64,000 nt of DNA, taken from assembly GCA_905381055.1 (NCBI GenBank), contig CAJPUR010000001.1, forward strand, positions 62,001-126,000, in the 5' to 3' direction. Source of the stretch: an uncultured Flavobacteriaceae bacterium. GTDB lineage: Bacteria; Bacteroidota; Bacteroidia; Flavobacteriales; Flavobacteriaceae. This document shows, one piece after another, positions 1-64,000 of the stretch. The stretch's first letter is position 1, and the number at the start of each line of letters is the position of its first letter. The notes under the pieces were generated by a model. The model searched no databases and was not told where the DNA came from. It saw nothing but the letters and a program-made list of their open reading frames with translations. Position numbers and translations under genes: made by a program.

Positions 1-1248
1 CATTAGTAAGTTATTTTCAGACGCACCACCATCGACTTTAAAGGATTTAAACTTTATACCTGCATCTTTTTCCATTTCAATAATAATTTCCCTTGTTCTT
101 AAGGCAATTGATTCCAGTGCTGCTAAGGCAATATGCCCACTCTCAGTTCCTCTTGTAATCCCAATTATTGCTCCTGTTGCCTCAGGGTTCCAATATGGCG
201 CTCCTAGACCTGACAATGATGGAAGAAAAGTTATTCCCCCATTATCATCAACAGAAGTTGCTAATTCTTCAATTTCTGATGCTTTTTTTATAATTTTTAA
301 TTTATCTCTTAACCATTGAACAAGCGCTCCTGCCACAAAAACTCCACCTTCTATTGCATAGGTAACTTTATTATCAATTTTCCATGCTATTGTTGATAAC
401 ATTTTATTTTTAGATTTAACAATTTTATTTCCCGTATTCATAATACAAAAGCAACCTGTCCCATAAGTGTTTTTTATATCTCCTTCATTTATACACAATT
501 GGCCAAAAAGCGCAGCATGTTGATCTCCTGCAATTCCACTTATAGGAATTTCAATACCAAAAATATCTTTGGAGGTATTCCCAACAACCTCTGATGAACT
601 TATTACTTTTGGTAAAATATTTTTAGGAATGTTTAATTCATTTAATAATTCATTATCCCATTCAAGTGTGTGAATATTAAATAATAATGTTCTGCTAGCA
701 TTAGTTACATCTGTTACATGAAACCTTCCATTAGTCATTTTCCAAATTAACCATGTATCTATTGTGCCAAATGCTAGTTCCCCGTTTTCAGCTTTTTTTC
801 TAATTGATGGTATACTGTCAAGAATCCATTTAATTTTCGTACCTGAAAAATACGAATCAATTATCAAACCAGTTTTTTCTTCAAATTTTTTGTCTAAGTT
901 CTTTTCAATCAGGGCATTGCAAATATAAGCTGTTCTTCTATCCTGCCAAACAATTGCATTATATACCGGCTCCCCAGTTTTTCTATCCCAAATAACTGTG
1001 GTTTCTCTTTGATTTGTTATTCCTATAGCTCCAATTTCTGAAATTTTAATTCTACACTTACTAATACATTCTGTAATTGCTTTTTTTTGAGTTTCCCAAA
1101 TTTCATTTGGATTATGTTCTACCCAACCTTCTTTTGGAAAAATCTGAGTAAATTCATATTGAGAAATACCAATTTGAGTGCCATCTTTATCAAAAATAAT
1201 AGATCTAGAACTAGTTGTTCCTGCATCTATAGAAAGAATATATTTCAT
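1..1248 (-). CDS. glpK: Glycerol kinase, C-terminus outside window
   Basis: FGGY-family kinase that phosphorylates glycerol to glycerol-3-phosphate with ATP in the cytoplasm. Translating the minus strand from the ATG at 1248 gives an uninterrupted 416 residues. It opens with MKYILSIDAGTTSSRSIIFD, the FGGY phosphate-binding start, followed by QRETTVIWDRKTG, IVWQDRR, the catalytic-Asp segment GIAGDQHAALFGQ and the YGTG loop. Family members are about 495-500 residues, so roughly 80 C-terminal residues lie beyond the edge. It is transcribed divergently from cutC across an 86-base gap. No transporter or glycerol-3-phosphate dehydrogenase is visible here. Family assignment is firm. Confidence 0.95.
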   Translation of the reverse strand, partial: MKYILSIDAGTTSSRSIIFDKDGTQIGISQYEFTQIFPKEGWVEHNPNEIWETQKKAITECISKCRIKISEIGAIGITNQRETTVIWDRKTGEPVYNAIVWQDRRTAYICNALIEKNLDKKFEEKTGLIIDSYFSGTKIKWILDSIPSIRKKAENGELAFGTIDTWLIWKMTNGRFHVTDVTNASRTLLFNIHTLEWDNELLNELNIPKNILPKVISSSEVVGNTSKDIFGIEIPISGIAGDQHAALFGQLCINEGDIKNTYGTGCFCIMNTGNKIVKSKNKMLSTIAWKIDNKVTYAIEGGVFVAGALVQWLRDKLKIIKKASEIEELATSVDDNGGITFLPSLSGLGAPYWNPEATGAIIGITRGTESGHIALAALESIALRTREIIIEMEKDAGIKFKSFKVDGGASENNLLM

Positions 1249-1334
1249 TTTATATAAGCTATTAATTAATTATCTTTCAATATAAGATTATTTTAGGTTA
1301 TTAAATTTTCATTTATTTATATAAATAATTTTTT

Positions 1335-2048
1335 ATGACAAATATCGAAATATGTGCCTCCTCAATTTCATCTATTATTGATTCTAATAAATTTGATATA
1401 AATAGAATTGAGTTGTGTTCAGAAATAGGTTTAGGGGGAATAACTCCTTCTGTTGGCTTTGTCGAGGAGTCATTGAAACATTCCAGTGTACCAATAAGAG
1501 TTCTTCTAAGGCCTAGAAGCGGAAATTTTGTTTATGATAAGAATGAGATTAATACTATTAAAAGGGATATTTTAATTTTGAAAAAATATCCTATTGAAGG
1601 TTTTGTGTTTGGATCTACAGATGTCTCTGGGAATATATTATTTGATCAATTAAGAGAAATAGTTAGCATTTGTGATCAAAAAAAACTAACATTTCACAGG
1701 GCTTTTGATGTTTTAAAAGATCCTTTTAATGATCTTGAAAAAATCATTCAATTAGGATTTGATACAATATTAACATCTGGGCAAAAAGAGAATGTGGATG
1801 ATGGATTAGAATTCCTTAAAAGTATTAATAAAATAAGTAAAGGAAGAATAAATATTATGCCAGGGGGTGGGATAAATACTTCAAATATTAAAAAAATTTT
1901 TTCTAGCAATTTTAATTGGATTCACTTATCAGCAAAAAAAATATTAAATAAGAAAAATAACAATACAAAACTAATGTCTTTTTTATCTCAGGAAATTTAT
2001 GGTCTTGATAAAAAAATTCTAAAAAACATAATTAATGAAATCAAATAA
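1335..2048 (+). CDS. cutC: CutC family protein
   Basis: TIM-barrel protein of the CutC family, 237 residues, the usual length. Family signatures are seen in order: IELCSEIGLGGITPS near residue 24, VLLRPRSGNFVY near 55, TFHRAFD near 117, ILTSGQ near 143 and INIMPGGGI near 172. CutC was named for copper homeostasis in E. coli, but that role is disputed and the true substrate is unknown, so only the family is claimed. No signal peptide, hence cytoplasmic. The 3' end overlaps the convergent dioxygenase gene by 8 bases. Confidence 0.9.
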   Translation: MTNIEICASSISSIIDSNKFDINRIELCSEIGLGGITPSVGFVEESLKHSSVPIRVLLRPRSGNFVYDKNEINTIKRDILILKKYPIEGFVFGSTDVSGNILFDQLREIVSICDQKKLTFHRAFDVLKDPFNDLEKIIQLGFDTILTSGQKENVDDGLEFLKSINKISKGRINIMPGGGINTSNIKKIFSSNFNWIHLSAKKILNKKNNNTKLMSFLSQEIYGLDKKILKNIINEIK

Positions 2049-3417
2049 CTTGAAATTTTGATTTTTTTAATGCGGCGAATCCTCCTTTAATATCAATCGC
2101 ATTATGTATTCCATTAAATTTTAAAAGAGAAATAGCAATTACAGATCTATATCCTCCTGCACAATGAACATAGAAAGGGTCTCTTTTTGGAAAAGCACCT
2201 ATTTTATTTTGAACAAAATCAAGAGGAATGTTTTTTGAATTCATTAATTTCCCAGATTCTGATTCACTTTTATTTCTGACGTCGTAAAAAACTTGATTTC
2301 CTTCTTTATTTAAATTTTCAACTTTTAGAGAAATAATGCTGTCCGTATCTCTTTGGCTTTGTTTCCAATTATCAAAACCTCCCTTTAAATATCCAATGAC
2401 ATTATCAAATCCTACTCTAGATAGTCTGGTTATTGCTTCTTTTTCTTTTCCCAAAGGGGCAACAAGTAAAATTGGTCTATTTACATTTTTAATTAATGTG
2501 CCAACCCATGGTGCAAATGAACCATTTAGGCCAATAAAAATAGATTTAGGAATGTGTCCCATGACAAAATCATTTTCATTTCTTACATCTAAAACTAAAT
2601 AATCATTTTTTTTGATCAATTTTTCAAACTCAATTGGATTGATTTCATTAAGAGATTTTTTAATTATATTAGTTACATCTTCATACCCAGTTTGATTCAT
2701 TTTTACATTCATAGGGAAATATTCTGGGGGGCTTTCAAGTCCATTTAAAACTTCCTCCACAAACTCCTTTTTAGACATATCCTCTCTTAATGCGTAATTC
2801 ACTTTTTTTTGATTTCCCAATGTGTCATGAGTTTCTTTCATCATATTTTTTCCACATGCAGAACCAGCTCCGTGAGCAGGGTAAACAATTAAGTTATCAG
2901 GTAGTGGCATTATTTTTTTTCTTAAGCTATCGAAAAGCATTCCTGCAAGATCTCTTTGAGATAGTTCTGAAGATTTTTGAGCTAAATCAGGTCTACCAAC
3001 ATCACCCAAAAATAGTGTGTCACCTGTAAAAATTGAAATTTTCTCATTTTTCTCATTCTTTAAAAGTATGATAGAGCTTTCAAGGGTATGTCCAGGTGTA
3101 TGGATAACTTGAAGAACAATTTTTCCTAGTTTAAATTCCTGTAAATCTCCGGCAATAGTGCAGTCATAATCTAGTTCAGCATTTGGACCAAAAATAATTG
3201 GTGCATTAGTTATTTTGGAAAGAGTTAAATGACCACTAACAAAATCAGCATGAATGTGAGTTTCAAAAATATATTTAATTTTCGCATTTCTTTCTTTAGC
3301 TTTTTTAATATAGATATTAGGTTCTCGCAAAGGATCTATTACAGCTATTTCTCCTTCACTTTCAATCATATAAGAACCTTGAAATAAACAATTAGTATAA
3401 ATTTGTTCAATTTTCAT
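2041..3417 (-). CDS. MBL-fold persulfide dioxygenase-like with two rhodanese domains
   Basis: The 458-residue protein begins with a metallo-beta-lactamase domain (about 1-235) carrying THIHADFVSGH, HTPGHTLES, FTGDTLF and YPAHGAGS, the ETHE1/CstB-type iron-binding pattern. Two rhodanese domains follow (about 260-355 and 365-458). The first lacks the catalytic cysteine (LLVAPLGKE in the loop); the second keeps it (VHCAGGYRS). MBL, pseudo-rhodanese, rhodanese is the order known from sulfide-detoxifying CstB-like proteins, so persulfide oxidation to sulfite or thiosulfate is the likely role. A sulfite-exporter family gene lies 2 kb away. The exact reaction cannot be fixed from sequence. Confidence 0.85.
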   Translation of the reverse strand: MKIEQIYTNCLFQGSYMIESEGEIAVIDPLREPNIYIKKAKERNAKIKYIFETHIHADFVSGHLTLSKITNAPIIFGPNAELDYDCTIAGDLQEFKLGKIVLQVIHTPGHTLESSIILLKNEKNEKISIFTGDTLFLGDVGRPDLAQKSSELSQRDLAGMLFDSLRKKIMPLPDNLIVYPAHGAGSACGKNMMKETHDTLGNQKKVNYALREDMSKKEFVEEVLNGLESPPEYFPMNVKMNQTGYEDVTNIIKKSLNEINPIEFEKLIKKNDYLVLDVRNENDFVMGHIPKSIFIGLNGSFAPWVGTLIKNVNRPILLVAPLGKEKEAITRLSRVGFDNVIGYLKGGFDNWKQSQRDTDSIISLKVENLNKEGNQVFYDVRNKSESESGKLMNSKNIPLDFVQNKIGAFPKRDPFYVHCAGGYRSVIAISLLKFNGIHNAIDIKGGFAALKKSKFQVI

Positions 3418-3506
3418 AAGAACAAATTTAAATTAAATTTCTAATGTTTAAAAGAACTTCACGTTTACATTAATAAAATTTATATATTGGAAATAAATAA
3501 TATAAT

Positions 3507-5411
3507 ATGAAAAGTATTTACGACTTTCAAATTAAATCTAAAGAGGAATTCGAAATTGTTCAGGACAAATCTAAAAAATATCCAGAGGTTTTTTGGTCAG
3601 AAGTAGCTGGGGCTTTTAAGTGGAATTCAGTTTGGGATAAAGTTCTTGAATCGGATTGGACCATTCCAAGAACCAAATGGTTTATTAACGGTAAATTAAA
3701 TATTACTGAAAACTGTTTAGATGTTCACGCTAAATCGACACCTGATAAGTTAGCTATTTTATGGGAGCCAAATGATCCAAATGCTGATTCACAGAGGATA
3801 ACATATGAAGAACTTTTATCCAAAGTATGTAAATTTTCAAATGGCCTAAAGTCTTTAGGAGTTAAAAAAGGTGATAGAATTTGTCTTTATATGCCTATGG
3901 TTCCAGAACTAACGGTTGCTGTTCTGGCTTGTGCAAGAATTGGCGCGATTCATTCAGTTGTTTTTGCTGGGTTTTCATCAAAAGCACTATCTGCAAGAAT
4001 TAACGACTCAAAATGTAGGGTATTAATTACTGCCGATGGAGCTTTTAGAGGTAATAAAATAATAGATTTAAAATCTATATGTGATGATGCATTATTGTCA
4101 TGTCCAAGTATAGAAAAAACTGTCGTATTTGAAAGAACCTTAAAAAAAATAAAATGGAATCCAAAAACGGATATTCGGTGGGATGATTTGATACAAAACA
4201 TGTCAGAAGATTGCTTACCAACAATTATGGACTCAGAGGATATGTTGTTTATCCTCTACACTTCGGGATCTACTGGAAAACCTAAAGGCATGGTTCATAC
4301 TTGTGGTGGATATATGGTATATACAGCTTATTCATTTTTAAATGTTTTTCAGTATTCGCCGGGAGATATATATTGGTGTACTGCTGATATTGGTTGGATA
4401 ACTGGACATAGTTATATGATTTATGGACCCCTTTTAGCGGGAGCTACAACTTTACATTTTGAAGGAATTCCCTCATATCCCAATTGGGATCGTTTTTGGA
4501 ATATATGTGAGAAGTACAAAGTAAATCAATTTTATACAGCTCCAACCGCAATTAGAAGTCTAGCTAAACATCCAAAGGAATTAATTAGTAAATATGATTT
4601 AAATTCATTAAAAGTTTTAGGATCAGTTGGAGAGCCTATAAATGAAGAGGCATGGCACTGGTATGATGAAAATATTGGAAAAAATAAATTACCAATTGCT
4701 GATACATGGTGGCAAACTGAAACTGGAGGAATTTTAATTTCATCTCTTGCTGGAGTTACAGATCAAAAACCAACATTTGCTACTCAAGCTTTACCTGGTA
4801 TTGTTCCTGAATTAGTTGATAAAAAAGGTGAAGTTTTAAAGGATAAATCCGCAGAGGGTATACTCACTATTACTGCTCCTTGGCCTTCAATTGCAAGAAC
4901 AATTTATGGTAATCATGAGCGATATAAAGAGGTTTATTTTTCTGCGTTCCCTGGTAAATATTTTCCTGGAGATGGAGCCTTAAGAGATACCAAAGGGAAT
5001 TATAGAATTACTGGTAGAGTTGATGATGTAGTTATAGTATCTGGTCATAATCTTGGAACTGCTCCAATTGAAAATTCAATAAATGAACATCCTGGTGTTG
5101 CTGAAAGTGCTGTTGTTGGTTTTCCACATGAAATTAAGGGTAATGCTTTAATGGCATATGTTATTTTATATGATTTTAATTTAAAAACTGAAAGTCTTAA
5201 AGATGAGATTAGGACTCTTATTTCCAATTCAATTGGGCCAATAGCTAAACCAGACAAAATCTTGTTTGTTAGTGGTTTACCTAAAACTAGAAGTGGTAAA
5301 ATTATGAGACGGATTTTGAGAAAATTGGCAAATAATGAATTTAATGATTTAGGAGATGTTTCTACTCTTTTAAACCCTGAAGTTGTCGAAGAAATTAAAG
5401 GTCAATTCTGA
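3507..5411 (+). CDS. acs: Acetyl-CoA synthetase
   Basis: AMP-forming acetate:CoA ligase that activates acetate to acetyl-CoA; 634 residues, close to the usual 630-650. Visible signatures are the N-terminal ACAS segment (WFINGKLNITENCLDVH), the P-loop YTSGSTGKPKGMVHT, the adenylate motif DTWWQTETGG, the hinge-region TGRVDDVVIVSGH and the C-terminal SGKIMRR with K598, the lysine that is acetylated in characterised homologues. The first residues lack a signal peptide. It stands alone between two minus-strand genes and stops 4 bases before the convergent exporter gene. Assignment is firm; related acyl substrates such as propionate are possible. Confidence 0.95.
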   Translation: MKSIYDFQIKSKEEFEIVQDKSKKYPEVFWSEVAGAFKWNSVWDKVLESDWTIPRTKWFINGKLNITENCLDVHAKSTPDKLAILWEPNDPNADSQRITYEELLSKVCKFSNGLKSLGVKKGDRICLYMPMVPELTVAVLACARIGAIHSVVFAGFSSKALSARINDSKCRVLITADGAFRGNKIIDLKSICDDALLSCPSIEKTVVFERTLKKIKWNPKTDIRWDDLIQNMSEDCLPTIMDSEDMLFILYTSGSTGKPKGMVHTCGGYMVYTAYSFLNVFQYSPGDIYWCTADIGWITGHSYMIYGPLLAGATTLHFEGIPSYPNWDRFWNICEKYKVNQFYTAPTAIRSLAKHPKELISKYDLNSLKVLGSVGEPINEEAWHWYDENIGKNKLPIADTWWQTETGGILISSLAGVTDQKPTFATQALPGIVPELVDKKGEVLKDKSAEGILTITAPWPSIARTIYGNHERYKEVYFSAFPGKYFPGDGALRDTKGNYRITGRVDDVVIVSGHNLGTAPIENSINEHPGVAESAVVGFPHEIKGNALMAYVILYDFNLKTESLKDEIRTLISNSIGPIAKPDKILFVSGLPKTRSGKIMRRILRKLANNEFNDLGDVSTLLNPEVVEEIKGQF

Positions 5412-5415
5412 TTAA

Positions 5416-6162
5416 TTATTTTAGCATTATAAAAATTGATCCTATTGCAGTAAAAAATAAAATTAATTTTCTGTAAGAATCATTTTTTATTTTTTTTACT
5501 ATTTTAACTCCAGTGATTAGTCCGATAATTAAAAATGGAGTTAATATTAAACTATTATAGATTGAATCAATATTTATTGTTTTCCATACTAAAATATGAA
5601 ATGGAAGTTTAAAGAAATTAATAATAAAAAATAACCAAGCAGCTGTTCCAATGAATTCATTTTTTGGAAGTCTAATAGCTAAAAAGTATATGTTAGCAAA
5701 TGAACCTGCTAAATTGCCAATCATAGTAGTAAATCCTGCTAAAATTCCCATTGAAAAAGCGAACAATGGATGATTCGGAACTTTTTTATTAGGTTTGTTT
5801 TCCCAAAAATACATTAAAATTGTACTTGCAAAAATTATTATTGCCATTATGTTTTTAAAACTTTTCTCAGGAATATCCTTTCCAAAAAAAACTCCAATGA
5901 TAACTCCTAAAATCATCCAAGGAATTAATTTTTTTATGAATTTCCATCTTGTGTGCCTATTGTAATATATCACGGCAAAGATATCTCCTAGAATCAAAAG
6001 TGGCATTACTATTCCTGTTGATGACTTAGCGTCATAAACTAGTGCGAAAATTGTTACAATCAAAATAGCTAGACCTTTTATCCCAGATTTTGAAATTCCT
6101 AATAGAAACGAAGCAAGAGCTACTGCCAAAAAATAAGTAACTGGAATAGAATTAATTTCCAT
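5416..6162 (-). CDS. TauE/SafE family exporter
   Basis: Integral membrane protein of 248 residues with about eight hydrophobic segments and the two-half TauE/SafE layout. Its conserved region begins FLLGISKSGIKGLAIL (about 21-36) and is repeated in the second half as ILAGFTTMIGNLAGSFANIY (about 140-160). Family members are linked to export of sulfite or sulfonates, though many are uncharacterised. The nearby persulfide dioxygenase-like gene, which would make sulfite or thiosulfate, fits such a role, but acs lies between them and the two are not in one operon. Substrate is inferred, family is clear. Confidence 0.85.
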   Translation of the reverse strand: MEINSIPVTYFLAVALASFLLGISKSGIKGLAILIVTIFALVYDAKSSTGIVMPLLILGDIFAVIYYNRHTRWKFIKKLIPWMILGVIIGVFFGKDIPEKSFKNIMAIIIFASTILMYFWENKPNKKVPNHPLFAFSMGILAGFTTMIGNLAGSFANIYFLAIRLPKNEFIGTAAWLFFIINFFKLPFHILVWKTINIDSIYNSLILTPFLIIGLITGVKIVKKIKNDSYRKLILFFTAIGSIFIMLK

Positions 6163-6264
6163 TTTAATTTTATTCTATTTAAATGTAAAATTATACTTTA
6201 TTGATCTAAATTATTATTATTTTATGATAAAAAAATTTGATTTATACAATTAAAATAAAAATCT

Positions 6265-6272
6265 TAATTTTG
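6265..6272 (+). promoter_or_regulatory. Candidate -7 box for alkB
   Basis: TAATTTTG matches the Bacteroidota -7 consensus TAnnTTTG and ends 22 bases before the alkB start. The nearest upstream TTG (6237-6239) gives a spacer of 25, longer than usual, so the -33 part is unconvincing. Confidence 0.4.
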
Positions 6273-6294
6273 TTAAAAAAAAGGCCATTTATAA

Positions 6295-7335
6295 ATGCGT
6301 GACATAAAATATCTTTTTGCCTATACTATTCCAGTTTCTGTTTTATTGAGTATTGAATTACGGGGAGCTTTTTCATTTTCTGCATTCCTTTATGCATATG
6401 GGGTAATCCCATTATTCGAATTAATAATTAAACCAAATCATTCACATGAGTCAGATAACAGAAAATTATCAAAATTCAAGAATTTATTATTTGATTTAAT
6501 GCTATATTTCAATCTCCCTATTGTTTTTTTTACTTTAGGTTATGGTTTTTCGGTTTTAAATTCAAAAACTCTGTTTTTTTATGAACAAATTGGAATAGTA
6601 TTTTCATTAGCCATTTTACTTGCCACAAATGGTATAAATGTAGCACATGAGTTAGGTCATAGAAAATCTTTAATTGAAAAAGTTTTTTCTAAAACTTTAT
6701 TAATGTTTAGCTTATATATGCATTTTTTCATTGAACACAACTTAGGACATCATAAAAATGTTGGGACTAATTTAGATCCTGCTTCTGCAAAACTAAATCA
6801 AAACCTTTATAATTTTTGGTTTACCTCAACTATAGGTCAATATAAAAATGCTTGGGGAATTCAATTAAAAAAACTTTCAGGGTATAATTTCTTTTCATTG
6901 AAAAATGAAATGTTAATTTACAGTTTAATACAAATTGGATATTTGTTTTTGTTATTTCTGTTTTGGGGATTTTCAGGGTTATTTTATGGAGTAACTGTTG
7001 CAGTTATTTCTTTTTTAATGCTTGAAACAATAAATTATATTGAGCACTATGGGTTAAGAAGAAGTAGACTTCCTTCAGGGAGGTTTGAAAGAGTTAATCC
7101 TTCCCATTCATGGAATTCAAATCATCAAATTGGAAGAATTGTACTTTATGAACTTACAAGACATAGTGATCATCATTATAAGAGCTCAAAAAAATATCAA
7201 CATTTAGAAAACATTGTTGAAAGTCCTCAACTTCCTTATGGTTATCCAGCTTCAATGCTTTTAGCTTCACTTCCTTTTTTATGGTTTTCAATTATGAATA
7301 AGCATATTGAAAAATACAATTCATCTTTGAGTTAG
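6295..7335 (+). CDS. alkB: AlkB-type alkane 1-monooxygenase
   Basis: Membrane di-iron hydroxylase of 346 residues with six or so hydrophobic segments. The histidine clusters that bind the iron pair are all present: HELGHRK near residue 119, EHNLGHHK near 146, NYIEHYGLRR near 246 (the NYxEHYGL signature typical of alkane hydroxylases) and HSDHHYKSSKKYQ near 285. It would hydroxylate a terminal methyl carbon using O2 and electrons from a rubredoxin. No rubredoxin or rubredoxin reductase gene is visible in the window. A TAATTTTG box lies 22 bases ahead of the start. Chain-length range is unknown. Confidence 0.9.
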   Translation: MRDIKYLFAYTIPVSVLLSIELRGAFSFSAFLYAYGVIPLFELIIKPNHSHESDNRKLSKFKNLLFDLMLYFNLPIVFFTLGYGFSVLNSKTLFFYEQIGIVFSLAILLATNGINVAHELGHRKSLIEKVFSKTLLMFSLYMHFFIEHNLGHHKNVGTNLDPASAKLNQNLYNFWFTSTIGQYKNAWGIQLKKLSGYNFFSLKNEMLIYSLIQIGYLFLLFLFWGFSGLFYGVTVAVISFLMLETINYIEHYGLRRSRLPSGRFERVNPSHSWNSNHQIGRIVLYELTRHSDHHYKSSKKYQHLENIVESPQLPYGYPASMLLASLPFLWFSIMNKHIEKYNSSLS

Positions 7336-7865
7336 AATATTGCGAAAACCAAAATAAGAAAAATAATATAACATAATAAAGATCTCAAAAGTGCTTTAAT
7401 ACCTTTGTTTACATTAGAAAATTTAGCAAATGCAATATGTCCAGTCACGTATATCATTTGAGTAAGATGTTTATGATACTCTTCTTTATTATCCATTAAA
7501 TTGTCTAAGGTCTTGTAATATGAGTCAAAATCATTATACTTCGTACCGATATCTCCAAAAAATAGAGGGGACTTTTGTGTCGAAATATTTAATCTAGGGA
7601 GGAAACATTTAATACAAAAAATTAAGGCCCTTATAGTAAAAAAAAAGCCTGGGAGAAGAAAAAATAGTGAAATGACATGAACTATATTATTCATATCAAG
7701 CGCATATGAGTTTTCATCATCCAAGATATCTATTGTATAGGCTATTGAGAAAAATAAACTATAAATAGATATTACAATACTTGCTTTAACCTCAGCGTAT
7801 CTAATTTGATCATAATTATAGTTAATTATTTCCCAAAAATTACTTATTTCAGTGTACTTATTCAT
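7332..7865 (-). CDS. PycTM-like (DUF5706-type) membrane protein
   Basis: The 177-residue protein has two hydrophobic segments in its first 95 residues (about 30-45 and 65-90) and one at the C-terminus (about 155-177). The pattern YAEVKASIVISIYSLFF near residue 22, then PLFFGDIGTKY near 103 and YYKTL, HKHLTQMIYVTGHIAFAKF and KGIKALLR resembles the transmembrane effector domain of Pycsar anti-phage systems (PycTM). In those systems a cyclase makes cCMP or cUMP and the effector disrupts the membrane. No cyclase is adjacent, so this is either an orphan or a homologue with another task. It overlaps the convergent alkB end by 4 bases. Confidence 0.55.
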   Translation of the reverse strand: MNKYTEISNFWEIINYNYDQIRYAEVKASIVISIYSLFFSIAYTIDILDDENSYALDMNNIVHVISLFFLLPGFFFTIRALIFCIKCFLPRLNISTQKSPLFFGDIGTKYNDFDSYYKTLDNLMDNKEEYHKHLTQMIYVTGHIAFAKFSNVNKGIKALLRSLLCYIIFLILVFAIF

Positions 7866-7980
7866 TATAATTTGTATAAATTTAATTTAATTTATTTTTA
7901 TAAACACATTCTATTGAAACTTTATTTTTAAAAAAAAAATAAATAGAGTTAAAAATCATTAAATAATTATTTTTTTAAAA

Positions 7981-7988
7981 TATATTTG
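7981..7988 (+). promoter_or_regulatory. Candidate -7 box for tRNA-Pro
   Basis: TATATTTG is an exact match to TAnnTTTG and ends 19 bases before the mature tRNA-Pro start, a sensible distance for a short 5' leader. No clear TTG is seen at -33. Confidence 0.55.
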
Positions 7989-8007
7989 CAAACGTTAATT
8001 TATTTAG

Positions 8008-8082
8008 CGGGGTGTAGCGTAGCCCGGTTATCGCGCCGCGTTTGGGACGCGGAGGCCGCAGGTTCGAATCCTGCCACCCCGA
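8008..8082 (+). tRNA. tRNA-Pro(TGG)
   Basis: Cloverleaf folds well: acceptor CGGGGTG (8008-8014) pairs with CACCCCG (8075-8081), discriminator A at 8082. The anticodon stem CCGCG/CGCGG encloses loop TTTGGGA with anticodon TGG at 8043-8045. The T arm contains GGTTCGAATCC. The 3' CCA is not encoded. GC content is far above the surroundings, as expected for a tRNA in AT-rich DNA. Confidence 0.97.
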
Positions 8083-8087
8083 CATAG

Positions 8088-8124
8088 AAAAAACCTCTAT
8101 TTTTAATAATAATAGGGGTTTTTT
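8088..8124 (+). terminator. Intrinsic terminator after tRNA-Pro
   Basis: AAAAAACCTCTATT (8088-8101) pairs with AATAGGGGTTTTTT (8111-8124) around a 9-base loop, with a single G-T wobble, and ends in a T run. It begins 5 bases after the tRNA. Confidence 0.7.
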
Positions 8125-8277
8125 ATTGGTTCAAATTTGTTTTAACTAAATACTTAATTATATTTCTGAAATCCAATTTATCTTAAAATAGTTTCACTTG
8201 ATTGAATTTGTAAAATAAATGGTATTTAAAACACTTATATACTTTTAGTAATTTTTTATTTAGGGCAAAAATAATTT

Positions 8278-8285
8278 TATATTTG
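8278..8285 (+). promoter_or_regulatory. Candidate -7 box upstream of tRNA-Arg
   Basis: A second TATATTTG, identical to the one before tRNA-Pro, but 105 bases before tRNA-Arg. If it drives this tRNA the 5' leader is long. No TTG at -33 is evident. Confidence 0.3.
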
Positions 8286-8390
8286 TCTGGGTTTATTGGA
8301 TTCCTGATAAGATAAAATATACGTTGAAAGTATTTTCATCATTATTTTAGCTTTTATTTAGAATGACAGGATGAAGATAAACCCACCATT

Positions 8391-8464
8391 GGTCGAGTAG
8401 CTCAGCTGGATAGAGCATCTGCCTTCTAAGCAGACGGTCACAGGTTCGAATCCTGTCTCGATCA
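8391..8464 (+). tRNA. tRNA-Arg(TCT)
   Basis: Acceptor GGTCGAG (8391-8397) pairs with CTCGATC (8457-8463, one G-T pair), discriminator A at 8464. The anticodon stem TCTGC/GCAGA encloses loop CTTCTAA with anticodon TCT at 8425-8427. The D arm AGCTCAGCTGGATAGAGC and T-loop GGTTCGAATCC are canonical. CCA is not encoded. Confidence 0.97.
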
Positions 8465-8477
8465 CAAATATCTTTGT

Positions 8478-8509
8478 AAACCCTTGTTATTATTAGGAGG
8501 TTTTTTTTT
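8478..8509 (+). terminator. Weak terminator after tRNA-Arg
   Basis: AAACC at 8478-8482 can pair with GGTTT, followed by a run of nine T (8501-8509). The stem has a mismatch and wobble pairs, so it is a weak candidate. Confidence 0.35.
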
Positions 8510-8528
8510 GGGTATGTTTTTGGGTACG
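8505..8528 (+). repeat. Tandem 12-base repeat TTTTTGGGTAYG
   Basis: TTTTTGGGTATG (8505-8516) is followed directly by TTTTTGGGTACG (8517-8528), differing at one base. It lies 40 bases past tRNA-Arg, a common integration target, so a relic of an integrated element is possible. No integrase gene is present. Confidence 0.6.
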
Positions 8529-8584
8529 GTTCAGCTAAAATTTATAAGTCTATTAATTAACTATATAATAATTAAGGGTGGCTT

Positions 8585-9292
8585 TTAGTTATTTTTTTTA
8601 ATTTCCTCTTTTGAAAGAGAATAAGCAGTTTCATAGTTTACCTCAATATCCTTTAACTGTCTCATATACATATTTGAATATTGTTGTGCTTGAGAAATAA
8701 TTCCATAAAAGGAGTTTGATAAGTAATAGTTTTCATTAAACTTCGAATTGGTAAGAGTTCTTGAACCGTAGTACTCTCCATCAAATGAATTGTATGAAAA
8801 TCTTATTCTAAAATTTTGATTAATTTCTTTCCTAAAATCTATATTAAATTTATCTATTTCTTGAGAGGTTGCGTAATTTCTTTGTTTTTGATTATTAAAT
8901 ATCTCTAAAAGTGTTTTCTTTAATTCTTCGTTTTTAATCAATTCAAACGTTCCAGTTGAAATCAATTGATTAAAAATCCCATCTTTGGGAAAGAAAGAAA
9001 ATCCAACTTCAATACCAAGAATCTTATTCATTGTCTCTATATCAGATAATTGATTATGATTGTTGTCAACATCATTTAAAATCTCCAATATTAGTTTTTC
9101 ACTATTTTGTAAAATATCCTGGATGTTTTTTAGTTGCTCTAAATCATCCTCAATAGTAATAATCAAATCTGAAACTAATTCGTTTTTTAGAACTAATTCA
9201 TTACTGTCTTTTCTCAAGTCCTCTAAATAAAAAGATATAAAGACACTTGAAAAAATAACTCCAAATTCCACAATATATTTTATATAGCTCAA
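8585..9292 (-). CDS. DUF6090-like membrane-anchored protein
   Basis: The 235-residue protein has one N-terminal hydrophobic segment (YIVEFGVIFSSVFISFYLEDL, about residues 6-26), then a soluble region rich in charged helix-forming residues (about 28-75) with likely coiled coil. The layout, a single helix followed by ELVLKNELVSDLIITIEDDL and a region KDGIFNQLISTGTFELIKN, resembles the DUF6090 family common in Flavobacteriia. No function is known for the family. It is flanked by tRNA-Arg and a PhoD-like gene and seems to stand alone. Confidence 0.6.
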   Translation of the reverse strand: MSYIKYIVEFGVIFSSVFISFYLEDLRKDSNELVLKNELVSDLIITIEDDLEQLKNIQDILQNSEKLILEILNDVDNNHNQLSDIETMNKILGIEVGFSFFPKDGIFNQLISTGTFELIKNEELKKTLLEIFNNQKQRNYATSQEIDKFNIDFRKEINQNFRIRFSYNSFDGEYYGSRTLTNSKFNENYYLSNSFYGIISQAQQYSNMYMRQLKDIEVNYETAYSLSKEEIKKNN

Positions 9293-9347
9293 TTTTATAA
9301 TTATTATAATACAATATACAATTTATTAGATTAATAGTACCTGGCTT

Positions 9348-10988
9348 TTAGTCTAAAATAATTGTAAAAGGCCACCCTTTAAATTGATTTGAATTTTTTT
9401 TAGAAACATCTTCAAATCTAGGCCAACACTCAAAAGTTACTTGATTTTTAATCTTATTAAAAATTATTATCCCATAGCCGGCTCCATTTGACGGACTATT
9501 TGGATTAGCATAAGCATGCATAGTAATTTTATTCTTAAATCCATCTAAATACCTTCCAGTCCAGGGTAATTTTTTATTTGATTTTTCACCTGGCTTTTCA
9601 TTTAATGGCCACCACCATCTACTGTAATAATTATTTACCAATGCTGGAACAATAAATTGATATGGTCCATCTTCAAAATTATCAATTCCGTGATGTACAA
9701 TCGATGCTAAATGTTGATCTCCACCAATATGAACTGCATTAGCTTTTTTGATAAGTTTCAGGGCTTTTTTTCTTCCTGATTGTGGCCAGCCATTTGAATC
9801 TAAATCAGCATGGAGTCTATTTTTTTTATTTCCATGTAGATGCGCTGCTCCACAAAAACTTGTTGCTGATAAAACAGCTTTCATTTTAATTTTGTTATTA
9901 TTTTTAGACCAATTTTTTAAAAAGTATAATTGCCTTTCTCCAAGAAGTTTTAGTCCATCAAGATCAATATCTTCAGGATTATAATTTGGGTTTAAAATGT
10001 GATCTGGTCTAGGGCCTTGTTGAGGAATTTTGCCTCTAGGTCCTGATTTGAACTTTCTGTCCTCAATAATAGCGAAATCTATTTCACCATAATTAAGATT
10101 TGTATAATAAACATTTATTCCTTGTTCAATTGGAGTAGGGTCAAATGGATCGGGTAGGTGGGAGGTTTGACATCTTTCAACCATTTTAACATATTCAGGA
10201 TCATAAAAATAGCCACCATCATCTCCAATCCCTTTTTTTGCTGTAGGATCAGCTTTTTTACCATTTTCACCCCATAAATTTCCTTGTCCTATATCATGGT
10301 CATCAGGAATAGTAACACAAGGCCTATCTCTAAATAATTCTCTGAATTGTAATCCAAATTTTAACCAAGCAGCAGTATGCTCTTTATGATCATAAGATTG
10401 ATCACCGCCAAAAAATAATAAATCAGGATCATGAAAATTAACATTTCTAATATAATTTTCTCTTCTTCCTCTATCTTTGTTGCTATTACAAGAAAAGGCA
10501 GCAAGTTTAATTTTGTTTTTATCGATTGGATTTTTTCTTATTTTACCATAAAACATAGCATTTTTACCGTGAACTAACCTGTATTCTTGATCAACTTTAC
10601 TATTCCATTTTTCAATTCTGAAAGTAGTAGACCATCCAATTTCATTAACTTTTTTTTTGGCAATTTCCTTCCACTTTAAATTATTTTTAATTTGTAAAGA
10701 AATTGATCGACTTTCCTCTGGAAATAAAGGAAACATTTGTGCTGAAAGTTTTAAAATATCATTTGATAAAGTATAAATACCAAATGCAATTACATCTTTT
10801 CTATTAATTTTTAAATTAATTATAGGATTAGAAGGTCTATTCCACCAATCATTTGTAGATAAAGTGTCTAACTTTTTAAATGGTGCCTTTTGGTAATTTC
10901 TTTTGTTGTTGTAAGATATATTAATAGGTAAAAAAGAAGCACCTGATAATAAGGCAGCATCTTTTATAAATTTTCTTCTTTTTGTCAT
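9348..10988 (-). CDS. PhoD-like alkaline phosphatase, Tat-exported
   Basis: Metallophosphoesterase of the alkaline phosphatase D family, 546 residues. The N-terminus TKRRKFIKDAALLSGASFL is a twin-arginine signal, so the enzyme acts outside the cytoplasm. Conserved metal-site segments are AAFSCNSN (about 164), FFGGDQSYDHKEHTAAWLKF (about 193), TIPDDHDIGQGN (about 227) and HIGGDQHLASIVHHG (about 425). Such enzymes release phosphate from phosphodiesters or monoesters, often with calcium and iron. It is divergent from the agarase-like gene across 50 bases. The exact substrate cannot be told. Confidence 0.85.
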   Translation of the reverse strand: MTKRRKFIKDAALLSGASFLPINISYNNKRNYQKAPFKKLDTLSTNDWWNRPSNPIINLKINRKDVIAFGIYTLSNDILKLSAQMFPLFPEESRSISLQIKNNLKWKEIAKKKVNEIGWSTTFRIEKWNSKVDQEYRLVHGKNAMFYGKIRKNPIDKNKIKLAAFSCNSNKDRGRRENYIRNVNFHDPDLLFFGGDQSYDHKEHTAAWLKFGLQFRELFRDRPCVTIPDDHDIGQGNLWGENGKKADPTAKKGIGDDGGYFYDPEYVKMVERCQTSHLPDPFDPTPIEQGINVYYTNLNYGEIDFAIIEDRKFKSGPRGKIPQQGPRPDHILNPNYNPEDIDLDGLKLLGERQLYFLKNWSKNNNKIKMKAVLSATSFCGAAHLHGNKKNRLHADLDSNGWPQSGRKKALKLIKKANAVHIGGDQHLASIVHHGIDNFEDGPYQFIVPALVNNYYSRWWWPLNEKPGEKSNKKLPWTGRYLDGFKNKITMHAYANPNSPSNGAGYGIIIFNKIKNQVTFECWPRFEDVSKKNSNQFKGWPFTIILD

Positions 10989-11038
10989 TTGTTTTAAAAA
11001 TAGTAAATTAATTTAAATCTATTTTATATATTCAAAAT

Positions 11039-12442
11039 ATGAATAAATTAAATAGAAATCAATTTATAAAGCTTTCATCGTTTTGTTCATTAAGTACATT
11101 TTTAAATTATAATTTATATGGTTTAGATAAAAAAGAATCCAATATAGAACTTGACAAATATGGTGGTTGGAAGGGAAAAAAATTTCAGAGATCTGGTTTT
11201 TTTCGTACTGAATTCGATGTTAATAAATGGTGGTTTGTCACACCTGAAGGTAATGGATTTATTTCTTTGGGGATTAATCATTATCATCAGGATTGGTGGG
11301 CACAACAATACAATAAAGATTTCTGGTTAAGAAAATTTAATTCCAAAGAATATTTAGACGATAATTGGAATATTGGATACCGCAAGAGGGCATTGTCAGA
11401 TATGAAATTATTGGGTATTAATACAATAGGAATGCATACTAATGCGTCAAGTCTTATTGATCTTCCGTTTAATTCTAAAGTACCTTATCTAAGAGAGTAT
11501 AAGCCAATTGTTTTAGATCACTATAGAAATCCTAAACCTGAAATATACATTGATATTTTTTCTAAAAATTTTGAGAAATATTGCTATGAATATGCAAGGG
11601 AAATTGCATTGCCATATAAAGATGACCCCATGTTATTAGGGTACTGCATGGCAGATTGTCCCATTTTTACTGAAGGTGACATCGAATTGTATGGAGGTAC
11701 TTCTTGGGCTAGAAAATTAAGAAATTTAGGCCCTATGGATCCTGGAAAAAGAGAATTTGTTTCAATTGTTAAAAAGAAATATAAAATTATCGAAAACTTT
11801 AATGGGGTATATTTAACCTCTTTTAAAACTTGGGAGGAACTATTAAATAAAAAAAGATGGCGAGAAAACATTCCTGCCTTAAACAAAAATGAACAAGATG
11901 ATATTGAGAGTTTTATGTTGTCCTGTGTTAAAAGGTATTACTCTGTTTCAAAAAAGGCGCTTTTTACTTTTGATTCTAATCATCTTTTTTTGGGAGATAA
12001 AATTAATGGTAATACTGATTCATTAGATAAAACGATTCCTGTTATTTCAAAATTTGTTGATGTCATCTATTATCAATATTTTGCTTCTTGTGGTGATCAA
12101 AGTGATTTATTGGATAGAGTTTCCGATAAAGTTGACCTTCCTTTTTTAAATGGTGATGCAGGTTTTGGCGTTTCTTATGAAATGATGCCAAATCCATACG
12201 GTCCAAGAGCAAAAACCCAATCAGAAAGAGCAAATTGGCTCTTAAAATGTTGTGAAAATGCATTTTCTAGAAATAATTTCATTGGTTGGCATATATGTGG
12301 AATTATCGATACATGGAAAACAATGCCTACTAAAGAAAAATTTCAACATCAAGGATTGATGAGTGTTATTGGAGAGTTTTATCCAGAGATGAAGTCCGCA
12401 GTGCAGAAAATTTCGTCTAATCTATATAAATTTGATTCCTAA
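11039..12442 (+). CDS. Exported agarase-like TIM-barrel glycosidase homologue
   Basis: The 467-residue protein begins with a hydrophobic leader resembling a degenerate Tat signal (NRNQFIKLSSFCSLS). The segment GGWKGKKFQRSGFFRTE then KWWFVTPEGNGFISLGIN (about 62-79) is characteristic of agarase-like clan GH-A proteins, as are the late motifs FLNGDAGFGVSYEMMPNPYG (about 372) and FIGWHICGIIDTW (about 418). At the place where related enzymes show an Asn-Glu pair after GYF, this protein reads GYCMADCPIF, so the usual acid may be missing. A carbohydrate-active role is likely; the substrate is unknown. Confidence 0.6.
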   Translation: MNKLNRNQFIKLSSFCSLSTFLNYNLYGLDKKESNIELDKYGGWKGKKFQRSGFFRTEFDVNKWWFVTPEGNGFISLGINHYHQDWWAQQYNKDFWLRKFNSKEYLDDNWNIGYRKRALSDMKLLGINTIGMHTNASSLIDLPFNSKVPYLREYKPIVLDHYRNPKPEIYIDIFSKNFEKYCYEYAREIALPYKDDPMLLGYCMADCPIFTEGDIELYGGTSWARKLRNLGPMDPGKREFVSIVKKKYKIIENFNGVYLTSFKTWEELLNKKRWRENIPALNKNEQDDIESFMLSCVKRYYSVSKKALFTFDSNHLFLGDKINGNTDSLDKTIPVISKFVDVIYYQYFASCGDQSDLLDRVSDKVDLPFLNGDAGFGVSYEMMPNPYGPRAKTQSERANWLLKCCENAFSRNNFIGWHICGIIDTWKTMPTKEKFQHQGLMSVIGEFYPEMKSAVQKISSNLYKFDS

Positions 12443-14358
12443 TTAAAATTTAAACCACCACTTTTGTATAATTCATAAGCTGACTGGTAATATTGAACAG
12501 TTTCTTTTAAAAAAATTGAATCCATTGTTATTTTTTTAAGTTCGTTTTTTTTGGAATCCCAATCATATAAATCAGCACTTTGTTTTGTTCCAAGCATAAT
12601 AAATTTATTTTTTTTTAATAATCCAAGTTTCCTATGATTTGAAATAAATGCTCTTTCATTTTCAGGATTATTTTCATTTATGTCTTTTCCATAAAAAAAC
12701 GATGAATATGACCAATTCAAATAACTGAAGAGGGTAGGGAATATGTCAATTTGAGATGAGAGTTTTGAAATAATTTTTGGAGGCTCATTAAGATTAAAAA
12801 TCATTGCAGGTATATGATGAGATTTAATATTTAATTCTGTTTTCCCTGCGCTATAAGCACAATGATCCGATATTAAAATAAAAATTGTGTTTTTAAACCA
12901 TTTTTTTTTCTTTGCTTTATTAAAAAAAATATTTATTGCGTAGTCTGAATATTTAATTGCCCCAGCTCTGTTTTTACCAGATGGAATATCAACTTTTCCT
13001 TCTGGATAAGTGTAAGGCTGATGGTTAGAGCCAGTCATAACTATGCTGAAAAAAGGTTTTCTTTTCTGATGTTGTTTATCACTTATTTTTAAAACTTTAT
13101 TTAATAAATCTTCGTCACAAACACCCCAAGCATTTTCAAAACTAACTTCATCATCATTAATTTTTATTCTTTCAGATTTAAATTGACTATTGACTCGGTG
13201 CTTCTTTTGCCTATCAACAATTTTGAAATTATTGTTTCCAAGAAATAAATTCATATTATCAAAATACCCATCCCCGCCATAAAAGAAAATATTATCATAA
13301 CCTTTTTTTTCAAAAATATTACCAATGTTAAATAGACTATTAGTATTTTTTCTTTTTATAATACTTCTACCTGGGGTAGGTGGTATTGATAAAGTTATAG
13401 CTTCTAAACCTCTAATTGTTCTGGTTCCAACCGCATACATGTTAGTAAAGAAAATAGATTCTTTTGACAAAGAGTCTAAAGTTGGTGATAAGTTATTTGA
13501 ATTTCCAAAATGACTCATAAACTCAGCATTAAAACTTTCAAGCAAAATTAAAATAACATTAGGTTTTTTTTCATCTCCAATATTTTTCACTGCTTTAAGT
13601 TTTTTAAACTCAGAATCTATCTTTTTATTTGTTACGTAAAAATCATGATAATTAATTTCGTTACTATTGTAAGCTTCAAAAAATGAATAAATCCCAGATT
13701 TAGTTATTTCATTCTCTATTATATTTTCAAATTGTTCAGCATCTTTATTTTCAATTTTGAAATGGTAAACTGACAGAAGAAATAAAATTAAAATAGTTGG
13801 GGCTATTTTTTGATAAAATCTATGTTTTGAAAAAAATGTTATTTCAAAAATCCTGTTTTTATGGGTTATAAAAAAACTTGATAGAACTAAAAATAAAATC
13901 ACTGAAATTATAATTGGTAATGGATAGTATTCATTGATATTTGAAAAAACCTCATAAGTAAATAATATATAATCAACGGCTATAAAGTTAAATTTCCTTT
14001 GATATTCAATCCAAAATGGAATTTCTGACATGAAAGAAAAAAAAATAATAAATAGAAAAACAAAATAAAACATATAGTTTATTATCTTATCAATTGTTGT
14101 TCCAACTATTATATTTGGGAGTAGTGATAAATAAATTGAATAAGTACAAATTAAATACAAAAGACTTCCAAAGTCAAAAAATAATCCAACTATAAAAATT
14201 TTTAAAAAATTAATAATTGAAAATTCTATATTGTCAATCGAATAAAAATATAATGATAGGCGTAATAAAAATGCAGAAAAAATAAATATTAAAGAGAGAT
14301 TTATAAGTAAACTAAATCTGTTTGTAAAATAATCTTTTAGTAAGTTGACTTTTAACAT
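12439..14358 (-). CDS. LtaS-like sulfatase-family membrane transferase
   Basis: Inner-membrane protein of 639 residues: five hydrophobic segments in the first 205 residues, then an extracytoplasmic alkaline-phosphatase/sulfatase fold. Key segments are PNVILILLESFNAEFMSHFG (about 265), the presumed nucleophile-threonine region VGTRTIRGLEA (about 312), FFYGGDGYFDNMNLF, VMTGSNHQPYTYPEG and FILISDHCAYSAGK. In Gram-negatives this family modifies periplasmic glycans or lipids with phosphoglycerol or phosphoethanolamine. It overlaps the convergent agarase-like gene by 4 bases and faces the DUF1080 gene across a region with a 15-base direct repeat. Confidence 0.85.
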   Translation of the reverse strand: MLKVNLLKDYFTNRFSLLINLSLIFIFSAFLLRLSLYFYSIDNIEFSIINFLKIFIVGLFFDFGSLLYLICTYSIYLSLLPNIIVGTTIDKIINYMFYFVFLFIIFFSFMSEIPFWIEYQRKFNFIAVDYILFTYEVFSNINEYYPLPIIISVILFLVLSSFFITHKNRIFEITFFSKHRFYQKIAPTILILFLLSVYHFKIENKDAEQFENIIENEITKSGIYSFFEAYNSNEINYHDFYVTNKKIDSEFKKLKAVKNIGDEKKPNVILILLESFNAEFMSHFGNSNNLSPTLDSLSKESIFFTNMYAVGTRTIRGLEAITLSIPPTPGRSIIKRKNTNSLFNIGNIFEKKGYDNIFFYGGDGYFDNMNLFLGNNNFKIVDRQKKHRVNSQFKSERIKINDDEVSFENAWGVCDEDLLNKVLKISDKQHQKRKPFFSIVMTGSNHQPYTYPEGKVDIPSGKNRAGAIKYSDYAINIFFNKAKKKKWFKNTIFILISDHCAYSAGKTELNIKSHHIPAMIFNLNEPPKIISKLSSQIDIFPTLFSYLNWSYSSFFYGKDINENNPENERAFISNHRKLGLLKKNKFIMLGTKQSADLYDWDSKKNELKKITMDSIFLKETVQYYQSAYELYKSGGLNFN

Positions 14359-14371
14359 TAATTAAATATTT

Positions 14372-14442
14372 CAAACATAAATTCAAATTACATAAACTTT
14401 AAATTAAATTAATCAATTTCTTTAATCCAAACATAAATTCAA
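14372..14442. repeat. 15-base direct repeat in a divergent promoter region
   Basis: CAAACATAAATTCAA occurs at 14372-14386 and again at 14428-14442, exact over 15 bases and 56 bases apart. Both copies are in the 119-base space between the divergent LtaS-like and DUF1080 genes, the place for a shared operator. Confidence 0.7.
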
Positions 14443-14477
14443 GCAATTTTATATATTTGAAAAAAATCAATAACAAA

Positions 14478-15233
14478 ATGAAAACTTTTCTCTATTTATT
14501 AGCTTCGATATTTTTTTTAATTTCTTGTAACGATAATCAAAACAATAAAGATTGGATTTATTTATTTGATGGGAAAACAACTGATGGCTGGAGAGGTTAT
14601 AATTCAGACGAATTGCCTCCTGGTTGGATTGCTAAAGATGGCATGTTAATGTTTGAAAGAGAAGGTCTTCAATTAGAACAAGATTATGAAGGAGGAAAAG
14701 ATATTATTTATGCTAAAGATATGTATTCTGAGTTTGAGTTTTATGTAGAATGGAAAATACCTCCGGGGGGTAATAGTGGAATATTTTATCATGTTCAAGA
14801 GGGATATGACTTTCCTGGTGATTCCTCCCCAGAATATCAACTTATTGATGATGTTAATTATACTAAATTTCATGATGTAACAGAATATAATAAACTTTTT
14901 GACGCATCTCAACCCGAAAAACTTCAAGATTGGCAAAAAACGGGAGCTAATTATGCAATGCACACAGTCCCTGAAGATGTTGAAAAAGTTCTATTCCCTG
15001 CAGGAGAATGGAATTCAACAACAATTGTTTTTACAAATCAAAAAGTTGAACATTGGTTAAATGGTGTAAAGCTCTTGTCTTTTGTGCCTTGGTCTGATGA
15101 ATGGAATGATTTGAAAAACTCAGGGAAATGGAAAAAATCACCTGATTATGGAAAATCTAAAACTGGTTATATTTCTTTTCAAGATCATGGAAGTTCCTTG
15201 TGGTTTAGAAATATTAAGATAAGAAAATTATAA
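14478..15233 (+). CDS. DUF1080 (3-keto-disaccharide hydrolase-like) lipoprotein
   Basis: I use the ATG at 14478 rather than the upstream in-frame TTG at 14457, since the signal then starts MKTFLYLLASIFFLISC with a lipobox cysteine at residue 17. The rest is one DUF1080 domain, a concanavalin-like beta sandwich: WIYLFDGKTTDGWRGYNSDE, PGWIAKDGML, FYVEWKIPPGGNSGIFYHV and the end GYISFQDHGSSLWFRNIKIR. Characterised members cleave 3-keto-glycosides, by elimination in some cases. It would sit in the periplasm or on the outer membrane. The stop is 1 base from the convergent sulfatase stop. Confidence 0.88.
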   Translation: MKTFLYLLASIFFLISCNDNQNNKDWIYLFDGKTTDGWRGYNSDELPPGWIAKDGMLMFEREGLQLEQDYEGGKDIIYAKDMYSEFEFYVEWKIPPGGNSGIFYHVQEGYDFPGDSSPEYQLIDDVNYTKFHDVTEYNKLFDASQPEKLQDWQKTGANYAMHTVPEDVEKVLFPAGEWNSTTIVFTNQKVEHWLNGVKLLSFVPWSDEWNDLKNSGKWKKSPDYGKSKTGYISFQDHGSSLWFRNIKIRKL

Positions 15234-15234
15234 A

Positions 15235-16578
15235 TTAATTTTTTTGCCACGGAATTTTTCCTCCAATTTGAATTCTATTCATTAATAAAGAATTAAGTTC
15301 TTTATAAACTGCTGTTTCAATTTCAATAAGATTATTTTTTTCCATAGGGTCATCGATCAAATTATACAATTCATATGATCCATAAGGACTGTTTTGTATT
15401 AATTTCCAATTACCTTTTCTAAGAGCGTTAATGGTTTTCCCTCCATATCTTATTCCTCCCTCTCTTCGTGTAAAATAGAGAGTCCTTTTATTAATATGAT
15501 TATCATTAGGATTAAATAATTCATCAGCAAAGCTAATACCATCAGTTTTATTATAATTTTTACTTCCTGCAATTTCCAAAATAGTTGAAAATAAATCCAT
15601 CGACATAAGAGTTTTATTAGAAATTGTATTCTCTTTAATTTTATCTTTCCAACATATAACTGTTGGAACTTTTAATCCACCTTCATAAAGACTTTGTTTA
15701 CCATCTCTTAATGGACCGTTATTTGCCTTACTTGGATTATGACCACCATTATCACTTGTGAAAATTATAATAGTATTATTATACTGATTAGTATCTTTTA
15801 AAGATTTAATAACTTTCCCAATTCCATTGTCCATGTGCTCAATAAATGCAACTAAATTTGCTCTAGTAATATCCATACCTTTTTCTCTATTAAGTACTTT
15901 ATCTAAATATTCTTTAGGAGGTTGAACTGGGAAATGAGGTGCATTGTAAGCTAAATACAAAAAAAATGGCTTATCAGTTTTTTGTTGAGATTTTATATAA
16001 TCTACAGACCAGTCAGAAAATAAATCAGTTGCATGACCAACTGGTTTAATAATATTCCCATTAATTCTCATGTAATTAATTCCATGCCTAAGGTGTATCC
16101 AATAATCATCCATCATATCACCAAGCCAACCATGAAAAAAATCAAAACCTCTTTCGTTAGGGGTATTGGGAGAATTAAGTCCTAAATGCCATTTACCAAT
16201 TAATGCTGTATTATAGTCTAATTCATTTAGTTTTGATGGCAAAATAGGAATATCCTCCCTTAAATACCCCCAATTATTATTAGAATGAGTTCTTATTACT
16301 CCGGGAACTCCTGCATGATCAGGATAAAGACCTGTCATTAAAGACGCTCTAGTAGGAGAGCATACGGGAGAATTGGCGTAAAATTCATCAAATCTTATGC
16401 CTGACTTTCTGATTCCATCAATATTTGGTGTTATTATATCTCGAGTACCATAATATGAAACATCATGATAACCTTGGTCATCAGATACAATTAATAAAAT
16501 ATTTGGTCTATTGTTTTCTGGTTGGCCAAAAATAAAAATTGAAATAAAGAAAAATAGTAATAAAATTCTATTTTCCAT
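15235..16578 (-). CDS. Exported sulfatase (CSPTR type)
   Basis: Type I sulfatase of 447 residues with a short signal peptide (about 1-18). The metal-site start NILLIVSDDQGYHDVSYYG and the activation motif SPVCSPTRASLMTG (about 71-84) are intact; its Cys must be turned to formylglycine for activity. GKWHLG, the substrate-region HAPHFP-like NAPHFPVQPP and FTSDNGGHN are also present. It overlaps the upstream sulfatase gene by 11 bases, so the two are likely cotranscribed. It should desulfate a glycan or its fragments in the periplasm. Which sulfated polysaccharide cannot be told. Confidence 0.92.
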   Translation of the reverse strand: MENRILLLFFFISIFIFGQPENNRPNILLIVSDDQGYHDVSYYGTRDIITPNIDGIRKSGIRFDEFYANSPVCSPTRASLMTGLYPDHAGVPGVIRTHSNNNWGYLREDIPILPSKLNELDYNTALIGKWHLGLNSPNTPNERGFDFFHGWLGDMMDDYWIHLRHGINYMRINGNIIKPVGHATDLFSDWSVDYIKSQQKTDKPFFLYLAYNAPHFPVQPPKEYLDKVLNREKGMDITRANLVAFIEHMDNGIGKVIKSLKDTNQYNNTIIIFTSDNGGHNPSKANNGPLRDGKQSLYEGGLKVPTVICWKDKIKENTISNKTLMSMDLFSTILEIAGSKNYNKTDGISFADELFNPNDNHINKRTLYFTRREGGIRYGGKTINALRKGNWKLIQNSPYGSYELYNLIDDPMEKNNLIEIETAVYKELNSLLMNRIQIGGKIPWQKN

Positions 16579-18022
16579 AATCTTTAATTCTGTACTTCAA
16601 TTGATCAGGAGTTGAATCTTGGACATCTTTTAAATGATTTTCAAGAGATTTTAACATATCAATTACAACTTCCTGATTTTTATCAGATATATCATATTTT
16701 TCAGAAAAATCTGTGCTTAAATCATATAATTCGGGGCTATCTAATTTGATTGTAGGGCTTCCATAATTTACTGGTTGTCTTTGCTTAATATGTAATTTTA
16801 AATTATTTTTTCTAACAGCATGTAATTCGGCAAAACCCCAATAATAAAAAATATCCCTCGGACTTGAATCTAAATGAGTTAAAACTTTAGACAAATCGAA
16901 ACCATCCATTTTTCTATCATTCGGTAAATCTAAACCAGCCATACTCGAAAAAGTATTAATAATATCAAGAGTTGATCCCATTTCATGAACAACGCCTGGT
17001 TTTACTTTGCTAGGTCCCCAAAAAATTGTAGGAACTCTTTGACCCCCTTCAAAAGTTGTACCTTTACCCGCTCTTAAAGGTCCTGCTGAACCTCCATGTT
17101 TTTCATATCTTAACCATGGACCGTTATCTGAGCTGAATAAAACCACAGTGTTTTTATCTAAATTATTTTCTTTTAAAGCGTTTAAAACCTCACCCACACT
17201 CCAGTCAATTTCTTCAATAACATCTGAATAAAGACCTCCTGAACTAGATCCCAAGAAATCATCTGAAGCATATAATGGAATGTGAGGCATACTATGAGCT
17301 AAATAAAGAAAGAAAGGTTGATTTTTATTGTTATTAATAAATTCAATAGCTTTTTGAGTGTATCGCTTTGTAATAGTTTTTTGATCTGCCGGACGTTCAA
17401 TAACTTTTTTATTTTCAATTAAAGGAACCTGAAATACTTCTTTATCAGGTTCATAATTTTCATCATCTCTTGTTTTTTGAAAATAAACCCCCATGCTTTC
17501 AACTTTAGAATTTTTTGAAAAATGTTGTGGAGACTGAGTTTTACTATCCATATCATTGGAATATGGAATCCCATAGTATGAATCAAAACCCTGTTCTTGT
17601 GGTAAAAATTCAGGTAGGTGCCCTAAATGCCATTTTCCTATAGCTGCGGTTTTATATTTTTTTTCTTTTAAAATTTCTGCAATAGTAATCTCTTTAGATT
17701 TTAAGCCCTTGGAAGAAAAAGGAAAAAAGACAGGTAACTCTGATGATGTCATGCCAGATCTAATAGGGTATCTTCCAGTAAGAAGTGCCGCCCTACTTGG
17801 AGTACAAACTGGATCAGCAACATAAAACTGTGTCCATTTTTGACCTTCGTTTGCCATTCTATCTAAATTTGGAGTTTTAATAATTGGATTACCAAAAATA
17901 CCCAAATCACCATACCCTAGATCATCACAAAAAATAATGATAAAATTTGGTATACTATCTTTTTGCGCATAAATATTAAAATGCACAAATGAAATAAAAA
18001 TTATAAAAAAAAATCTTAACAT
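16568..18022 (-). CDS. Exported sulfatase (CTPSR type)
   Basis: First gene of the sulfatase pair, 484 residues, with a signal peptide ending near residue 19. It shows NFIIIFCDDLGYGDLGIFG, the formylglycine motif ADPVCTPSRAALLTGRYP (about 69-86), GKWHLGHLPEF, SMPHIPLYAS and FSSDNGPWLRYE. The arylsulfatase A-like layout suggests a periplasmic sulfatase acting on carbohydrate. Its sequence differs clearly from the second sulfatase, so the pair may remove sulfates at different positions. A PQQ-dependent dehydrogenase lies upstream on the same strand after 144 bases. Confidence 0.92.
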   Translation of the reverse strand: MLRFFFIIFISFVHFNIYAQKDSIPNFIIIFCDDLGYGDLGIFGNPIIKTPNLDRMANEGQKWTQFYVADPVCTPSRAALLTGRYPIRSGMTSSELPVFFPFSSKGLKSKEITIAEILKEKKYKTAAIGKWHLGHLPEFLPQEQGFDSYYGIPYSNDMDSKTQSPQHFSKNSKVESMGVYFQKTRDDENYEPDKEVFQVPLIENKKVIERPADQKTITKRYTQKAIEFINNNKNQPFFLYLAHSMPHIPLYASDDFLGSSSGGLYSDVIEEIDWSVGEVLNALKENNLDKNTVVLFSSDNGPWLRYEKHGGSAGPLRAGKGTTFEGGQRVPTIFWGPSKVKPGVVHEMGSTLDIINTFSSMAGLDLPNDRKMDGFDLSKVLTHLDSSPRDIFYYWGFAELHAVRKNNLKLHIKQRQPVNYGSPTIKLDSPELYDLSTDFSEKYDISDKNQEVVIDMLKSLENHLKDVQDSTPDQLKYRIKDYGK

Positions 18023-18166
18023 AGTATTTAATTAAAAAAAACCTTTCTTAATATAAGAATAAAAAGGGAGGTTGAATTGAATAAAATTATCAAATAATTA
18101 AAATCAAATTCAATTTAATATCAGGTTTTATAAAAATAATATATTTATATCTTAATAAAACTTTTT

Positions 18167-20341
18167 TTATGGTAGAGTGAAGGCTATATATTTGTCTCCT
18201 GATTTTGTTCCCATCTTACCACCTCCACAAGCAATAACAACGTATTGTTTTCCATCTAATTGGTATGTAATTGGAGTAGCATATCCGCCTGCAGGTAGTT
18301 TATAGCGCCATATTTCTTCACCTGAATCCTTATTGAAGGCTCTAAAATATTCATCATTTGTGGCACCAATAAAAATTAATCCCCCTGCAGTTACAATTGG
18401 CCCACCATAATTTTCAGTTCCAGTTTTAGTAAACCCCTTTTTGGTTAATTCATCATATTCACCCAAAGGTACTTGCCAAACTAATTCACCTTTATTCAAA
18501 TCTATTGCATTTAGTGTGCCCCATGGTGGTTTTACAGCGGGGTATCCATTTTCATCCATAAATCTTCCGTAAAAGCTAATTGAGTAGGGTAAAGCGTTTG
18601 GGTCTAAATCATTAAAAGAAGATTTATCAATTTCAATTTCATCATCATTTAGAAGATAAGCTGATATTGCATTGATTTGAGGGATATTTAAATGTGGAAG
18701 GGGCATCATAGTTCCTTTTCCTTTTGATATCACTGATGATAATTTTGAAACATTGTATTTTAATGCTAATTTTTTTAAACCAGGAATAGTTCCCATTCCG
18801 TCAAGTCCTGCACCGTGACATCTTGCGCATTGTTGTAGATATATTGACTTACCAAATTTTTTCACATTTTCGCCTTCAAACTTTTCAATTTTATTTGCTT
18901 TTGATATCCATGGCATTTCATTTGAATTCACATATAACCATCCTGTTTTTGGGTCATATCCAGCTCCTCCCCATTCACCACCTCCATCAAGTCCAGGAAA
19001 AGTGACAGTTTCGATTTTATCACTAGGGGGCTGAAATTGTCCTTCAGTATTAAGTCTTTCCCATACTTCTTCAATTGTTTCATTTGATTTTTTATGTTTG
19101 TCAAGTGGTGACCATGCCAGAAGAGCCATAGAGTTTGGAAACATATCATTAATTAAGTCCTTTGAAAATTTTTGTCTTGCAAAAGGAGGGATCTTAGTTG
19201 GTAATGGCTGAGTAGGCCAAGCTTCTTCACCTTCTAAATCAGATTTAGGAAAGGGAAATTCTTCAACTGGGAAGATATGTTCACCGGTAAATCTATCAAA
19301 AACAAAAACGTGCCCTGATTTAGTTATTTGAGCAACAGCTTTTATTTTTTTTCCATTTTTATTTACCTCCACTAAATTTGGTGGAGCAGGAAGATCTCTA
19401 TCCCATAGGTCATGATGAACAAATTGGAAATGCCATTTTCTTTCTCCTGTAGATACATCTAGAGCTAATAGACTATTAGCAAATAAATTTTTACCTTTTC
19501 TATTTCCACCATAAAAATCATAAGATGCAGACCCGGTCGGTATATAAACTATTCCATTGTCTTCGTCAAGAGTCATTCCTGACCATGAATTTGCTCCACC
19601 TATATATTTCCATGCGTCCTTTGGCCAAGTCTCGTAACCAAATTCTCCAGGTTCAGGAATTGTGTTAAATCTCCAAATTAGACCACCTGTTTTAAGATCA
19701 TAAGCCCGGACATGTCCAGGCGAAGCTCCTGGCCCCTCATGCACTCGAGTGCCTTGAATTAAAATATTTTTATAAATAACTCCTGGAGTATTTGAAATAG
19801 CTATTAAAGTTTCAAATGGTCTTCCAAGGTTCTTTCTTAAATCAATTTTACCATTTTCGCCAAATGTTTTTTCTATCTTACCGCTTATAGCATCTATTGC
19901 ATAAATATATTTCCCTGATGTATAAATTATTCTACCATTTTCATTGTCATCCCAATACAGAACACCTCTGTTAACTCCCCATCCAGGAGCCACTTTGTCA
20001 TCTGGATTGAATTTCCAGATTTCGTTTCCATTTTTTGCATTAATTGCAAATAATTTGATTTTTGGGTTAGTTCCATAAAGTATCGAATCTATTACAATTG
20101 GACTACATTGAATTTGGGATTTATTGTTTTTATCAAGGTCACCTGAATTGTATGTCCATGCAACTTTGATAGAATCAATATTTTTCAAATTTATTTCTTT
20201 TAACGATGAATAATGAGATCTTCCTTTATCACCCAGATATTCATTCCATTTAAGAAATGATTCCTCATTATTTAAATCATTATTACACGAATTGATTATT
20301 AATAAAAGTGTGATTAAAAATATTTTTTTGTTGAAAAACAT
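18167..20341 (-). CDS. PQQ-dependent dehydrogenase with cytochrome c domain, lipoprotein
   Basis: Quinoprotein of 724 residues. Lipobox INSC near residue 19 marks a lipoprotein. An eight-bladed propeller of the PQQ dehydrogenase type follows, with VAWTYNSGDLD, WKFNPDDKVAPGWGVNRGV, WHFQFVHHDLWDRDLPAPP and, at the end, GAGYDPKTGWLYVNSNE and NYGGPIVTAGGLIFIGAT. A heme c domain is inserted near residues 495-570: QQCARCHGAGLDG for heme attachment and GTMMPLPHL with the likely axial Met. The closest known type is membrane-bound glucose or sugar dehydrogenase. No PQQ synthesis genes are seen here. Confidence 0.9.
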   Translation of the reverse strand: MFFNKKIFLITLLLIINSCNNDLNNEESFLKWNEYLGDKGRSHYSSLKEINLKNIDSIKVAWTYNSGDLDKNNKSQIQCSPIVIDSILYGTNPKIKLFAINAKNGNEIWKFNPDDKVAPGWGVNRGVLYWDDNENGRIIYTSGKYIYAIDAISGKIEKTFGENGKIDLRKNLGRPFETLIAISNTPGVIYKNILIQGTRVHEGPGASPGHVRAYDLKTGGLIWRFNTIPEPGEFGYETWPKDAWKYIGGANSWSGMTLDEDNGIVYIPTGSASYDFYGGNRKGKNLFANSLLALDVSTGERKWHFQFVHHDLWDRDLPAPPNLVEVNKNGKKIKAVAQITKSGHVFVFDRFTGEHIFPVEEFPFPKSDLEGEEAWPTQPLPTKIPPFARQKFSKDLINDMFPNSMALLAWSPLDKHKKSNETIEEVWERLNTEGQFQPPSDKIETVTFPGLDGGGEWGGAGYDPKTGWLYVNSNEMPWISKANKIEKFEGENVKKFGKSIYLQQCARCHGAGLDGMGTIPGLKKLALKYNVSKLSSVISKGKGTMMPLPHLNIPQINAISAYLLNDDEIEIDKSSFNDLDPNALPYSISFYGRFMDENGYPAVKPPWGTLNAIDLNKGELVWQVPLGEYDELTKKGFTKTGTENYGGPIVTAGGLIFIGATNDEYFRAFNKDSGEEIWRYKLPAGGYATPITYQLDGKQYVVIACGGGKMGTKSGDKYIAFTLP

Positions 20342-20385
20342 GATTTTATTTATTTAAAACTTAATTTACATATTACTAAAATTAA

Positions 20386-20414
20386 TTAGAATTTTTTAGA
20401 ATTTGATTTAGAAT
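20386..20414. repeat. Three phased TTAGAAT repeats
   Basis: TTAGAAT occurs at 20386-20392, 20396-20402 and 20408-20414, spaced 10 and 12 bases apart, so roughly on one DNA face; a fourth copy is at 20460-20466. They lie between the divergent PQQ dehydrogenase and trehalose genes. Confidence 0.5.
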
Positions 20415-20445
20415 AATTAATTTAATTATAGACTTGACAATTTTA

Positions 20446-20461
20446 TTTTTTTTTTTTTTTT
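20446..20461 (+). repeat. Run of 16 T upstream of the trehalose operon
   Basis: Sixteen uninterrupted T lie between TTGACA (20434-20439) and TAGAAT (20461-20466), 67 bases ahead of the start codon. Such runs can change length by slippage. Confidence 0.6.
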
Positions 20462-20488
20462 AGAATAATAGAGTTTTGTCTTAAATAT

Positions 20489-20496
20489 TAGATTTG
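20489..20496 (+). promoter_or_regulatory. Candidate -7 box for the trehalose operon
   Basis: TAGATTTG matches TAnnTTTG, 31 bases before the otsAB start. A TTG at the expected -33 spacing is not seen. Confidence 0.4.
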
Positions 20497-20527
20497 TACA
20501 AGAATTAAAACCATATTTTATTTTAAA

Positions 20528-22729
20528 ATGAGTAGACTCATTATTGTTTCTAATAGACTTCCTTTAAATATTTCGATAGATAATAATGATTTAATTATTA
20601 GTCCAAGTTCTGGTGGATTAGCAACTGGTATGAGCTCTGTACATAACAAAAGTGGTTCCCTTTGGATTGGTTGGTCGGGCATAGAAGAAGAAAAAATTGA
20701 TCATAAAACAAATGAAAAAATCAACTCCCAGTTAATAAAAGAAAATTGTGCCTCAGTAAATTTGTCTCGTTCTGATGTTGAGGATTTTTATTATGGTTTA
20801 TCTAATAAAACTTTATGGCCTCTTTTTCACTATTTTACCGAGTTTAGTACATTTGACAATAATCAATGGGAATCTTATAAAAAAGTTAATCAGAAATTTG
20901 CCGATGTGGTAATTTCAAAACTCTCAGATGGTGATAGAGTATGGATTCACGACTATCAACTTATGCTCTTGCCGTCAATGATAAGGAAAATGAATCCTAA
21001 TGTGACAATTGGTTTTTTTTTACATATTCCTTTTCCTTCATATGAAATATTTAGAATTTTCCCCTGGAGAGAGGATCTTTTGAATGGTGTTTTAGGTTCA
21101 GATTTAATTGGTTTCCATACATACGATTATGAAAGGCATTTTATGAGTTCTGTAAAAAGATTACTTCGTTTAAATATAAACTTTAATCAAATTGATTTTA
21201 ATGACAGAAATATAACTGTAGATACTTTTCCAATGGGAATTGATTATGATAAATTTTGGAATGCTGCTCAAAATCATGACAAACTAAAAAATAATCAAGT
21301 ATCAGATCTACAAAAGCAACTTAATCTTCATATTGATTCATCTCCATCAAACAAGTTAATTTTATCAATTGATAGATTGGATTATACTAAGGGAATTGTC
21401 AACAGAATTAAAGCTTTTGAGATTTTTCTTGAGACCTATCCTCAATATAAAGAAAAAGTTAGGTTAGTTATGTTAGCAGTTCCTTCGAGATCAGATGTTC
21501 CTCAGTATAAAATACTCAAGAGACAAACTGATGAAATAGTAGGGAGAGTTAATGGAAAATTTTCAACAGTCAATTGGACTCCTATTTGGTACTTTTATAG
21601 ATCCATGTCATTTAATAATTTAATTGATTTATATACTTCTTCTGATATAGCAATGATAACACCTGTACGAGATGGAATGAATTTAGTTGCTAAAGAATAT
21701 GTTTCTACAAGGATTTTTAAAAAAGGAGTTTTAATTTTATCTGAAATGGCAGGTGCTTCTCAGGAAATGAATGAGGCTATTTTAGTAAATCCAAATGATT
21801 TAAATTTACTAGCTAATTCAATAAAAAAAGCTGTTGAGATGCCAATAGATGAGCAGATTACGCGAAATTCAATTTTACAAAAAAGGCTTAAAAGATATAG
21901 TGTTCACAAATGGGCTAATGATTTCATGAATAGTCTAATTAAAACTGAAAATGAGGTTGATTCAATTAAATCTGTAAGTGTAGGAGTTAAGGAGCACATA
22001 AAAATAATTTCAAATTTTAAAAAAGCTACTAATAAGTTACTTTTCTTTGATTATGATGGTACATTAGTTGATTTTAATATCAATCCAGATTTAGCTATAC
22101 CGAGTAAGAAAATTTTAAGATATTTAGAAAAATTATCTGAAACATCTAACACTCATATAGTAATTAATAGTGGAAGAGATGAAAGGTTTTTAGATAAACA
22201 TTTTGGTGATTTAAATATAAGTTTAATCGCCGAACATGGTTATAAAGTTAAATTAAAAGATGAAAATGAGTGGAGTAAAAATGGTATTATTAAAAATGAA
22301 TGGATGAATCATATTCTCCCCTTATTAGAAGGTTTTATAGATAGAACTCCTGGATCTTTTATTGAGAAAAAAGAAGCTTCTATTGCCTGGCATTATCGCA
22401 AATCTCCTCCTGAATTGGCTGAAAAAAGAGTTGTAGAATTAAACACCTTACTTTCAAGTTTAATTTCTGATGAACTTCATATTCATAATGGCAAAAAGAT
22501 ATTAGAGGTGAAAAATAGCAGAATAAATAAAGGATTTGCAGCAAGTAAATTAGTTGAAAAAAATCATGATTTTATTTTTGCTGTAGGTGACGATATAACT
22601 GATGAATATCTTTTTGAAGAATTGCCGGAAAGATCTTTTACTATCAAAGTAGGTTCAAAAAACACTTGTGCTAAATATAATATTGCCAATATCAAAAAGG
22701 TTCATGAGATGGTCAAAGATTTCTTATAA
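20528..22729 (+). CDS. otsAB: Bifunctional trehalose-6-phosphate synthase/phosphatase
   Basis: A 733-residue fusion of OtsA (GT20, about 1-470) and OtsB (HAD phosphatase, about 495-733). The synthase half has IVSNRLPLNIS, WIGWSGIE, HDYQLMLLPSMIR, FFLHIPFPSYEIFR, PWREDLLNGVLGSDLIGFHT and PVRDGMNLVAKEYV. The phosphatase half has the nucleophile motif FFDYDGTL and FAVGDDITDEYLFEEL. It makes trehalose from UDP-glucose and glucose-6-phosphate in two steps, usually for osmotic or desiccation stress or as a carbon store. It leads a three-gene operon; the next gene starts 9 bases after its stop. Confidence 0.95.
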   Translation: MSRLIIVSNRLPLNISIDNNDLIISPSSGGLATGMSSVHNKSGSLWIGWSGIEEEKIDHKTNEKINSQLIKENCASVNLSRSDVEDFYYGLSNKTLWPLFHYFTEFSTFDNNQWESYKKVNQKFADVVISKLSDGDRVWIHDYQLMLLPSMIRKMNPNVTIGFFLHIPFPSYEIFRIFPWREDLLNGVLGSDLIGFHTYDYERHFMSSVKRLLRLNINFNQIDFNDRNITVDTFPMGIDYDKFWNAAQNHDKLKNNQVSDLQKQLNLHIDSSPSNKLILSIDRLDYTKGIVNRIKAFEIFLETYPQYKEKVRLVMLAVPSRSDVPQYKILKRQTDEIVGRVNGKFSTVNWTPIWYFYRSMSFNNLIDLYTSSDIAMITPVRDGMNLVAKEYVSTRIFKKGVLILSEMAGASQEMNEAILVNPNDLNLLANSIKKAVEMPIDEQITRNSILQKRLKRYSVHKWANDFMNSLIKTENEVDSIKSVSVGVKEHIKIISNFKKATNKLLFFDYDGTLVDFNINPDLAIPSKKILRYLEKLSETSNTHIVINSGRDERFLDKHFGDLNISLIAEHGYKVKLKDENEWSKNGIIKNEWMNHILPLLEGFIDRTPGSFIEKKEASIAWHYRKSPPELAEKRVVELNTLLSSLISDELHIHNGKKILEVKNSRINKGFAASKLVEKNHDFIFAVGDDITDEYLFEELPERSFTIKVGSKNTCAKYNIANIKKVHEMVKDFL

Positions 22730-22738
22730 TATACAATA

Positions 22739-23161
22739 ATGAATAAAGAAAGAGTAAACTTAAAGGGTGTTATTGCAGGTAATTTTGATGTAATTCATCC
22801 TGGATATATTAAAATGTTTAAAGAATGTAGCGAAAAATGTGATAAATTATACGTTCTTCTTCACTCTGACCCATCTATTGAGAGAAAGCACAAGCTTCCT
22901 CCAATTTTAAATGTTGAGGAAAGAACGGAAATCTTATTATCTCTAAGATACATTGATGAAATTTTGGTATATACATATGAATCTGAACTTTATGATATTT
23001 TGAAGAATGGTGATTTTCATATTAGGTTTTTAGGGGATGATTACATTAATCAGTCATACACTGGAGATGATTTAAAAATACCAATTCATTTTTTAAATCG
23101 ATCTCATGGTTGGAGTACTACAAAATTTAAAAATTTAATTGCTGATTCAGTTAAAAAATAA
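22739..23161 (+). CDS. TagD/RfaE-like nucleotidyltransferase
   Basis: Small Rossmann-fold cytidylyltransferase-like enzyme of 140 residues, a normal length for the family. The N-terminal nucleotide-binding segment is VIAGNFDVIHPGYIKMF (about 11-27), where the usual HxGH reads HPGY. It also has VLLHSDPSIERKHK, PILNVEERTEILLSLRYID and the C-terminal HGWSTTKFK, in place of the ISTT-type loop. It would join a nucleotide to a small phosphate such as glycerol-3-phosphate or a sugar phosphate. Its position, 9 bases after otsAB and 3 before the GH15 gene, ties it to trehalose or polyol metabolism, but the substrate is unknown. Confidence 0.75.
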   Translation: MNKERVNLKGVIAGNFDVIHPGYIKMFKECSEKCDKLYVLLHSDPSIERKHKLPPILNVEERTEILLSLRYIDEILVYTYESELYDILKNGDFHIRFLGDDYINQSYTGDDLKIPIHFLNRSHGWSTTKFKNLIADSVKK

Positions 23162-23164
23162 CTT

Positions 23165-24946
23165 ATGCATGATTCAAATAATTTAGAACTTGGAATAATT
23201 GGAAATTGTCATTCAACAGCTTTAATTTCTAAAAAAGGTTCAATCGATTGGTGTTGCCTACCTGAATTTGATTCTCCTTCAGTTTTTGGAAAGATTTTGG
23301 ATGATAATATTGGAGGTACCTTTGAAATCATTTGCGATAATAATTATATTATTGAACAGAAATACCTCAAAAATACTTGTATTTTAGTTACAAAATTTTC
23401 AAGTGGTAAAAATATCTTTGAGATCCATGATTTTATGCCAAGATATTTAAAAAAAGATAATAAATATTATTCTCCCGCTGAGGTAATTCGATATTTCAAA
23501 TTAATATCAGGAAGCCCTAAATTTAAAATTAATTATGACCCCAGGCTAGAGTATTCTAGTTGTGTAACTGACACTTTTATAAAAGACGAATTTATTGTTA
23601 GTATTACAAGGGAAACTAATTACGATAGTCTTTACTTATATACAAATTTTGACAAAAAATCTGTTGTTGAAAATTCCGAAATAATCTTGAAATCGGATGG
23701 GTACTTTTCAATTTGTTATAACGAAAAAATTAAACCTCAATCTTTAAATGAAGTCTTTTCTGAATTAACTAGAACACACATTTACTGGTTGAATTGGTGT
23801 TCAATTACACCATCTTTTTCTGAGTATGAAAATGATATAATAAGGAGTGCTATGACACTCAAACTTTTAACCTATGATAAAACTGGAGCAATACTTGCTG
23901 CAGCAACTACATCTATTCCTGAAACAGTCGGAGAGGTTAGAAATTGGGATTATCGTTTTTGTTGGATCAGGGATGCTTCAATGGTTATTAGAGTAGTTCA
24001 CGAGTTGGGTCACAAAAATGTAATTAGAAGATATTTAGAGTACATAATAAATTTGATTCCAGATAAAGGAGAAAACTTTCAAATTATGTATGGTATTAAT
24101 CGGGAAAAAGAATTGACTGAAAAAACACTTAATCATCTTTCTGGATATAAAAACTCAAAACCTGTTAGAATAGGTAATGCTGCATTTAATCAACAGCAAA
24201 ATGATATTTATGGAGTTCTAATGGATATTATTTATACTGAAGTTAAGTTATTTTCGGACGTTGAAGATCAACATGAACAATTATGGTCTATTACGAAAAA
24301 TGTTGCTTGGGTAATCAATGATAAATGGATGACACCGGATAAAGGAATTTGGGAGTTCAGAGGAGAAGATCAACATTTTACATTTTCAAAAGTATTATGT
24401 TGGGTTGCAATTGATAGAGCAATAAAAGTAGCTGAATTATTTAAAAAAGATAAAAAAAATAAAAAATGGATTTTATTACGGGATAGAATTAAAAAAGATA
24501 TCTTTTTTAAAGGGTGGAATAAAAAAAAGAGAGCCTTTACCCAATCATATAACTCATCAGATTTAGATGCATCGGTTTTATTAATGGAACCTTATGGATT
24601 TATAAGTGCAAATGACCCTAAATATATAAGCACTGTGCATGCAATTGAAAAAGAATTATCTAATGATGGCCTTTTGTATAGATATAAAAATGAAGATGAT
24701 TTTGGATTACCAAGCTCTTCATTTACAGTTTGCACATTTTGGTTTATTGATGCCTTAAATAAAATTGGAGAAAGGCAGAAAGCTAAAAAATTATTTGATA
24801 AATTACTTTCCTATAGTAATCACTTGGGACTTTTCAGCGAGGACCTTGACTTTAAGACAAAAGAACTACTTGGAAATTTTCCGCAAGCTTATTCACATTT
24901 AGCATTAATAGAAACGGCTATGAACTTAAATAAAACAAAAAGTTAA
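23165..24946 (+). CDS. Glycoside hydrolase family 15 protein (trehalase/glucoamylase type)
   Basis: Cytoplasmic enzyme of 593 residues with no signal peptide. It starts with the bacterial GH15 N-domain signature (LGIIGNCHSTALISKKGSID, WCCLPEFDSPSVFG) and carries the (alpha/alpha)6 barrel from about residue 225: PETVGEVRNWDYRFCWIRDA, the general-acid segment GIWEFRGEDQHFTFSK and, near the end, LLGNFPQAYSHLALIETA. GH15 members act on trehalose, maltose or starch. Location behind otsAB suggests trehalose hydrolysis to glucose, so synthesis and breakdown may share one operon. The stop overlaps the convergent gene by 4 bases. Confidence 0.9.
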   Translation: MHDSNNLELGIIGNCHSTALISKKGSIDWCCLPEFDSPSVFGKILDDNIGGTFEIICDNNYIIEQKYLKNTCILVTKFSSGKNIFEIHDFMPRYLKKDNKYYSPAEVIRYFKLISGSPKFKINYDPRLEYSSCVTDTFIKDEFIVSITRETNYDSLYLYTNFDKKSVVENSEIILKSDGYFSICYNEKIKPQSLNEVFSELTRTHIYWLNWCSITPSFSEYENDIIRSAMTLKLLTYDKTGAILAAATTSIPETVGEVRNWDYRFCWIRDASMVIRVVHELGHKNVIRRYLEYIINLIPDKGENFQIMYGINREKELTEKTLNHLSGYKNSKPVRIGNAAFNQQQNDIYGVLMDIIYTEVKLFSDVEDQHEQLWSITKNVAWVINDKWMTPDKGIWEFRGEDQHFTFSKVLCWVAIDRAIKVAELFKKDKKNKKWILLRDRIKKDIFFKGWNKKKRAFTQSYNSSDLDASVLLMEPYGFISANDPKYISTVHAIEKELSNDGLLYRYKNEDDFGLPSSSFTVCTFWFIDALNKIGERQKAKKLFDKLLSYSNHLGLFSEDLDFKTKELLGNFPQAYSHLALIETAMNLNKTKS

Positions 24947-25713
24947 ATAGAGATATTTAGTCCATACATTATGTTTGAATCATTCACGTCACCTTTAACG
25001 TACTGAATTGAAGAAGATCTACTTGTATATCTGAGAAAAATAGAAATATTTTTATTGATTGCGTATGTTAGGTATGAATTTAAATAAACTCTTATGTCTT
25101 CAAAGTCTTTTAGATTCCATTGCGAATATATAGTAGTCATTAAAGAAACATCATCAGTTATTTTAAGATTAGAGAAAGCATTAATAGATAATCTGAAGTT
25201 ATATTTAGTAAATGATTCATAATTGACTTGATTATATGTATATGATGGATATTTTTCAATTTCATAAAAAGGGCCATAGGCAAAATCTAAATAATTAGAT
25301 TCTTTACTTAAAAATCTATTTCTAACTCCAAATCCAAACAAATTTCTAGAGTCAAGTGAAGCTCTAAGACTTTTACCTAATTGAAGAAATGAAAAGATTG
25401 AATTGTTCTCTTTATAAAAGTAATTATAGCGAAATTGTCCACTAATATTATTGTCAAAAAGTATTCCGTTAAATTTTGTTAATGAGTTTTCGAAAGTGAA
25501 TCTAAATAGATTCTTATCGATTTTTTGACCCATAGTTAAATTGGAATTTAAAATTTGCATTTTAAGGTTACCTTTAGTTGACAAACCAGAAAATGATCCA
25601 AACACATGAAAGGTTGAATCTATTTTTTTTAGGTTTGCTTCAGTATCAATAATTGTTTGAGAATAACCAGAAATACTAATTATTAAAAATAAAATATTAA
25701 TTAATTTTTTCAT
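24943..25713 (-). CDS. Exported beta-rich protein, unknown function
   Basis: The 256-residue protein has a signal peptide (KKLINILFLIISISGYSQ). The rest is made of alternating hydrophobic and polar stretches with many Tyr, Phe and Asn, such as GQFRYNYFYKENNSIFSFLQ and ISIFLRYTSRSSSIQYVKGD, which fits a small outer-membrane beta barrel with roughly ten to twelve strands. I recognise no family. It ends convergently with the GH15 gene and is divergent from the phosphatase receptor gene across a 203-base region that holds a strong dyad. Confidence 0.6.
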   Translation of the reverse strand: MKKLINILFLIISISGYSQTIIDTEANLKKIDSTFHVFGSFSGLSTKGNLKMQILNSNLTMGQKIDKNLFRFTFENSLTKFNGILFDNNISGQFRYNYFYKENNSIFSFLQLGKSLRASLDSRNLFGFGVRNRFLSKESNYLDFAYGPFYEIEKYPSYTYNQVNYESFTKYNFRLSINAFSNLKITDDVSLMTTIYSQWNLKDFEDIRVYLNSYLTYAINKNISIFLRYTSRSSSIQYVKGDVNDSNIMYGLNISI

Positions 25714-25856
25714 AATAAAAATTGATATAGAAAATTGTAATTTTTTGTGTTGAATTTAAACTTTTTTTATCAGATAACTTTAATAAAAAAAATAATAATA
25801 TATTTTTTTAAATATTATATTTTTTAGTTTAAATTCGAAGTCAGATATTTAAAATA

Positions 25857-25885
25857 TAATGTAAGATTTTACATATATTACATTA
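25857..25885. promoter_or_regulatory. Dyad TAATGTAA-N13-TTACATTA
   Basis: A perfect 8-base inverted repeat (25857-25864 and 25878-25885) with a nested 16-base dyad ATGTAA-GATT-TTACAT (25859-25874), giving three half sites. It ends 31 bases before the phosphatase receptor start. The 14-base core TGTAA-N4-TTACA has the size of an FNR-type site. Confidence 0.6.
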
Positions 25886-25916
25886 AAAATATATATTTAT
25901 TTATTAAATACCTTTT

Positions 25917-28900
25917 ATGTTTTTTAGACACTTTTTATTTAAAATAATTTTTTCTTTAATTTTATTATTATCTAACAAAATTTTTTCTCAAAACTCCTCA
26001 GATTTCATTTACCAGGAACTAGGAAATTATGTAATTAAAAATTATGACAATACTTTCTTAGATCGACCTGAATCAATATGGTCTATAATAAAATCAAGAA
26101 ATGAGAATCTTGTTTATTATGGAACATTCAATGGTATTATTGAATACGATGGTAATAAGATCAGAAAAATTAATGTTCAAGGTCAAATTGAAAATGAAGT
26201 TGGAAGCGAATATGTTCGAAATATGATTCAAACAGAATCGGGTGAAATATTTGTATCAGGAGCTTCTGTTTTGGGAGTTCTTCTAAATAATGAATTTGCC
26301 TCTAAAGAATATGTCTCTTTACTTACTCAAATACCAGATTCAATTAATCCTTATCAGCAAAACTTTCTTGGAATTAAAGAGTTTAACAATAAAATTTATT
26401 CTACTACACCTGAGAAGATATATAGATGGGATGGTCAACAATTTGATAAAATTTGGGGATTTAGTGATTATGAAGGAAGTATAAATTCAAAAGGGAAACT
26501 CCATTTTTTATTCAAAGTTGGTGATCGTTTGTTTATCAGGCAGTGGGGTGTTGGATTACTTGAATTAATTGATGACAAATTTCAATTTATTGAAGGTTCT
26601 GAATTTTATTCAAATAATAGAATTGAATTAATGTTTGCTTCATCAGAAAATCAAATTTCTATTTTTAGTAGTACTAATGGGGCCTTTATATTAAATAATG
26701 ATGGGACTTTTGTCAAATCTAAGAATAGGCTTTTAAATAAATGGTTAATTGAATCTAAAGTCCAATATGTTTCTGAGTTGCCTTCATTTTCTGATGGATC
26801 AATTCCAATTATTTCAAATGATGGAATTTTAATTTTAGATAATAATTTGGGAATAATTAATTTAATAGATGAATCTGACGGGCTGCTGTCTAGTCAAATT
26901 ACTTCAATGTTTATTGATGATAATGACGATATGTTTATAACTAATCTTCTCAGTTCTGCAAAAATTGATTTTGACAATTCATTAACAGAATTTGACAGAA
27001 CTGAAGGGGTTAAAGGAGTTGTCACTAAGATAAGAAGACTTAATAACCAGATTTATTTCTCAACCACTGAAGATATTTTTTCGTTAAAACCTAATAATGA
27101 TCCCTTTGAAAATGCTTCAATTAATGAAATAGGTTTAGATGATTATGTGAGAGATTTTACAAGTTTTAATAATTCAATTGTTTCCACAAACAATTATGGT
27201 GTTGTTGAGTATAATAAAAAAAATATAAACAAAGTTACTTCTGATAGAGATATTAATCTACCAACACAAAGCAAATTAAATAAAGATTTTTTAATTATTT
27301 CGCATCCCTCTGATGGTATAGTATTGTTAAAGAAAAATAAAAATGGTATTTTAAAAAAATTTAAATCTTCAAAACCCGCTTCTGATGTAGGAGTTACAGG
27401 TTTTAGAGAAATTAAACCAGGTAGTATTTACGTTGAGGCTTCAGACGGAGAGGGCTCTTTTATAGCTGAATATGATTTAAGAGGAAATTTTAAATATCGA
27501 AGGTTGCTTACTCCTAAGAATGACAGTTTATATAAATCATTAAATCTTCCAAAAACATTAATTTTTAATAGTGATTTGTTAGATTATTTTTCAGAACCAT
27601 TATTAAGTATTTTTAAAACTGGTGTTGGATATTTACTTTTTGATTTAATTGAAACCAAAATTTACAGATTTGATGAAAATCTAAATCTATTGGAATTAAA
27701 TAAAAACATGTCTGAAATTTTTGGAAAAGGAATAAATTTCAATTATTTCAATGTTATTAATGGCATTGATCAGTTTACTGCTTTAAATGAGGAAACAGGT
27801 AATAATTGGTTTCTTACTGACCAGGGAATGATTGAAGTTAAATTTGATAAATTAAGTTATAAAATTTTAAATCTTTTCAATTACGGTAAAATTGATATAA
27901 ATGAACTTAAAGGTTCATTTTTTGTTGAGACTAAAAATGGTATTGAAACAATTTGGTTGGGATCCAAAGATTCAAAGTTGATAAGGTGGTCACCAAAGAC
28001 AAATTTGAATTTATCTAGTAACGTTCCTAATCCATTAATTAAAGAAATTTATCTTGGTGATAAACTTCATAATGTTTATGAATCGTCAATAAGTTATGAT
28101 GATAGTAGAAGTATGACATTTAATCTAGCTTTTCCTTCATTTAATAAAGAAGAAAACAACCAATACCGTGTATTTCTAGAAGGTCAAGATGAACAATGGA
28201 GTTCCTGGAATAATAATGCTGAAAGATCATACACTAATTTGGGAGTAGGTAATTTTAATTTTTTAATTCAAGCAAAAGATACTAATGGAAATGAAAGTGA
28301 GATTATATCATATCCTTTTCAAATCAATCCTCCTTTTTATAGAACCTACTATGCATGGTCTTTATATTTTTTAATTTCAGTAATATCAATTTATATTTTC
28401 AATAAGTTTATGACTAAACGACTTCTTGCTAGGCAAGACAATAAAAGAAAAGCAGATGAACTAGAGGAGGCAAAAGAAATGCAACAAAATATGTTGCCAA
28501 AAATATTTCCTCAATCAGAACATTTTGAAATTTCCGCTGGACTTATTACTTCAACAGAAGTTGGTGGTGATTATTATGATTTTTTCGAATCGAATAAGGG
28601 TGAATTGTTTGCGGTTTGTGGAGATGCTACAGGACATGGAACAACATCAGGGATGATGGTTTCAATTATTAAATCAGCATTAAACAGTTTGCCTTCGTTG
28701 CCAGTAAATAAAATCTTAGAGGAATTAAATAGAATCGTAAAGAAAATTGATTTAAAAAGAATTAAAATGAGTTTGGCAATTGCTGAGATTAAAAAAGATC
28801 AATTAGTAATGAGTGCAGCGGCTATGCCTCCAATTTATTTTTATAATGCTAAAAAGAAAGAATGTGAAGAGATTTTAATTCAAGGAATTCCTCTCGGAGG

Positions 28901-29162
28901 TTTAAAGAATGAAACTTATCACATTGTAGTTAAGGATTTTGATAAAAATGATATTATTGTAATGCTTTCAGATGGTTTGCCTGAGGCCATAAATAAAAAC
29001 AATGAGATGTATGACTACGAAAGATTGAGAGAGTTTATCCTCCAAAATATTTCAAAGTCTGCAGATGAAATAAAAGATCTTTTATTAAATGAACTAAATA
29101 ATTGGATGGATGGGGTAGTGCCTGATGATGACGTTACCTTTGTGGTTGTCAAGAAAAAATAA
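25917..29162 (+). CDS. Sensor with propeller, Y_Y_Y domain and SpoIIE phosphatase
   Basis: The 1081-residue protein has a signal peptide (about 1-24), a long periplasmic region that looks like a degenerate two-component-type propeller (about 30-700), a Y_Y_Y domain (about 725-798), one membrane helix (about 810-830), a short coiled linker with AKEMQQNMLP, and a PP2C-like SpoIIE phosphatase (about 860-1081). Metal-site residues are intact: GGDYYDFF with D885, GDATGHG with D903, MLSDGLPEA and DDDVTFVVV. It would sense a periplasmic signal and dephosphorylate a STAS protein. A STAS gene with its kinase lies 3 kb downstream. Confidence 0.88.
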   Translation: MFFRHFLFKIIFSLILLLSNKIFSQNSSDFIYQELGNYVIKNYDNTFLDRPESIWSIIKSRNENLVYYGTFNGIIEYDGNKIRKINVQGQIENEVGSEYVRNMIQTESGEIFVSGASVLGVLLNNEFASKEYVSLLTQIPDSINPYQQNFLGIKEFNNKIYSTTPEKIYRWDGQQFDKIWGFSDYEGSINSKGKLHFLFKVGDRLFIRQWGVGLLELIDDKFQFIEGSEFYSNNRIELMFASSENQISIFSSTNGAFILNNDGTFVKSKNRLLNKWLIESKVQYVSELPSFSDGSIPIISNDGILILDNNLGIINLIDESDGLLSSQITSMFIDDNDDMFITNLLSSAKIDFDNSLTEFDRTEGVKGVVTKIRRLNNQIYFSTTEDIFSLKPNNDPFENASINEIGLDDYVRDFTSFNNSIVSTNNYGVVEYNKKNINKVTSDRDINLPTQSKLNKDFLIISHPSDGIVLLKKNKNGILKKFKSSKPASDVGVTGFREIKPGSIYVEASDGEGSFIAEYDLRGNFKYRRLLTPKNDSLYKSLNLPKTLIFNSDLLDYFSEPLLSIFKTGVGYLLFDLIETKIYRFDENLNLLELNKNMSEIFGKGINFNYFNVINGIDQFTALNEETGNNWFLTDQGMIEVKFDKLSYKILNLFNYGKIDINELKGSFFVETKNGIETIWLGSKDSKLIRWSPKTNLNLSSNVPNPLIKEIYLGDKLHNVYESSISYDDSRSMTFNLAFPSFNKEENNQYRVFLEGQDEQWSSWNNNAERSYTNLGVGNFNFLIQAKDTNGNESEIISYPFQINPPFYRTYYAWSLYFLISVISIYIFNKFMTKRLLARQDNKRKADELEEAKEMQQNMLPKIFPQSEHFEISAGLITSTEVGGDYYDFFESNKGELFAVCGDATGHGTTSGMMVSIIKSALNSLPSLPVNKILEELNRIVKKIDLKRIKMSLAIAEIKKDQLVMSAAAMPPIYFYNAKKKECEEILIQGIPLGGLKNETYHIVVKDFDKNDIIVMLSDGLPEAINKNNEMYDYERLREFILQNISKSADEIKDLLLNELNNWMDGVVPDDDVTFVVVKKK

Positions 29163-29164
29163 AC

Positions 29165-29557
29165 CTAGTTTTGACCATATGCAGAAAAGCTAACATTTTT
29201 TTTCGCCTCAGCAGCATAATTTTTTTTTGTATTATTAGTTGAATATGAAGATGAAATTTCAACCTCTTTTTTATCCTCTTCTTTTACTCTGTTTCTAGTG
29301 TTTTTTGTAGGATCATAATTCCCATAACTTGAATAATTAGCATTTTCATTTTTGACTTTTTCATACTTTTTAGAATTGCTATTAGCAACAGTTCCACCTC
29401 CGTAGGAATTAGTAATGTTTGAAGAATTGGCTTTTTTAAAAGAGTCTGAGCTAAAAGCAGCTTTAGAACTTGTGGACTTGGTTTCTGAAGTTTCTGAGCA
29501 AGAAACTACTAAAAATGAGATAAAAAAATAAAATAAAATCCTAAAATTCATAATCAT
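29165..29557 (-). CDS. Small low-complexity lipoprotein
   Basis: A 130-residue protein with a lipoprotein signal (FFISFLVVSC, Cys near residue 20). An alternative start is the ATG at 29551. The mature part is almost entirely Ser, Asn, Lys, Tyr and Glu, with short motifs such as SSYGNYD, SSYSTN and FSAYGQN, and likely disordered. I recognise no family. Its stop is 2 bases from the convergent phosphatase receptor stop. It is followed upstream by two paralogous lipoprotein genes on the same strand. Confidence 0.55.
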   Translation of the reverse strand: MIMNFRILFYFFISFLVVSCSETSETKSTSSKAAFSSDSFKKANSSNITNSYGGGTVANSNSKKYEKVKNENANYSSYGNYDPTKNTRNRVKEEDKKEVEISSSYSTNNTKKNYAAEAKKNVSFSAYGQN

Positions 29558-29627
29558 TAAACAAATATATTATAATAACAATTTATTTTCAATTTAATTT
29601 TTTATTTTTTATTAAAAAAATTAATAA

Positions 29628-30635
29628 TTATTTCACTCTCACGCTTAAATGTCCGGTTGATTCTTCTCCAACTTCCTCCCAAACTAAACCTGATCCATCT
29701 TCACTTGGGACAGCTCTTGTTCTAAAAACTTGAATAAATGTATCATCATCAATCCAATCAATATCATAATAAGTATCAGGCCAAATGTTTCCCTTTGGCA
29801 TCCAGTTTCCAGTTCCAAGGGTAAATTTTTCCATTAATTCCTGCTTATCGTTATTATACTCATAGGTTCCAGCTAGACCAGCTCCACCCCATACTTGATT
29901 GCCTTTTTCAGCTAATGTAGGGTCCCAATTCACAATAACATTTCCTTTGTGAAAAATTTTATGGTCGTCTAATCCCTCAGCTACAGCAGTTGTATCAATC
30001 GGAACACCATTAACATATCTTACATTAGCAATATGATTCCAGACACCGTCTATTTTTGTCTTTTCACCTTCAGGAATTTTTTCATAATATTCAGCATATT
30101 CCGTTGTGTTACCTAAAGTTTCTTCACTCATAACAAAAATAGAATCATTTTCCTCCGATCTAACACCAAGTTGAGTATAGTTTTTTTCGGTTACAGTAGC
30201 TGCAAAATTTATCGAAACTGAACCATTTTTTCTAAGATCATCCCAAGGAGTCCAGGTAACTGCGTTACCAATAGCATTTGTAATTGTTTCAACCATATTG
30301 TCTGCATTTTTACTTTTAGAGTTAAAGGTGTAAGTACCATAAGCACCAGCACCAGTTTTCCAAGGAAAATCTTTATTTTCAGGCTGATTAATACCTGCGT
30401 TTGAAAGCCATGCAAAATGATTTCCTGTATATGCTTTAATTTGTCTTTCTTTATTCTCAAGTTCTAAATCATCCCAAAAAATTGTATCAACATTAACGCC
30501 TTTAACAATTTGGATAGTTCCAACTCTTTCCCAAAATCCTATCATTGGAGACTGATCAGGTAAATCAGATTTTTTTTGTTCTCCTCCACATGAGATGAAT
30601 AATGTTATAATTACTAGTAATAATAATTTTTTCAT
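29628..30635 (-). CDS. Duplicated-domain lipoprotein, copy B
   Basis: Lipoprotein of 335 residues (LFISC lipobox, Cys16). Two related modules follow, starting GFWERVGTIQIVKGVNVDT near residue 33 and GVWNHIANVRYVNGVPIDT near 197. Each module of about 150 residues looks beta-rich, with a central KAYTGNHFAW or KIFHKGNVIV type strand, a Gly/Ala-rich turn (GAGAYGTY, GGAGLAGTY) and a YAEYYEKIP-like end. The layout is reminiscent of lipocalin-like sandwiches, but I recognise no named family. The start is 1 base from the stop of the paralogue upstream, so both are in one operon. Confidence 0.65.
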   Translation of the reverse strand: MKKLLLLVIITLFISCGGEQKKSDLPDQSPMIGFWERVGTIQIVKGVNVDTIFWDDLELENKERQIKAYTGNHFAWLSNAGINQPENKDFPWKTGAGAYGTYTFNSKSKNADNMVETITNAIGNAVTWTPWDDLRKNGSVSINFAATVTEKNYTQLGVRSEENDSIFVMSEETLGNTTEYAEYYEKIPEGEKTKIDGVWNHIANVRYVNGVPIDTTAVAEGLDDHKIFHKGNVIVNWDPTLAEKGNQVWGGAGLAGTYEYNNDKQELMEKFTLGTGNWMPKGNIWPDTYYDIDWIDDDTFIQVFRTRAVPSEDGSGLVWEEVGEESTGHLSVRVK

Positions 30636-30636
30636 T

Positions 30637-31605
30637 TTAATTTACTTTTATATAATATTCACTTGACTGGTTTTCACCCCCAGGCCATCTTTGACTGTAG
30701 GAGTTTTCGGTTAAATTTACTTCAAATGATATGTAGGGTTCTCCATATCTGTCTTTGTCTGGAAGATTTTTGAAAAAGTTTTCCATGTTATGCATTCCAT
30801 AATCGATTCTTTCTGTAAGAATTCCATTTTCATATTCAAAATTTCCATAACTTGCCCCACCGTAAAACCCAGCTTTGTCAGGGTCACTCATGGTGAAATT
30901 TCTATTAAAAAGCATGAACTTTCCATTATGATAAAATTTATAGTTAATAAAGTCCTCACCTTTAATTGGAATCGTATCAACTGCAACATTATTTATATAT
31001 TCAATTGTTGCAACCCTTTTATAAACTCCATCAAGTTCGGATTCTGAAACTTGAGGGATTTTAAGCCAATATTCAGCAAACTTAGTATCTGGAGTTTCTT
31101 GATTTACAAAACTCCCAAACTGAACAAATTCTCCTTCATTTAAATCAATTTTTGCTTTCCATGTTACAGTTTTATTAATTGTATCTCTTGAAGTCCAGGA
31201 CCATTCATCATTAAACCCATTAACCTCTAATCCAGTCCTTCCACCAAAACCGCATTCAACAATTTCGTGCAAACTATCATTTTCAATCTTATATTTTCCA
31301 AAAATCCCCTGGCCACTTGTCCATGGAGCTTTTTGATTTTGTGGTTTAAAGTTATCAATCCATATATGAAATCCGTCTAAAAATAATTTAGTAGCCCTAA
31401 AACCCTCAACAGTTGAAACAGTATCAACAGCTACATTATTTACATATTGTATCGTACCAGCTCTTTCATAATAGCCAGTTAGCGTTTTAACATTTTCTTG
31501 ATTCGAGGACTTTTCATTAGAAATGTTATCACAAGAAGATATCAATAAAAAGAATAAAGAAGCTATTAAAGCTTTTGTTGTATTTGACATATCATTTATT
31601 TTCAA
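30637..31605 (-). CDS. Duplicated-domain lipoprotein, copy A
   Basis: Lipoprotein of 322 residues (LISSC lipobox, Cys25), paralogue of the next gene. Modules start GYYERAGTIQYVNNVAVDT near residue 44 and GVYKRVATIEYINNVAVDT near 192, so the repeat length is about 148. Shared later motifs are FLDGFHIW or FYHNGKFMLF and the turn GQGIFGKY or GGASYGNF. Function unknown; likely periplasmic or outer-membrane anchored. An alternative start is the second Met at residue 6, which leaves a better signal peptide. The upstream region holds AATTGTAAT, also found in the inverted repeat at 50295. Confidence 0.65.
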   Translation of the reverse strand: MKINDMSNTTKALIASLFFLLISSCDNISNEKSSNQENVKTLTGYYERAGTIQYVNNVAVDTVSTVEGFRATKLFLDGFHIWIDNFKPQNQKAPWTSGQGIFGKYKIENDSLHEIVECGFGGRTGLEVNGFNDEWSWTSRDTINKTVTWKAKIDLNEGEFVQFGSFVNQETPDTKFAEYWLKIPQVSESELDGVYKRVATIEYINNVAVDTIPIKGEDFINYKFYHNGKFMLFNRNFTMSDPDKAGFYGGASYGNFEYENGILTERIDYGMHNMENFFKNLPDKDRYGEPYISFEVNLTENSYSQRWPGGENQSSEYYIKVN

Positions 31606-31836
31606 AATACAAAAATATCAATTTACTTGAAATAAAATAATTACAATTGAAATTTTATATTTTAAATTTTATAAAAAAGATTTGTATTTTTTGAATCTGT
31701 GAATTTTTTTTAGTAAAAAATATTGATAATTCATTTTTTTAAAATTAATTTGTATCTTGAATTTTTAGTTTACTTTTCAAACAAATTCAAATAAAATGTT
31801 TATTATTATATAATATTTAATAAAATAAACAGAACT

Positions 31837-32256
31837 ATGAGTAAAAATCCGAGTGTAGAATTGAAGTTGCCCATATTAAAAAACATGGAGCTTATTGCTA
31901 CTCAAACTGCCGAAGTTGTATCTAAGCATATGGCTCTTTCCGAAGAAAAAGCTGGAGAAATTTCTATGGCAATTATAGAAGCTTGTATTAATGCATTTGA
32001 ACATTCAAATTCAAAAGAAGAAATTTTTATTCACTTTATAATTTCAGAGGACAACTTAACAGTAAAAGTAATTGACCAAGGAGTTGGTTTTGATGCCACT
32101 CAAGTAGCAATTCCAGATATTGACAATAAACTGAATACTACCGAGAGAAAAAGAGGTTGGGGAATAATGCTTATCAAAGAGTTAATGGATTATGTTCATT
32201 TTACCTCTGATTCTTCTGGTACAACATTAACTATGGTAAAAAATAAAGAAAAATAA
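31837..32256 (+). CDS. RsbW-like anti-sigma/serine kinase
   Basis: GHKL-fold ATP-binding protein of 139 residues, typical for the anti-sigma kinase family. The N box reads EACINAFEH with E48 and N52, the G1 box VIDQGVGFD and the G2 box KRGWGIMLIKELMD. In partner switching such proteins phosphorylate a STAS protein and hold a target until the STAS protein is dephosphorylated. Its TAA overlaps the ATG of the STAS gene by one base (TAATG), implying translational coupling. No sigma factor gene is nearby, so the target may be something else, such as the cyclase downstream. Confidence 0.85.
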   Translation: MSKNPSVELKLPILKNMELIATQTAEVVSKHMALSEEKAGEISMAIIEACINAFEHSNSKEEIFIHFIISEDNLTVKVIDQGVGFDATQVAIPDIDNKLNTTERKRGWGIMLIKELMDYVHFTSDSSGTTLTMVKNKEK

Positions 32257-32597
32257 TGAGTAAAATTTTAAACGTAGAAGAAGCAAACGGACTTGTTATA
32301 ATATCTACTCAAGGCTATCTTAATAAAGATTTAGGCGAGGAAATTCAAAAAGTCTGTAATGAATTTGTTGATAAAGGCACAACTAGTTTTTTGTTTAATT
32401 TAAGCCAGTCTAATATTGTTAATAGTATTGGGGCTTCAATAATCATTGAAGTTATTGAAAGTCTTCAAGAAGTTGACGGTGATTTAGCTTTTTGTGAATT
32501 AGCTCCAATTATTGAAAAAACATTCAATATTATGGGACTAACAAAATATTGTAAAACTTTTAGTTCCCAAAAAGAAGCTTTAGAAGCATTAAGTTAA
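32256..32597 (+). CDS. STAS-domain antagonist
   Basis: Single STAS domain of 113 residues, the size of RsbV/SpoIIAA. The phosphorylation loop reads IVNSIGASIIIEV with S57 in the place of the serine phosphorylated in SpoIIAA, so it can act as the switchable partner. It lies between the kinase gene (1-base overlap) and the cyclase gene, which starts directly after its stop codon. It probably binds the kinase when dephosphorylated by a SpoIIE-type phosphatase, such as the receptor encoded 3 kb upstream. Confidence 0.85.
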   Translation: MSKILNVEEANGLVIISTQGYLNKDLGEEIQKVCNEFVDKGTTSFLFNLSQSNIVNSIGASIIIEVIESLQEVDGDLAFCELAPIIEKTFNIMGLTKYCKTFSSQKEALEALS

Positions 32598-34547
32598 ATG
32601 TCTGATTTATCAGAAGTTTACAACGTTTTAAAAAAAAAAAAGTCACTTAAGGCTAAGATTATCTCCCTTTCCTTTTTTTTTAAACAAAATGATTTTTCTT
32701 TCAAGTTGTTTTGTTCTTCAAGTGTTTTTTCTGAGAGATTTGAAATACAAGATCAGACTTTCATTAAGAAAATTGATTTCCAAAATCTTTTTGGTGAGGA
32801 AACTTTTAAAATTCTTAGCGAAAAAGATTTATTATATCTTAATGAACTTGACGGATTCAATTTTCAAAAAAATGGGGTTTGTTCTATAATGTATTTTTTT
32901 AAAAAACCCGTAGGTTTTTTATACTTAAATTCAAAAAACGAGAGTGAGGAAAAACTTTTAAACATATTACAATTTTTAAGCTATTATTTTGATGGAATCA
33001 TAAGACAATTCCATATGGAATCAAAGCTTAAAAATAAGACATTGACATTACAAAATAAATTATTGGAGATAGAATCTATTTTTAATATCACTGAGCTTTT
33101 AAATTCTTACAATACTAATTCAAATGATTTATATCAAGATATATTATTATATGTTATATCAACATTAAATGCCTCTAAGGCTATAATTCTATTAAAAAAT
33201 ACTAAATCAAGTTCATATGAACTAATTGCTTCGATTGGGATTGATTCTGATGAATTAAATAAAAAGATGATAAGGGATACTAAAGGTATCTTAAATGATT
33301 TAAAAAATTCTAAATCATCACTTATTATAAATAATACCGATGACTTTATACTTTCTAAATTTTCTGAATTAAATTGTATGGCAAGTCCCATTTTAAGTCA
33401 AAATATTCTTCATGGGGCAATAATTGCTTATGATAAAGAATCAAGAGATGGATCATCAATGTTTGATAATTTTGATTTAAGGTTATTCGATAACATAACT
33501 AAAAAAATCAGTTTGTCCTTTGATAATATCCTTTTGTTGGAGTCATTAACGGAATCTAAAAAATCAATAGACAATATAATGTCTTCAATTTCAACAGGAA
33601 TAATTAAAATTGATGTTTTAGGAGAAATTGATTATACAAATTTATCTGCAACTAAAGTATTTGGTTTCAATAAAGATTTAATTATTGGTAATCATTACTT
33701 CATTGTATTTGAGGGAAATGTCAACTTAATTAAATTAATTGAAAAGACTGAGTCAGAAAAGGAAATAATTTTTGAAAATAATTTTGAGATTCTAGATTTA
33801 AATAATAAATCTCATCAAATTAACTTAACTATTTCTCCCGTTTTTGACGAAAACAACCAGAACTCAGGTGTTGTATTGTCATTTGAGGATTTATCAGGTA
33901 TAAATAAGGTTAAGTCAACTTTTAAAAAATATGTCTCTGAAAATATTGTAGATGAACTTTTAAAAAATGAAAATTCACTCGAATTGGGAGGTAAAGAAGA
34001 AGAAGTTTGTGTAATGTTTGCTGATATTAGAGGATTTACTTCATTATCTGAAAAAATGGATGCTCCTAAAGTTGTTTACGTTCTTAATAATTATTTTCAA
34101 TCAATGATCGATGTTATATTTAAGTATTCTGGAACTTTAGATAAAATTATAGGAGATGAATTAATGGTTTTATATGGTGTTCCAATTAAAGCTGAAAATG
34201 ACTGTCAGAATGCTGTTGATTCAGCTATTTCAATGTTAGATTCATTAAAAGATTTTAATAAAAAAATGAAGCTTGAAGGTTTACCTGAACTAAATATTGG
34301 TATCGGAATTAATTTTGGAAAGGTTGTTTCTGGAAATATTGGATCTAAACAACAAATGAATTACACTGTTATTGGTGACAATGTCAATTTAGCCGCAAGA
34401 TTATGCTCTAGTGCTAAAGGTGGTGAAATTTCTATCTCTAAGTCTGTTTATGAAAATTTAAAAATAAAAGATGGATTTACTAAAAGGGAACCAATTAAGG
34501 TTAAAGGAAAAGAAATTCCTGTAGATAATTGGTCAATACAAAACTGA
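32598..34547 (+). CDS. GAF-PAS class III adenylate cyclase
   Basis: The 649-residue protein has an N-terminal region (1-150) of unclear fold, a GAF domain (about 160-320), a PAS domain (about 325-445) and a class III cyclase domain (about 455-645). Both metal aspartates are present (FADIRGF, D476; IIGDELM, D520). The pair K516 and D594 fits ATP rather than GTP, and N597 and R601 complete the active site. No membrane segment is seen. It ends the kinase-STAS operon. Codons 11-15 contain a run of 12 A (32630-32641), which could cause frameshifts. Product is predicted as cAMP. Confidence 0.88.
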   Translation: MSDLSEVYNVLKKKKSLKAKIISLSFFFKQNDFSFKLFCSSSVFSERFEIQDQTFIKKIDFQNLFGEETFKILSEKDLLYLNELDGFNFQKNGVCSIMYFFKKPVGFLYLNSKNESEEKLLNILQFLSYYFDGIIRQFHMESKLKNKTLTLQNKLLEIESIFNITELLNSYNTNSNDLYQDILLYVISTLNASKAIILLKNTKSSSYELIASIGIDSDELNKKMIRDTKGILNDLKNSKSSLIINNTDDFILSKFSELNCMASPILSQNILHGAIIAYDKESRDGSSMFDNFDLRLFDNITKKISLSFDNILLLESLTESKKSIDNIMSSISTGIIKIDVLGEIDYTNLSATKVFGFNKDLIIGNHYFIVFEGNVNLIKLIEKTESEKEIIFENNFEILDLNNKSHQINLTISPVFDENNQNSGVVLSFEDLSGINKVKSTFKKYVSENIVDELLKNENSLELGGKEEEVCVMFADIRGFTSLSEKMDAPKVVYVLNNYFQSMIDVIFKYSGTLDKIIGDELMVLYGVPIKAENDCQNAVDSAISMLDSLKDFNKKMKLEGLPELNIGIGINFGKVVSGNIGSKQQMNYTVIGDNVNLAARLCSSAKGGEISISKSVYENLKIKDGFTKREPIKVKGKEIPVDNWSIQN

Positions 34548-34592
34548 TTTTTTATTTTTTTAATTTATATTGTATAAAATTTTTTATGTTAA

Positions 34593-35561
34593 ATGAAAGT
34601 TAGAAATTTAATTGCAGTATTTATTATAAATATGAACTTTACAATTAGTCAAGATTCTTTTGTTTCATATAATGAAAACATTAATGGTACAGAATACTCA
34701 TTTAAAATGATTCCAGTAAATGGAGGTATATTTCAAATGGGAAGTCTAAAAAATGAAGTTGGAAGATTTATTGATGAAGGGCCAGTCAACAGAGTTGAAG
34801 TTTCTTCTTTTTGGATTGGAGCCTATGAAGTGACATGGGAATTATATGAACTTTTTGTTCAAAGATCAATTGATGACATTGTAAATAATAATAAATCTGA
34901 TGAAATTTCAATTGATGTTGATGCTATAAGTGGAGCCACTACTCCTTATACTGATATGACTTTTGGAATGGGTTCAGAGGGGTTTCCTGCAATATGCATG
35001 ACACAATTGGCAGCATCTAAGTTTTGTGAATGGTTGTCAGCAATTACAGGGAATTATTATAGACTTCCGACTGAAGCTGAATGGGAATATGCATGTAAGG
35101 CAGGCACTAATTCAAAATTTTCATTTGGAGATGATGTAGGTTTGTTAAATGAATATGCATGGTTTTCTGAAAATAGTGGAGAAAAATATCAAAAAGTTGG
35201 TACAAAAAAACCTAATCCCTGGGGAATTTATGATATGCATGGTAATGTTTCTGAATGGACTCTAGATCAATATATACCAGCGGCATATTTTAAGAGAAAA
35301 GGAGTTTCAAAAGATCCTCATGAAATAGCTGTTAAAGAATACCCAAGAGTTGTTAGAGGGGGATCATGGATAGATAATCCTGATAAATTAAGGTCGTCTG
35401 CAAGGACTGCCTCTAATTCAAAATGGAAAAAAAGGGACCCACAAATTCCAAAAAGCTTATGGTGGCACACTGATGCACCATTTGTTGGTTTTAGAATTGT
35501 AAGGCCCAAAGAATTGCCCAGTGAAGAAGAAAGAAAAAAATATTGGATCAATCCATCTTAA
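34593..35561 (+). CDS. FGE-sulfatase-fold protein lacking catalytic cysteines
   Basis: Exported 322-residue protein with a C-type lectin-like FGE/SUMF1 domain: MIPVNGGIFQMGS, FWIGAYEVTWELYELF, YRLPTEAEWEYACKAGT, WGIYDMHGNVSEWT, VVRGGSW and GFRIVRP. In true formylglycine-generating enzymes, two cysteines follow RGGS; here the text is RGGSWIDNPDKLRSSART, so they are absent. It is therefore unlikely to activate the sulfatases at 15-18 kb and may bind a ligand or serve another catalytic role. It precedes a Gfo/Idh/MocA gene by 17 bases, in an apparent operon. Confidence 0.85.
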   Translation: MKVRNLIAVFIINMNFTISQDSFVSYNENINGTEYSFKMIPVNGGIFQMGSLKNEVGRFIDEGPVNRVEVSSFWIGAYEVTWELYELFVQRSIDDIVNNNKSDEISIDVDAISGATTPYTDMTFGMGSEGFPAICMTQLAASKFCEWLSAITGNYYRLPTEAEWEYACKAGTNSKFSFGDDVGLLNEYAWFSENSGEKYQKVGTKKPNPWGIYDMHGNVSEWTLDQYIPAAYFKRKGVSKDPHEIAVKEYPRVVRGGSWIDNPDKLRSSARTASNSKWKKRDPQIPKSLWWHTDAPFVGFRIVRPKELPSEEERKKYWINPS

Positions 35562-35578
35562 ATTAAAAATAAAATAAA

Positions 35579-36928
35579 ATGAAAGAAAATAAATCAAATA
35601 AAATTAAAGATTTCTCAAGAAGAAGCTTTATTAAAAAATCTGCTTTAATTACTGGAGGAGCCATAAGTATTCCTTTATCAGTTGAAGCAATGGCAAATGT
35701 AAATAATGAAAGAAAATTAAAAATTGGAGTTATTGGATGTGGAGGAAGAGGAGCAGGTGCAACTGTTCAGGCTCTTAAAGCTGATCCAAATACTGAATTG
35801 GTAGCCATGGGTGACGCTTTTATGGACAGACTTGAGAATACTTTAAAGAGTGTTAAAAAAGCAATGGAAAATTATAACCCGAAATCTTTAAAAAGAATAA
35901 GAATTAAGGATTCAAATAAATTTGTAGGTTTTGATGCATATAAAAGTGTAATAGATAAAGTTGATGTTGTTATCTTGGCAACACCACCTGGATTTAGACC
36001 TTATCATTTTGAATATGCTGTAAATGCTGGTAAGCATGTTTTTATGGAAAAACCGTTAGCTGTAGATGTTCCTGGCATTAATAAGGTTTTAGAGATGGCT
36101 AAGATAGCTAATGAAAAAAAATTAAATGTTGTGGTTGGTCTTCAGAGGCATTATCAAAATAAATATATTAATTTAAAGTCAAAAATTGATTCTGGAGAAA
36201 TTGGTAGAATTATTTCTGGTCAAGTTTACTGGAATAGCCCTGGTGTTTGGACTAGAAAAAGAGTTTCTGGGCAATCTGAGATGGAATATCAAATGAGAAA
36301 CTGGTATTATTTTAACTGGCTTTGTGGTGATCACATTTTAGAACAACATATTCATAATATTGATGTGGCTAATTGGTTTATTGGTGAGTATCCCACATCT
36401 GCACAAGGTATGGGGGGAAGACAGGTTAGAAATGGATTGGATCACGGAGAAATATTTGATCATCACTTTGTTGAATATACTTACCCTTCAGGTGCAGTTG
36501 TTGCAAGTCAGTGTAGACATCAAAAAGGTACTATGAGAAGAGTTGATGAATATTTTCAAGGAACAAAAGGTTCTTTAATTACGGGTAAAGCTGAAATTAA
36601 AAATGCAAATGGAGATTTATCATTTAAATATAAGGGTAAAGGTCTAAATGAGCCTGATCCATATCAATTTGAACATGATAGACTTTTTGCATCAATAAGA
36701 AACAATGAAGTGATTTCTGATACTGAAAATGGAGCTAAATCTACATTAACTGCAATTATGGGTAGGATGGCAACTTATTCAGGAAAGATTATAACATTAG
36801 ATGATGCTTTAAAATCTAAACAACAAATCATGCCTGAGTCAGTTTCTTGGTCAGATCAACCTCCAACTATTCCTGATTCTAATGGTAGGTATCCAATACC
36901 AACACCTGGAGTAACTAAAATTTTCTAA
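35579..36928 (+). CDS. Gfo/Idh/MocA oxidoreductase, Tat-exported
   Basis: NAD(P)-type oxidoreductase of 449 residues. A twin-arginine signal (FSRRSFIKKSALITGGA, about 12-28) shows export, followed by the Rossmann motif IGVIGCGGRGAG (about 48), AGKHVFMEKPLAVD (about 156) with the EKP motif, and an alpha/beta substrate domain with LCGDHILEQHIHNIDVANW. Exported family members with tightly held cofactor are thought to oxidise sugars, for example at C3. It is followed 2 bases later by a TIM-barrel protein gene with a matching export signal. Substrate unknown. Confidence 0.9.
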   Translation: MKENKSNKIKDFSRRSFIKKSALITGGAISIPLSVEAMANVNNERKLKIGVIGCGGRGAGATVQALKADPNTELVAMGDAFMDRLENTLKSVKKAMENYNPKSLKRIRIKDSNKFVGFDAYKSVIDKVDVVILATPPGFRPYHFEYAVNAGKHVFMEKPLAVDVPGINKVLEMAKIANEKKLNVVVGLQRHYQNKYINLKSKIDSGEIGRIISGQVYWNSPGVWTRKRVSGQSEMEYQMRNWYYFNWLCGDHILEQHIHNIDVANWFIGEYPTSAQGMGGRQVRNGLDHGEIFDHHFVEYTYPSGAVVASQCRHQKGTMRRVDEYFQGTKGSLITGKAEIKNANGDLSFKYKGKGLNEPDPYQFEHDRLFASIRNNEVISDTENGAKSTLTAIMGRMATYSGKIITLDDALKSKQQIMPESVSWSDQPPTIPDSNGRYPIPTPGVTKIF

Positions 36929-36930
36929 AG

Positions 36931-37842
36931 ATGAATAGAAGGTCATTTATAAATGGTTTATCTGCAGTTGTAACTGCGGTTCCAATGGCTAATTTATTTT
37001 CAATGAACTCAGGTAAAAATGAAAGTTATAATTACAAATTAAATTATGCTCCGCATCTTGGAATGTTTAAAAATCATGCAGGTTCTGATCCAATTGATCA
37101 GTTAAATTTTATTGCTGATCTGGGTTTCACTGCTTTTGAAGATAATAATATGCGGAAAAGATCAGTTTCTTTACAAAATAAAATGGCATCAGTGATGAAA
37201 AAAAGGAATTTAGTTATGGGGGTATTTGTAGCACATGAAATTTATTGGAATAAACCTACTCTAACATCAGGAGAAAAGGAATATGTAGATAAATTTTTAT
37301 CTGAAATAACTAATTCAGTTGACGTTGCTAAACGTGTTAATGCTAAATGGATTACGGTTGTTCCTGGATTTGTTGACTTGAGAATTAATCATAGTTATCA
37401 AACTGCTAATGTTATAGAAACTTTAAAAAAAGCATCTGAAATACTAGAACCACATGGTATAGTAATGGTTTTAGAACCCTTAAATTTTAGAAATCATCCT
37501 GGACTTTTCTTAACGGAGAGTCCCCAAGCTTATTCAATTTGTAAATCTATCAATTCTCCTTCATGTAAAATTTTATTTGATATTTATCATCAACAAATAC
37601 AAGAAGGGAATATCATTCCAAATATTGAAAAATGTTGGGATGAAATTGGTTATTTTCAAATAGGTGATAATCCAGGAAGGAATGAACCAACTACTGGTGA
37701 AATCAATTATAAGAATATTTTTAAATTTATAAAAGAAAAAGGGTTTACAGGAGTTTTAGGAATGGAACATGGAAATTCTATTAAAGGAAAAGAAGGGGAA
37801 TTAGCTTTAATAAAAGCTTATCAAAGTGTTGATGATTTTTAA
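36931..37842 (+). CDS. Exported TIM-barrel isomerase (hydroxypyruvate isomerase-like)
   Basis: Xylose isomerase-like TIM barrel of 303 residues with a Tat-like leader (MNRRSFINGLSAVVTAVPM). Motifs GFTAFEDNNMRKR, KWITVVPGF, VMVLEPLNF and ILFDIYHQQIQEGN, FQIGDNPGRNEPTTGEINY match the hydroxypyruvate isomerase branch; the Glu, Asp, His and Glu metal ligands of the fold seem to be kept. Gene order (2 bases behind an exported Gfo/Idh/MocA gene) suggests it acts on the oxidised sugar. It ends convergently with the next gene, overlapping by 4 bases. Confidence 0.85.
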   Translation: MNRRSFINGLSAVVTAVPMANLFSMNSGKNESYNYKLNYAPHLGMFKNHAGSDPIDQLNFIADLGFTAFEDNNMRKRSVSLQNKMASVMKKRNLVMGVFVAHEIYWNKPTLTSGEKEYVDKFLSEITNSVDVAKRVNAKWITVVPGFVDLRINHSYQTANVIETLKKASEILEPHGIVMVLEPLNFRNHPGLFLTESPQAYSICKSINSPSCKILFDIYHQQIQEGNIIPNIEKCWDEIGYFQIGDNPGRNEPTTGEINYKNIFKFIKEKGFTGVLGMEHGNSIKGKEGELALIKAYQSVDDF

Positions 37843-38801
37843 AGTCTTCTAGAAATTTCTAATCCTTTTTTACAGTACTCGACACATTTTCCTACTTCTC
37901 TAACAGGATTTGATCTTTTTGAATAAACATATTCTAATTCTATTGATAAAGGAATGTTATATCCTTTTTTTTCAATGAGCTCTACTATTTCAAGAATTGG
38001 TGTGTCTCCTTGACCAAATGGTTTGTTATATGCTCCATTCTGAGGAGTTTGTCTGTCTTTAACGTGAAAACTTGAAATTCTAGAATGATTTTTTCTTATA
38101 AATCTAAGCAAAGAGCTTGATGTATTCCCTCTTCCTCTAGCTATATAATGACCTATATCAAGGTTAATTGAATTAAATTGAGATTGATCCAAAACTTTAT
38201 CCCACAAGTCATCCTTACCTTGAGTATGATTATGATATCCTATGTATATATTATTTTTCTCTCCTAAATCACCAAGTCTTTTTGTATGAGCATCGTATTT
38301 TTTTACATCATCAATTTTATATTGAACACCATCTCTTATTTCAAGAGTAACAGAGTTTGCTCCTAAAATACTAGCTGCCTTAAGAGTCATATCAATTTCT
38401 TTATCAGTGGCATTTAAATCAGAAATTATTGAGGGTTTATATGCATAAACAGAAATTCCAGCAGTATCAAGAATTTCCCTTACTTTTTTAAATCCATCTA
38501 ATGGTATATTTTCAATCCATTCTTTTCGTTTTGATTTGGATCTGGGCATACCTAAAAAACTTTCAACATTACCTGCCATTAGCTCCACAGCATTAATACC
38601 AGAATCCAAACAGTAACCAATAATGCTGTATAAGTGACTTGGTAGTGATCTGTAAGAGTATGTTATTGTACCTATTGTTACTTTAGAATCAGAATTTAAA
38701 TTATTCTTTTTAAATGTGGAACTGAATCCAATTTTTGGAATTAAAGAACCTGTCGAAATTAATACCGCTGAAGTTAAAAAGTTTCTTCTATTTGATTTCA
38801 T
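37839..38801 (-). CDS. Exported sugar phosphate isomerase/epimerase-like TIM barrel
   Basis: A second xylose isomerase-like protein, 320 residues, not closely similar to its neighbour. It has a Tat-type leader (SNRRNFLTSAVLISTGSL). Landmarks are GTITYSYRSLP, GINAVELMAGNVESFLG, VTLEIRDGVQYK, IYIGYHNHTQG, SINLDIGHYIARG and ISSFHVKDRQTP, carrying the usual His, Asp and His metal residues. Exported members have been linked to 3-keto sugar conversion, but this is inference. It follows an esterase gene on the same strand by 6 bases. Confidence 0.85.
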   Translation of the reverse strand: MKSNRRNFLTSAVLISTGSLIPKIGFSSTFKKNNLNSDSKVTIGTITYSYRSLPSHLYSIIGYCLDSGINAVELMAGNVESFLGMPRSKSKRKEWIENIPLDGFKKVREILDTAGISVYAYKPSIISDLNATDKEIDMTLKAASILGANSVTLEIRDGVQYKIDDVKKYDAHTKRLGDLGEKNNIYIGYHNHTQGKDDLWDKVLDQSQFNSINLDIGHYIARGRGNTSSSLLRFIRKNHSRISSFHVKDRQTPQNGAYNKPFGQGDTPILEIVELIEKKGYNIPLSIELEYVYSKRSNPVREVGKCVEYCKKGLEISRRL

Positions 38802-38807
38802 TTTAGT

Positions 38808-39644
38808 TTAGTTTTTATTATTAAATATAATCCATTGTATCATATTTTCCAACCATGAGTCAATTGGAAAGCCTTTTTTAATAGTTCCAAACCCATGTCC
38901 ACCCTCTGAAAACATATGAATTTCTGCACTAAATTTATATTTAATCCAATCAAGGTATAAGTCAACTGATTTACTGGCAATATCTAGTGGATCATTATTT
39001 GCACAGACAATAAAAAGGGGAGGGCCATAGTCAGGGGGGATTTGTTTATCAACTCTATACATGTAAGGATAAATTGGTGCAATAAAATTAGGTTTATTTT
39101 TAGGATTTGATTTGTAAGTTGCTTCCATTGTAACAGCGCCTCCTGCAGAAAATCCCATTAATCCAATTTTGTTAGGATCAATTCCATATTTAACCGAATT
39201 TTCTCTTAAATATTCAATTGCATTTAATGCGTCTTTATATGCATAACTTAGTTGTTTTTTTTGCAAATAGTTATTTTTATCCTCTGAATTTTTATTGATT
39301 GATGGAACCAATCTATATTTTAAAACAAAAGCAGAAATACCATTTTTGTTCAATTCATCAGCAACCTTTATACCTTCATGATCCATTGCATTTATCCACA
39401 TTCCCCCACCTGGACAAATTACCACAGCTTTTTTAAGTGTCTTTGAATTTATATCGTTGTAAACTTTAAGAGTGGGTTCAGAAATATTAGAAACTCTAAC
39501 AATACCATCTTTGCCTTTACTGATCAATTCCTCTCCAATATAATCTAGACCATCATTGTTAAATGGTAGATAAATTGTCTCCTGGGACTTTGCAATTAAA
39601 GAGACTAATGTTAGCAGGATTAAGAAATGTTTGTTTTTAACCAT
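38808..39644 (-). CDS. Exported alpha/beta-hydrolase esterase
   Basis: Alpha/beta hydrolase of 278 residues with a Sec signal (about 1-20). The oxyanion segment VVICPGGGMW, nucleophile elbow LMGFSAGGAV (Ser about 167), the acid in NNDPLDIA and the His in EGGHGFGT form a full catalytic set. It resembles the acetyl esterase/xylan esterase (Axe-like) group that removes acyl groups from carbohydrate. It leads a two-gene unit with the TIM-barrel gene 6 bases downstream, which fits glycan processing in the periplasm. Confidence 0.85.
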   Translation of the reverse strand: MVKNKHFLILLTLVSLIAKSQETIYLPFNNDGLDYIGEELISKGKDGIVRVSNISEPTLKVYNDINSKTLKKAVVICPGGGMWINAMDHEGIKVADELNKNGISAFVLKYRLVPSINKNSEDKNNYLQKKQLSYAYKDALNAIEYLRENSVKYGIDPNKIGLMGFSAGGAVTMEATYKSNPKNKPNFIAPIYPYMYRVDKQIPPDYGPPLFIVCANNDPLDIASKSVDLYLDWIKYKFSAEIHMFSEGGHGFGTIKKGFPIDSWLENMIQWIIFNNKN

Positions 39645-39718
39645 AAATATCTAATATATATATTGTTTATTGACTTACAATAACATACATTTACTTTGAT
39701 TTAATATTTTACTAAAAT

Positions 39719-40927
39719 ATGGTTTTTTTCAAATACATTTTTAAAGCTATTAATTTATTTTACTTTTTAATAATTTTAATTTTGTTTCAAAAATGTATTG
39801 ATCCTACAGTTCCTGAATTTCAATTTGCTGAAGATTTGATCTTTATTGATGGATTTATAACTGACAAACCTAAAGGTTCTTATGTTTCTGTAAAAAAATC
39901 TAAACTTGAATTTGGAATATACAAAACATTTCCAATTGAAGGTTGTCAAGTCAGTTTTATAAACTCAATTACTGGTAAATCAGTTTTACTAAAAGAAATA
40001 GAAGGTGTTTATTTACCAGATGAGAATTTTAAAATTAATTCTGGTGAAAAATGGGAATTAAATATTGTTTTACCCAGTGGAAAAAATTACAAATCTTTTC
40101 CTGAAATTGCTCCTTTTAATGTTGAAGTTAATTCTGCCAAAGCAGTTTTTAAAAATAATGTTACAACTTTTACTACTCCATCTGGATCAGACCAAAGTAT
40201 ATCTGGTCATAAAATATTTGTAAATTTTGAAGATCCTTTAGATCAAGAAAACTATTATTTCCATCGTTTCAGAGTATATGAAGAAACAATAACTTGTTTA
40301 ACCTGTCCAAACGGTGTATACAGAAATGGTGAATGTTTGGTTTTAGATTTCCCCCCCTATCAAAGGTTTCAGTCTGCATATTATCTTGCTAATAGAGACT
40401 TTACTTATGGCTGTGATATTCCTTGCTGGGATATTGATTATAATGATCAAACCAAAATTTTTTCTGATGAATTCTCTAATGGACTAAATGTTGAATCTTA
40501 TGAAATTGGTAATGTTCCACTACTTTCTGTAAATCCCTTTTTTCTTACTGTACAACAATTTAATATTACTAAATCAGCTTACAACTATTTTAAAACTCTA
40601 AAAGATGTTTCTGAAAACTCATCAAGTTTAAACGCACCACTTCCAACAGCACTTGTTGGGAATTTATATAACCCAAATGATTTTAGTGAATTTGTCTTGG
40701 GGAGAATTACTGTAGCTAGTGAATCTAATATTTCTATTTTTCAAAATCGCACAGAATTTGGAGATCAGGCAGTAAGTAATAACTCTGCTTATGGTCGTCA
40801 GAGATTAGATCCTGAAATCTATGAAATGCCTTTACCTGAACCATTAACTTTTTTTGCACCTTGTCAAGAATCTAGATTCAGAACATCTATTGTGCCTGAA
40901 GGTTGGTATAACTTTAATCAGAATTAA
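39719..40927 (+). CDS. DUF4249 lipoprotein
   Basis: Lipoprotein of 402 residues with lipobox LILFQKC. The domain runs through VPEFQFAEDLIFIDGFITDK, an early beta sandwich, and a Cys-containing part (TCLTCPNG, YGCDIPCWDIDYN) to a C-terminus of PEGWYNFNQ. DUF4249 proteins in Bacteroidota are found beside TonB-dependent receptors, as here: the receptor ATG follows the stop codon with no gap. It probably works at the outer membrane as a partner of that receptor. Ligand unknown. Confidence 0.85.
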   Translation: MVFFKYIFKAINLFYFLIILILFQKCIDPTVPEFQFAEDLIFIDGFITDKPKGSYVSVKKSKLEFGIYKTFPIEGCQVSFINSITGKSVLLKEIEGVYLPDENFKINSGEKWELNIVLPSGKNYKSFPEIAPFNVEVNSAKAVFKNNVTTFTTPSGSDQSISGHKIFVNFEDPLDQENYYFHRFRVYEETITCLTCPNGVYRNGECLVLDFPPYQRFQSAYYLANRDFTYGCDIPCWDIDYNDQTKIFSDEFSNGLNVESYEIGNVPLLSVNPFFLTVQQFNITKSAYNYFKTLKDVSENSSSLNAPLPTALVGNLYNPNDFSEFVLGRITVASESNISIFQNRTEFGDQAVSNNSAYGRQRLDPEIYEMPLPEPLTFFAPCQESRFRTSIVPEGWYNFNQN

Positions 40928-43357
40928 ATGAAATATAGTTCTTTCAAATATCATTTTTTATTTTTAGTATTATTATGTTTTTCTTTCAGTTACTCTCAAA
41001 ATAATTCAACTTTACAAAATATCTATAAACTTCAAATTAATGTATCCAATTCCGAGGATAATATTCCATTAAGAGATGTAACTATTATTATTGATCAGAT
41101 TAATTCAGGAGGTATTACTGATAAAAATGGAAATTATTTTATTGAAATGTATGAGGGTGAATACGATTTAACCGTTTCATACCTTGGTTTTTCTGAAATA
41201 AAAAAATCTATTTATTTGAATAATGATTTAAAGTTAGAAATTCTGATGGAAGAATCTAAAGAAGAGCTTTCAGAAGTTATAGTTAATGCAATAAATTTAA
41301 ATGACAATGTTGAAAGCCCTCAAATGGGTGTTTTTAAACTAGCAACTAGAGATCTAATTAAAATACCTTCAGGACTTGGTGAATTTGACGTTTTAAGAGG
41401 TATGACTCTTCTAGCAGGTGTCAATAATGCCGGGGATGTCAGTAATGGAATATCTGTAAGAGGAGGTTCTTTGGATCAAAATTTAATGCTTTATGACCAA
41501 GCACCTGTCTTTAATCCAACTCATCTTTTTGGTCTTTTTTCAGTTTTTACTCCTGATGTGATTTCAGGAGTCGATATGTATCAAGCTAATATTCCCTCCA
41601 AGTTTGGTGGAAGAATGGCTTCAGTTCTAGATATTAAGGTGAAAAACCCATACACAGATAAACTTAAATTAGAGGGAGGAGTTGGACTAGTATCTAGTAG
41701 ATTAACAGTTACAACTCCAATTATAAAAGACAAACTATTAATGATAGCTGGTGGAAGAGCTGGTTTTACTGATTTTTTATTCCCTATGTTTTCTAAAAAG
41801 CTAGAAAATACTAAAGCTAATTTTATTGATAATACCATTAAATTATTGTATTTACCTTCTGAAAACGATCAAATTAGTTTCACACATTTTTATACTACGG
41901 ATTTTTATAAATTAGATTTAATTACAAACATTGAAAATATTAGTTCTTCTGATAATAGTTATGATTTTAGCACTTTTAATCAGACATTAAGTTGGATTCG
42001 AAGTATTTCTGAAAAGGCATTTATTAAAACAACTTTAGTAAATAGTAAATATAGTCCGAAAACATTGTTTAAAGAAAGTGAAGCCAATAATACAATCACT
42101 TTCCAATCTCAAATAAACTTCTCAAAAATCAATTCTGAGTACTCAAAAAAAGTTAATGAAAAATTAGACTATTACATTGGAATTCAAGCTAATAGATACA
42201 ATATTAATCCTGGTTCTCTAGATCCTGGAAATGGTAATAGTATAAACCCAGTTAATCTAAATAATGAAATTAGTTATGAATTATCAGGATATTCTAATTT
42301 TAATTTTAATCCTACGGAAAAAATATCATTATCCCTTGGGTTGAGATATACAAATTTTTACTTGAATGGTCCTTACACAGAAAATCAATATGATAATGAT
42401 GGTTTAATCATTAGCAATCAAGAGTATATTGATGGAGAAAAAGTTCAAAGTTATAGTGGAATAGAACCAAGATTAGGAGCTAGTTTAAAATTAAGCGATG
42501 ATAGCTCAATTAAAATTAGTTATGCTAAAATAAACCAGTACATTCAGAATATTTATAACACAACCACACCGCTTCCAACATCTAGATGGAAAACATCTGA
42601 TCCATTTATTTTACCTCAGTCAAATAACACTTATGGTTTAGGTTTATTTAAAAATTTAAACTCAAAATTTGAATTTTCTATTGAAGGATACTATAGATCA
42701 ACTCAAAATAATTTAACTTACAAGCCTGGTGCTGATTTTTTTCTCGAACAATATCTTGAAAATGATGTTATTCAAATTGATGGCAGAGCATATGGTATAG
42801 AATTTAGTCTTAGAAAACCTTCAGGTAGAATTAATGGTTGGATGAATTATACTTGGGCCAAAAGCCTTTTGAAATCGGATGGTAAAATAATTAGTGAAAC
42901 CATAAATAGTAACCAATGGTATGATTCTGAATTTGATAGACCTCATACATTTAATGGGACAATAAATTTTGAAACCGATAAGTTTAATACCTGGAGTTTT
43001 AATTTTACTGCTCAATCAGGAAGACCCTACACAGTTGCTAATGGAGTTTTTGAAATCAATGATAAATCAGTCCCAATTTTTTTAGAGAGAAATAATGCAA
43101 GGCTTCCATTTTATCATAGATTAGATTTTTCATGGAAAGTAGCATATAATAAAGATGACTACGATCGATGGAGAGGTGATTGGACTTTAACCATTTATAA
43201 TCTTTATGGGGCAAAAAATCCACTAAACCGCTACTATACCGAAAAAAATGGTTCTCAATTTGGAAATTTTTTTGGTAAAAGCCCTCTTGGATCATTTAAT
43301 TTATCAGTAGTTAATAGTGTATTTGTTTCAATTTCTTACAATTTTAAGTTTCAATAA
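40928..43357 (+). CDS. TonB-dependent receptor with CarboxypepD_reg domain
   Basis: Outer-membrane receptor of 809 residues. Signal peptide (about 1-23), a carboxypeptidase regulatory-like domain (about 30-118: IPLRDVTIIIDQ, GGITDKNGNYFIEM, VSYLGF), a plug (about 130-240: LRGMTLLAGVNNAGDVSNGI, SVRGGSLDQNLMLYD, ANIPSKFGGRMASVLD) and a 22-strand-type barrel to the end (SVFVSISYNFKFQ). Translation is coupled to the DUF4249 gene upstream. It is not of the SusC type with a SusD partner. Cargo is unknown. Confidence 0.93.
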   Translation: MKYSSFKYHFLFLVLLCFSFSYSQNNSTLQNIYKLQINVSNSEDNIPLRDVTIIIDQINSGGITDKNGNYFIEMYEGEYDLTVSYLGFSEIKKSIYLNNDLKLEILMEESKEELSEVIVNAINLNDNVESPQMGVFKLATRDLIKIPSGLGEFDVLRGMTLLAGVNNAGDVSNGISVRGGSLDQNLMLYDQAPVFNPTHLFGLFSVFTPDVISGVDMYQANIPSKFGGRMASVLDIKVKNPYTDKLKLEGGVGLVSSRLTVTTPIIKDKLLMIAGGRAGFTDFLFPMFSKKLENTKANFIDNTIKLLYLPSENDQISFTHFYTTDFYKLDLITNIENISSSDNSYDFSTFNQTLSWIRSISEKAFIKTTLVNSKYSPKTLFKESEANNTITFQSQINFSKINSEYSKKVNEKLDYYIGIQANRYNINPGSLDPGNGNSINPVNLNNEISYELSGYSNFNFNPTEKISLSLGLRYTNFYLNGPYTENQYDNDGLIISNQEYIDGEKVQSYSGIEPRLGASLKLSDDSSIKISYAKINQYIQNIYNTTTPLPTSRWKTSDPFILPQSNNTYGLGLFKNLNSKFEFSIEGYYRSTQNNLTYKPGADFFLEQYLENDVIQIDGRAYGIEFSLRKPSGRINGWMNYTWAKSLLKSDGKIISETINSNQWYDSEFDRPHTFNGTINFETDKFNTWSFNFTAQSGRPYTVANGVFEINDKSVPIFLERNNARLPFYHRLDFSWKVAYNKDDYDRWRGDWTLTIYNLYGAKNPLNRYYTEKNGSQFGNFFGKSPLGSFNLSVVNSVFVSISYNFKFQ

Positions 43358-43401
43358 TTTAAATTTATAAATTAAAAAATTTATAGATCGATTATTTTTA
43401 A

Positions 43402-45285
43402 ATGAAAAAAACAATTTCTGCTTTTTTTTTAATTCTGTTTCTGTTATCATGCAGTTCTACTAGAAGCCTTAGCTCTAAAAACTTTGCTATAAGCTCTCCA
43501 ATTTTAACCACCTTATTATTAAATAAAATTCAAAATGATAGAGTTCCAGTGGAAATTGATCCAGGAGAATTTCAAAAAGATACAGTAATCTATAGGTTAC
43601 CAAAAGTAATTCAAGGAACATATGAGGTAAGTAATTTTGGTGATTACATATATGATTTTAAAGCCCATGACTATAATGGAAACATTATAAAAAGTTTAAA
43701 AATTGATAAAAACTCATGGATTATTTATGAAGGTAAAAGACTAGATAAAATCTCTTATCAAGTTGAAGATACATTTGATATTGAAAATACCGATAGGGCT
43801 ACACCCTTTTCTCCAGCAGGTACAAATATTGAAGAAGATAACTTAATGTTAAATCTTCACGGCTTTATTGGATATTTTGATGATTTATTGAATAATTCAT
43901 ACAGATTAAAAATAATTGCTGATAAGAAATTTATTAGATCATCAGCTATTCCAAAAATATCTGAATATTATGATAAAGACGAGATAAATTTAATAACAAA
44001 TTATTTCGCAAATAGATATTTTGACATTACTGATAATCCAATGATGTATGGAAAATTAGATGTTGAAGAATTCATGGTTGGTGATATAAAGATTGTTTTA
44101 AGTTTATATTCTCCTAACAATGTTCATTCTGCAAAATCGTTGAAAGAATTAATTGAGCTCATGATGCAAGCTCAAAAAAAGTATTTAGGATCAATAGACT
44201 CAACCAAGAGATATGACATCTTTTTATATTTATCTGAGCTTTCTGATACATCCCCTGTTGGGTTAGGTGCTCTGGAACACCATACTTCAACTGTTGTTGT
44301 TTTATCTGAAGCTTCCTCATACGAAAGTTTATCAGAATCGATTGTTGATGTGGTTGCACATGAGTTTTTTCATATTTTGACTCCATTATCAATTCATTCA
44401 GAAGATATTCATTTTTTTAATTACAATAATCCTACATTTTCAAAGCATTTATGGATGTACGAGGGTGTAACAGAATATTTTGCTCAGCACTTCCAAGTCA
44501 ATCAAGGTCTAGTTGACAAAGAGGAATTTTATAATGAGATAATGAACAAGATAAGAGCTTCAATGAGATATAACGACTCAATGAGTTTTTCAAAAATGAG
44601 TGAAAATATATTAGATAAACCTTATTCTGATAATTATTATAATGTATACCTTAAAGGGGCATTAATTGGAATGTGTATAGATATTTTAATCAGAAAAGAA
44701 ACTAATGGGGGAAGAGGTATTTTGTGGCTAATGAAAGAATTATCAAATAAATATGGAAAACAAAAACCATTTGATGATGATCAGTTATTTAATGAAATTG
44801 AATCCATGACTTTCCCATCAATTGGAAAATTTATTAAAGATCACATAGTAGGAGAAACACCTATAAATTATAATGAGTTTTTTGAATTACTTGGATTAGA
44901 ATTAAAAGATGACAATGTTGAAACCACTTACATCCAATCTGACGGTGAATTAATTTTCAGAGCTGATAGAGAAACAGATAAAATATATTTTAAATCAAAT
45001 GTTAATAACAATTCATTTTGGGCCGATCAAGGGGTAAGACCAAATGATTTATTTAAAAGTTTTAAAGGTGAAGAAGTTTCTCTAAAAAATATAAATTTAA
45101 TTTTAACTAAAATGTATCAATGGAATGAGGGAGAAGAAGTAAGTATAGTTATTGAAAGAGAGGGATTAGATATTATAATTAAAACGAAATCGAAAAAAAC
45201 ATTTATGAAAGCTAAGAATATATTTGAAATTTCATCTCCATCTAAATTTCAAAAGGAATTAAGAAGTTCATGGCTTTTCAATTAA
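43402..45285 (+). CDS. M61-family metallopeptidase lipoprotein
   Basis: Lipoprotein of 627 residues (LFLLSC lipobox). The N-terminal beta domain is followed by a thermolysin-like catalytic part with VAHEFFHILTPLSIHS (zinc HExxH about 319-323) and the third ligand in MYEGVTEYFAQHF, then a degenerate PDZ domain near residues 500-595. This matches M61 glycyl aminopeptidases of Bacteroidota. It follows the receptor gene by 44 bases on the same strand and precedes a glycosyltransferase gene by 10 bases. Its role is probably periplasmic peptide breakdown. Confidence 0.88.
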   Translation: MKKTISAFFLILFLLSCSSTRSLSSKNFAISSPILTTLLLNKIQNDRVPVEIDPGEFQKDTVIYRLPKVIQGTYEVSNFGDYIYDFKAHDYNGNIIKSLKIDKNSWIIYEGKRLDKISYQVEDTFDIENTDRATPFSPAGTNIEEDNLMLNLHGFIGYFDDLLNNSYRLKIIADKKFIRSSAIPKISEYYDKDEINLITNYFANRYFDITDNPMMYGKLDVEEFMVGDIKIVLSLYSPNNVHSAKSLKELIELMMQAQKKYLGSIDSTKRYDIFLYLSELSDTSPVGLGALEHHTSTVVVLSEASSYESLSESIVDVVAHEFFHILTPLSIHSEDIHFFNYNNPTFSKHLWMYEGVTEYFAQHFQVNQGLVDKEEFYNEIMNKIRASMRYNDSMSFSKMSENILDKPYSDNYYNVYLKGALIGMCIDILIRKETNGGRGILWLMKELSNKYGKQKPFDDDQLFNEIESMTFPSIGKFIKDHIVGETPINYNEFFELLGLELKDDNVETTYIQSDGELIFRADRETDKIYFKSNVNNNSFWADQGVRPNDLFKSFKGEEVSLKNINLILTKMYQWNEGEEVSIVIEREGLDIIIKTKSKKTFMKAKNIFEISSPSKFQKELRSSWLFN

Positions 45286-45295
45286 AATAAAACTA

Positions 45296-46339
45296 ATGAA
45301 AATTTTAATTATTCAACAAAAATTTATTGGAGATGTTTTAATGAGTTCTGTTTTATGTGAAAATTTGAAATCTTGGAATCCAAGATGTGAAATTGATATT
45401 ATTGTTAATGACTTCACAACAGATGTTTTGAAAAATAATCCACATATTGACAAAGTAATTATTTTTAAAAAAGGGTGTTCTGATAATTTTATTGGATTAA
45501 TCAATTTCGCATTGGAAATCAGAAAGAAAAAATATGATTATTTAATTGATGCATATTCGAAATTAGAAAGTAATTTGATTTCTATTTTATCTACAGCTAG
45601 TTTTAAAATTTCATATTACAAATACTATTCCAGTATTATATACAATAAAACGACTAAAAGATTTTTTAAACAAGACAAAAAACTTCCTTTAGCTATCAAA
45701 AATAGAATTGAATTTATTAAAGATATTGTTGGCAAAAAATTTGATTTCAAAATAGTTCCTAAGTTGTTTGTTGATAAACAAAATTCTAAGTCAGAATTTG
45801 ATGCAATTGTAGATTTAAAAAAAAATAAAAAAACCATAATGATTATTCCTCTAGGGAGTAATTATTTTAAAAGTTATCCAATTGAAGAGATGGCTAAAAT
45901 ATTAAATTTCATAAATGATAAAGGTGATTATAATTTTATTTTAAACTATATGCCTTTTCAAAAAAATATCATTAATAAACTTATTAAGTTTATTAATATT
46001 TCTACAAAAAATAATATTTCAAGATTCGTCCCCATCTCTCTCAATAATTTCATCAATATTTGTAATCATTGTGATGGTGTAATTGGTAATGAGGGTGGTG
46101 CTATTCACATTGCAAAAGGATTAAATAAAGCAACCTTTGCTATCTTCTCTCCAATGATTGATATTAAAGGGTGGCATGTTGACAATAACCCAAAGCAAGT
46201 TGCAGTTCATTATTCAGATTATTGCAATGATTTTTTGAAAAATAAGAAAATTTCAAAAACTAAAAATTTAGAATATTATAAAGAATTTAAATTTTTGTTG
46301 TTTAAGAAAAAACTTGATCTTTTTATGGATTTGCTTTGA
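45296..46339 (+). CDS. Glycosyltransferase family 9 (heptosyltransferase-like)
   Basis: Cytoplasmic GT9 enzyme of 347 residues without signal peptide. It begins KILIIQQKFIGDVLMSSVLC, the typical donor/acceptor loop with the GD motif, then PHIDKVI, KKYDYLIDAY, MIIPLGSNYFKSYP and the nucleotide-sugar site CDGVIGNEGGAIHIAKGL (about 258-275). GT9 enzymes add heptose to the lipopolysaccharide core. Lone placement after a peptidase gene says little about its exact acceptor. Confidence 0.88.
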   Translation: MKILIIQQKFIGDVLMSSVLCENLKSWNPRCEIDIIVNDFTTDVLKNNPHIDKVIIFKKGCSDNFIGLINFALEIRKKKYDYLIDAYSKLESNLISILSTASFKISYYKYYSSIIYNKTTKRFFKQDKKLPLAIKNRIEFIKDIVGKKFDFKIVPKLFVDKQNSKSEFDAIVDLKKNKKTIMIIPLGSNYFKSYPIEEMAKILNFINDKGDYNFILNYMPFQKNIINKLIKFINISTKNNISRFVPISLNNFINICNHCDGVIGNEGGAIHIAKGLNKATFAIFSPMIDIKGWHVDNNPKQVAVHYSDYCNDFLKNKKISKTKNLEYYKEFKFLLFKKKLDLFMDLL

Positions 46340-46421
46340 AATTAAAATAATTAAATTTTTTTAGATTTTTTTTGATACTTAAATGAAAAAAATTAATTTT
46401 AAATAAAACCAAAACTTTACA

Positions 46422-47246
46422 ATGAAGAATAAATATGGGTATACTTTAGTTTTTTTTATAATTTTTTCATCCAACAATTTATTTTCTCAAGAGATAGGTC
46501 TTCAACTTTATAGTTTAAGAAACCAATTTAATGAAAGTATTGAAAATACAATAAAGACGATAAGTGATTGGGGGATTAGTATTGTTGAAGGAGGGGATTC
46601 TTATGGTATTTCAGATGAGAGTTTTATAAACCTTCTTGATAAGTACAATATAAAAACAGTTGCGATTGGTGCTTCATATGATAATTTAAGAGATAAAATA
46701 GATGAAATAATTAACGAGGCACAAAAATACAATGTAAAATATCTCATGTGTGGATCAATTCCTTATGAAGGTGTTTTTAATATTGATAAAATGAACGAGG
46801 CTATTAAGATTTTTAATAATGCCGGAAAGATTTTAAAGCAAAATGGAATAACTTTAACTTATCATATTCATGGATATGAATTTTCTAAATATAATTCAGG
46901 AACACTATTTGATCATATGGTTGAAAACTCCAAACACTTCTTATTTGAAATGGATGTTTTTTGGGTACAACATGGTGGAGCTGATCCTCTTAAGTTACTA
47001 GATAAATATCCTGACAAATTTGTTATGATGCATTTAAAGGATATGAGGAAAGGATTAGTTGGAAATAATAGTGGAAGGGAAGATGTAGAGGCTAATGTAA
47101 CTATAGGTACCGGTCAAATTGAAATTGAAAAAATTGTAAAAAAAGCACGTGAAATTGGAGTTAAATATATGTTTATAGAAGACGAATCATCTAGGGTCCT
47201 TACTCAAGTTCCGTTAAGTTTAAAGTTTTTAAAAAATATAAAATAG
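46422..47246 (+). CDS. Exported sugar phosphate isomerase/epimerase-like TIM barrel
   Basis: Third xylose isomerase-like protein, 274 residues, with a Sec signal (about 1-23). It starts EIGLQLYSLRNQF and has WGISIVEGGDSYG, LTYHIHGYEFSKY, FLFEMDVFWVQHGGADP, KFVMMHLKDMRKG and YMFIEDESSR, which supply the usual Glu, Asp, His and Glu metal-site residues. This subgroup is common in planctomycete and Bacteroidota glycan clusters. It is followed by a carboxylesterase gene 5 bases on, suggesting an operon. Confidence 0.85.
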   Translation: MKNKYGYTLVFFIIFSSNNLFSQEIGLQLYSLRNQFNESIENTIKTISDWGISIVEGGDSYGISDESFINLLDKYNIKTVAIGASYDNLRDKIDEIINEAQKYNVKYLMCGSIPYEGVFNIDKMNEAIKIFNNAGKILKQNGITLTYHIHGYEFSKYNSGTLFDHMVENSKHFLFEMDVFWVQHGGADPLKLLDKYPDKFVMMHLKDMRKGLVGNNSGREDVEANVTIGTGQIEIEKIVKKAREIGVKYMFIEDESSRVLTQVPLSLKFLKNIK

Positions 47247-47251
47247 GTTAA

Positions 47252-48877
47252 ATGAAATACATAAACCTTTATTTAATCTTATGTTTTTTTACCTTTTCAG
47301 TTTCAGCTCAAAATAAAAATGCATTTCCAGTTCAACTTAAAATTAATAATGGAATTATTGAAGGAAATTATGACACGCATACTGGAATACAATCATATTT
47401 TGGTGTTCCATTCGCTTCTCCTCCGATAGGTAATTTAAGATGGAAAGCACCTGAGCCCATGAAAAACTGGGATGGTGTTAGAATAACTAAAACATTTGGA
47501 CCAAGACCTATGCAGCCTCTTATTTTTGGAGATATGAAGTCAAGATCTAATGGATTAAGTGAGGATTGTCTTTATTTAAATATATGGACTCCTTCATTAT
47601 CTGACACTAAAGGGTTACCTGTCCTTTTATATTTTTATGGAGGCGGGAATATGGCTGGAGACGCGTCTGAATATAGATATGATGGTGAAAGCATGGCTAA
47701 AAATGGAATAATTATGGTTACTGCTAATTATAGGTTAAATATTTTTGGTTTTTTAGCTCATCCTGAATTAAGTGAAGAATCTTCATATAATGCTTCTGGT
47801 AATTATGGATTTTTAGATCAGAGCATGGCAATAAAATGGGTTAGTGAAAATATACATTTTTTTGGTGGAGATCCAAATAAAATAACTATAGCTGGTGAAT
47901 CTGCAGGTTCTTTTGCAGTAAGTTTACAAATGGCTTCCCCATTGTCATCTTCACTAATATCTGGTGCAATAGGTGAAAGTGGTTCTTCATTAACAAGAGG
48001 AGTAAGTCTTGATGAAGCCGAGAAAATTGGTGTAAGGCTAGTTAATAAATCAAAATATAATTCTTTAAAAGAATTAAAAAATTTATCAACACGCGAAATT
48101 TATGAATTATATAATAAAAATAGAAATATTAGATTTCCCTTAGTTATTGATGGTTATTTCATGCCAGATTTACCTTTGAAAATATTTCAAAATAAAAAGC
48201 AATCTCAAATACCTCTTCTTGTTGGATGGAATTCTGCTGAGACTCCTCCTACAATGATAATGGGTATGGATGAATTTACAGTACAGAATTTTGAAAAAAA
48301 AATCAAAAAAAGATTTCCTGACAATCACAAAGAAGTTTTAAAACTTTATTCACCAAGCTCAGATAAAGATGTTAAGCTTTTAGCAAGAGATTTGTCCTCT
48401 GATTTATGGATGGGTTATATAACTTGGAAGTGGTTTGACATACATAGGAAAAATTCTAATAACAATGTTTACAGATACATGTATCATAAAATTAGACCAC
48501 CATTAGTCGATAAATCTATGGAGGCTGGTTTAGCTGGAGGTACTAAAAAAAAAGATCCTAAAAATAATAAACGACAAGTACCATCTGGTGCCTGTCATTC
48601 TTGTGAAATTGAATATGCTCTTGGAAATCTTGAACTAACCAAAAATATATATTCTTGGACTGAAGAAGATTATAAAGTTTCTAAAACAATGCAGTCTTAT
48701 TTTTTAAACTTTGTTAAAAATGGTAATCCCAATGGAGATAATTTAGAACACTGGGAAGCATCAAAACCAAATTCAAAAAAACCAACTGTTATGAATATTG
48801 ATGTTAACTCGTATTCATCAAAAACAGAAAACGATAGTAGATACTTATTTTTAGACAAATATTTTTCAAATAATTAA
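47252..48877 (+). CDS. Exported type-B carboxylesterase
   Basis: Carboxylesterase of 541 residues with a Sec signal (about 1-20). Typical motifs are GIQSYFGVPFASPPIGNLRW, EDCLYLNIWTP, the oxyanion region LYFYGGG, the nucleophile elbow GESAGSF (Ser about 217), and CHSCEIEYALGN with the catalytic His. It hydrolyses carboxylic esters, perhaps on plant or algal compounds. It runs convergent with the following Gfo/Idh/MocA gene with a 5-base gap. Confidence 0.9.
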   Translation: MKYINLYLILCFFTFSVSAQNKNAFPVQLKINNGIIEGNYDTHTGIQSYFGVPFASPPIGNLRWKAPEPMKNWDGVRITKTFGPRPMQPLIFGDMKSRSNGLSEDCLYLNIWTPSLSDTKGLPVLLYFYGGGNMAGDASEYRYDGESMAKNGIIMVTANYRLNIFGFLAHPELSEESSYNASGNYGFLDQSMAIKWVSENIHFFGGDPNKITIAGESAGSFAVSLQMASPLSSSLISGAIGESGSSLTRGVSLDEAEKIGVRLVNKSKYNSLKELKNLSTREIYELYNKNRNIRFPLVIDGYFMPDLPLKIFQNKKQSQIPLLVGWNSAETPPTMIMGMDEFTVQNFEKKIKKRFPDNHKEVLKLYSPSSDKDVKLLARDLSSDLWMGYITWKWFDIHRKNSNNNVYRYMYHKIRPPLVDKSMEAGLAGGTKKKDPKNNKRQVPSGACHSCEIEYALGNLELTKNIYSWTEEDYKVSKTMQSYFLNFVKNGNPNGDNLEHWEASKPNSKKPTVMNIDVNSYSSKTENDSRYLFLDKYFSNN

Positions 48878-48882
48878 TTTTT

Positions 48883-50235
48883 TTAAACTAAGCCCTCTCC
48901 AAATGACCACCCCTCTCTAACTGGTTCTTTAATGTATTTATCAATATTTGGATTATTTGTAATTTTCATCTTTTCGCTATCATACTCAATTTTTGTTGCA
49001 AATCTTTGTGCAAGGGATCCTACTATGGCCATTTCCGTTAAGTCTGCAGAATATTCAAAATTAGACCCAGGTAAAGTGTCATTTTTAATTGCATCAATCC
49101 ACTCGTCAACAGGCTTATTGTTTCCAACCCTTGGAATTGTTTTTTCAGGTACATTTTTTAAAAAATCTTTCCATTTTTCTTCCTCCATTAATAATACTGG
49201 ATTGTCAGGTCTTCCTCCAGTTAGTAAAGTGTTTTTATCTCCAATCATAAGCATTCCTCCATTTTTTAGTTCATCAATTCCCCATTCAGGGCGAATTTTA
49301 GGTTTTTCACCTCCTTCATACCATTTTAGAGTTACAGGTGGTTTTTCACCTCTTCTGCCAAATTCAAAAGTTGTTACTGATTCATCAGCAATAAAGCTAT
49401 GCTTTGTCATTGGATTTGGAACGTTAGCTTCGACTGTTTTTGGCATTCCCAAATCTAGTGACCAAAATGGACCATCAAGGGTATGACACGACCAATCTCC
49501 AAGCATTCCATTACCAAAATCATAAAAACCTCTCCATGAAAGTGGAGCATAAGCGCTATTAAAATTCCTGTATTTTGCTGGCCCTAACCATAAATCCCAA
49601 TCTAAATGATCAGGTATTGGATGAGTTGGAGGGGGAAAACTTTCAGGTTTTGTCCAATAAAAATTAGGTTTAAAATTAAATTTCCCGTGCCAAGCATGAA
49701 CTTCTTTTACATCACCTAAAATACCTGCATCATACCATTCTTTTATTAATCTAATTCCCTCAGTAGTGTGACCTTGGTTACCCATCTGTGACACTATTTT
49801 ATAGTATTTTGCAGCTTTTTTCATTGTTCTTAGCTCCCATACATTATGAGCAAGTGGTTTTTCAACATAAACATGTTTTCCAAGTTCCATTGCTATCATT
49901 GTTGCAGCAAAGTGAGTATGGTCAGGGGTAGATATAATTACAGCATCAATTTCATTACTCATTTTATCGAACATTACTCTAAAGTCTTTAAATTTTTTAG
50001 CATTTGGAAATTTACTGAATCCTCGTGATGCCCTTTTTTGATCAACATCACACATCGCTACGATATTTTCCTTTGGTACTTGACTCCAATTTGCTCTCCC
50101 CCTTCCTCCAACTCCAATAACAGCAATATTTAATCTGTTATTTGGAGAGTTTCCAAAGAGTGAGGGTATGAATGCTAATCCAGTTGATAATAAACTTGCA
50201 GATTTTATAAAAGATCTTCTAGATGATTTTGTCAT
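48883..50235 (-). CDS. Gfo/Idh/MocA oxidoreductase, Tat-exported
   Basis: Second exported family member, 450 residues. Twin-arginine leader SSRRSFIKSASLLSTG, Rossmann motif IAVIGVGGRGRAN (about 37), HVYVEKPLAHNVWEL with the EKP motif, then a substrate domain rich in Trp and Pro (HPIPDHLDWDLWLGPAKY, WRGFYDFGNGMLGDWSCHTL) that is typical of the periplasmic subgroup. This subgroup is often seen beside DUF1080 and TIM-barrel genes. A candidate -7 box and a strong inverted repeat lie just upstream. Confidence 0.9.
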   Translation of the reverse strand: MTKSSRRSFIKSASLLSTGLAFIPSLFGNSPNNRLNIAVIGVGGRGRANWSQVPKENIVAMCDVDQKRASRGFSKFPNAKKFKDFRVMFDKMSNEIDAVIISTPDHTHFAATMIAMELGKHVYVEKPLAHNVWELRTMKKAAKYYKIVSQMGNQGHTTEGIRLIKEWYDAGILGDVKEVHAWHGKFNFKPNFYWTKPESFPPPTHPIPDHLDWDLWLGPAKYRNFNSAYAPLSWRGFYDFGNGMLGDWSCHTLDGPFWSLDLGMPKTVEANVPNPMTKHSFIADESVTTFEFGRRGEKPPVTLKWYEGGEKPKIRPEWGIDELKNGGMLMIGDKNTLLTGGRPDNPVLLMEEEKWKDFLKNVPEKTIPRVGNNKPVDEWIDAIKNDTLPGSNFEYSADLTEMAIVGSLAQRFATKIEYDSEKMKITNNPNIDKYIKEPVREGWSFGEGLV

Positions 50236-50285
50236 TGTTGTTTGTTTTAGTAATGAATTTTAAATATAGAAATTATTTAATAATT

Positions 50286-50293
50286 CAAAAATA
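50286..50293 (-). promoter_or_regulatory. Candidate -7 box for the 48883-50235 gene
   Basis: On the minus strand the sequence is TATTTTTG, a match to TAnnTTTG, 51 bases from the start codon. The inverted repeat at 50295 sits directly upstream, where an operator would lie. Confidence 0.4.
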
Positions 50294-50294
50294 T

Positions 50295-50328
50295 AATTGT
50301 AATATATTAGCTAAAAAATATTACAATT
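50295..50328. promoter_or_regulatory. 11-base perfect inverted repeat AATTGTAATAT
   Basis: AATTGTAATAT (50295-50305) and its exact complement ATATTACAATT (50318-50328) are separated by 12 bases in the space between two divergent genes. The right arm includes the first two bases of the TTG start codon of the rightward gene. Confidence 0.65.
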
Positions 50329-51145
50329 GAAACAGTTTTTTATTTTGTTTATTTTTCTTATTTGTTTTAAACTTACTTCTCAAGTAATATATGAGGAAAT
50401 TAGTCTTCCTAAAGAAATCTATGAAACTTCTGGACTTGAATTTAGTAAATCTAATATAATTACAATAAATGATTCAGGAGGAAAATCTATTTTATATGAG
50501 TTCAATGAAAAGGGAGAAATCCTTGATAGAATTAAAATTCCAAATGTTGATAATAACGATTGGGAGTCTTTAGCTATTGACGAAAAATATATTTACATCG
50601 CTGATATTGGAAATAATTATAGTATGAGATCTAATCTTTCAATTTTAAAGGTAAGATTAAGTGATTATAAACTTGATGGTAAGATTAATTTTAGTTATAA
50701 AACTCAAAATAGTTTTACTCCAAACCCTTCCGGTGAATTCGATGCTGAGGGAATTACTTGTTATGATGATAAATTATTACTTTTTAGTAAAAACAGAAAA
50801 GATCTAACTACTGAGATTTATTTAATTGAAAAATTACCTGGAGATTATATTATTGAAAAGCGAGGGAGCTTAAAAGTTGAAGGGTTAATTACAGGAGCTG
50901 ATTATAATAAAGATTTAAATTTAATGATGCTTGTTGGTTATGACTTTTCGTACAATCAGTTTTTAATAGAATTAAATAATTTTAGTATTGAAAACATAGA
51001 TCTTTTAGAGCCGAAAAAATATTTAATACCAATAGCAAAAGCTCAAATGGAAGGTGTTAAAATAATAAATGAAAATACTTTTTGGGTTTCTTCAGAAAAT
51101 GAAAATAAAAATTCATTTCCAAGATTATTTAAAATAAAAATATAA
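50327..51145 (+). CDS. Exported propeller-like protein (SdiA-regulated/NHL-like)
   Basis: The 272-residue protein starts with TTG: no in-frame ATG gives a leader, and the signal peptide KQFFILFIFLICFKLTSQ begins directly after it. The mature protein reads YETSGLEFSKSNIITINDSG, LDRIKIPNVDNNDWESLAI and IYIADIGNNYSMRSNLSILK, a pattern of beta-propeller proteins widespread in Bacteroidota and mostly annotated as hypothetical. Function is unknown. The start codon lies in the arm of an inverted repeat. The aldo/keto reductase gene follows by 4 bases. Confidence 0.7.
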   Translation: MKQFFILFIFLICFKLTSQVIYEEISLPKEIYETSGLEFSKSNIITINDSGGKSILYEFNEKGEILDRIKIPNVDNNDWESLAIDEKYIYIADIGNNYSMRSNLSILKVRLSDYKLDGKINFSYKTQNSFTPNPSGEFDAEGITCYDDKLLLFSKNRKDLTTEIYLIEKLPGDYIIEKRGSLKVEGLITGADYNKDLNLMMLVGYDFSYNQFLIELNNFSIENIDLLEPKKYLIPIAKAQMEGVKIINENTFWVSSENENKNSFPRLFKIKI

Positions 51146-51149
51146 TTTA

Positions 51150-52121
51150 ATGAAATATAGAAGATTTGGAAAAACAAATTGGAAACTAGGTGAGATTGGT
51201 TATGGAATGTGGGGTATGGGTGGTTGGACAAATTCAGATGATATACAATCATCAAAATCACTTGACTTAGCAGTTGAAAAAGGAGTAAATTTTTTTGATA
51301 CTGCATGGGGTTATGGAGAGGGTCATAGTGAAAAACTTTTGGGAAAATTATTAAAGAGGCATCAAAATAAAAAATTGTATTCTGCGAGTAAATTGCCTCC
51401 CAAAAACTTCAAATGGCCTGCAAAATCGGAATATTCTTTTTTTGATTCTTATCCAAGAAATCATATTTTAGATTATACTGAAAAAACACTAAAAAATTTA
51501 GATCTTGAAAAAATAGATCTTTTACAATTTCATACTTGGGATGATAGTTGGTCAGAAATAGATGAATGGAAACGTTCTATAGATGATCTAAAAAACTCTG
51601 GCAAGATAACTGCAATTGGGATTAGTATGAATAGATGGGAACCAGAAAATGGTATAAAAGCACTAAAAACTGGATTAATAGACTCTGTTCAGGTTATTTA
51701 TAATATTTTTGATCAAGCACCTGAGGATAAATTGTTCCCTATTTGCAAAGAATTAGATATAGGTATAATTGCTAGAGTCCCTTTCGATGAAGGAACATTA
51801 ACTGGAAATATTAATTTGAATACAGTTTTTCCTAAAGATGATTGGAGATCTACATATTTTGTTCCAGAAAATTTAAAGTCAAGTGTAAATAAAGTCGATA
51901 AAATTAGGCCATTAATACCTGTAAAAAAAACAATGGCTGAGGTAGCTCTTAGATTCATTTTGATGAATAAAGAAGTTTCAACAATTATTCCAGGAATGAG
52001 AAAGAAGAAAAATGTAATTTCAAATATATCTACAAGTGATGGAAAAGGAATTGATCATATATTATTTGAAGAATTAAAAAAACATAGATGGGACAGAAAA
52101 CCCACATCTTGGTCTCAATAA
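51150..52121 (+). CDS. Aldo/keto reductase
   Basis: NAD(P)H-dependent TIM-barrel oxidoreductase of 323 residues. The catalytic tetrad is visible: Asp and Tyr in FFDTAWGYGEGHSEK (about 49-63), Lys in SASKLPP and His in LLQFHTWDD. The phosphate-binding end is STIIPGMRKKKNVISNI. Other family traits are WKLGEIGYGMWGMGG at the start and VPFDEGTLTG. It is 4 bases behind the propeller-like gene and likely cotranscribed. Its substrate is unknown; it is cytoplasmic with no leader. Confidence 0.9.
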   Translation: MKYRRFGKTNWKLGEIGYGMWGMGGWTNSDDIQSSKSLDLAVEKGVNFFDTAWGYGEGHSEKLLGKLLKRHQNKKLYSASKLPPKNFKWPAKSEYSFFDSYPRNHILDYTEKTLKNLDLEKIDLLQFHTWDDSWSEIDEWKRSIDDLKNSGKITAIGISMNRWEPENGIKALKTGLIDSVQVIYNIFDQAPEDKLFPICKELDIGIIARVPFDEGTLTGNINLNTVFPKDDWRSTYFVPENLKSSVNKVDKIRPLIPVKKTMAEVALRFILMNKEVSTIIPGMRKKKNVISNISTSDGKGIDHILFEELKKHRWDRKPTSWSQ

Positions 52122-52130
52122 ATTAATAAT

Positions 52131-54248
52131 TTAATCAATAAACCCTCTTGATCGCATTAATGCATCTGCATTTGCTTTCCTCCCCCGGAAAAGAATATAT
52201 GCCTTTTCTGGGTCAATTGAATTTTGAGGTGTGAATAAGTAATCCACAAGTTTTTTCGATAATTCTTTATCATAAAAACCTCCAGGCGAACTTGTAAACA
52301 CCTCTGTTGCATCAGCTGATAATACCTCAGCCCAAATGTATCCATAATATGCTGTTGCATATCCTTCGCCAGAGAATACATGAGCAAATTGAGTTGTTCT
52401 ATGTCTCATGACTAATTCATCTGGCATATTTAAAGATTTTAGAGTCTCAGATTCAAATTTTTCAATATCTATGGTTTCTGGATCTGCTTCATGAATTTTT
52501 AAATCAATTAATGCAGATGCAAGATATTCGGTAGTGGCAAAACCTTGATTAAATTTTGATGCATTTTTTAATTTTTGAACAAGTTCTATAGGTATGCTCT
52601 TTTGAGTTTTATGATGAATTAAAAACTTGTTAATCACCTCATCTGTTGAAAGCCATCTTTCAAGTAATTGGGATTGAAATTCTATGTAATCTCTTACTCC
52701 CCCGTTGAGAGTTGGATAAACTGATTTTGATGCAAAATAGTTTAGGGCATGTCCAAATTCATGAAATAATGTGGTTGCATCATCCCATGATACAAGAGAA
52801 GATTCACCTTTGGCAGGTTTAATAAAATTGGAATTATTTGAACCTAAAATACTTTTTTCTCCTTTAAATGAAGTAAAACTTCTATAAGTTGTAGCCCATG
52901 CACCAGATCTTTTACCCTCTCGAGCATAAGGATCTAGGTACCATAATCCTATCAATTTATTAGTATTTGTGTCTTCAACTTTCCAAACATTTACATCTTT
53001 ATGGAATACAGCAATTTCTTCGGGCTTAGTAGGTGTAAATTTATAATTAAAAACTTTTTCAGCTACATAGAACATTGCTTCTATAAGTTTATCTAATTGT
53101 AAGTATTGTTTTACCTCATCAGAGTCTAGATTGTATTTTTTTTGTCTTACTTTTTCAGCATAATATCTATAGTCCCAGGGTTTAATAGTAACATTATCGT
53201 TATTAGAGATTTTTTGCATATCAATCACTTCTTCTCTTACTCTTTCTATAGCATATGGCCAAATGTTTTCTAGAAGTTTCATGGCATTTTCAGGTTTTTT
53301 TGCCATTCTATCTTGTAATCTCCAAGATCCAAAGTTATCAAATCCTAGTAGATTAACTCTTTCTTTTCTGAGCTTTAGTATTTCTTTCAAAATAAGTTTA
53401 TTATCAAATTCATTATTATTGTTACCTCTAGAATAATAATTTGTCCATACAATTTTTCTTAACTCTCTATTTGATGAAAAAGTTAAGAAAGGATCCATAA
53501 ATGACCTTGTATTGGGTATAGCATAACTATCAGGCTTATCATCACTTATAGCTTTAGCTTTAATGGCTTTAATAAAATCTTCTGAGAGCCCAGAAAGCTG
53601 ATCTTTGTCAAGATAAGTTGTAAAGTTCTGTTCGTCACTTAATAAGTTATTTGAAAAGTCAGTGTAAAGTGTTGAAAGTTTTAAATTAATTTCAGCATAA
53701 CGTTTTTTTGCTTCTTTATCAAGGTCAGCGCCATTCATTTTGAAACTTTTATAAATTAATTCTACTAACCTTTGTTTTATCGAATCTAGTTGATTTATTT
53801 TCGATTGCTCATAAACGGATTTAATTTTTTTGAATAAAATTTCATTTTGTCTTATCTGAGTTGAATAATCTGTTATTATTGGAGCCAGTCTGCCTTCTAT
53901 TTCTCTGAATTCTTTACTTGATAAGTTATATTTTAGTATACCATAATAAGGGTAAATTCTATCTAATAACTCTCCGGAAGCTTCGTATGATTCAATTGTA
54001 TTTTTAAAAGTTGGTGGATTAGGGTTAGATGTAATTTTCTTGATATCATCAAGGTGAGATTTAATACCTGTAAGCATTGCCTCTTCAATATACTCGACTT
54101 TTAATAAATCAAAATTTGGAGTTCCATCATAATTACCTTTCCAGTCTTCTAGTAACGGATTATTATTATTATTCGTACAACTAAGAAGTAATGAAATAAT
54201 TAAAATTTGATAAATACTTTTTAAAAAAAAATTGAAATTGGTATGCAT
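52131..54248 (-). CDS. M3-family oligopeptidase (Dcp/OpdA type), lipoprotein
   Basis: Zinc peptidase of 705 residues with lipobox LLLSC near residue 23. The catalytic motif TLFHEFGHALNYFAS (about 496) and downstream YIEFQSQLLERWL with the third Glu ligand are intact. The C-terminus has SGEGYATAYYGYIWAEVLSAD and FRGRKANADALMRSRGF, typical of peptidyl-dipeptidase Dcp and oligopeptidase A. The lipid anchor places it in the periplasm, as in other Bacteroidota M3 enzymes. It stands alone between two plus-strand units. Confidence 0.92.
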   Translation of the reverse strand: MHTNFNFFLKSIYQILIISLLLSCTNNNNNPLLEDWKGNYDGTPNFDLLKVEYIEEAMLTGIKSHLDDIKKITSNPNPPTFKNTIESYEASGELLDRIYPYYGILKYNLSSKEFREIEGRLAPIITDYSTQIRQNEILFKKIKSVYEQSKINQLDSIKQRLVELIYKSFKMNGADLDKEAKKRYAEINLKLSTLYTDFSNNLLSDEQNFTTYLDKDQLSGLSEDFIKAIKAKAISDDKPDSYAIPNTRSFMDPFLTFSSNRELRKIVWTNYYSRGNNNNEFDNKLILKEILKLRKERVNLLGFDNFGSWRLQDRMAKKPENAMKLLENIWPYAIERVREEVIDMQKISNNDNVTIKPWDYRYYAEKVRQKKYNLDSDEVKQYLQLDKLIEAMFYVAEKVFNYKFTPTKPEEIAVFHKDVNVWKVEDTNTNKLIGLWYLDPYAREGKRSGAWATTYRSFTSFKGEKSILGSNNSNFIKPAKGESSLVSWDDATTLFHEFGHALNYFASKSVYPTLNGGVRDYIEFQSQLLERWLSTDEVINKFLIHHKTQKSIPIELVQKLKNASKFNQGFATTEYLASALIDLKIHEADPETIDIEKFESETLKSLNMPDELVMRHRTTQFAHVFSGEGYATAYYGYIWAEVLSADATEVFTSSPGGFYDKELSKKLVDYLFTPQNSIDPEKAYILFRGRKANADALMRSRGFID

Positions 54249-54326
54249 TATTTCTTTTTTCTCATTCTAAAATACATTAACTATTTATAGTTTCAAAAAA
54301 GTCTTATGATTAAATCAAGCAATAAT

Positions 54327-54334
54327 TAATTTTG
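54327..54334 (+). promoter_or_regulatory. Candidate -7 box for the hexuronate operon
   Basis: TAATTTTG matches TAnnTTTG and ends 44 bases before the uxuA start. The same box, with the same preceding T, is found ahead of alkB. No TTG lies at -33. Confidence 0.4.
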
Positions 54335-54378
54335 TAATTACTATTTTAGGGAAATAAAATAAATTAATTTATTTATCA

Positions 54379-55581
54379 ATGATTCCGAAAATGAAAAAAA
54401 CTTGGAGATGGTATGGCCCGGAGGACCCTATTCCACTTGACTACATCAAACAAACTGGAGCCGAGGGGATAGTTACGGCTCTTCACCATATACCCAATGG
54501 ACAAGTTTGGACAGTTGATCAAATAAACAAAAGGAAAAATGAAATTGAAAATAATGGGTTGAAGTGGAATGTTGTTGAATCATTACCTGTTCATGAAGAT
54601 ATAAAAACTATGGAAGGTAATTATTTAAAGCTTATAGAAAATTATAAGCAGAGCATGACAAATTTGTCATTATGTGGTATAAATACAATTTGCTATAATT
54701 TTATGCCAGTACTTGATTGGACAAGGACAAGTTTAAATTTAAAAAATAAGGATAATTCCTTCTCTTTAGAATATAATTTTGATGCAATAAGGGCATTTGA
54801 TCTGTATATTTTAAAACGTAAAGAGGCTTTTTTAGAATATTCTAAAAATCAAATTCAAAAAGCTAAAAAGTATTTCGATCAATTAAGTCAGTTACAGAGA
54901 TCTGAATTAACTGAAAATATACTTTCTGGACTTCCTGGAAGTGAAGAGACCTATTCAATTGATTTATTTAAGAAAAAAATAAAAAAATATAAAAATATAG
55001 ACTCTAATAAATTTAAAGATAATTTGATAAATTTTTTAAATTTAATTATTCCTCATGCAAAATCAAATGACATAATGATGTGTATTCATCCAGATGACCC
55101 ACCATTTTCTATATTCTCTCTTCCAAGAGTTGTAAGTAATGAAAGAGATCTTAATTGTATCTTCAAGGAAATCCCTGATATTAACAATGGATTAACTTTT
55201 TGTACTGGCTCTTTGGGAGTATCAAAAAAAAATGATCTCAATCTGATTTTTAACAAATTTGCAAAAAGAATTCATTTTATTCACTTACGGAATATTATAA
55301 GTGATTTTGATGGTAATTTTCGAGAATCAAACCATCTTGAGGGAGATGTTAATATGTTTGAAATTGTAAAAAAAATAATTAATGAGCAAATTTCTCGAGT
55401 AAGTCAAAATAAAAGTAATAAATGCATTCCTATGAGACCTGATCATGGAAACAAAATATTGGATGATATTGGTAAATTAAACATTAATCCTGGTTATTCG
55501 GCTATTGGAAGATTAAAAGCACTAGCTGAAATTAGGGGCCTAGAACTAGGAATTGTAAATTCAATTAAAAATGAAACTTAA
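54379..55581 (+). CDS. uxuA: Mannonate dehydratase
   Basis: Dehydrates D-mannonate to 2-keto-3-deoxygluconate; 400 residues, family length. It starts TWRWYGPEDPIPLDYIKQTG, then VTALHHIPNGQVWT, WNVVESLPVHEDIK and YNFMPVLDWTRT. Metal ligands appear in MCIHPDDPPF, FCTGSLG, FIHLRN and MRPDHG. The second in-frame Met (codon 5) is a possible start. It is the first gene of the hexuronate operon and overlaps uxaC by 11 bases. Confidence 0.95.
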   Translation: MIPKMKKTWRWYGPEDPIPLDYIKQTGAEGIVTALHHIPNGQVWTVDQINKRKNEIENNGLKWNVVESLPVHEDIKTMEGNYLKLIENYKQSMTNLSLCGINTICYNFMPVLDWTRTSLNLKNKDNSFSLEYNFDAIRAFDLYILKRKEAFLEYSKNQIQKAKKYFDQLSQLQRSELTENILSGLPGSEETYSIDLFKKKIKKYKNIDSNKFKDNLINFLNLIIPHAKSNDIMMCIHPDDPPFSIFSLPRVVSNERDLNCIFKEIPDINNGLTFCTGSLGVSKKNDLNLIFNKFAKRIHFIHLRNIISDFDGNFRESNHLEGDVNMFEIVKKIINEQISRVSQNKSNKCIPMRPDHGNKILDDIGKLNINPGYSAIGRLKALAEIRGLELGIVNSIKNET

Positions 55582-56971
55582 ATCAACTAACTCTTTCATA
55601 AATGAAGATTTTCTTCTTGAAAATAAATTTTCTAAAATCTTATATTTTGATTTTGCATCAAAGATGCCTATAATTGATTATCATAATCATCTATCCCCAA
55701 AAGCAATATACGAAAACAAAAAATTCTCAAATATAAATTCAGTTTGGCTTGATGGAGATCATTACAAGTGGCGTGTTATGAGATCTCTTGGTTTTGATGA
55801 ATCTTTTATAACTGGAGACGCATCAAATGAAACTAAGTTTAATAAATGGTCAGAAGCAGTTCCTTTATCCTCGAGAAATCCAATTTTTCATTGGACTCAT
55901 TTAGAGTTAAAAAGATATTTTAATATTGATAAGATACTTCAACCCTCATCAGCAAATGAAATATATTTAGAAACAAATAGAATTATTAAAAAAAAATCTC
56001 CTGTAGATTTGATTATTGAATCAAACGTGAAAATTCTTTGTACTACAGATGATCCTATTGATGATCTTAAAAACCATATTCAGTTTTCCAAAAATGAAAA
56101 TAAATTGAAAATGTTACCAACTTTTAGGCCTGATTTAATATTTAATATAACTTCTGATAAATTTTTGTCTTACATAAGTAGTCTTTCAAAAAAGACAAAT
56201 TTTAGTATTAATTCATACGAATCATTAATTTTTTCATTGTCAAAAAGAATAGATTTTTTTCATGATAATGGCTGCAGACTCTCTGATCATGGATTTGAAT
56301 ATATATATGCCCAAGATTATAAAAAAGAAAATATTGAAAAAATATTTATTAATAAACTTAGTGGCATAAGTCCAACTAGAAAAGAGGCTTTAATGTATAA
56401 GTCCTCAATTCTTTATGATCTCTGTTGTTTATATGCTAAAAAAGGTTGGACTCAGCAATTTCACTTAGGTGCTATAAGGAATAATAATTCCAATCTATTT
56501 AATACTATTGGTCCTGATGTAGGTTGTGACTCAATCGGTGATTTTTCTCAGGCACAAAAAATGTCAAGCTTTTTTAATAAGCTAAATTCTAATGGACTGC
56601 TAACAAATACAATCGTATATAATTTAAATCCCTCTATGAATGAGGTTTTTGCATCTATGATAGGAAATTTTTCTAGTTCAAATATTTCTATGCACCATGG
56701 GTCTGCATGGTGGTATTTGGATCAAAAAGATGGTATTGAAAAGCAAATAAATTCCCTTTCTAGTGTTGGAGTTATATCTAAATTTATTGGTATGGTAACA
56801 GATAGCAGAAGTTTTTTATCATTTCCAAGACATGAGTATTTTAGAAGAATTATTTCAAATATTTTTGGCAATGATATTAAAAAAGGATTAATTCCTAATG
56901 ATTTAGATTTTTATGGTAAAATTATCCAAGATATCTGTTTTAATAATGCTGAGAAGTCTTTAAAACTCTAG
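55571..56971 (+). CDS. uxaC: Glucuronate isomerase
   Basis: Amidohydrolase-fold isomerase of 466 residues that converts D-glucuronate to D-fructuronate (and galacturonate to tagaturonate). The metal site opens with IIDYHNHLSPKAIYE (HxH about 37-39), followed by the family texts SVWLDGDHYKWRVMRSLG, LCTTDDPIDDLKNH, WTQQFHLGAIRNNN, HHGSAWWYLDQ and TDSRSFLSFPRHEYFRRI. Overlap with uxuA shows translational linkage. The transporter gene begins 1 base after its stop. Confidence 0.95.
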   Translation: MKLKSTNSFINEDFLLENKFSKILYFDFASKMPIIDYHNHLSPKAIYENKKFSNINSVWLDGDHYKWRVMRSLGFDESFITGDASNETKFNKWSEAVPLSSRNPIFHWTHLELKRYFNIDKILQPSSANEIYLETNRIIKKKSPVDLIIESNVKILCTTDDPIDDLKNHIQFSKNENKLKMLPTFRPDLIFNITSDKFLSYISSLSKKTNFSINSYESLIFSLSKRIDFFHDNGCRLSDHGFEYIYAQDYKKENIEKIFINKLSGISPTRKEALMYKSSILYDLCCLYAKKGWTQQFHLGAIRNNNSNLFNTIGPDVGCDSIGDFSQAQKMSSFFNKLNSNGLLTNTIVYNLNPSMNEVFASMIGNFSSSNISMHHGSAWWYLDQKDGIEKQINSLSSVGVISKFIGMVTDSRSFLSFPRHEYFRRIISNIFGNDIKKGLIPNDLDFYGKIIQDICFNNAEKSLKL

Positions 56972-56972
56972 A

Positions 56973-57941
56973 ATGAGATTCATAATATTTTTTTTAATAT
57001 TTTTTATGACAATCAATTGTCAAAAAAACAATAAAACAAGAATAATAAGATTAGGTCATGGACTGAATACTAATCATTCTGTTCACAAAGCTTTTGTTTT
57101 CATGGACTCTATTTTAAATGAAAAATCAAACGGGAAAATGAAATTAAAAATTTATCCTAATGAGCAATTAGGAACTGAAAGACAATGTTTAGAACTTTTG
57201 CAAATTGGAAGTTTAGATATAACTAAAGTATCTAGTGGGGCACTTGAAAATTTTTCACCAATAACAAAAGTTTTAGGACTCCCTTTTTTATTTAGGGATT
57301 CACATCATTCTTATTCAGTATTGGATGGTCCTATTGGTAAAGAAATTTTATCAAGAACTGAAAAATACTGGCTTAAGGGTTTAGCTTTTTATGATGCTGG
57401 ATCAAGGAGTTTTTACACTAAGGATAATCCAATTCACAATCCAAGTGATCTTAACGGTTTAAAGATAAGAGTTATGGAGAGTAAGATCGCTTTTGATATG
57501 GTAAAGTCACTTGGTGGATCTCCAACTCCAATATCTTTTGGTGAGTTATATACTTCATTACAACAAGGTGTAGTAGATGGTGCAGAAAATAATTTACCAA
57601 GTTTTTACTTATCAAGGCATTATGAAGTTTGTAAATTTTACACAATGGATGAGCATACAATCTTACCTGATGTGCTTTTAATTAGCACTCATAGCTGGAA
57701 TACTTTTTCTCAATTGGAAAAAAAATGGTTTAATGAATCAGTTTCACTTTCTGTAACTGAACAAAGGAGATTATGGTCAGAATCTGAGAAAGAATCCTTA
57801 AAAGCTATAACTGACTTTGGGGTTAAGATTATAAAACCTAGCAAAGAATTATTTCAAAAAAAAACAAATCAAATTATTGAAGCATTTAAGGGAGATACTT
57901 TGGTTTACAGTTTAATCAAAAGGATTAGAAAAACAGACTAA
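56973..57941 (+). CDS. TRAP transporter substrate-binding protein (DctP)
   Basis: Periplasmic binding lipoprotein of 322 residues (FMTINC lipobox). Family landmarks are IIRLGHGLNTNHSVHKAF, YPNEQLGTERQCLELLQIGS, FLFRDSHHSYSVLDG, GLKIRVMES with R166, the arginine that holds the ligand carboxylate, and SLQQGVVDGAENNLPSFY. Its place in a glucuronate operon points to a hexuronate ligand. It delivers the ligand to the small and large permeases encoded next, with one shared base between the last two. Confidence 0.93.
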   Translation: MRFIIFFLIFFMTINCQKNNKTRIIRLGHGLNTNHSVHKAFVFMDSILNEKSNGKMKLKIYPNEQLGTERQCLELLQIGSLDITKVSSGALENFSPITKVLGLPFLFRDSHHSYSVLDGPIGKEILSRTEKYWLKGLAFYDAGSRSFYTKDNPIHNPSDLNGLKIRVMESKIAFDMVKSLGGSPTPISFGELYTSLQQGVVDGAENNLPSFYLSRHYEVCKFYTMDEHTILPDVLLISTHSWNTFSQLEKKWFNESVSLSVTEQRRLWSESEKESLKAITDFGVKIIKPSKELFQKKTNQIIEAFKGDTLVYSLIKRIRKTD

Positions 57942-58403
57942 ATGAAAATTAAAGAAAAAGTTGATCGTTTAATTGAATTTATCCTTATAAGCATCATGTC
58001 TATTATGGTCATTAATGTTACATGGCAAGTTTTTTCAAGATATATTTTAAATGCTCCAAGTCCGTATACTGAGGAGTTAACAAGATATCTTATGATTTGG
58101 ATCGGTTTACTTGGAGCAGCTTATGTTTCAGGTAAAAATGCTCATATTTCAATTGATTTATTTAAAGATAAGTTTTCTAAAAAAAAACAAAATAGAATTA
58201 ATCTTTTCTCGGATGTATTAATCATATTTTTTTCATTTTTTTGTTTTTTAATTGGTGGATCAAGGTTAGTATATATTACGCTAAAGCTAGGTCAATTATC
58301 GCCTGCTCTGCAAATTCCTCTAGCGTATGTTTATTTTATCTTACCATTAACAGGTCTTTTGATTGTTTTTTACAAAGTTTTAAATATTTTAAATAAAATT
58401 TAA
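57942..58403 (+). CDS. TRAP transporter small permease (DctQ)
   Basis: Four-helix membrane protein of 153 residues of the DctQ type. Its signature VTWQVFSRYILNAPSPYTEELTRYL, split here by INVTW before and MIWIGLLGAAY after, is near residues 26-58. It follows dctP with no gap and shares one base with the large permease gene. It forms the membrane complex with that permease for Na+-driven uptake. Confidence 0.9.
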   Translation: MKIKEKVDRLIEFILISIMSIMVINVTWQVFSRYILNAPSPYTEELTRYLMIWIGLLGAAYVSGKNAHISIDLFKDKFSKKKQNRINLFSDVLIIFFSFFCFLIGGSRLVYITLKLGQLSPALQIPLAYVYFILPLTGLLIVFYKVLNILNKI

Positions 58404-59698
58404 TGGAGTTCTTACCTGCTTTAATATTAATTTTCAGTTTTATTATATTATTATTTATATCTGTTCCTGTAGCTTGGTCGATAGCAATTTCGTCACTATT
58501 AACGATAATGTTTAGTATTCCATTACTACCGTCTTTTTCAACAATAGCTCAAAGAATTGCAACTGCATTTGATAGTTTTACTTTATTAGCAATTCCCTTT
58601 TTTATTTTATCTGGGCAAATAATGAGTTCAGGTGGGATTGCAAAAAAACTTATTTCCTTTGCTAAATCATTTATTGGATCTTTTCCTGGAGGGCTTGCTT
58701 TGATTAATATAATTTCCGCAATGTTAATGGGATCAATTGCTGGTTCTGCTCTAGCATCTGCCTCTGCAGTAGGAGGGATATTAGGTTCTGAAATGGAAAA
58801 AGAGGGCTATTCTAAGGAATTTAGTGCGGCTGTTAATATAACTTCAGCCACAACAGGTCTAATTATACCCCCAAGTAATATTTTAATAGTTTATTCTTTA
58901 GCTAGTGGTGGAGTATCTGTAACTGCTCTTTTTTTAGCTGGATATATCCCAGGAATACTTACTGGTTTATTCTTGTTAATCGTTGCCGTAATTTGGTCTA
59001 AAAAAAACAATTATAAAGTTGGGAAAAGAAATAGTTTATATCAAGTCTCAATAGAATTTTTAAGAGCTTTACCTAGCTTGATGTTACTTTTTATAGTAGT
59101 GGGAGGTATTATTATTGGAGTCTTTACACCTACAGAGGCATCTGCTATTGCAGTACTATACAGCCTTATATTGAGTTTTATATATAAAGAGATATCTATT
59201 GAAAGTTTACCGAAAGTTATTTTAAAATCAATAAAAACAACCTCTGTTGTAATGCTTTTGATAGGAGCATCAATGTGTATGTCGTGGGTTTTGTCATTTG
59301 AAAACATTCCACAAGACATAAGTTCTTTTTTAATTAATCTTAGTGATAATAAAATTATTATTCTGCTTTTGATAAATTTAACTTTACTTTTTGTTGGTAT
59401 TTTTATGGACATAACTCCAGCAGTTTTAATATTTACTCCAATTTTTTTACCAGTAGTCACCTCCTTAGGTATGGATCCAATTCATTTTGGAATTGTATTA
59501 GTATTAAACTTATGTATTGGATTGTGTACTCCACCAGTTGGCTCAGTTCTTTTTGTTGGAGTTGGAGTTGCTGGAACAACAATCACTAAAGTTATTAAAC
59601 CATTATTGCCCTTCTTTTTTATAATGATTATTTCATTATTATTAGTTACATTTTTTCCATCTATAAGTCTTTTTTTACCGAGTTTATTTGATTTATAA
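58403..59698 (+). CDS. TRAP transporter large permease (DctM)
   Basis: Twelve-helix-type transporter of 431 residues. DctM landmarks are FFILSGQIMSSGGIAKKLIS, GGLALINIISAMLMGSIAGS, the cytoplasmic EMEKEGYSKEFSAAVN, ATTGLIIPPSNILIVY, FTPTEASAIAVLY and LCIGLCTPPVGSVLFVG. It carries out the coupled uptake step. It ends 50 bases before the SDR gene, the largest gap in the hexuronate operon. Confidence 0.93.
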   Translation: MEFLPALILIFSFIILLFISVPVAWSIAISSLLTIMFSIPLLPSFSTIAQRIATAFDSFTLLAIPFFILSGQIMSSGGIAKKLISFAKSFIGSFPGGLALINIISAMLMGSIAGSALASASAVGGILGSEMEKEGYSKEFSAAVNITSATTGLIIPPSNILIVYSLASGGVSVTALFLAGYIPGILTGLFLLIVAVIWSKKNNYKVGKRNSLYQVSIEFLRALPSLMLLFIVVGGIIIGVFTPTEASAIAVLYSLILSFIYKEISIESLPKVILKSIKTTSVVMLLIGASMCMSWVLSFENIPQDISSFLINLSDNKIIILLLINLTLLFVGIFMDITPAVLIFTPIFLPVVTSLGMDPIHFGIVLVLNLCIGLCTPPVGSVLFVGVGVAGTTITKVIKPLLPFFFIMIISLLLVTFFPSISLFLPSLFDL

Positions 59699-59748
59699 AA
59701 AATGATTAATTTTAAAATGTTTATCAATTTAAAAAACCAACCTAATCT

Positions 59749-60564
59749 ATGAGACCAAAATTTGATTTAAACAACAAAGTTGCAGTTATAACTGGAGGTT
59801 CAGGTGTTTTAGGTAAAAGTGCCGCATTGAGTTTATCAAGTTCAGGAGTTAAAATTATAATTTTAAGTAGAGATTTAAGTAAAGCTAAAAATGTTGCTGA
59901 TGAAATTAATTTTAGTGGTGGCGATGCTATTGGCTTTTCTTGCGATATACTTTCAAAAAAATCATTAATTGAAGTTAGTAAAGAAATTATAAAAAAATAT
60001 AAAAAAATTGATATTTTACTGAATGCAGCTGGAGGTAATTTAAAAGGAGCCACAATTGGTGAGGACCAAAATATTTTTGATTTATCTATCACTGACTTTA
60101 CTAAAGTAAATGAACTTAATTTGCACGGTTCAGTTATTCCCTCTCTTGTTTTTGGTGAGATTATGTCAAAAAATAAATCAGGAGTTATAATTAATTATTC
60201 TTCTATGGCTGTTGATAGAGTTATAACAAGGGTTGTTGGTTACTCTGCCTCAAAATCTGCTATTGAAAATTTCACAAAATGGATGTCAGTTGAAATGGCA
60301 TTAAAATTTAAGGGGAAAGTTAGGGTAAATGCAATTGCTCCAGGGTTTTTTATTGGTAATCAAAACAGATCTTTATTGTTAAATAATGACGGTTCTTTGA
60401 CAAACCGAGGGAATGATATAATAAGAAATACTCCTATGAAGAGATTCGGAACCCCTGATGAGTTAAATGGTGCAATACATTTTTTGTGCAGTGACGATTC
60501 GAGTTTTATAACTGGAGTCGTTTTACCTATTGACGGAGGTTTTAGTTCATATAGTGGTGTTTAA
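59749..60564 (+). CDS. SDR-family fructuronate reductase (D-mannonate oxidoreductase)
   Basis: Short-chain dehydrogenase of 271 residues: cofactor motif TGGSGVLGKS near residue 14, LLNAAGGN near 88, catalytic INYSSMAV and YSASKS (Tyr/Lys about 163-167), and GVVLPIDGGF near the end. The N-terminus and ending match the SDR-type UxuB found in many operons with uxuA. It should reduce fructuronate to mannonate, the step between UxaC and UxuA that would otherwise be missing. The kinase gene follows by 14 bases. Confidence 0.82.
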   Translation: MRPKFDLNNKVAVITGGSGVLGKSAALSLSSSGVKIIILSRDLSKAKNVADEINFSGGDAIGFSCDILSKKSLIEVSKEIIKKYKKIDILLNAAGGNLKGATIGEDQNIFDLSITDFTKVNELNLHGSVIPSLVFGEIMSKNKSGVIINYSSMAVDRVITRVVGYSASKSAIENFTKWMSVEMALKFKGKVRVNAIAPGFFIGNQNRSLLLNNDGSLTNRGNDIIRNTPMKRFGTPDELNGAIHFLCSDDSSFITGVVLPIDGGFSSYSGV

Positions 60565-60578
60565 ATTAAAATAATTTA

Positions 60579-61619
60579 ATGAGAAAAGTAATAACTTTTG
60601 GTGAAATAATGTTAAGATTGAGTCCTCCTGGTAATTTAAGGTTTTCTCAAACTAATAATTTTGACGTTGTTTATGGAGGAGGTGAGTCTAATGTGGCAGT
60701 TTCGTTAGCTAATTTTGGTATTCCAGTTGATTTTGTTACTAGATTACCCGATAATGACATTGGTATGTGTGCTTTGATGGAAATGCGTAAAAGGAATGTT
60801 GGGGTCGATCAAATTATTTTTGGGGGTGATCGTTTGGGTATATATTTTCTTGAAACTGGTGCAGTAAGTAGGGCAAGCAAGGTAATATATGATAGAGAAA
60901 ACTCTTCAATTTCTCAGATCAAAAAAGGAATGATAGATTGGGAAAAAGTATTTAAGGGAGCAAATTGGTTTCATTGGACTGGAATAACTCCTGCTATTTC
61001 ACAAAATGCTGCTGATGTATGTCTTGAAGCTATAAAATTTGCTCAAAAAAAAGGATTAACTATATCAACTGACCTTAATTTTCGCTCTAAATTATGGAAT
61101 TATGGTGTTTCATCTAAAAAGATAATGACTGAACTAACATCATATTGTGATGTTATTTTAGGAAACGAAGAAGATGCTGAAAAACATTTTGGTATTAAAC
61201 CTCTAAAAATTAATATTAATAAAGATGTTTCTAAGGTAAATGCTGAGAGTTTTCATTCAGTATGTGAACAAATGATGGCTAAGTTCCCCAAAGCTAAAAA
61301 AGTTATTACAACACTAAGAGGTTCAATATCAGCTTCACATAATACATGGGCAGGCATAATGTATGATGGTAAAAAAATGTATAAAAGTCATGTTTATCAG
61401 ATTACAGATATTGTTGATAGAGTTGGAGGAGGTGACTCTTTTATGGGGGGATTGATATATGGGTTATTAAATTATAATGAAAATAATCAAAAAGCTTTAG
61501 ATTTTGCCGTTGCTGCATCCTGTTTAAAACATACTATTAAAGGTGATTCAAATTTAGTATCAATTGAAGAAGTTGAAAAATTAATGGATGGAGATTCTAG
61601 CGGAAGGGTTTCGAGATAA
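60579..61619 (+). CDS. kdgK: 2-keto-3-deoxygluconate kinase
   Basis: PfkB-family sugar kinase of 346 residues. N-terminal TFGEIMLRLSPPGNLRFSQT and VVYGGGESNVAVSLANFG match KDG kinases. The ATP site shows STDLNFRSKLW and the catalytic-base motif DRVGGGDSFMGG with D286. It makes KDPG from KDG, the product of UxuA, for cleavage by the aldolase gene 11 bases downstream. Confidence 0.9.
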   Translation: MRKVITFGEIMLRLSPPGNLRFSQTNNFDVVYGGGESNVAVSLANFGIPVDFVTRLPDNDIGMCALMEMRKRNVGVDQIIFGGDRLGIYFLETGAVSRASKVIYDRENSSISQIKKGMIDWEKVFKGANWFHWTGITPAISQNAADVCLEAIKFAQKKGLTISTDLNFRSKLWNYGVSSKKIMTELTSYCDVILGNEEDAEKHFGIKPLKININKDVSKVNAESFHSVCEQMMAKFPKAKKVITTLRGSISASHNTWAGIMYDGKKMYKSHVYQITDIVDRVGGGDSFMGGLIYGLLNYNENNQKALDFAVAASCLKHTIKGDSNLVSIEEVEKLMDGDSSGRVSR

Positions 61620-61630
61620 AAAATATAATT

Positions 61631-62305
61631 ATGTCAAAATATACAAGAATACAAGTTGCTTCAATAATTCACAAGACGGGGTTAATGCCTTTATTCTACA
61701 ACAGCGATATTAATATTGCTAAAAATGTTCTAAAGGCTTGTTATGATGGAGGTGCAAGAATCTTAGAGTTTACAAACCGAGGTGATTTTGCTTTTGAGAT
61801 ATTTAATGAATTAAAAAAGTATTCCTTGGATAAATTACCTGGGATGATTTTAGGTGTGGGTTCAGTTACCGATTCTAGCTCTGCTTCACATTATATTCAA
61901 ATGGGAGCTGATTTTATAGTTACTCCTGTATTAAGAGAAGATATTGCATTAATTTGTAATAGAAGAAAAATTTTATGGTCTGCAGGTTGTGGTTCTCTTT
62001 CTGAAATTTGTAAGGCAGAGGAGTTAGGTTGTGAAATCATAAAATTATTTCCCGGAGAAATATACGGTCCAAAATTTATAAAAGCTATTAAAGGGCCGCA
62101 ACCATGGACTTCAATTATGCCAACTGGTGGAGTTACAACTGAAGAAGAAAATTTAAAAGAGTGGTTTAATTCAGGTGCAATCTGTGTTGGAATTGGATCA
62201 AATCTTATTTCGAAAGATATAATTGAAAGTGAAAATTATGCTAAATTATCTAAAACTATAAATGAAACCCTGTTAATTATTAATAGAATCAAAAATAATT
62301 TTTAA
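61631..62305 (+). CDS. kdgA: KDPG aldolase
   Basis: Class I aldolase of 224 residues. The Glu in ARILEFTNRGD, DFIVTPVL, the Schiff-base lysine K138 in IKLFPGE, and IMPTGGVTTEEENL are the expected active-site segments. It splits KDPG to pyruvate and glyceraldehyde-3-phosphate, finishing the pathway. It is the last catabolic gene before the DUF1080 gene, whose start is 2 bases away. Confidence 0.92.
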   Translation: MSKYTRIQVASIIHKTGLMPLFYNSDINIAKNVLKACYDGGARILEFTNRGDFAFEIFNELKKYSLDKLPGMILGVGSVTDSSSASHYIQMGADFIVTPVLREDIALICNRRKILWSAGCGSLSEICKAEELGCEIIKLFPGEIYGPKFIKAIKGPQPWTSIMPTGGVTTEEENLKEWFNSGAICVGIGSNLISKDIIESENYAKLSKTINETLLIINRIKNNF

Positions 62306-62307
62306 AA

Positions 62308-63759
62308 ATGAAAAAAATATTCTTTACTTCCACAATACCTTTATTAGTTTTCTTTCTTTTATCGTCTATGAAATCTAAAGAGTCTGATTGGTCTTACTTA
62401 TTCAATGGTAAAGATCTCAATGGATGGACCTCCCTACAAGGAACAGCAAATTTTATGGTAAATAATGGGGAAATTGTTGGAATATCCAAACTTAATTCTC
62501 TAAGCACTTATCTTGTTACTAATGAGAAATTCAATGATTTTATCCTTGAGTTTGAAGTTTATGTGTCGCCTGGATTAAATTCTGGAGTACAATTTAGAAG
62601 TTTGGTTTATGGGGATAACCATCTAAGAGCTGGTCAAGTATATGGTTATCAATGCGAACTTGATACTAGTGAGTTTAGATCATGGTCAGGAGGTATCTAT
62701 GATCAATCAAGAAGAGATTTATTTTTGTATCCACTTACTAGAAATGAAAAGGGAAGAAATGCTTTTAAAAATGGATTTTGGAATAAAATTAGAGTAGAGG
62801 CTATTGGTGATAATATCAAAACTTGGGTAAATGGTATCCATTGTTCAAACCTTATTGATAACACATCAAAAAATGGTTTTATTGGTTTACAGATTCATTC
62901 CATACAATCTAAAAGAGATGAAGGTAAAGTTATTAGATGGAGAAATATTAAAATCCTTGAAAAGAATTTGAATGACAATAGGCTAAAGGATAGTCCCAAT
63001 GCTATAATAATAAATAATATAGATAATTATTTGTCCCCAAACGAAATCTCAAAGGGGTGGAGGTTTTTATGGGATGGAAAATCAACTAATGGATGGAGAG
63101 GAGCTAAAACAAATGATTTTCCAAAGAATGGATGGGAAATAAAAGATAGTATATTAACGGTGTTATCCTCTGACGGTAAAGAATCAGAAAATGGAGGAGA
63201 TATTGTTACTATAAAAAAGTTTAGTGATTTTGAATTAGAATTAGATTTTATGATTACTAAGGGGGCAAATAGTGGGATTAAATATTTTGTAAACACAGAA
63301 ACAAATAAAGGCTTAGGTTCATCAATTGGCCTCGAATATCAAATCCTTGACGATAGAATGCACATCGATTCAAATAAAAAATTTAAAATATTAGAGTATA
63401 ACCCTAATTCAAATAAGTGGGAGGACTTTAAAAAAGGAATTAAGAAAAATAGAAAAGTTGCTTCCTTATACGACTTAATTGAGGCCGAAAATTTAAATGA
63501 GCAAAGAGGTAAAAGAGAGGTTAGACCAAATACCTGGCATCGCGCTAGAATAATTGTTAAAGGAGGCCATGTAGAACATTGGTTAGATAACATTAAAATG
63601 TTAGAATTCAATAGGTTATCTCAGACATTTAAAGCTTTAGTTGAGTATAGTAAGTATTCGAAATGGCCTGGTTTCGGAACTATTCCTGAAGGTCATATTC
63701 TTTTACAAGATCATGGTGATAAAGTATCTTTTAAAAATATTAAGATAAGAGAGTTTTAA
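62308..63759 (+). CDS. Two-domain DUF1080 protein, exported
   Basis: The 483-residue protein has a signal-like leader (about 1-22) and two DUF1080 domains. Domain 1 (about 27-217) has WSYLFNGKDLNGWTSLQG and SPGLNSGVQFRS. Domain 2 (about 246-483) has FLWDGKSTNGWRGAKTND, GWEIKDSILTV, ITKGANSGIKYFV and GHILLQDHGDKVSFKNIKIR. Domain 2 resembles the DUF1080 protein at 14478 more than domain 1 does. Such domains are tied to 3-keto-glycoside cleavage. It lies 2 bases after kdgA and 14 before a Gfo/Idh/MocA gene, so it may supply glucuronate to the operon. Confidence 0.88.
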   Translation: MKKIFFTSTIPLLVFFLLSSMKSKESDWSYLFNGKDLNGWTSLQGTANFMVNNGEIVGISKLNSLSTYLVTNEKFNDFILEFEVYVSPGLNSGVQFRSLVYGDNHLRAGQVYGYQCELDTSEFRSWSGGIYDQSRRDLFLYPLTRNEKGRNAFKNGFWNKIRVEAIGDNIKTWVNGIHCSNLIDNTSKNGFIGLQIHSIQSKRDEGKVIRWRNIKILEKNLNDNRLKDSPNAIIINNIDNYLSPNEISKGWRFLWDGKSTNGWRGAKTNDFPKNGWEIKDSILTVLSSDGKESENGGDIVTIKKFSDFELELDFMITKGANSGIKYFVNTETNKGLGSSIGLEYQILDDRMHIDSNKKFKILEYNPNSNKWEDFKKGIKKNRKVASLYDLIEAENLNEQRGKREVRPNTWHRARIIVKGGHVEHWLDNIKMLEFNRLSQTFKALVEYSKYSKWPGFGTIPEGHILLQDHGDKVSFKNIKIREF

Positions 63760-63773
63760 TTTAAAATTTATTT

Positions 63774-64000
63774 ATGAAATCAAACAGGAGAAATTTTATT
63801 AAAAGGACTTCAACAGGAATTTTAGGCGCATTTGTTTCAACCAGTTTTACAAATTCTTCAGCTAAAAGTTACAACAAAATTATAGGATCAAATGATAGAA
63901 TTAATATCGCTATTCAGGGATTAGGCAGAAGATTGCCAGGTTTTACAAAAGCTATATCTGATAAAAATAATAATATAGAGTTATCTTATTTGTGTGATGT
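63774..64000 (+). CDS. Gfo/Idh/MocA oxidoreductase, cut by window end
   Basis: Starting at the ATG at 63774, 75 complete codons lie in the window. They encode a Tat leader (SNRRNFIKRTSTGILGAFVS) and then NDRINIAIQGLGRRLPGF, a Rossmann start like those of the two exported oxidoreductases at 35579 and 48883. The gene is the third such gene in the window and follows the two-domain DUF1080 gene by 14 bases. The rest is outside the window. Confidence 0.82.
   Translation, partial: MKSNRRNFIKRTSTGILGAFVSTSFTNSSAKSYNKIIGSNDRINIAIQGLGRRLPGFTKAISDKNNNIELSYLCD

What the first reader, a model, noticed from the sequence alone, without database searches (positions are those of the whole stretch)
25917..34547. 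Partner-switching set that may control cAMP synthesis
A transmembrane SpoIIE phosphatase sensor, an RsbW-like kinase, a STAS protein with an intact phospho-serine (S57) and a class III cyclase with ATP-type residues (K516, D594) lie within 9 kb; the last three form a tight operon with 1-base overlap and zero-base spacing. No sigma factor is near. Inference: a periplasmic signal dephosphorylates STAS, frees or seizes the kinase, and so switches the cyclase on or off.
Basis: partly seen in the sequence, partly recalled or inferred. Interest (0 to 1): 0.7.

Follow-up and report, generated by a model that had tools for sequence, protein, structure and literature searches.

The report
Phosphatase-kinase-STAS switch driving cAMP cyclase
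Four neighbouring genes in a marine bacterium, found together again in about 80 related genomes, appear to form a switch that turns an outside signal into the messenger cAMP, and a membrane protein of a kind known from phage defence may be what reads that messenger.

Summary
A SpoIIE/PP2C sensor phosphatase (25917-29162), an RsbW-like kinase, a STAS protein with S57 and a class III cyclase (31837-34547) are all present. One correction: the substrate-specifying residue paired with K516 is T590, not D594; K/T is still an ATP-type pair. Kinase relatives were found at 80 named loci in Bacteroidota, Balneola and Marinimicrobia. STAS follows the kinase in 78 of 79, the cyclase is present in 76 of 76 with room, and SpoIIE genes lie at 73 of 80. 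S57 is invariant in 81 of 81. Neighbourhoods of other class III cyclases hold no kinase or STAS (0 of 21). This genome has one SpoIIE, one such kinase, one STAS protein and no sigma-B/F-like sigma factor. Best reading: a SiaABCD-like partner switch (known for c-di-GMP) rewired to a cAMP cyclase; dephosphorylated STAS probably acts on the cyclase. No Crp-type cAMP receptor was found here, so PycTM is a candidate receptor (inference). Which protein touches the cyclase, and in which direction, is unshown.

The parts
25917..29162 (+). Sensor phosphatase, 1081 aa: signal/anchor helix 1-23, propeller ectodomain, Y_Y_Y 742-803, likely TM helix about 811-831, SpoIIE/PP2C domain (Pfam 894-1079) with D885, D888, D903, D1019, D1072
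   Evidence: Pfam; AF2 pLDDT 83.5; Foldseek: BT4663 ectodomain 4a2l E 7.6e-32, PP2C best match SiaA 6k4e; catalytic residues conserved in about 90 homologues
31837..32256 (+). RsbW/SpoIIAB-type serine kinase, 139 aa, N-box E48/N52 and G boxes intact
   Evidence: HATPase_c_2 83 bits; N-box 82/82; nearest solved RsbW 6m36
32256..32597 (+). STAS protein, 113 aa, phospho-acceptor S57 in invariant VNSIG
   Evidence: STAS 43 bits; S57 81/81; aligns with SpoIIAA S58
32598..34547 (+). Class III cyclase, 649 aa: degenerate GAF-like 1-112, GAF 175-330, PAS 332-431, cyclase 463-648; D476, D520, K516, T590, N597, R601
   Evidence: Pfam; residues 75/75, D476 74/75 plus one X; AF2 pLDDT 82; Foldseek CyaC 1wc1 TM 0.9
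7332..7865 (-). PycTM-family (Pycsar effector) membrane protein, 177 aa; orthologue of the PycTM genes beside this module in relatives; candidate receptor
   Evidence: 248.6 bits to the profile of module-associated PycTM; Pfam PycTM 39.5 over cut-off 27.2; clade 100/99
24943..25713 (-). DUF481 outer-membrane-type protein divergent from the sensor gene; recurs at 12 of 80 module loci; role unknown
   Evidence: Pfam; recurrence
29165..29557 (-). Small lipoprotein-like ORF between sensor and operon; kept in the sister genome
   Evidence: Synteny in L033
29628..30635 (-). Lipoprotein with two repeats, paralogue of the next; kept at this position in the window-type arrangement
   Evidence: No Pfam match; recurs in 12 loci
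30637..31605 (-). Second lipoprotein paralogue

Best explanation
A partner-switching module that controls a class III adenylyl cyclase. (1) A periplasmic signal, perhaps a glycan, reaches the BT4663-like propeller ectodomain and activates the cytoplasmic PP2C domain. (2) PP2C removes phosphate from STAS S57; the kinase puts it back. (3) The unphosphorylated STAS protein most likely binds the cyclase's GAF/PAS/linker region and raises cAMP synthesis, as SiaC does for the diguanylate cyclase SiaD. (4) cAMP then acts on something other than a Crp-type regulator, possibly the PycTM-family membrane protein at 7332-7865. The four-part module and its wiring as one unit are supported by conservation. 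Step 2 follows from family knowledge and intact catalytic residues. Step 3 rests on analogy and step 4 is inference. My odds: the module controls the cyclase about 0.85; through STAS rather than the kinase about 0.65; PycTM as the output about 0.4.
For: STAS directly follows the kinase in 78/79 loci with room and the cyclase follows STAS in 73/76 (3 more within a few kb), with overlaps typical of translational coupling. SpoIIE genes lie at 73/80 loci in at least three arrangements: directly upstream (33 loci), convergent and mostly overlapping the cyclase end by 4 bases (26), or upstream beyond lipoprotein genes as here. S57, kinase N-box and cyclase catalytic residues are invariant. Control cyclase neighbourhoods have no kinase or STAS in 21. 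This genome has one SpoIIE, one HATPase_c_2, one STAS and one such cyclase, so no other partner is on offer. No sigma-B/F-size sigma factor in 7 module genomes and no ORF similar to this genome's sigma factors in 1.22 Mb around 80 loci. Kinase, STAS and cyclase distances correlate at r about 0.89-0.90. SiaABCD has the same four-part logic (PMC7278518, PMC8457831), and the best solved PP2C match is SiaA. An HD hydrolase fused to the cyclase in 33/74 relatives fits nucleotide turnover.
Against: No interaction, phosphorylation or cAMP has been measured. The kinase is the most conserved part, which could mean it also touches the cyclase. Two loci with at least 7.5 kb on each side (L084, L132) have no SpoIIE gene, and L144 has kinase plus SpoIIE without STAS or cyclase. 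The cyclase has its own GAF/PAS domains that could be the main input. The 80 loci were found by exact kinase peptide patterns, so they favour close relatives.
Confidence: 0.65

Rival explanations
1. The kinase, not STAS, is the cyclase's partner: free kinase binds and inhibits (or activates) the cyclase, and dephosphorylated STAS pulls it away, as an anti-sigma factor is pulled off its sigma factor.
For: Moorella MtT, an RsbT-like kinase, binds and attenuates the diguanylate cyclase MtG (described in PMC7647112). The kinase is the best conserved protein (71-86% identity among seven Flavobacteriaceae orthologues).
Against: In SiaABCD the kinase does not contact the cyclase, and HsbA-HsbD and BgrV-BgrR also work through STAS proteins. 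High kinase conservation is also explained by its contacts with STAS.
Confidence: 0.2
2. The phosphatase, kinase and STAS form an ordinary anti-sigma circuit acting on a distant sigma factor; the cyclase is merely co-transcribed.
For: Kinase resembles RsbW/SpoIIAB and STAS resembles SpoIIAA. In Chlamydia an Rsb network is reported to act on the primary sigma factor (abstract of PMC4552016).
Against: Only one RpoD-size and four ECF-size sigma factors in this genome, none sigma-B/F-like. No ORF similar to this genome's sigma factors at 80 loci. The cyclase is with the kinase and STAS at all 76 loci that could show it, across three FCB lineages.
Confidence: 0.06
3. The module is an anti-phage Pycsar system: the cyclase makes a cyclic nucleotide on infection and the PycTM protein opens the membrane.
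For: PycTM-family genes at 25 of 80 module loci and in this window; PADLOC PycC models hit the cyclase with 90 bits.
Against: PycC models hit class III cyclase domains in general. The active site is adenylyl-type (F474, K516, T590), not that of BcPycC or EaPycC, although AnPycC also has a K among its specificity residues. A periplasmic sensor, a phospho-switch, co-inheritance of the parts and PycTM 18 kb from the module here do not look like a defence island.
Confidence: 0.07

Closest known systems
SiaABCD of Pseudomonas aeruginosa (PMC7278518, PMC8457831, PMC7647112)
   Same: Membrane PP2C phosphatase, switch kinase, phospho-switched STAS-fold protein and a nucleotide cyclase in one gene set. 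The sensor's PP2C model best matches SiaA among solved PP2C domains.
   Different: Output is a class III adenylyl-type cyclase, not a GGDEF diguanylate cyclase. STAS is PF01740 with a serine acceptor; SiaC is DUF1987 with phospho-Thr68. The kinase is RsbW-like. The sensor has a BT4663-type propeller ectodomain.
HsbRAD (P. aeruginosa) and BgrUVWR (Sinorhizobium meliloti)
   Same: A phosphorylatable STAS protein controls a cyclase.
   Different: Diguanylate cyclases; HsbR is a fused phosphatase-kinase; in Hsb the phosphorylated STAS is the activator.
RsbU-RsbV-RsbW-sigma B and SpoIIE-SpoIIAA-SpoIIAB-sigma F of Bacillus
   Same: Same three switch proteins with the same catalytic and phospho-acceptor residues.
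   Different: No sigma factor; a cyclase stands in its place.
Pycsar (PycC + PycTM)
   Same: Class III cyclase domain with a PycTM-family gene beside it in 25 of 80 loci.
   Different: Adenylyl-type active site, GAF/PAS input, partner switch, periplasmic sensor.
Hybrid two-component systems of Bacteroides (BT4663)
   Same: Predicted ectodomain fold and Y_Y_Y domain.
   Different: PP2C phosphatase instead of histidine kinase, receiver and DNA-binding parts.

Membership tests
Partner-switching (RsbU/V/W-type) systems | SpoIIE/PP2C phosphatase with metal aspartates | tested here: met
Partner-switching (RsbU/V/W-type) systems | HATPase_c_2 serine kinase with intact N-box | tested here: met
Partner-switching (RsbU/V/W-type) systems | STAS protein with the phospho-acceptor serine | tested here: met
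   S57 aligned with SpoIIAA S58; 81/81
Partner-switching (RsbU/V/W-type) systems | Phosphorylation-dependent exchange of partners | not testable with these tools
   needs biochemistry
Sigma B / sigma F modules | Cognate sigma-B/F-type factor linked or in the genome | tested here: not met
   1 RpoD-size + 4 ECF-size only; none at 80 loci; genome 91% complete
SiaABCD | Phosphatase, kinase, STAS-fold protein and cyclase encoded together | tested here: met
SiaABCD | SiaC-type DUF1987 switch protein and GGDEF cyclase | tested here: not met
   PF01740 STAS and PF00211 instead
Class III adenylyl cyclase | Two metal Asp, Lys + Asp/Thr for adenine, Asn + Arg transition-state pair | tested here: met
   D476, D520, K516, T590, N597, R601
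Class III adenylyl cyclase | cAMP formation | not testable with these tools
   needs assay; pyrimidine product not formally excluded
Pycsar | PycTM or PycTIR effector gene adjacent to the cyclase | tested here: inconclusive
   PycTM-family gene in the window but about 25 kb from the cyclase; adjacent in some relatives
Pycsar | Pyrimidine-selecting active site | tested here: inconclusive
   Differs from BcPycC and EaPycC residues, matches CyaC/CyaB; AnPycC also has a K
Stressosome RsbRST | RsbR/RsbS multi-STAS scaffold and RsbT | tested here: not met
   One single-domain STAS in the genome; kinase closest to RsbW

The most novel reading that the evidence does not exclude
A widespread FCB-group sensory pathway in which an outside signal, through a phospho-STAS switch, sets the level of cAMP, and cAMP is read by a PycTM-family membrane protein (in other lineages perhaps by the TMEM175 or YitT proteins encoded directly after the cyclase) instead of by a Crp regulator. 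The Pycsar effector fold would then serve ordinary signalling with a purine messenger.
Probability: 0.3. Interest if true: 0.85.

Novelty: new variant of a known kind. Interest (0 to 1): 0.7.

Why it matters
Partner switches were known to govern sigma factors and, in a few cases, diguanylate cyclases. In the held paper library I found none that governs a class III adenylyl cyclase, and here it is a conserved module of Bacteroidota, Balneola and Marinimicrobia, mostly uncultured aquatic lineages. It offers a concrete input (propeller sensors, up to four phosphatase genes per locus), a concrete switch and a candidate output for cAMP in a genome where no Crp-type receptor was found. It also warns that defence-finding software may call such loci Pycsar.

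Tried and rejected
Single-protein scan of genome contigs with the cyclase found nothing; the kinase alignment worked. The best cyclase hit outside the genus (G072, L035) is a GAF-PAS cyclase without switch genes. Crp-type receptor: cNMP_binding and HTH_Crp_2 gave nothing convincing in this genome or the sister; Crp-like proteins of other module genomes that I read (L168, L170) lack the cAMP phosphate-binding motif by eye. HD hydrolase homologue: absent here. Literature: eight targeted searches on partner switches and cyclases found no report of a partner switch on an adenylyl cyclase; the library is open-access only. Complex prediction of STAS or kinase with the cyclase was not possible with the tools.

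Full report
What is there. The window comes from a 1.73 Mb, AT-rich genome (34 contigs, 91% complete); its nearest named relatives are marine Flavobacteriaceae. The four ORFs are as described: sensor phosphatase 25917-29162, then on the other strand a small ORF and two paralogous lipoprotein genes, then kinase 31837-32256, STAS 32256-32597 and cyclase 32598-34547, with a one-base overlap and zero spacing. Pfam and NCBIfam identify each. S57 is the SpoIIAA S58 position. The guanylyl cyclase Cya2 (2w01) differs at both positions. So 'ATP-type' stands, by a corrected argument.

One of each. This genome has one SpoIIE, one HATPase_c_2 kinase, one STAS and one such cyclase at E <= 1e-5. One sister genome (G298, 62% complete) keeps the whole 9 kb in order, lipoproteins included; another (G297), 91% complete, lacks the cyclase, kinase and STAS.

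Conservation of the link. A kinase profile found exactly 7 of 397 genomes of the family, all with 240-308 bits, and all 7 carry STAS, cyclase and SpoIIE beside it. A scan of one genome per species gave 80 named loci at 57-86% kinase identity, in Flavobacteriaceae, Chitinophagaceae, Cytophagaceae, Marinoscillum and Flammeovirgaceae, Saprospiraceae, Balneola and Marinimicrobia; some MAG labels are doubtful. STAS follows the kinase in 78 of 79 and the cyclase follows STAS in 73 of 76, the other three having it a few kb off. PP2C genes lie at 73 of 80 loci, 17 of them with two to four hits. Arrangements differ: SpoIIE 3-86 bases upstream on the same strand (33 loci), convergent at the cyclase end, mostly with a 4-base overlap (26), or upstream beyond lipoprotein genes as in the window. 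A link kept through rearrangement is functional evidence. Only these four families recur at more than 26 of 80 loci. Twenty-one neighbourhoods of other class III cyclases in the order have no kinase, no STAS and one PP2C. S57 is invariant in 81, the kinase N-box in 82, and the cyclase catalytic residues in 75 sequences bar one masked letter.

No sigma factor. Seven module genomes each have one RpoD-size and otherwise only ECF-size factors. No ORF similar to four of this genome's sigma factors lies in 1.22 Mb around the 80 loci.

Structure. The sensor model (pLDDT 83.5) matches the periplasmic domain of the heparin/heparan sulphate sensor BT4663 (E 7.6e-32), and its phosphatase domain best matches SiaA of P. 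aeruginosa among solved PP2C domains. Across the PP2C genes the linker and PP2C part stays about 37-50% identical while the N-terminal parts vary, from propellers to TPR types. This suggests many inputs onto one STAS substrate (inference). The cyclase model (pLDDT 82, low pTM) shows a degenerate GAF-like domain, GAF, PAS and cyclase. The first 150 residues are hardly conserved; the PAS and the linker before the cyclase (about 430-460) are, so the latter are the likelier docking surface (inference).

Mechanism. By analogy with SiaABCD, where dephosphorylated SiaC binds and activates SiaD and the kinase SiaB does not touch SiaD (PMC7278518; PMC8457831), I favour STAS as the cyclase's partner. 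HsbA-HsbD works in the phosphorylated state (PMC6482189), and Moorella MtT acts as a kinase on its cyclase, so direction and partner remain open.

Output. No cNMP-binding or convincing Crp-type protein was found here or in the sister; part of each genome is missing. Beside the module, 25 of 80 loci carry a PycTM-family gene (Pycsar effector, PF18967): convergent at the cyclase end (11 loci), divergent from the kinase (6), or on the strand of SpoIIE and a TPR lipoprotein gene with small gaps. Scanning the window with their profile gave one hit, 7332-7865 (-), 248.6 bits, close to module-associated members not used in the profile under those names (251-259; two of these four are the same sequences) and well above PycTM genes next to other cyclases (91-125); the tree agrees (100/99). 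The comparison set was collected from module neighbours, so the clade's purity is partly built in. In Chitinophagaceae-type loci a TMEM175 gene, and in Cytophagaceae-type loci a YitT gene, directly follows the cyclase. There the cyclase carries a C-terminal HD hydrolase (33 of 74); in the Marinoscillum group the homologous HD protein is a separate gene close to the kinase. HD metal residues look intact, which fits a phosphodiesterase (inference). This genome has no such homologue.

Verdict. A real, conserved partner-switch/cyclase module; a new variant of the SiaABCD kind of circuit, with an adenylyl-type cyclase as output. The sequence evidence shows the unit; it does not show the biochemistry.

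Noticed in passing
window 7332-7865 (-): PycTM-family membrane protein, orthologue of PycTM genes beside the module in relatives, next to a fatty-acid desaturase gene; no cyclase beside it here.
   Followed up: partly
L102, L107, L116 and others (33 of 74 cyclases); L110:2528-3145, L118, L120, L123, L125, L136: HD hydrolase domain fused to the cyclase C-terminus in Chitinophagaceae/Cytophagaceae-type loci, and as a separate gene near the kinase in the Marinoscillum group.
   Followed up: partly
L102:12909-13586 and 17 more; L116 and 12 more: TMEM175-type potassium channel gene, or YitT membrane protein gene, directly downstream of the module cyclase.
   Followed up: partly
L043, L044, L046, L056: PycTM-like genes directly beside other class III cyclases whose active sites read K/T or K/D, i.e. 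adenylyl-type, not obviously pyrimidine-type.
   Followed up: partly
L048:4422-14279: Five class III cyclase genes in tandem in one Flavobacteriales genome.
   Followed up: no
L144: Flavobacteria bacterium MS024-3C has the kinase with a convergent SpoIIE gene but no STAS or cyclase on the held 10.5 kb (contig edge just upstream).
   Followed up: no
L113:9992-13465: Two kinase-STAS pairs, each after its own SpoIIE gene, with a single cyclase further upstream.
   Followed up: no
window 12439-18022 and 34593-35561: Three sulfatase genes and a formylglycine-enzyme-like gene near a sensor whose ectodomain resembles a sulphated-glycan sensor; a glycan signal is possible but untested.
   Followed up: no
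window 29628-31605 and relatives (12 loci): Paired, repeat-containing lipoproteins without Pfam match between sensor and operon in the window-type arrangement.
   Followed up: no
window 20528-24946: Trehalose-phosphate synthase/phosphatase, cytidylyltransferase-like and glucoamylase-like genes upstream, named by reading the sequence; not beside the sensor in the sister genome.
   Followed up: no
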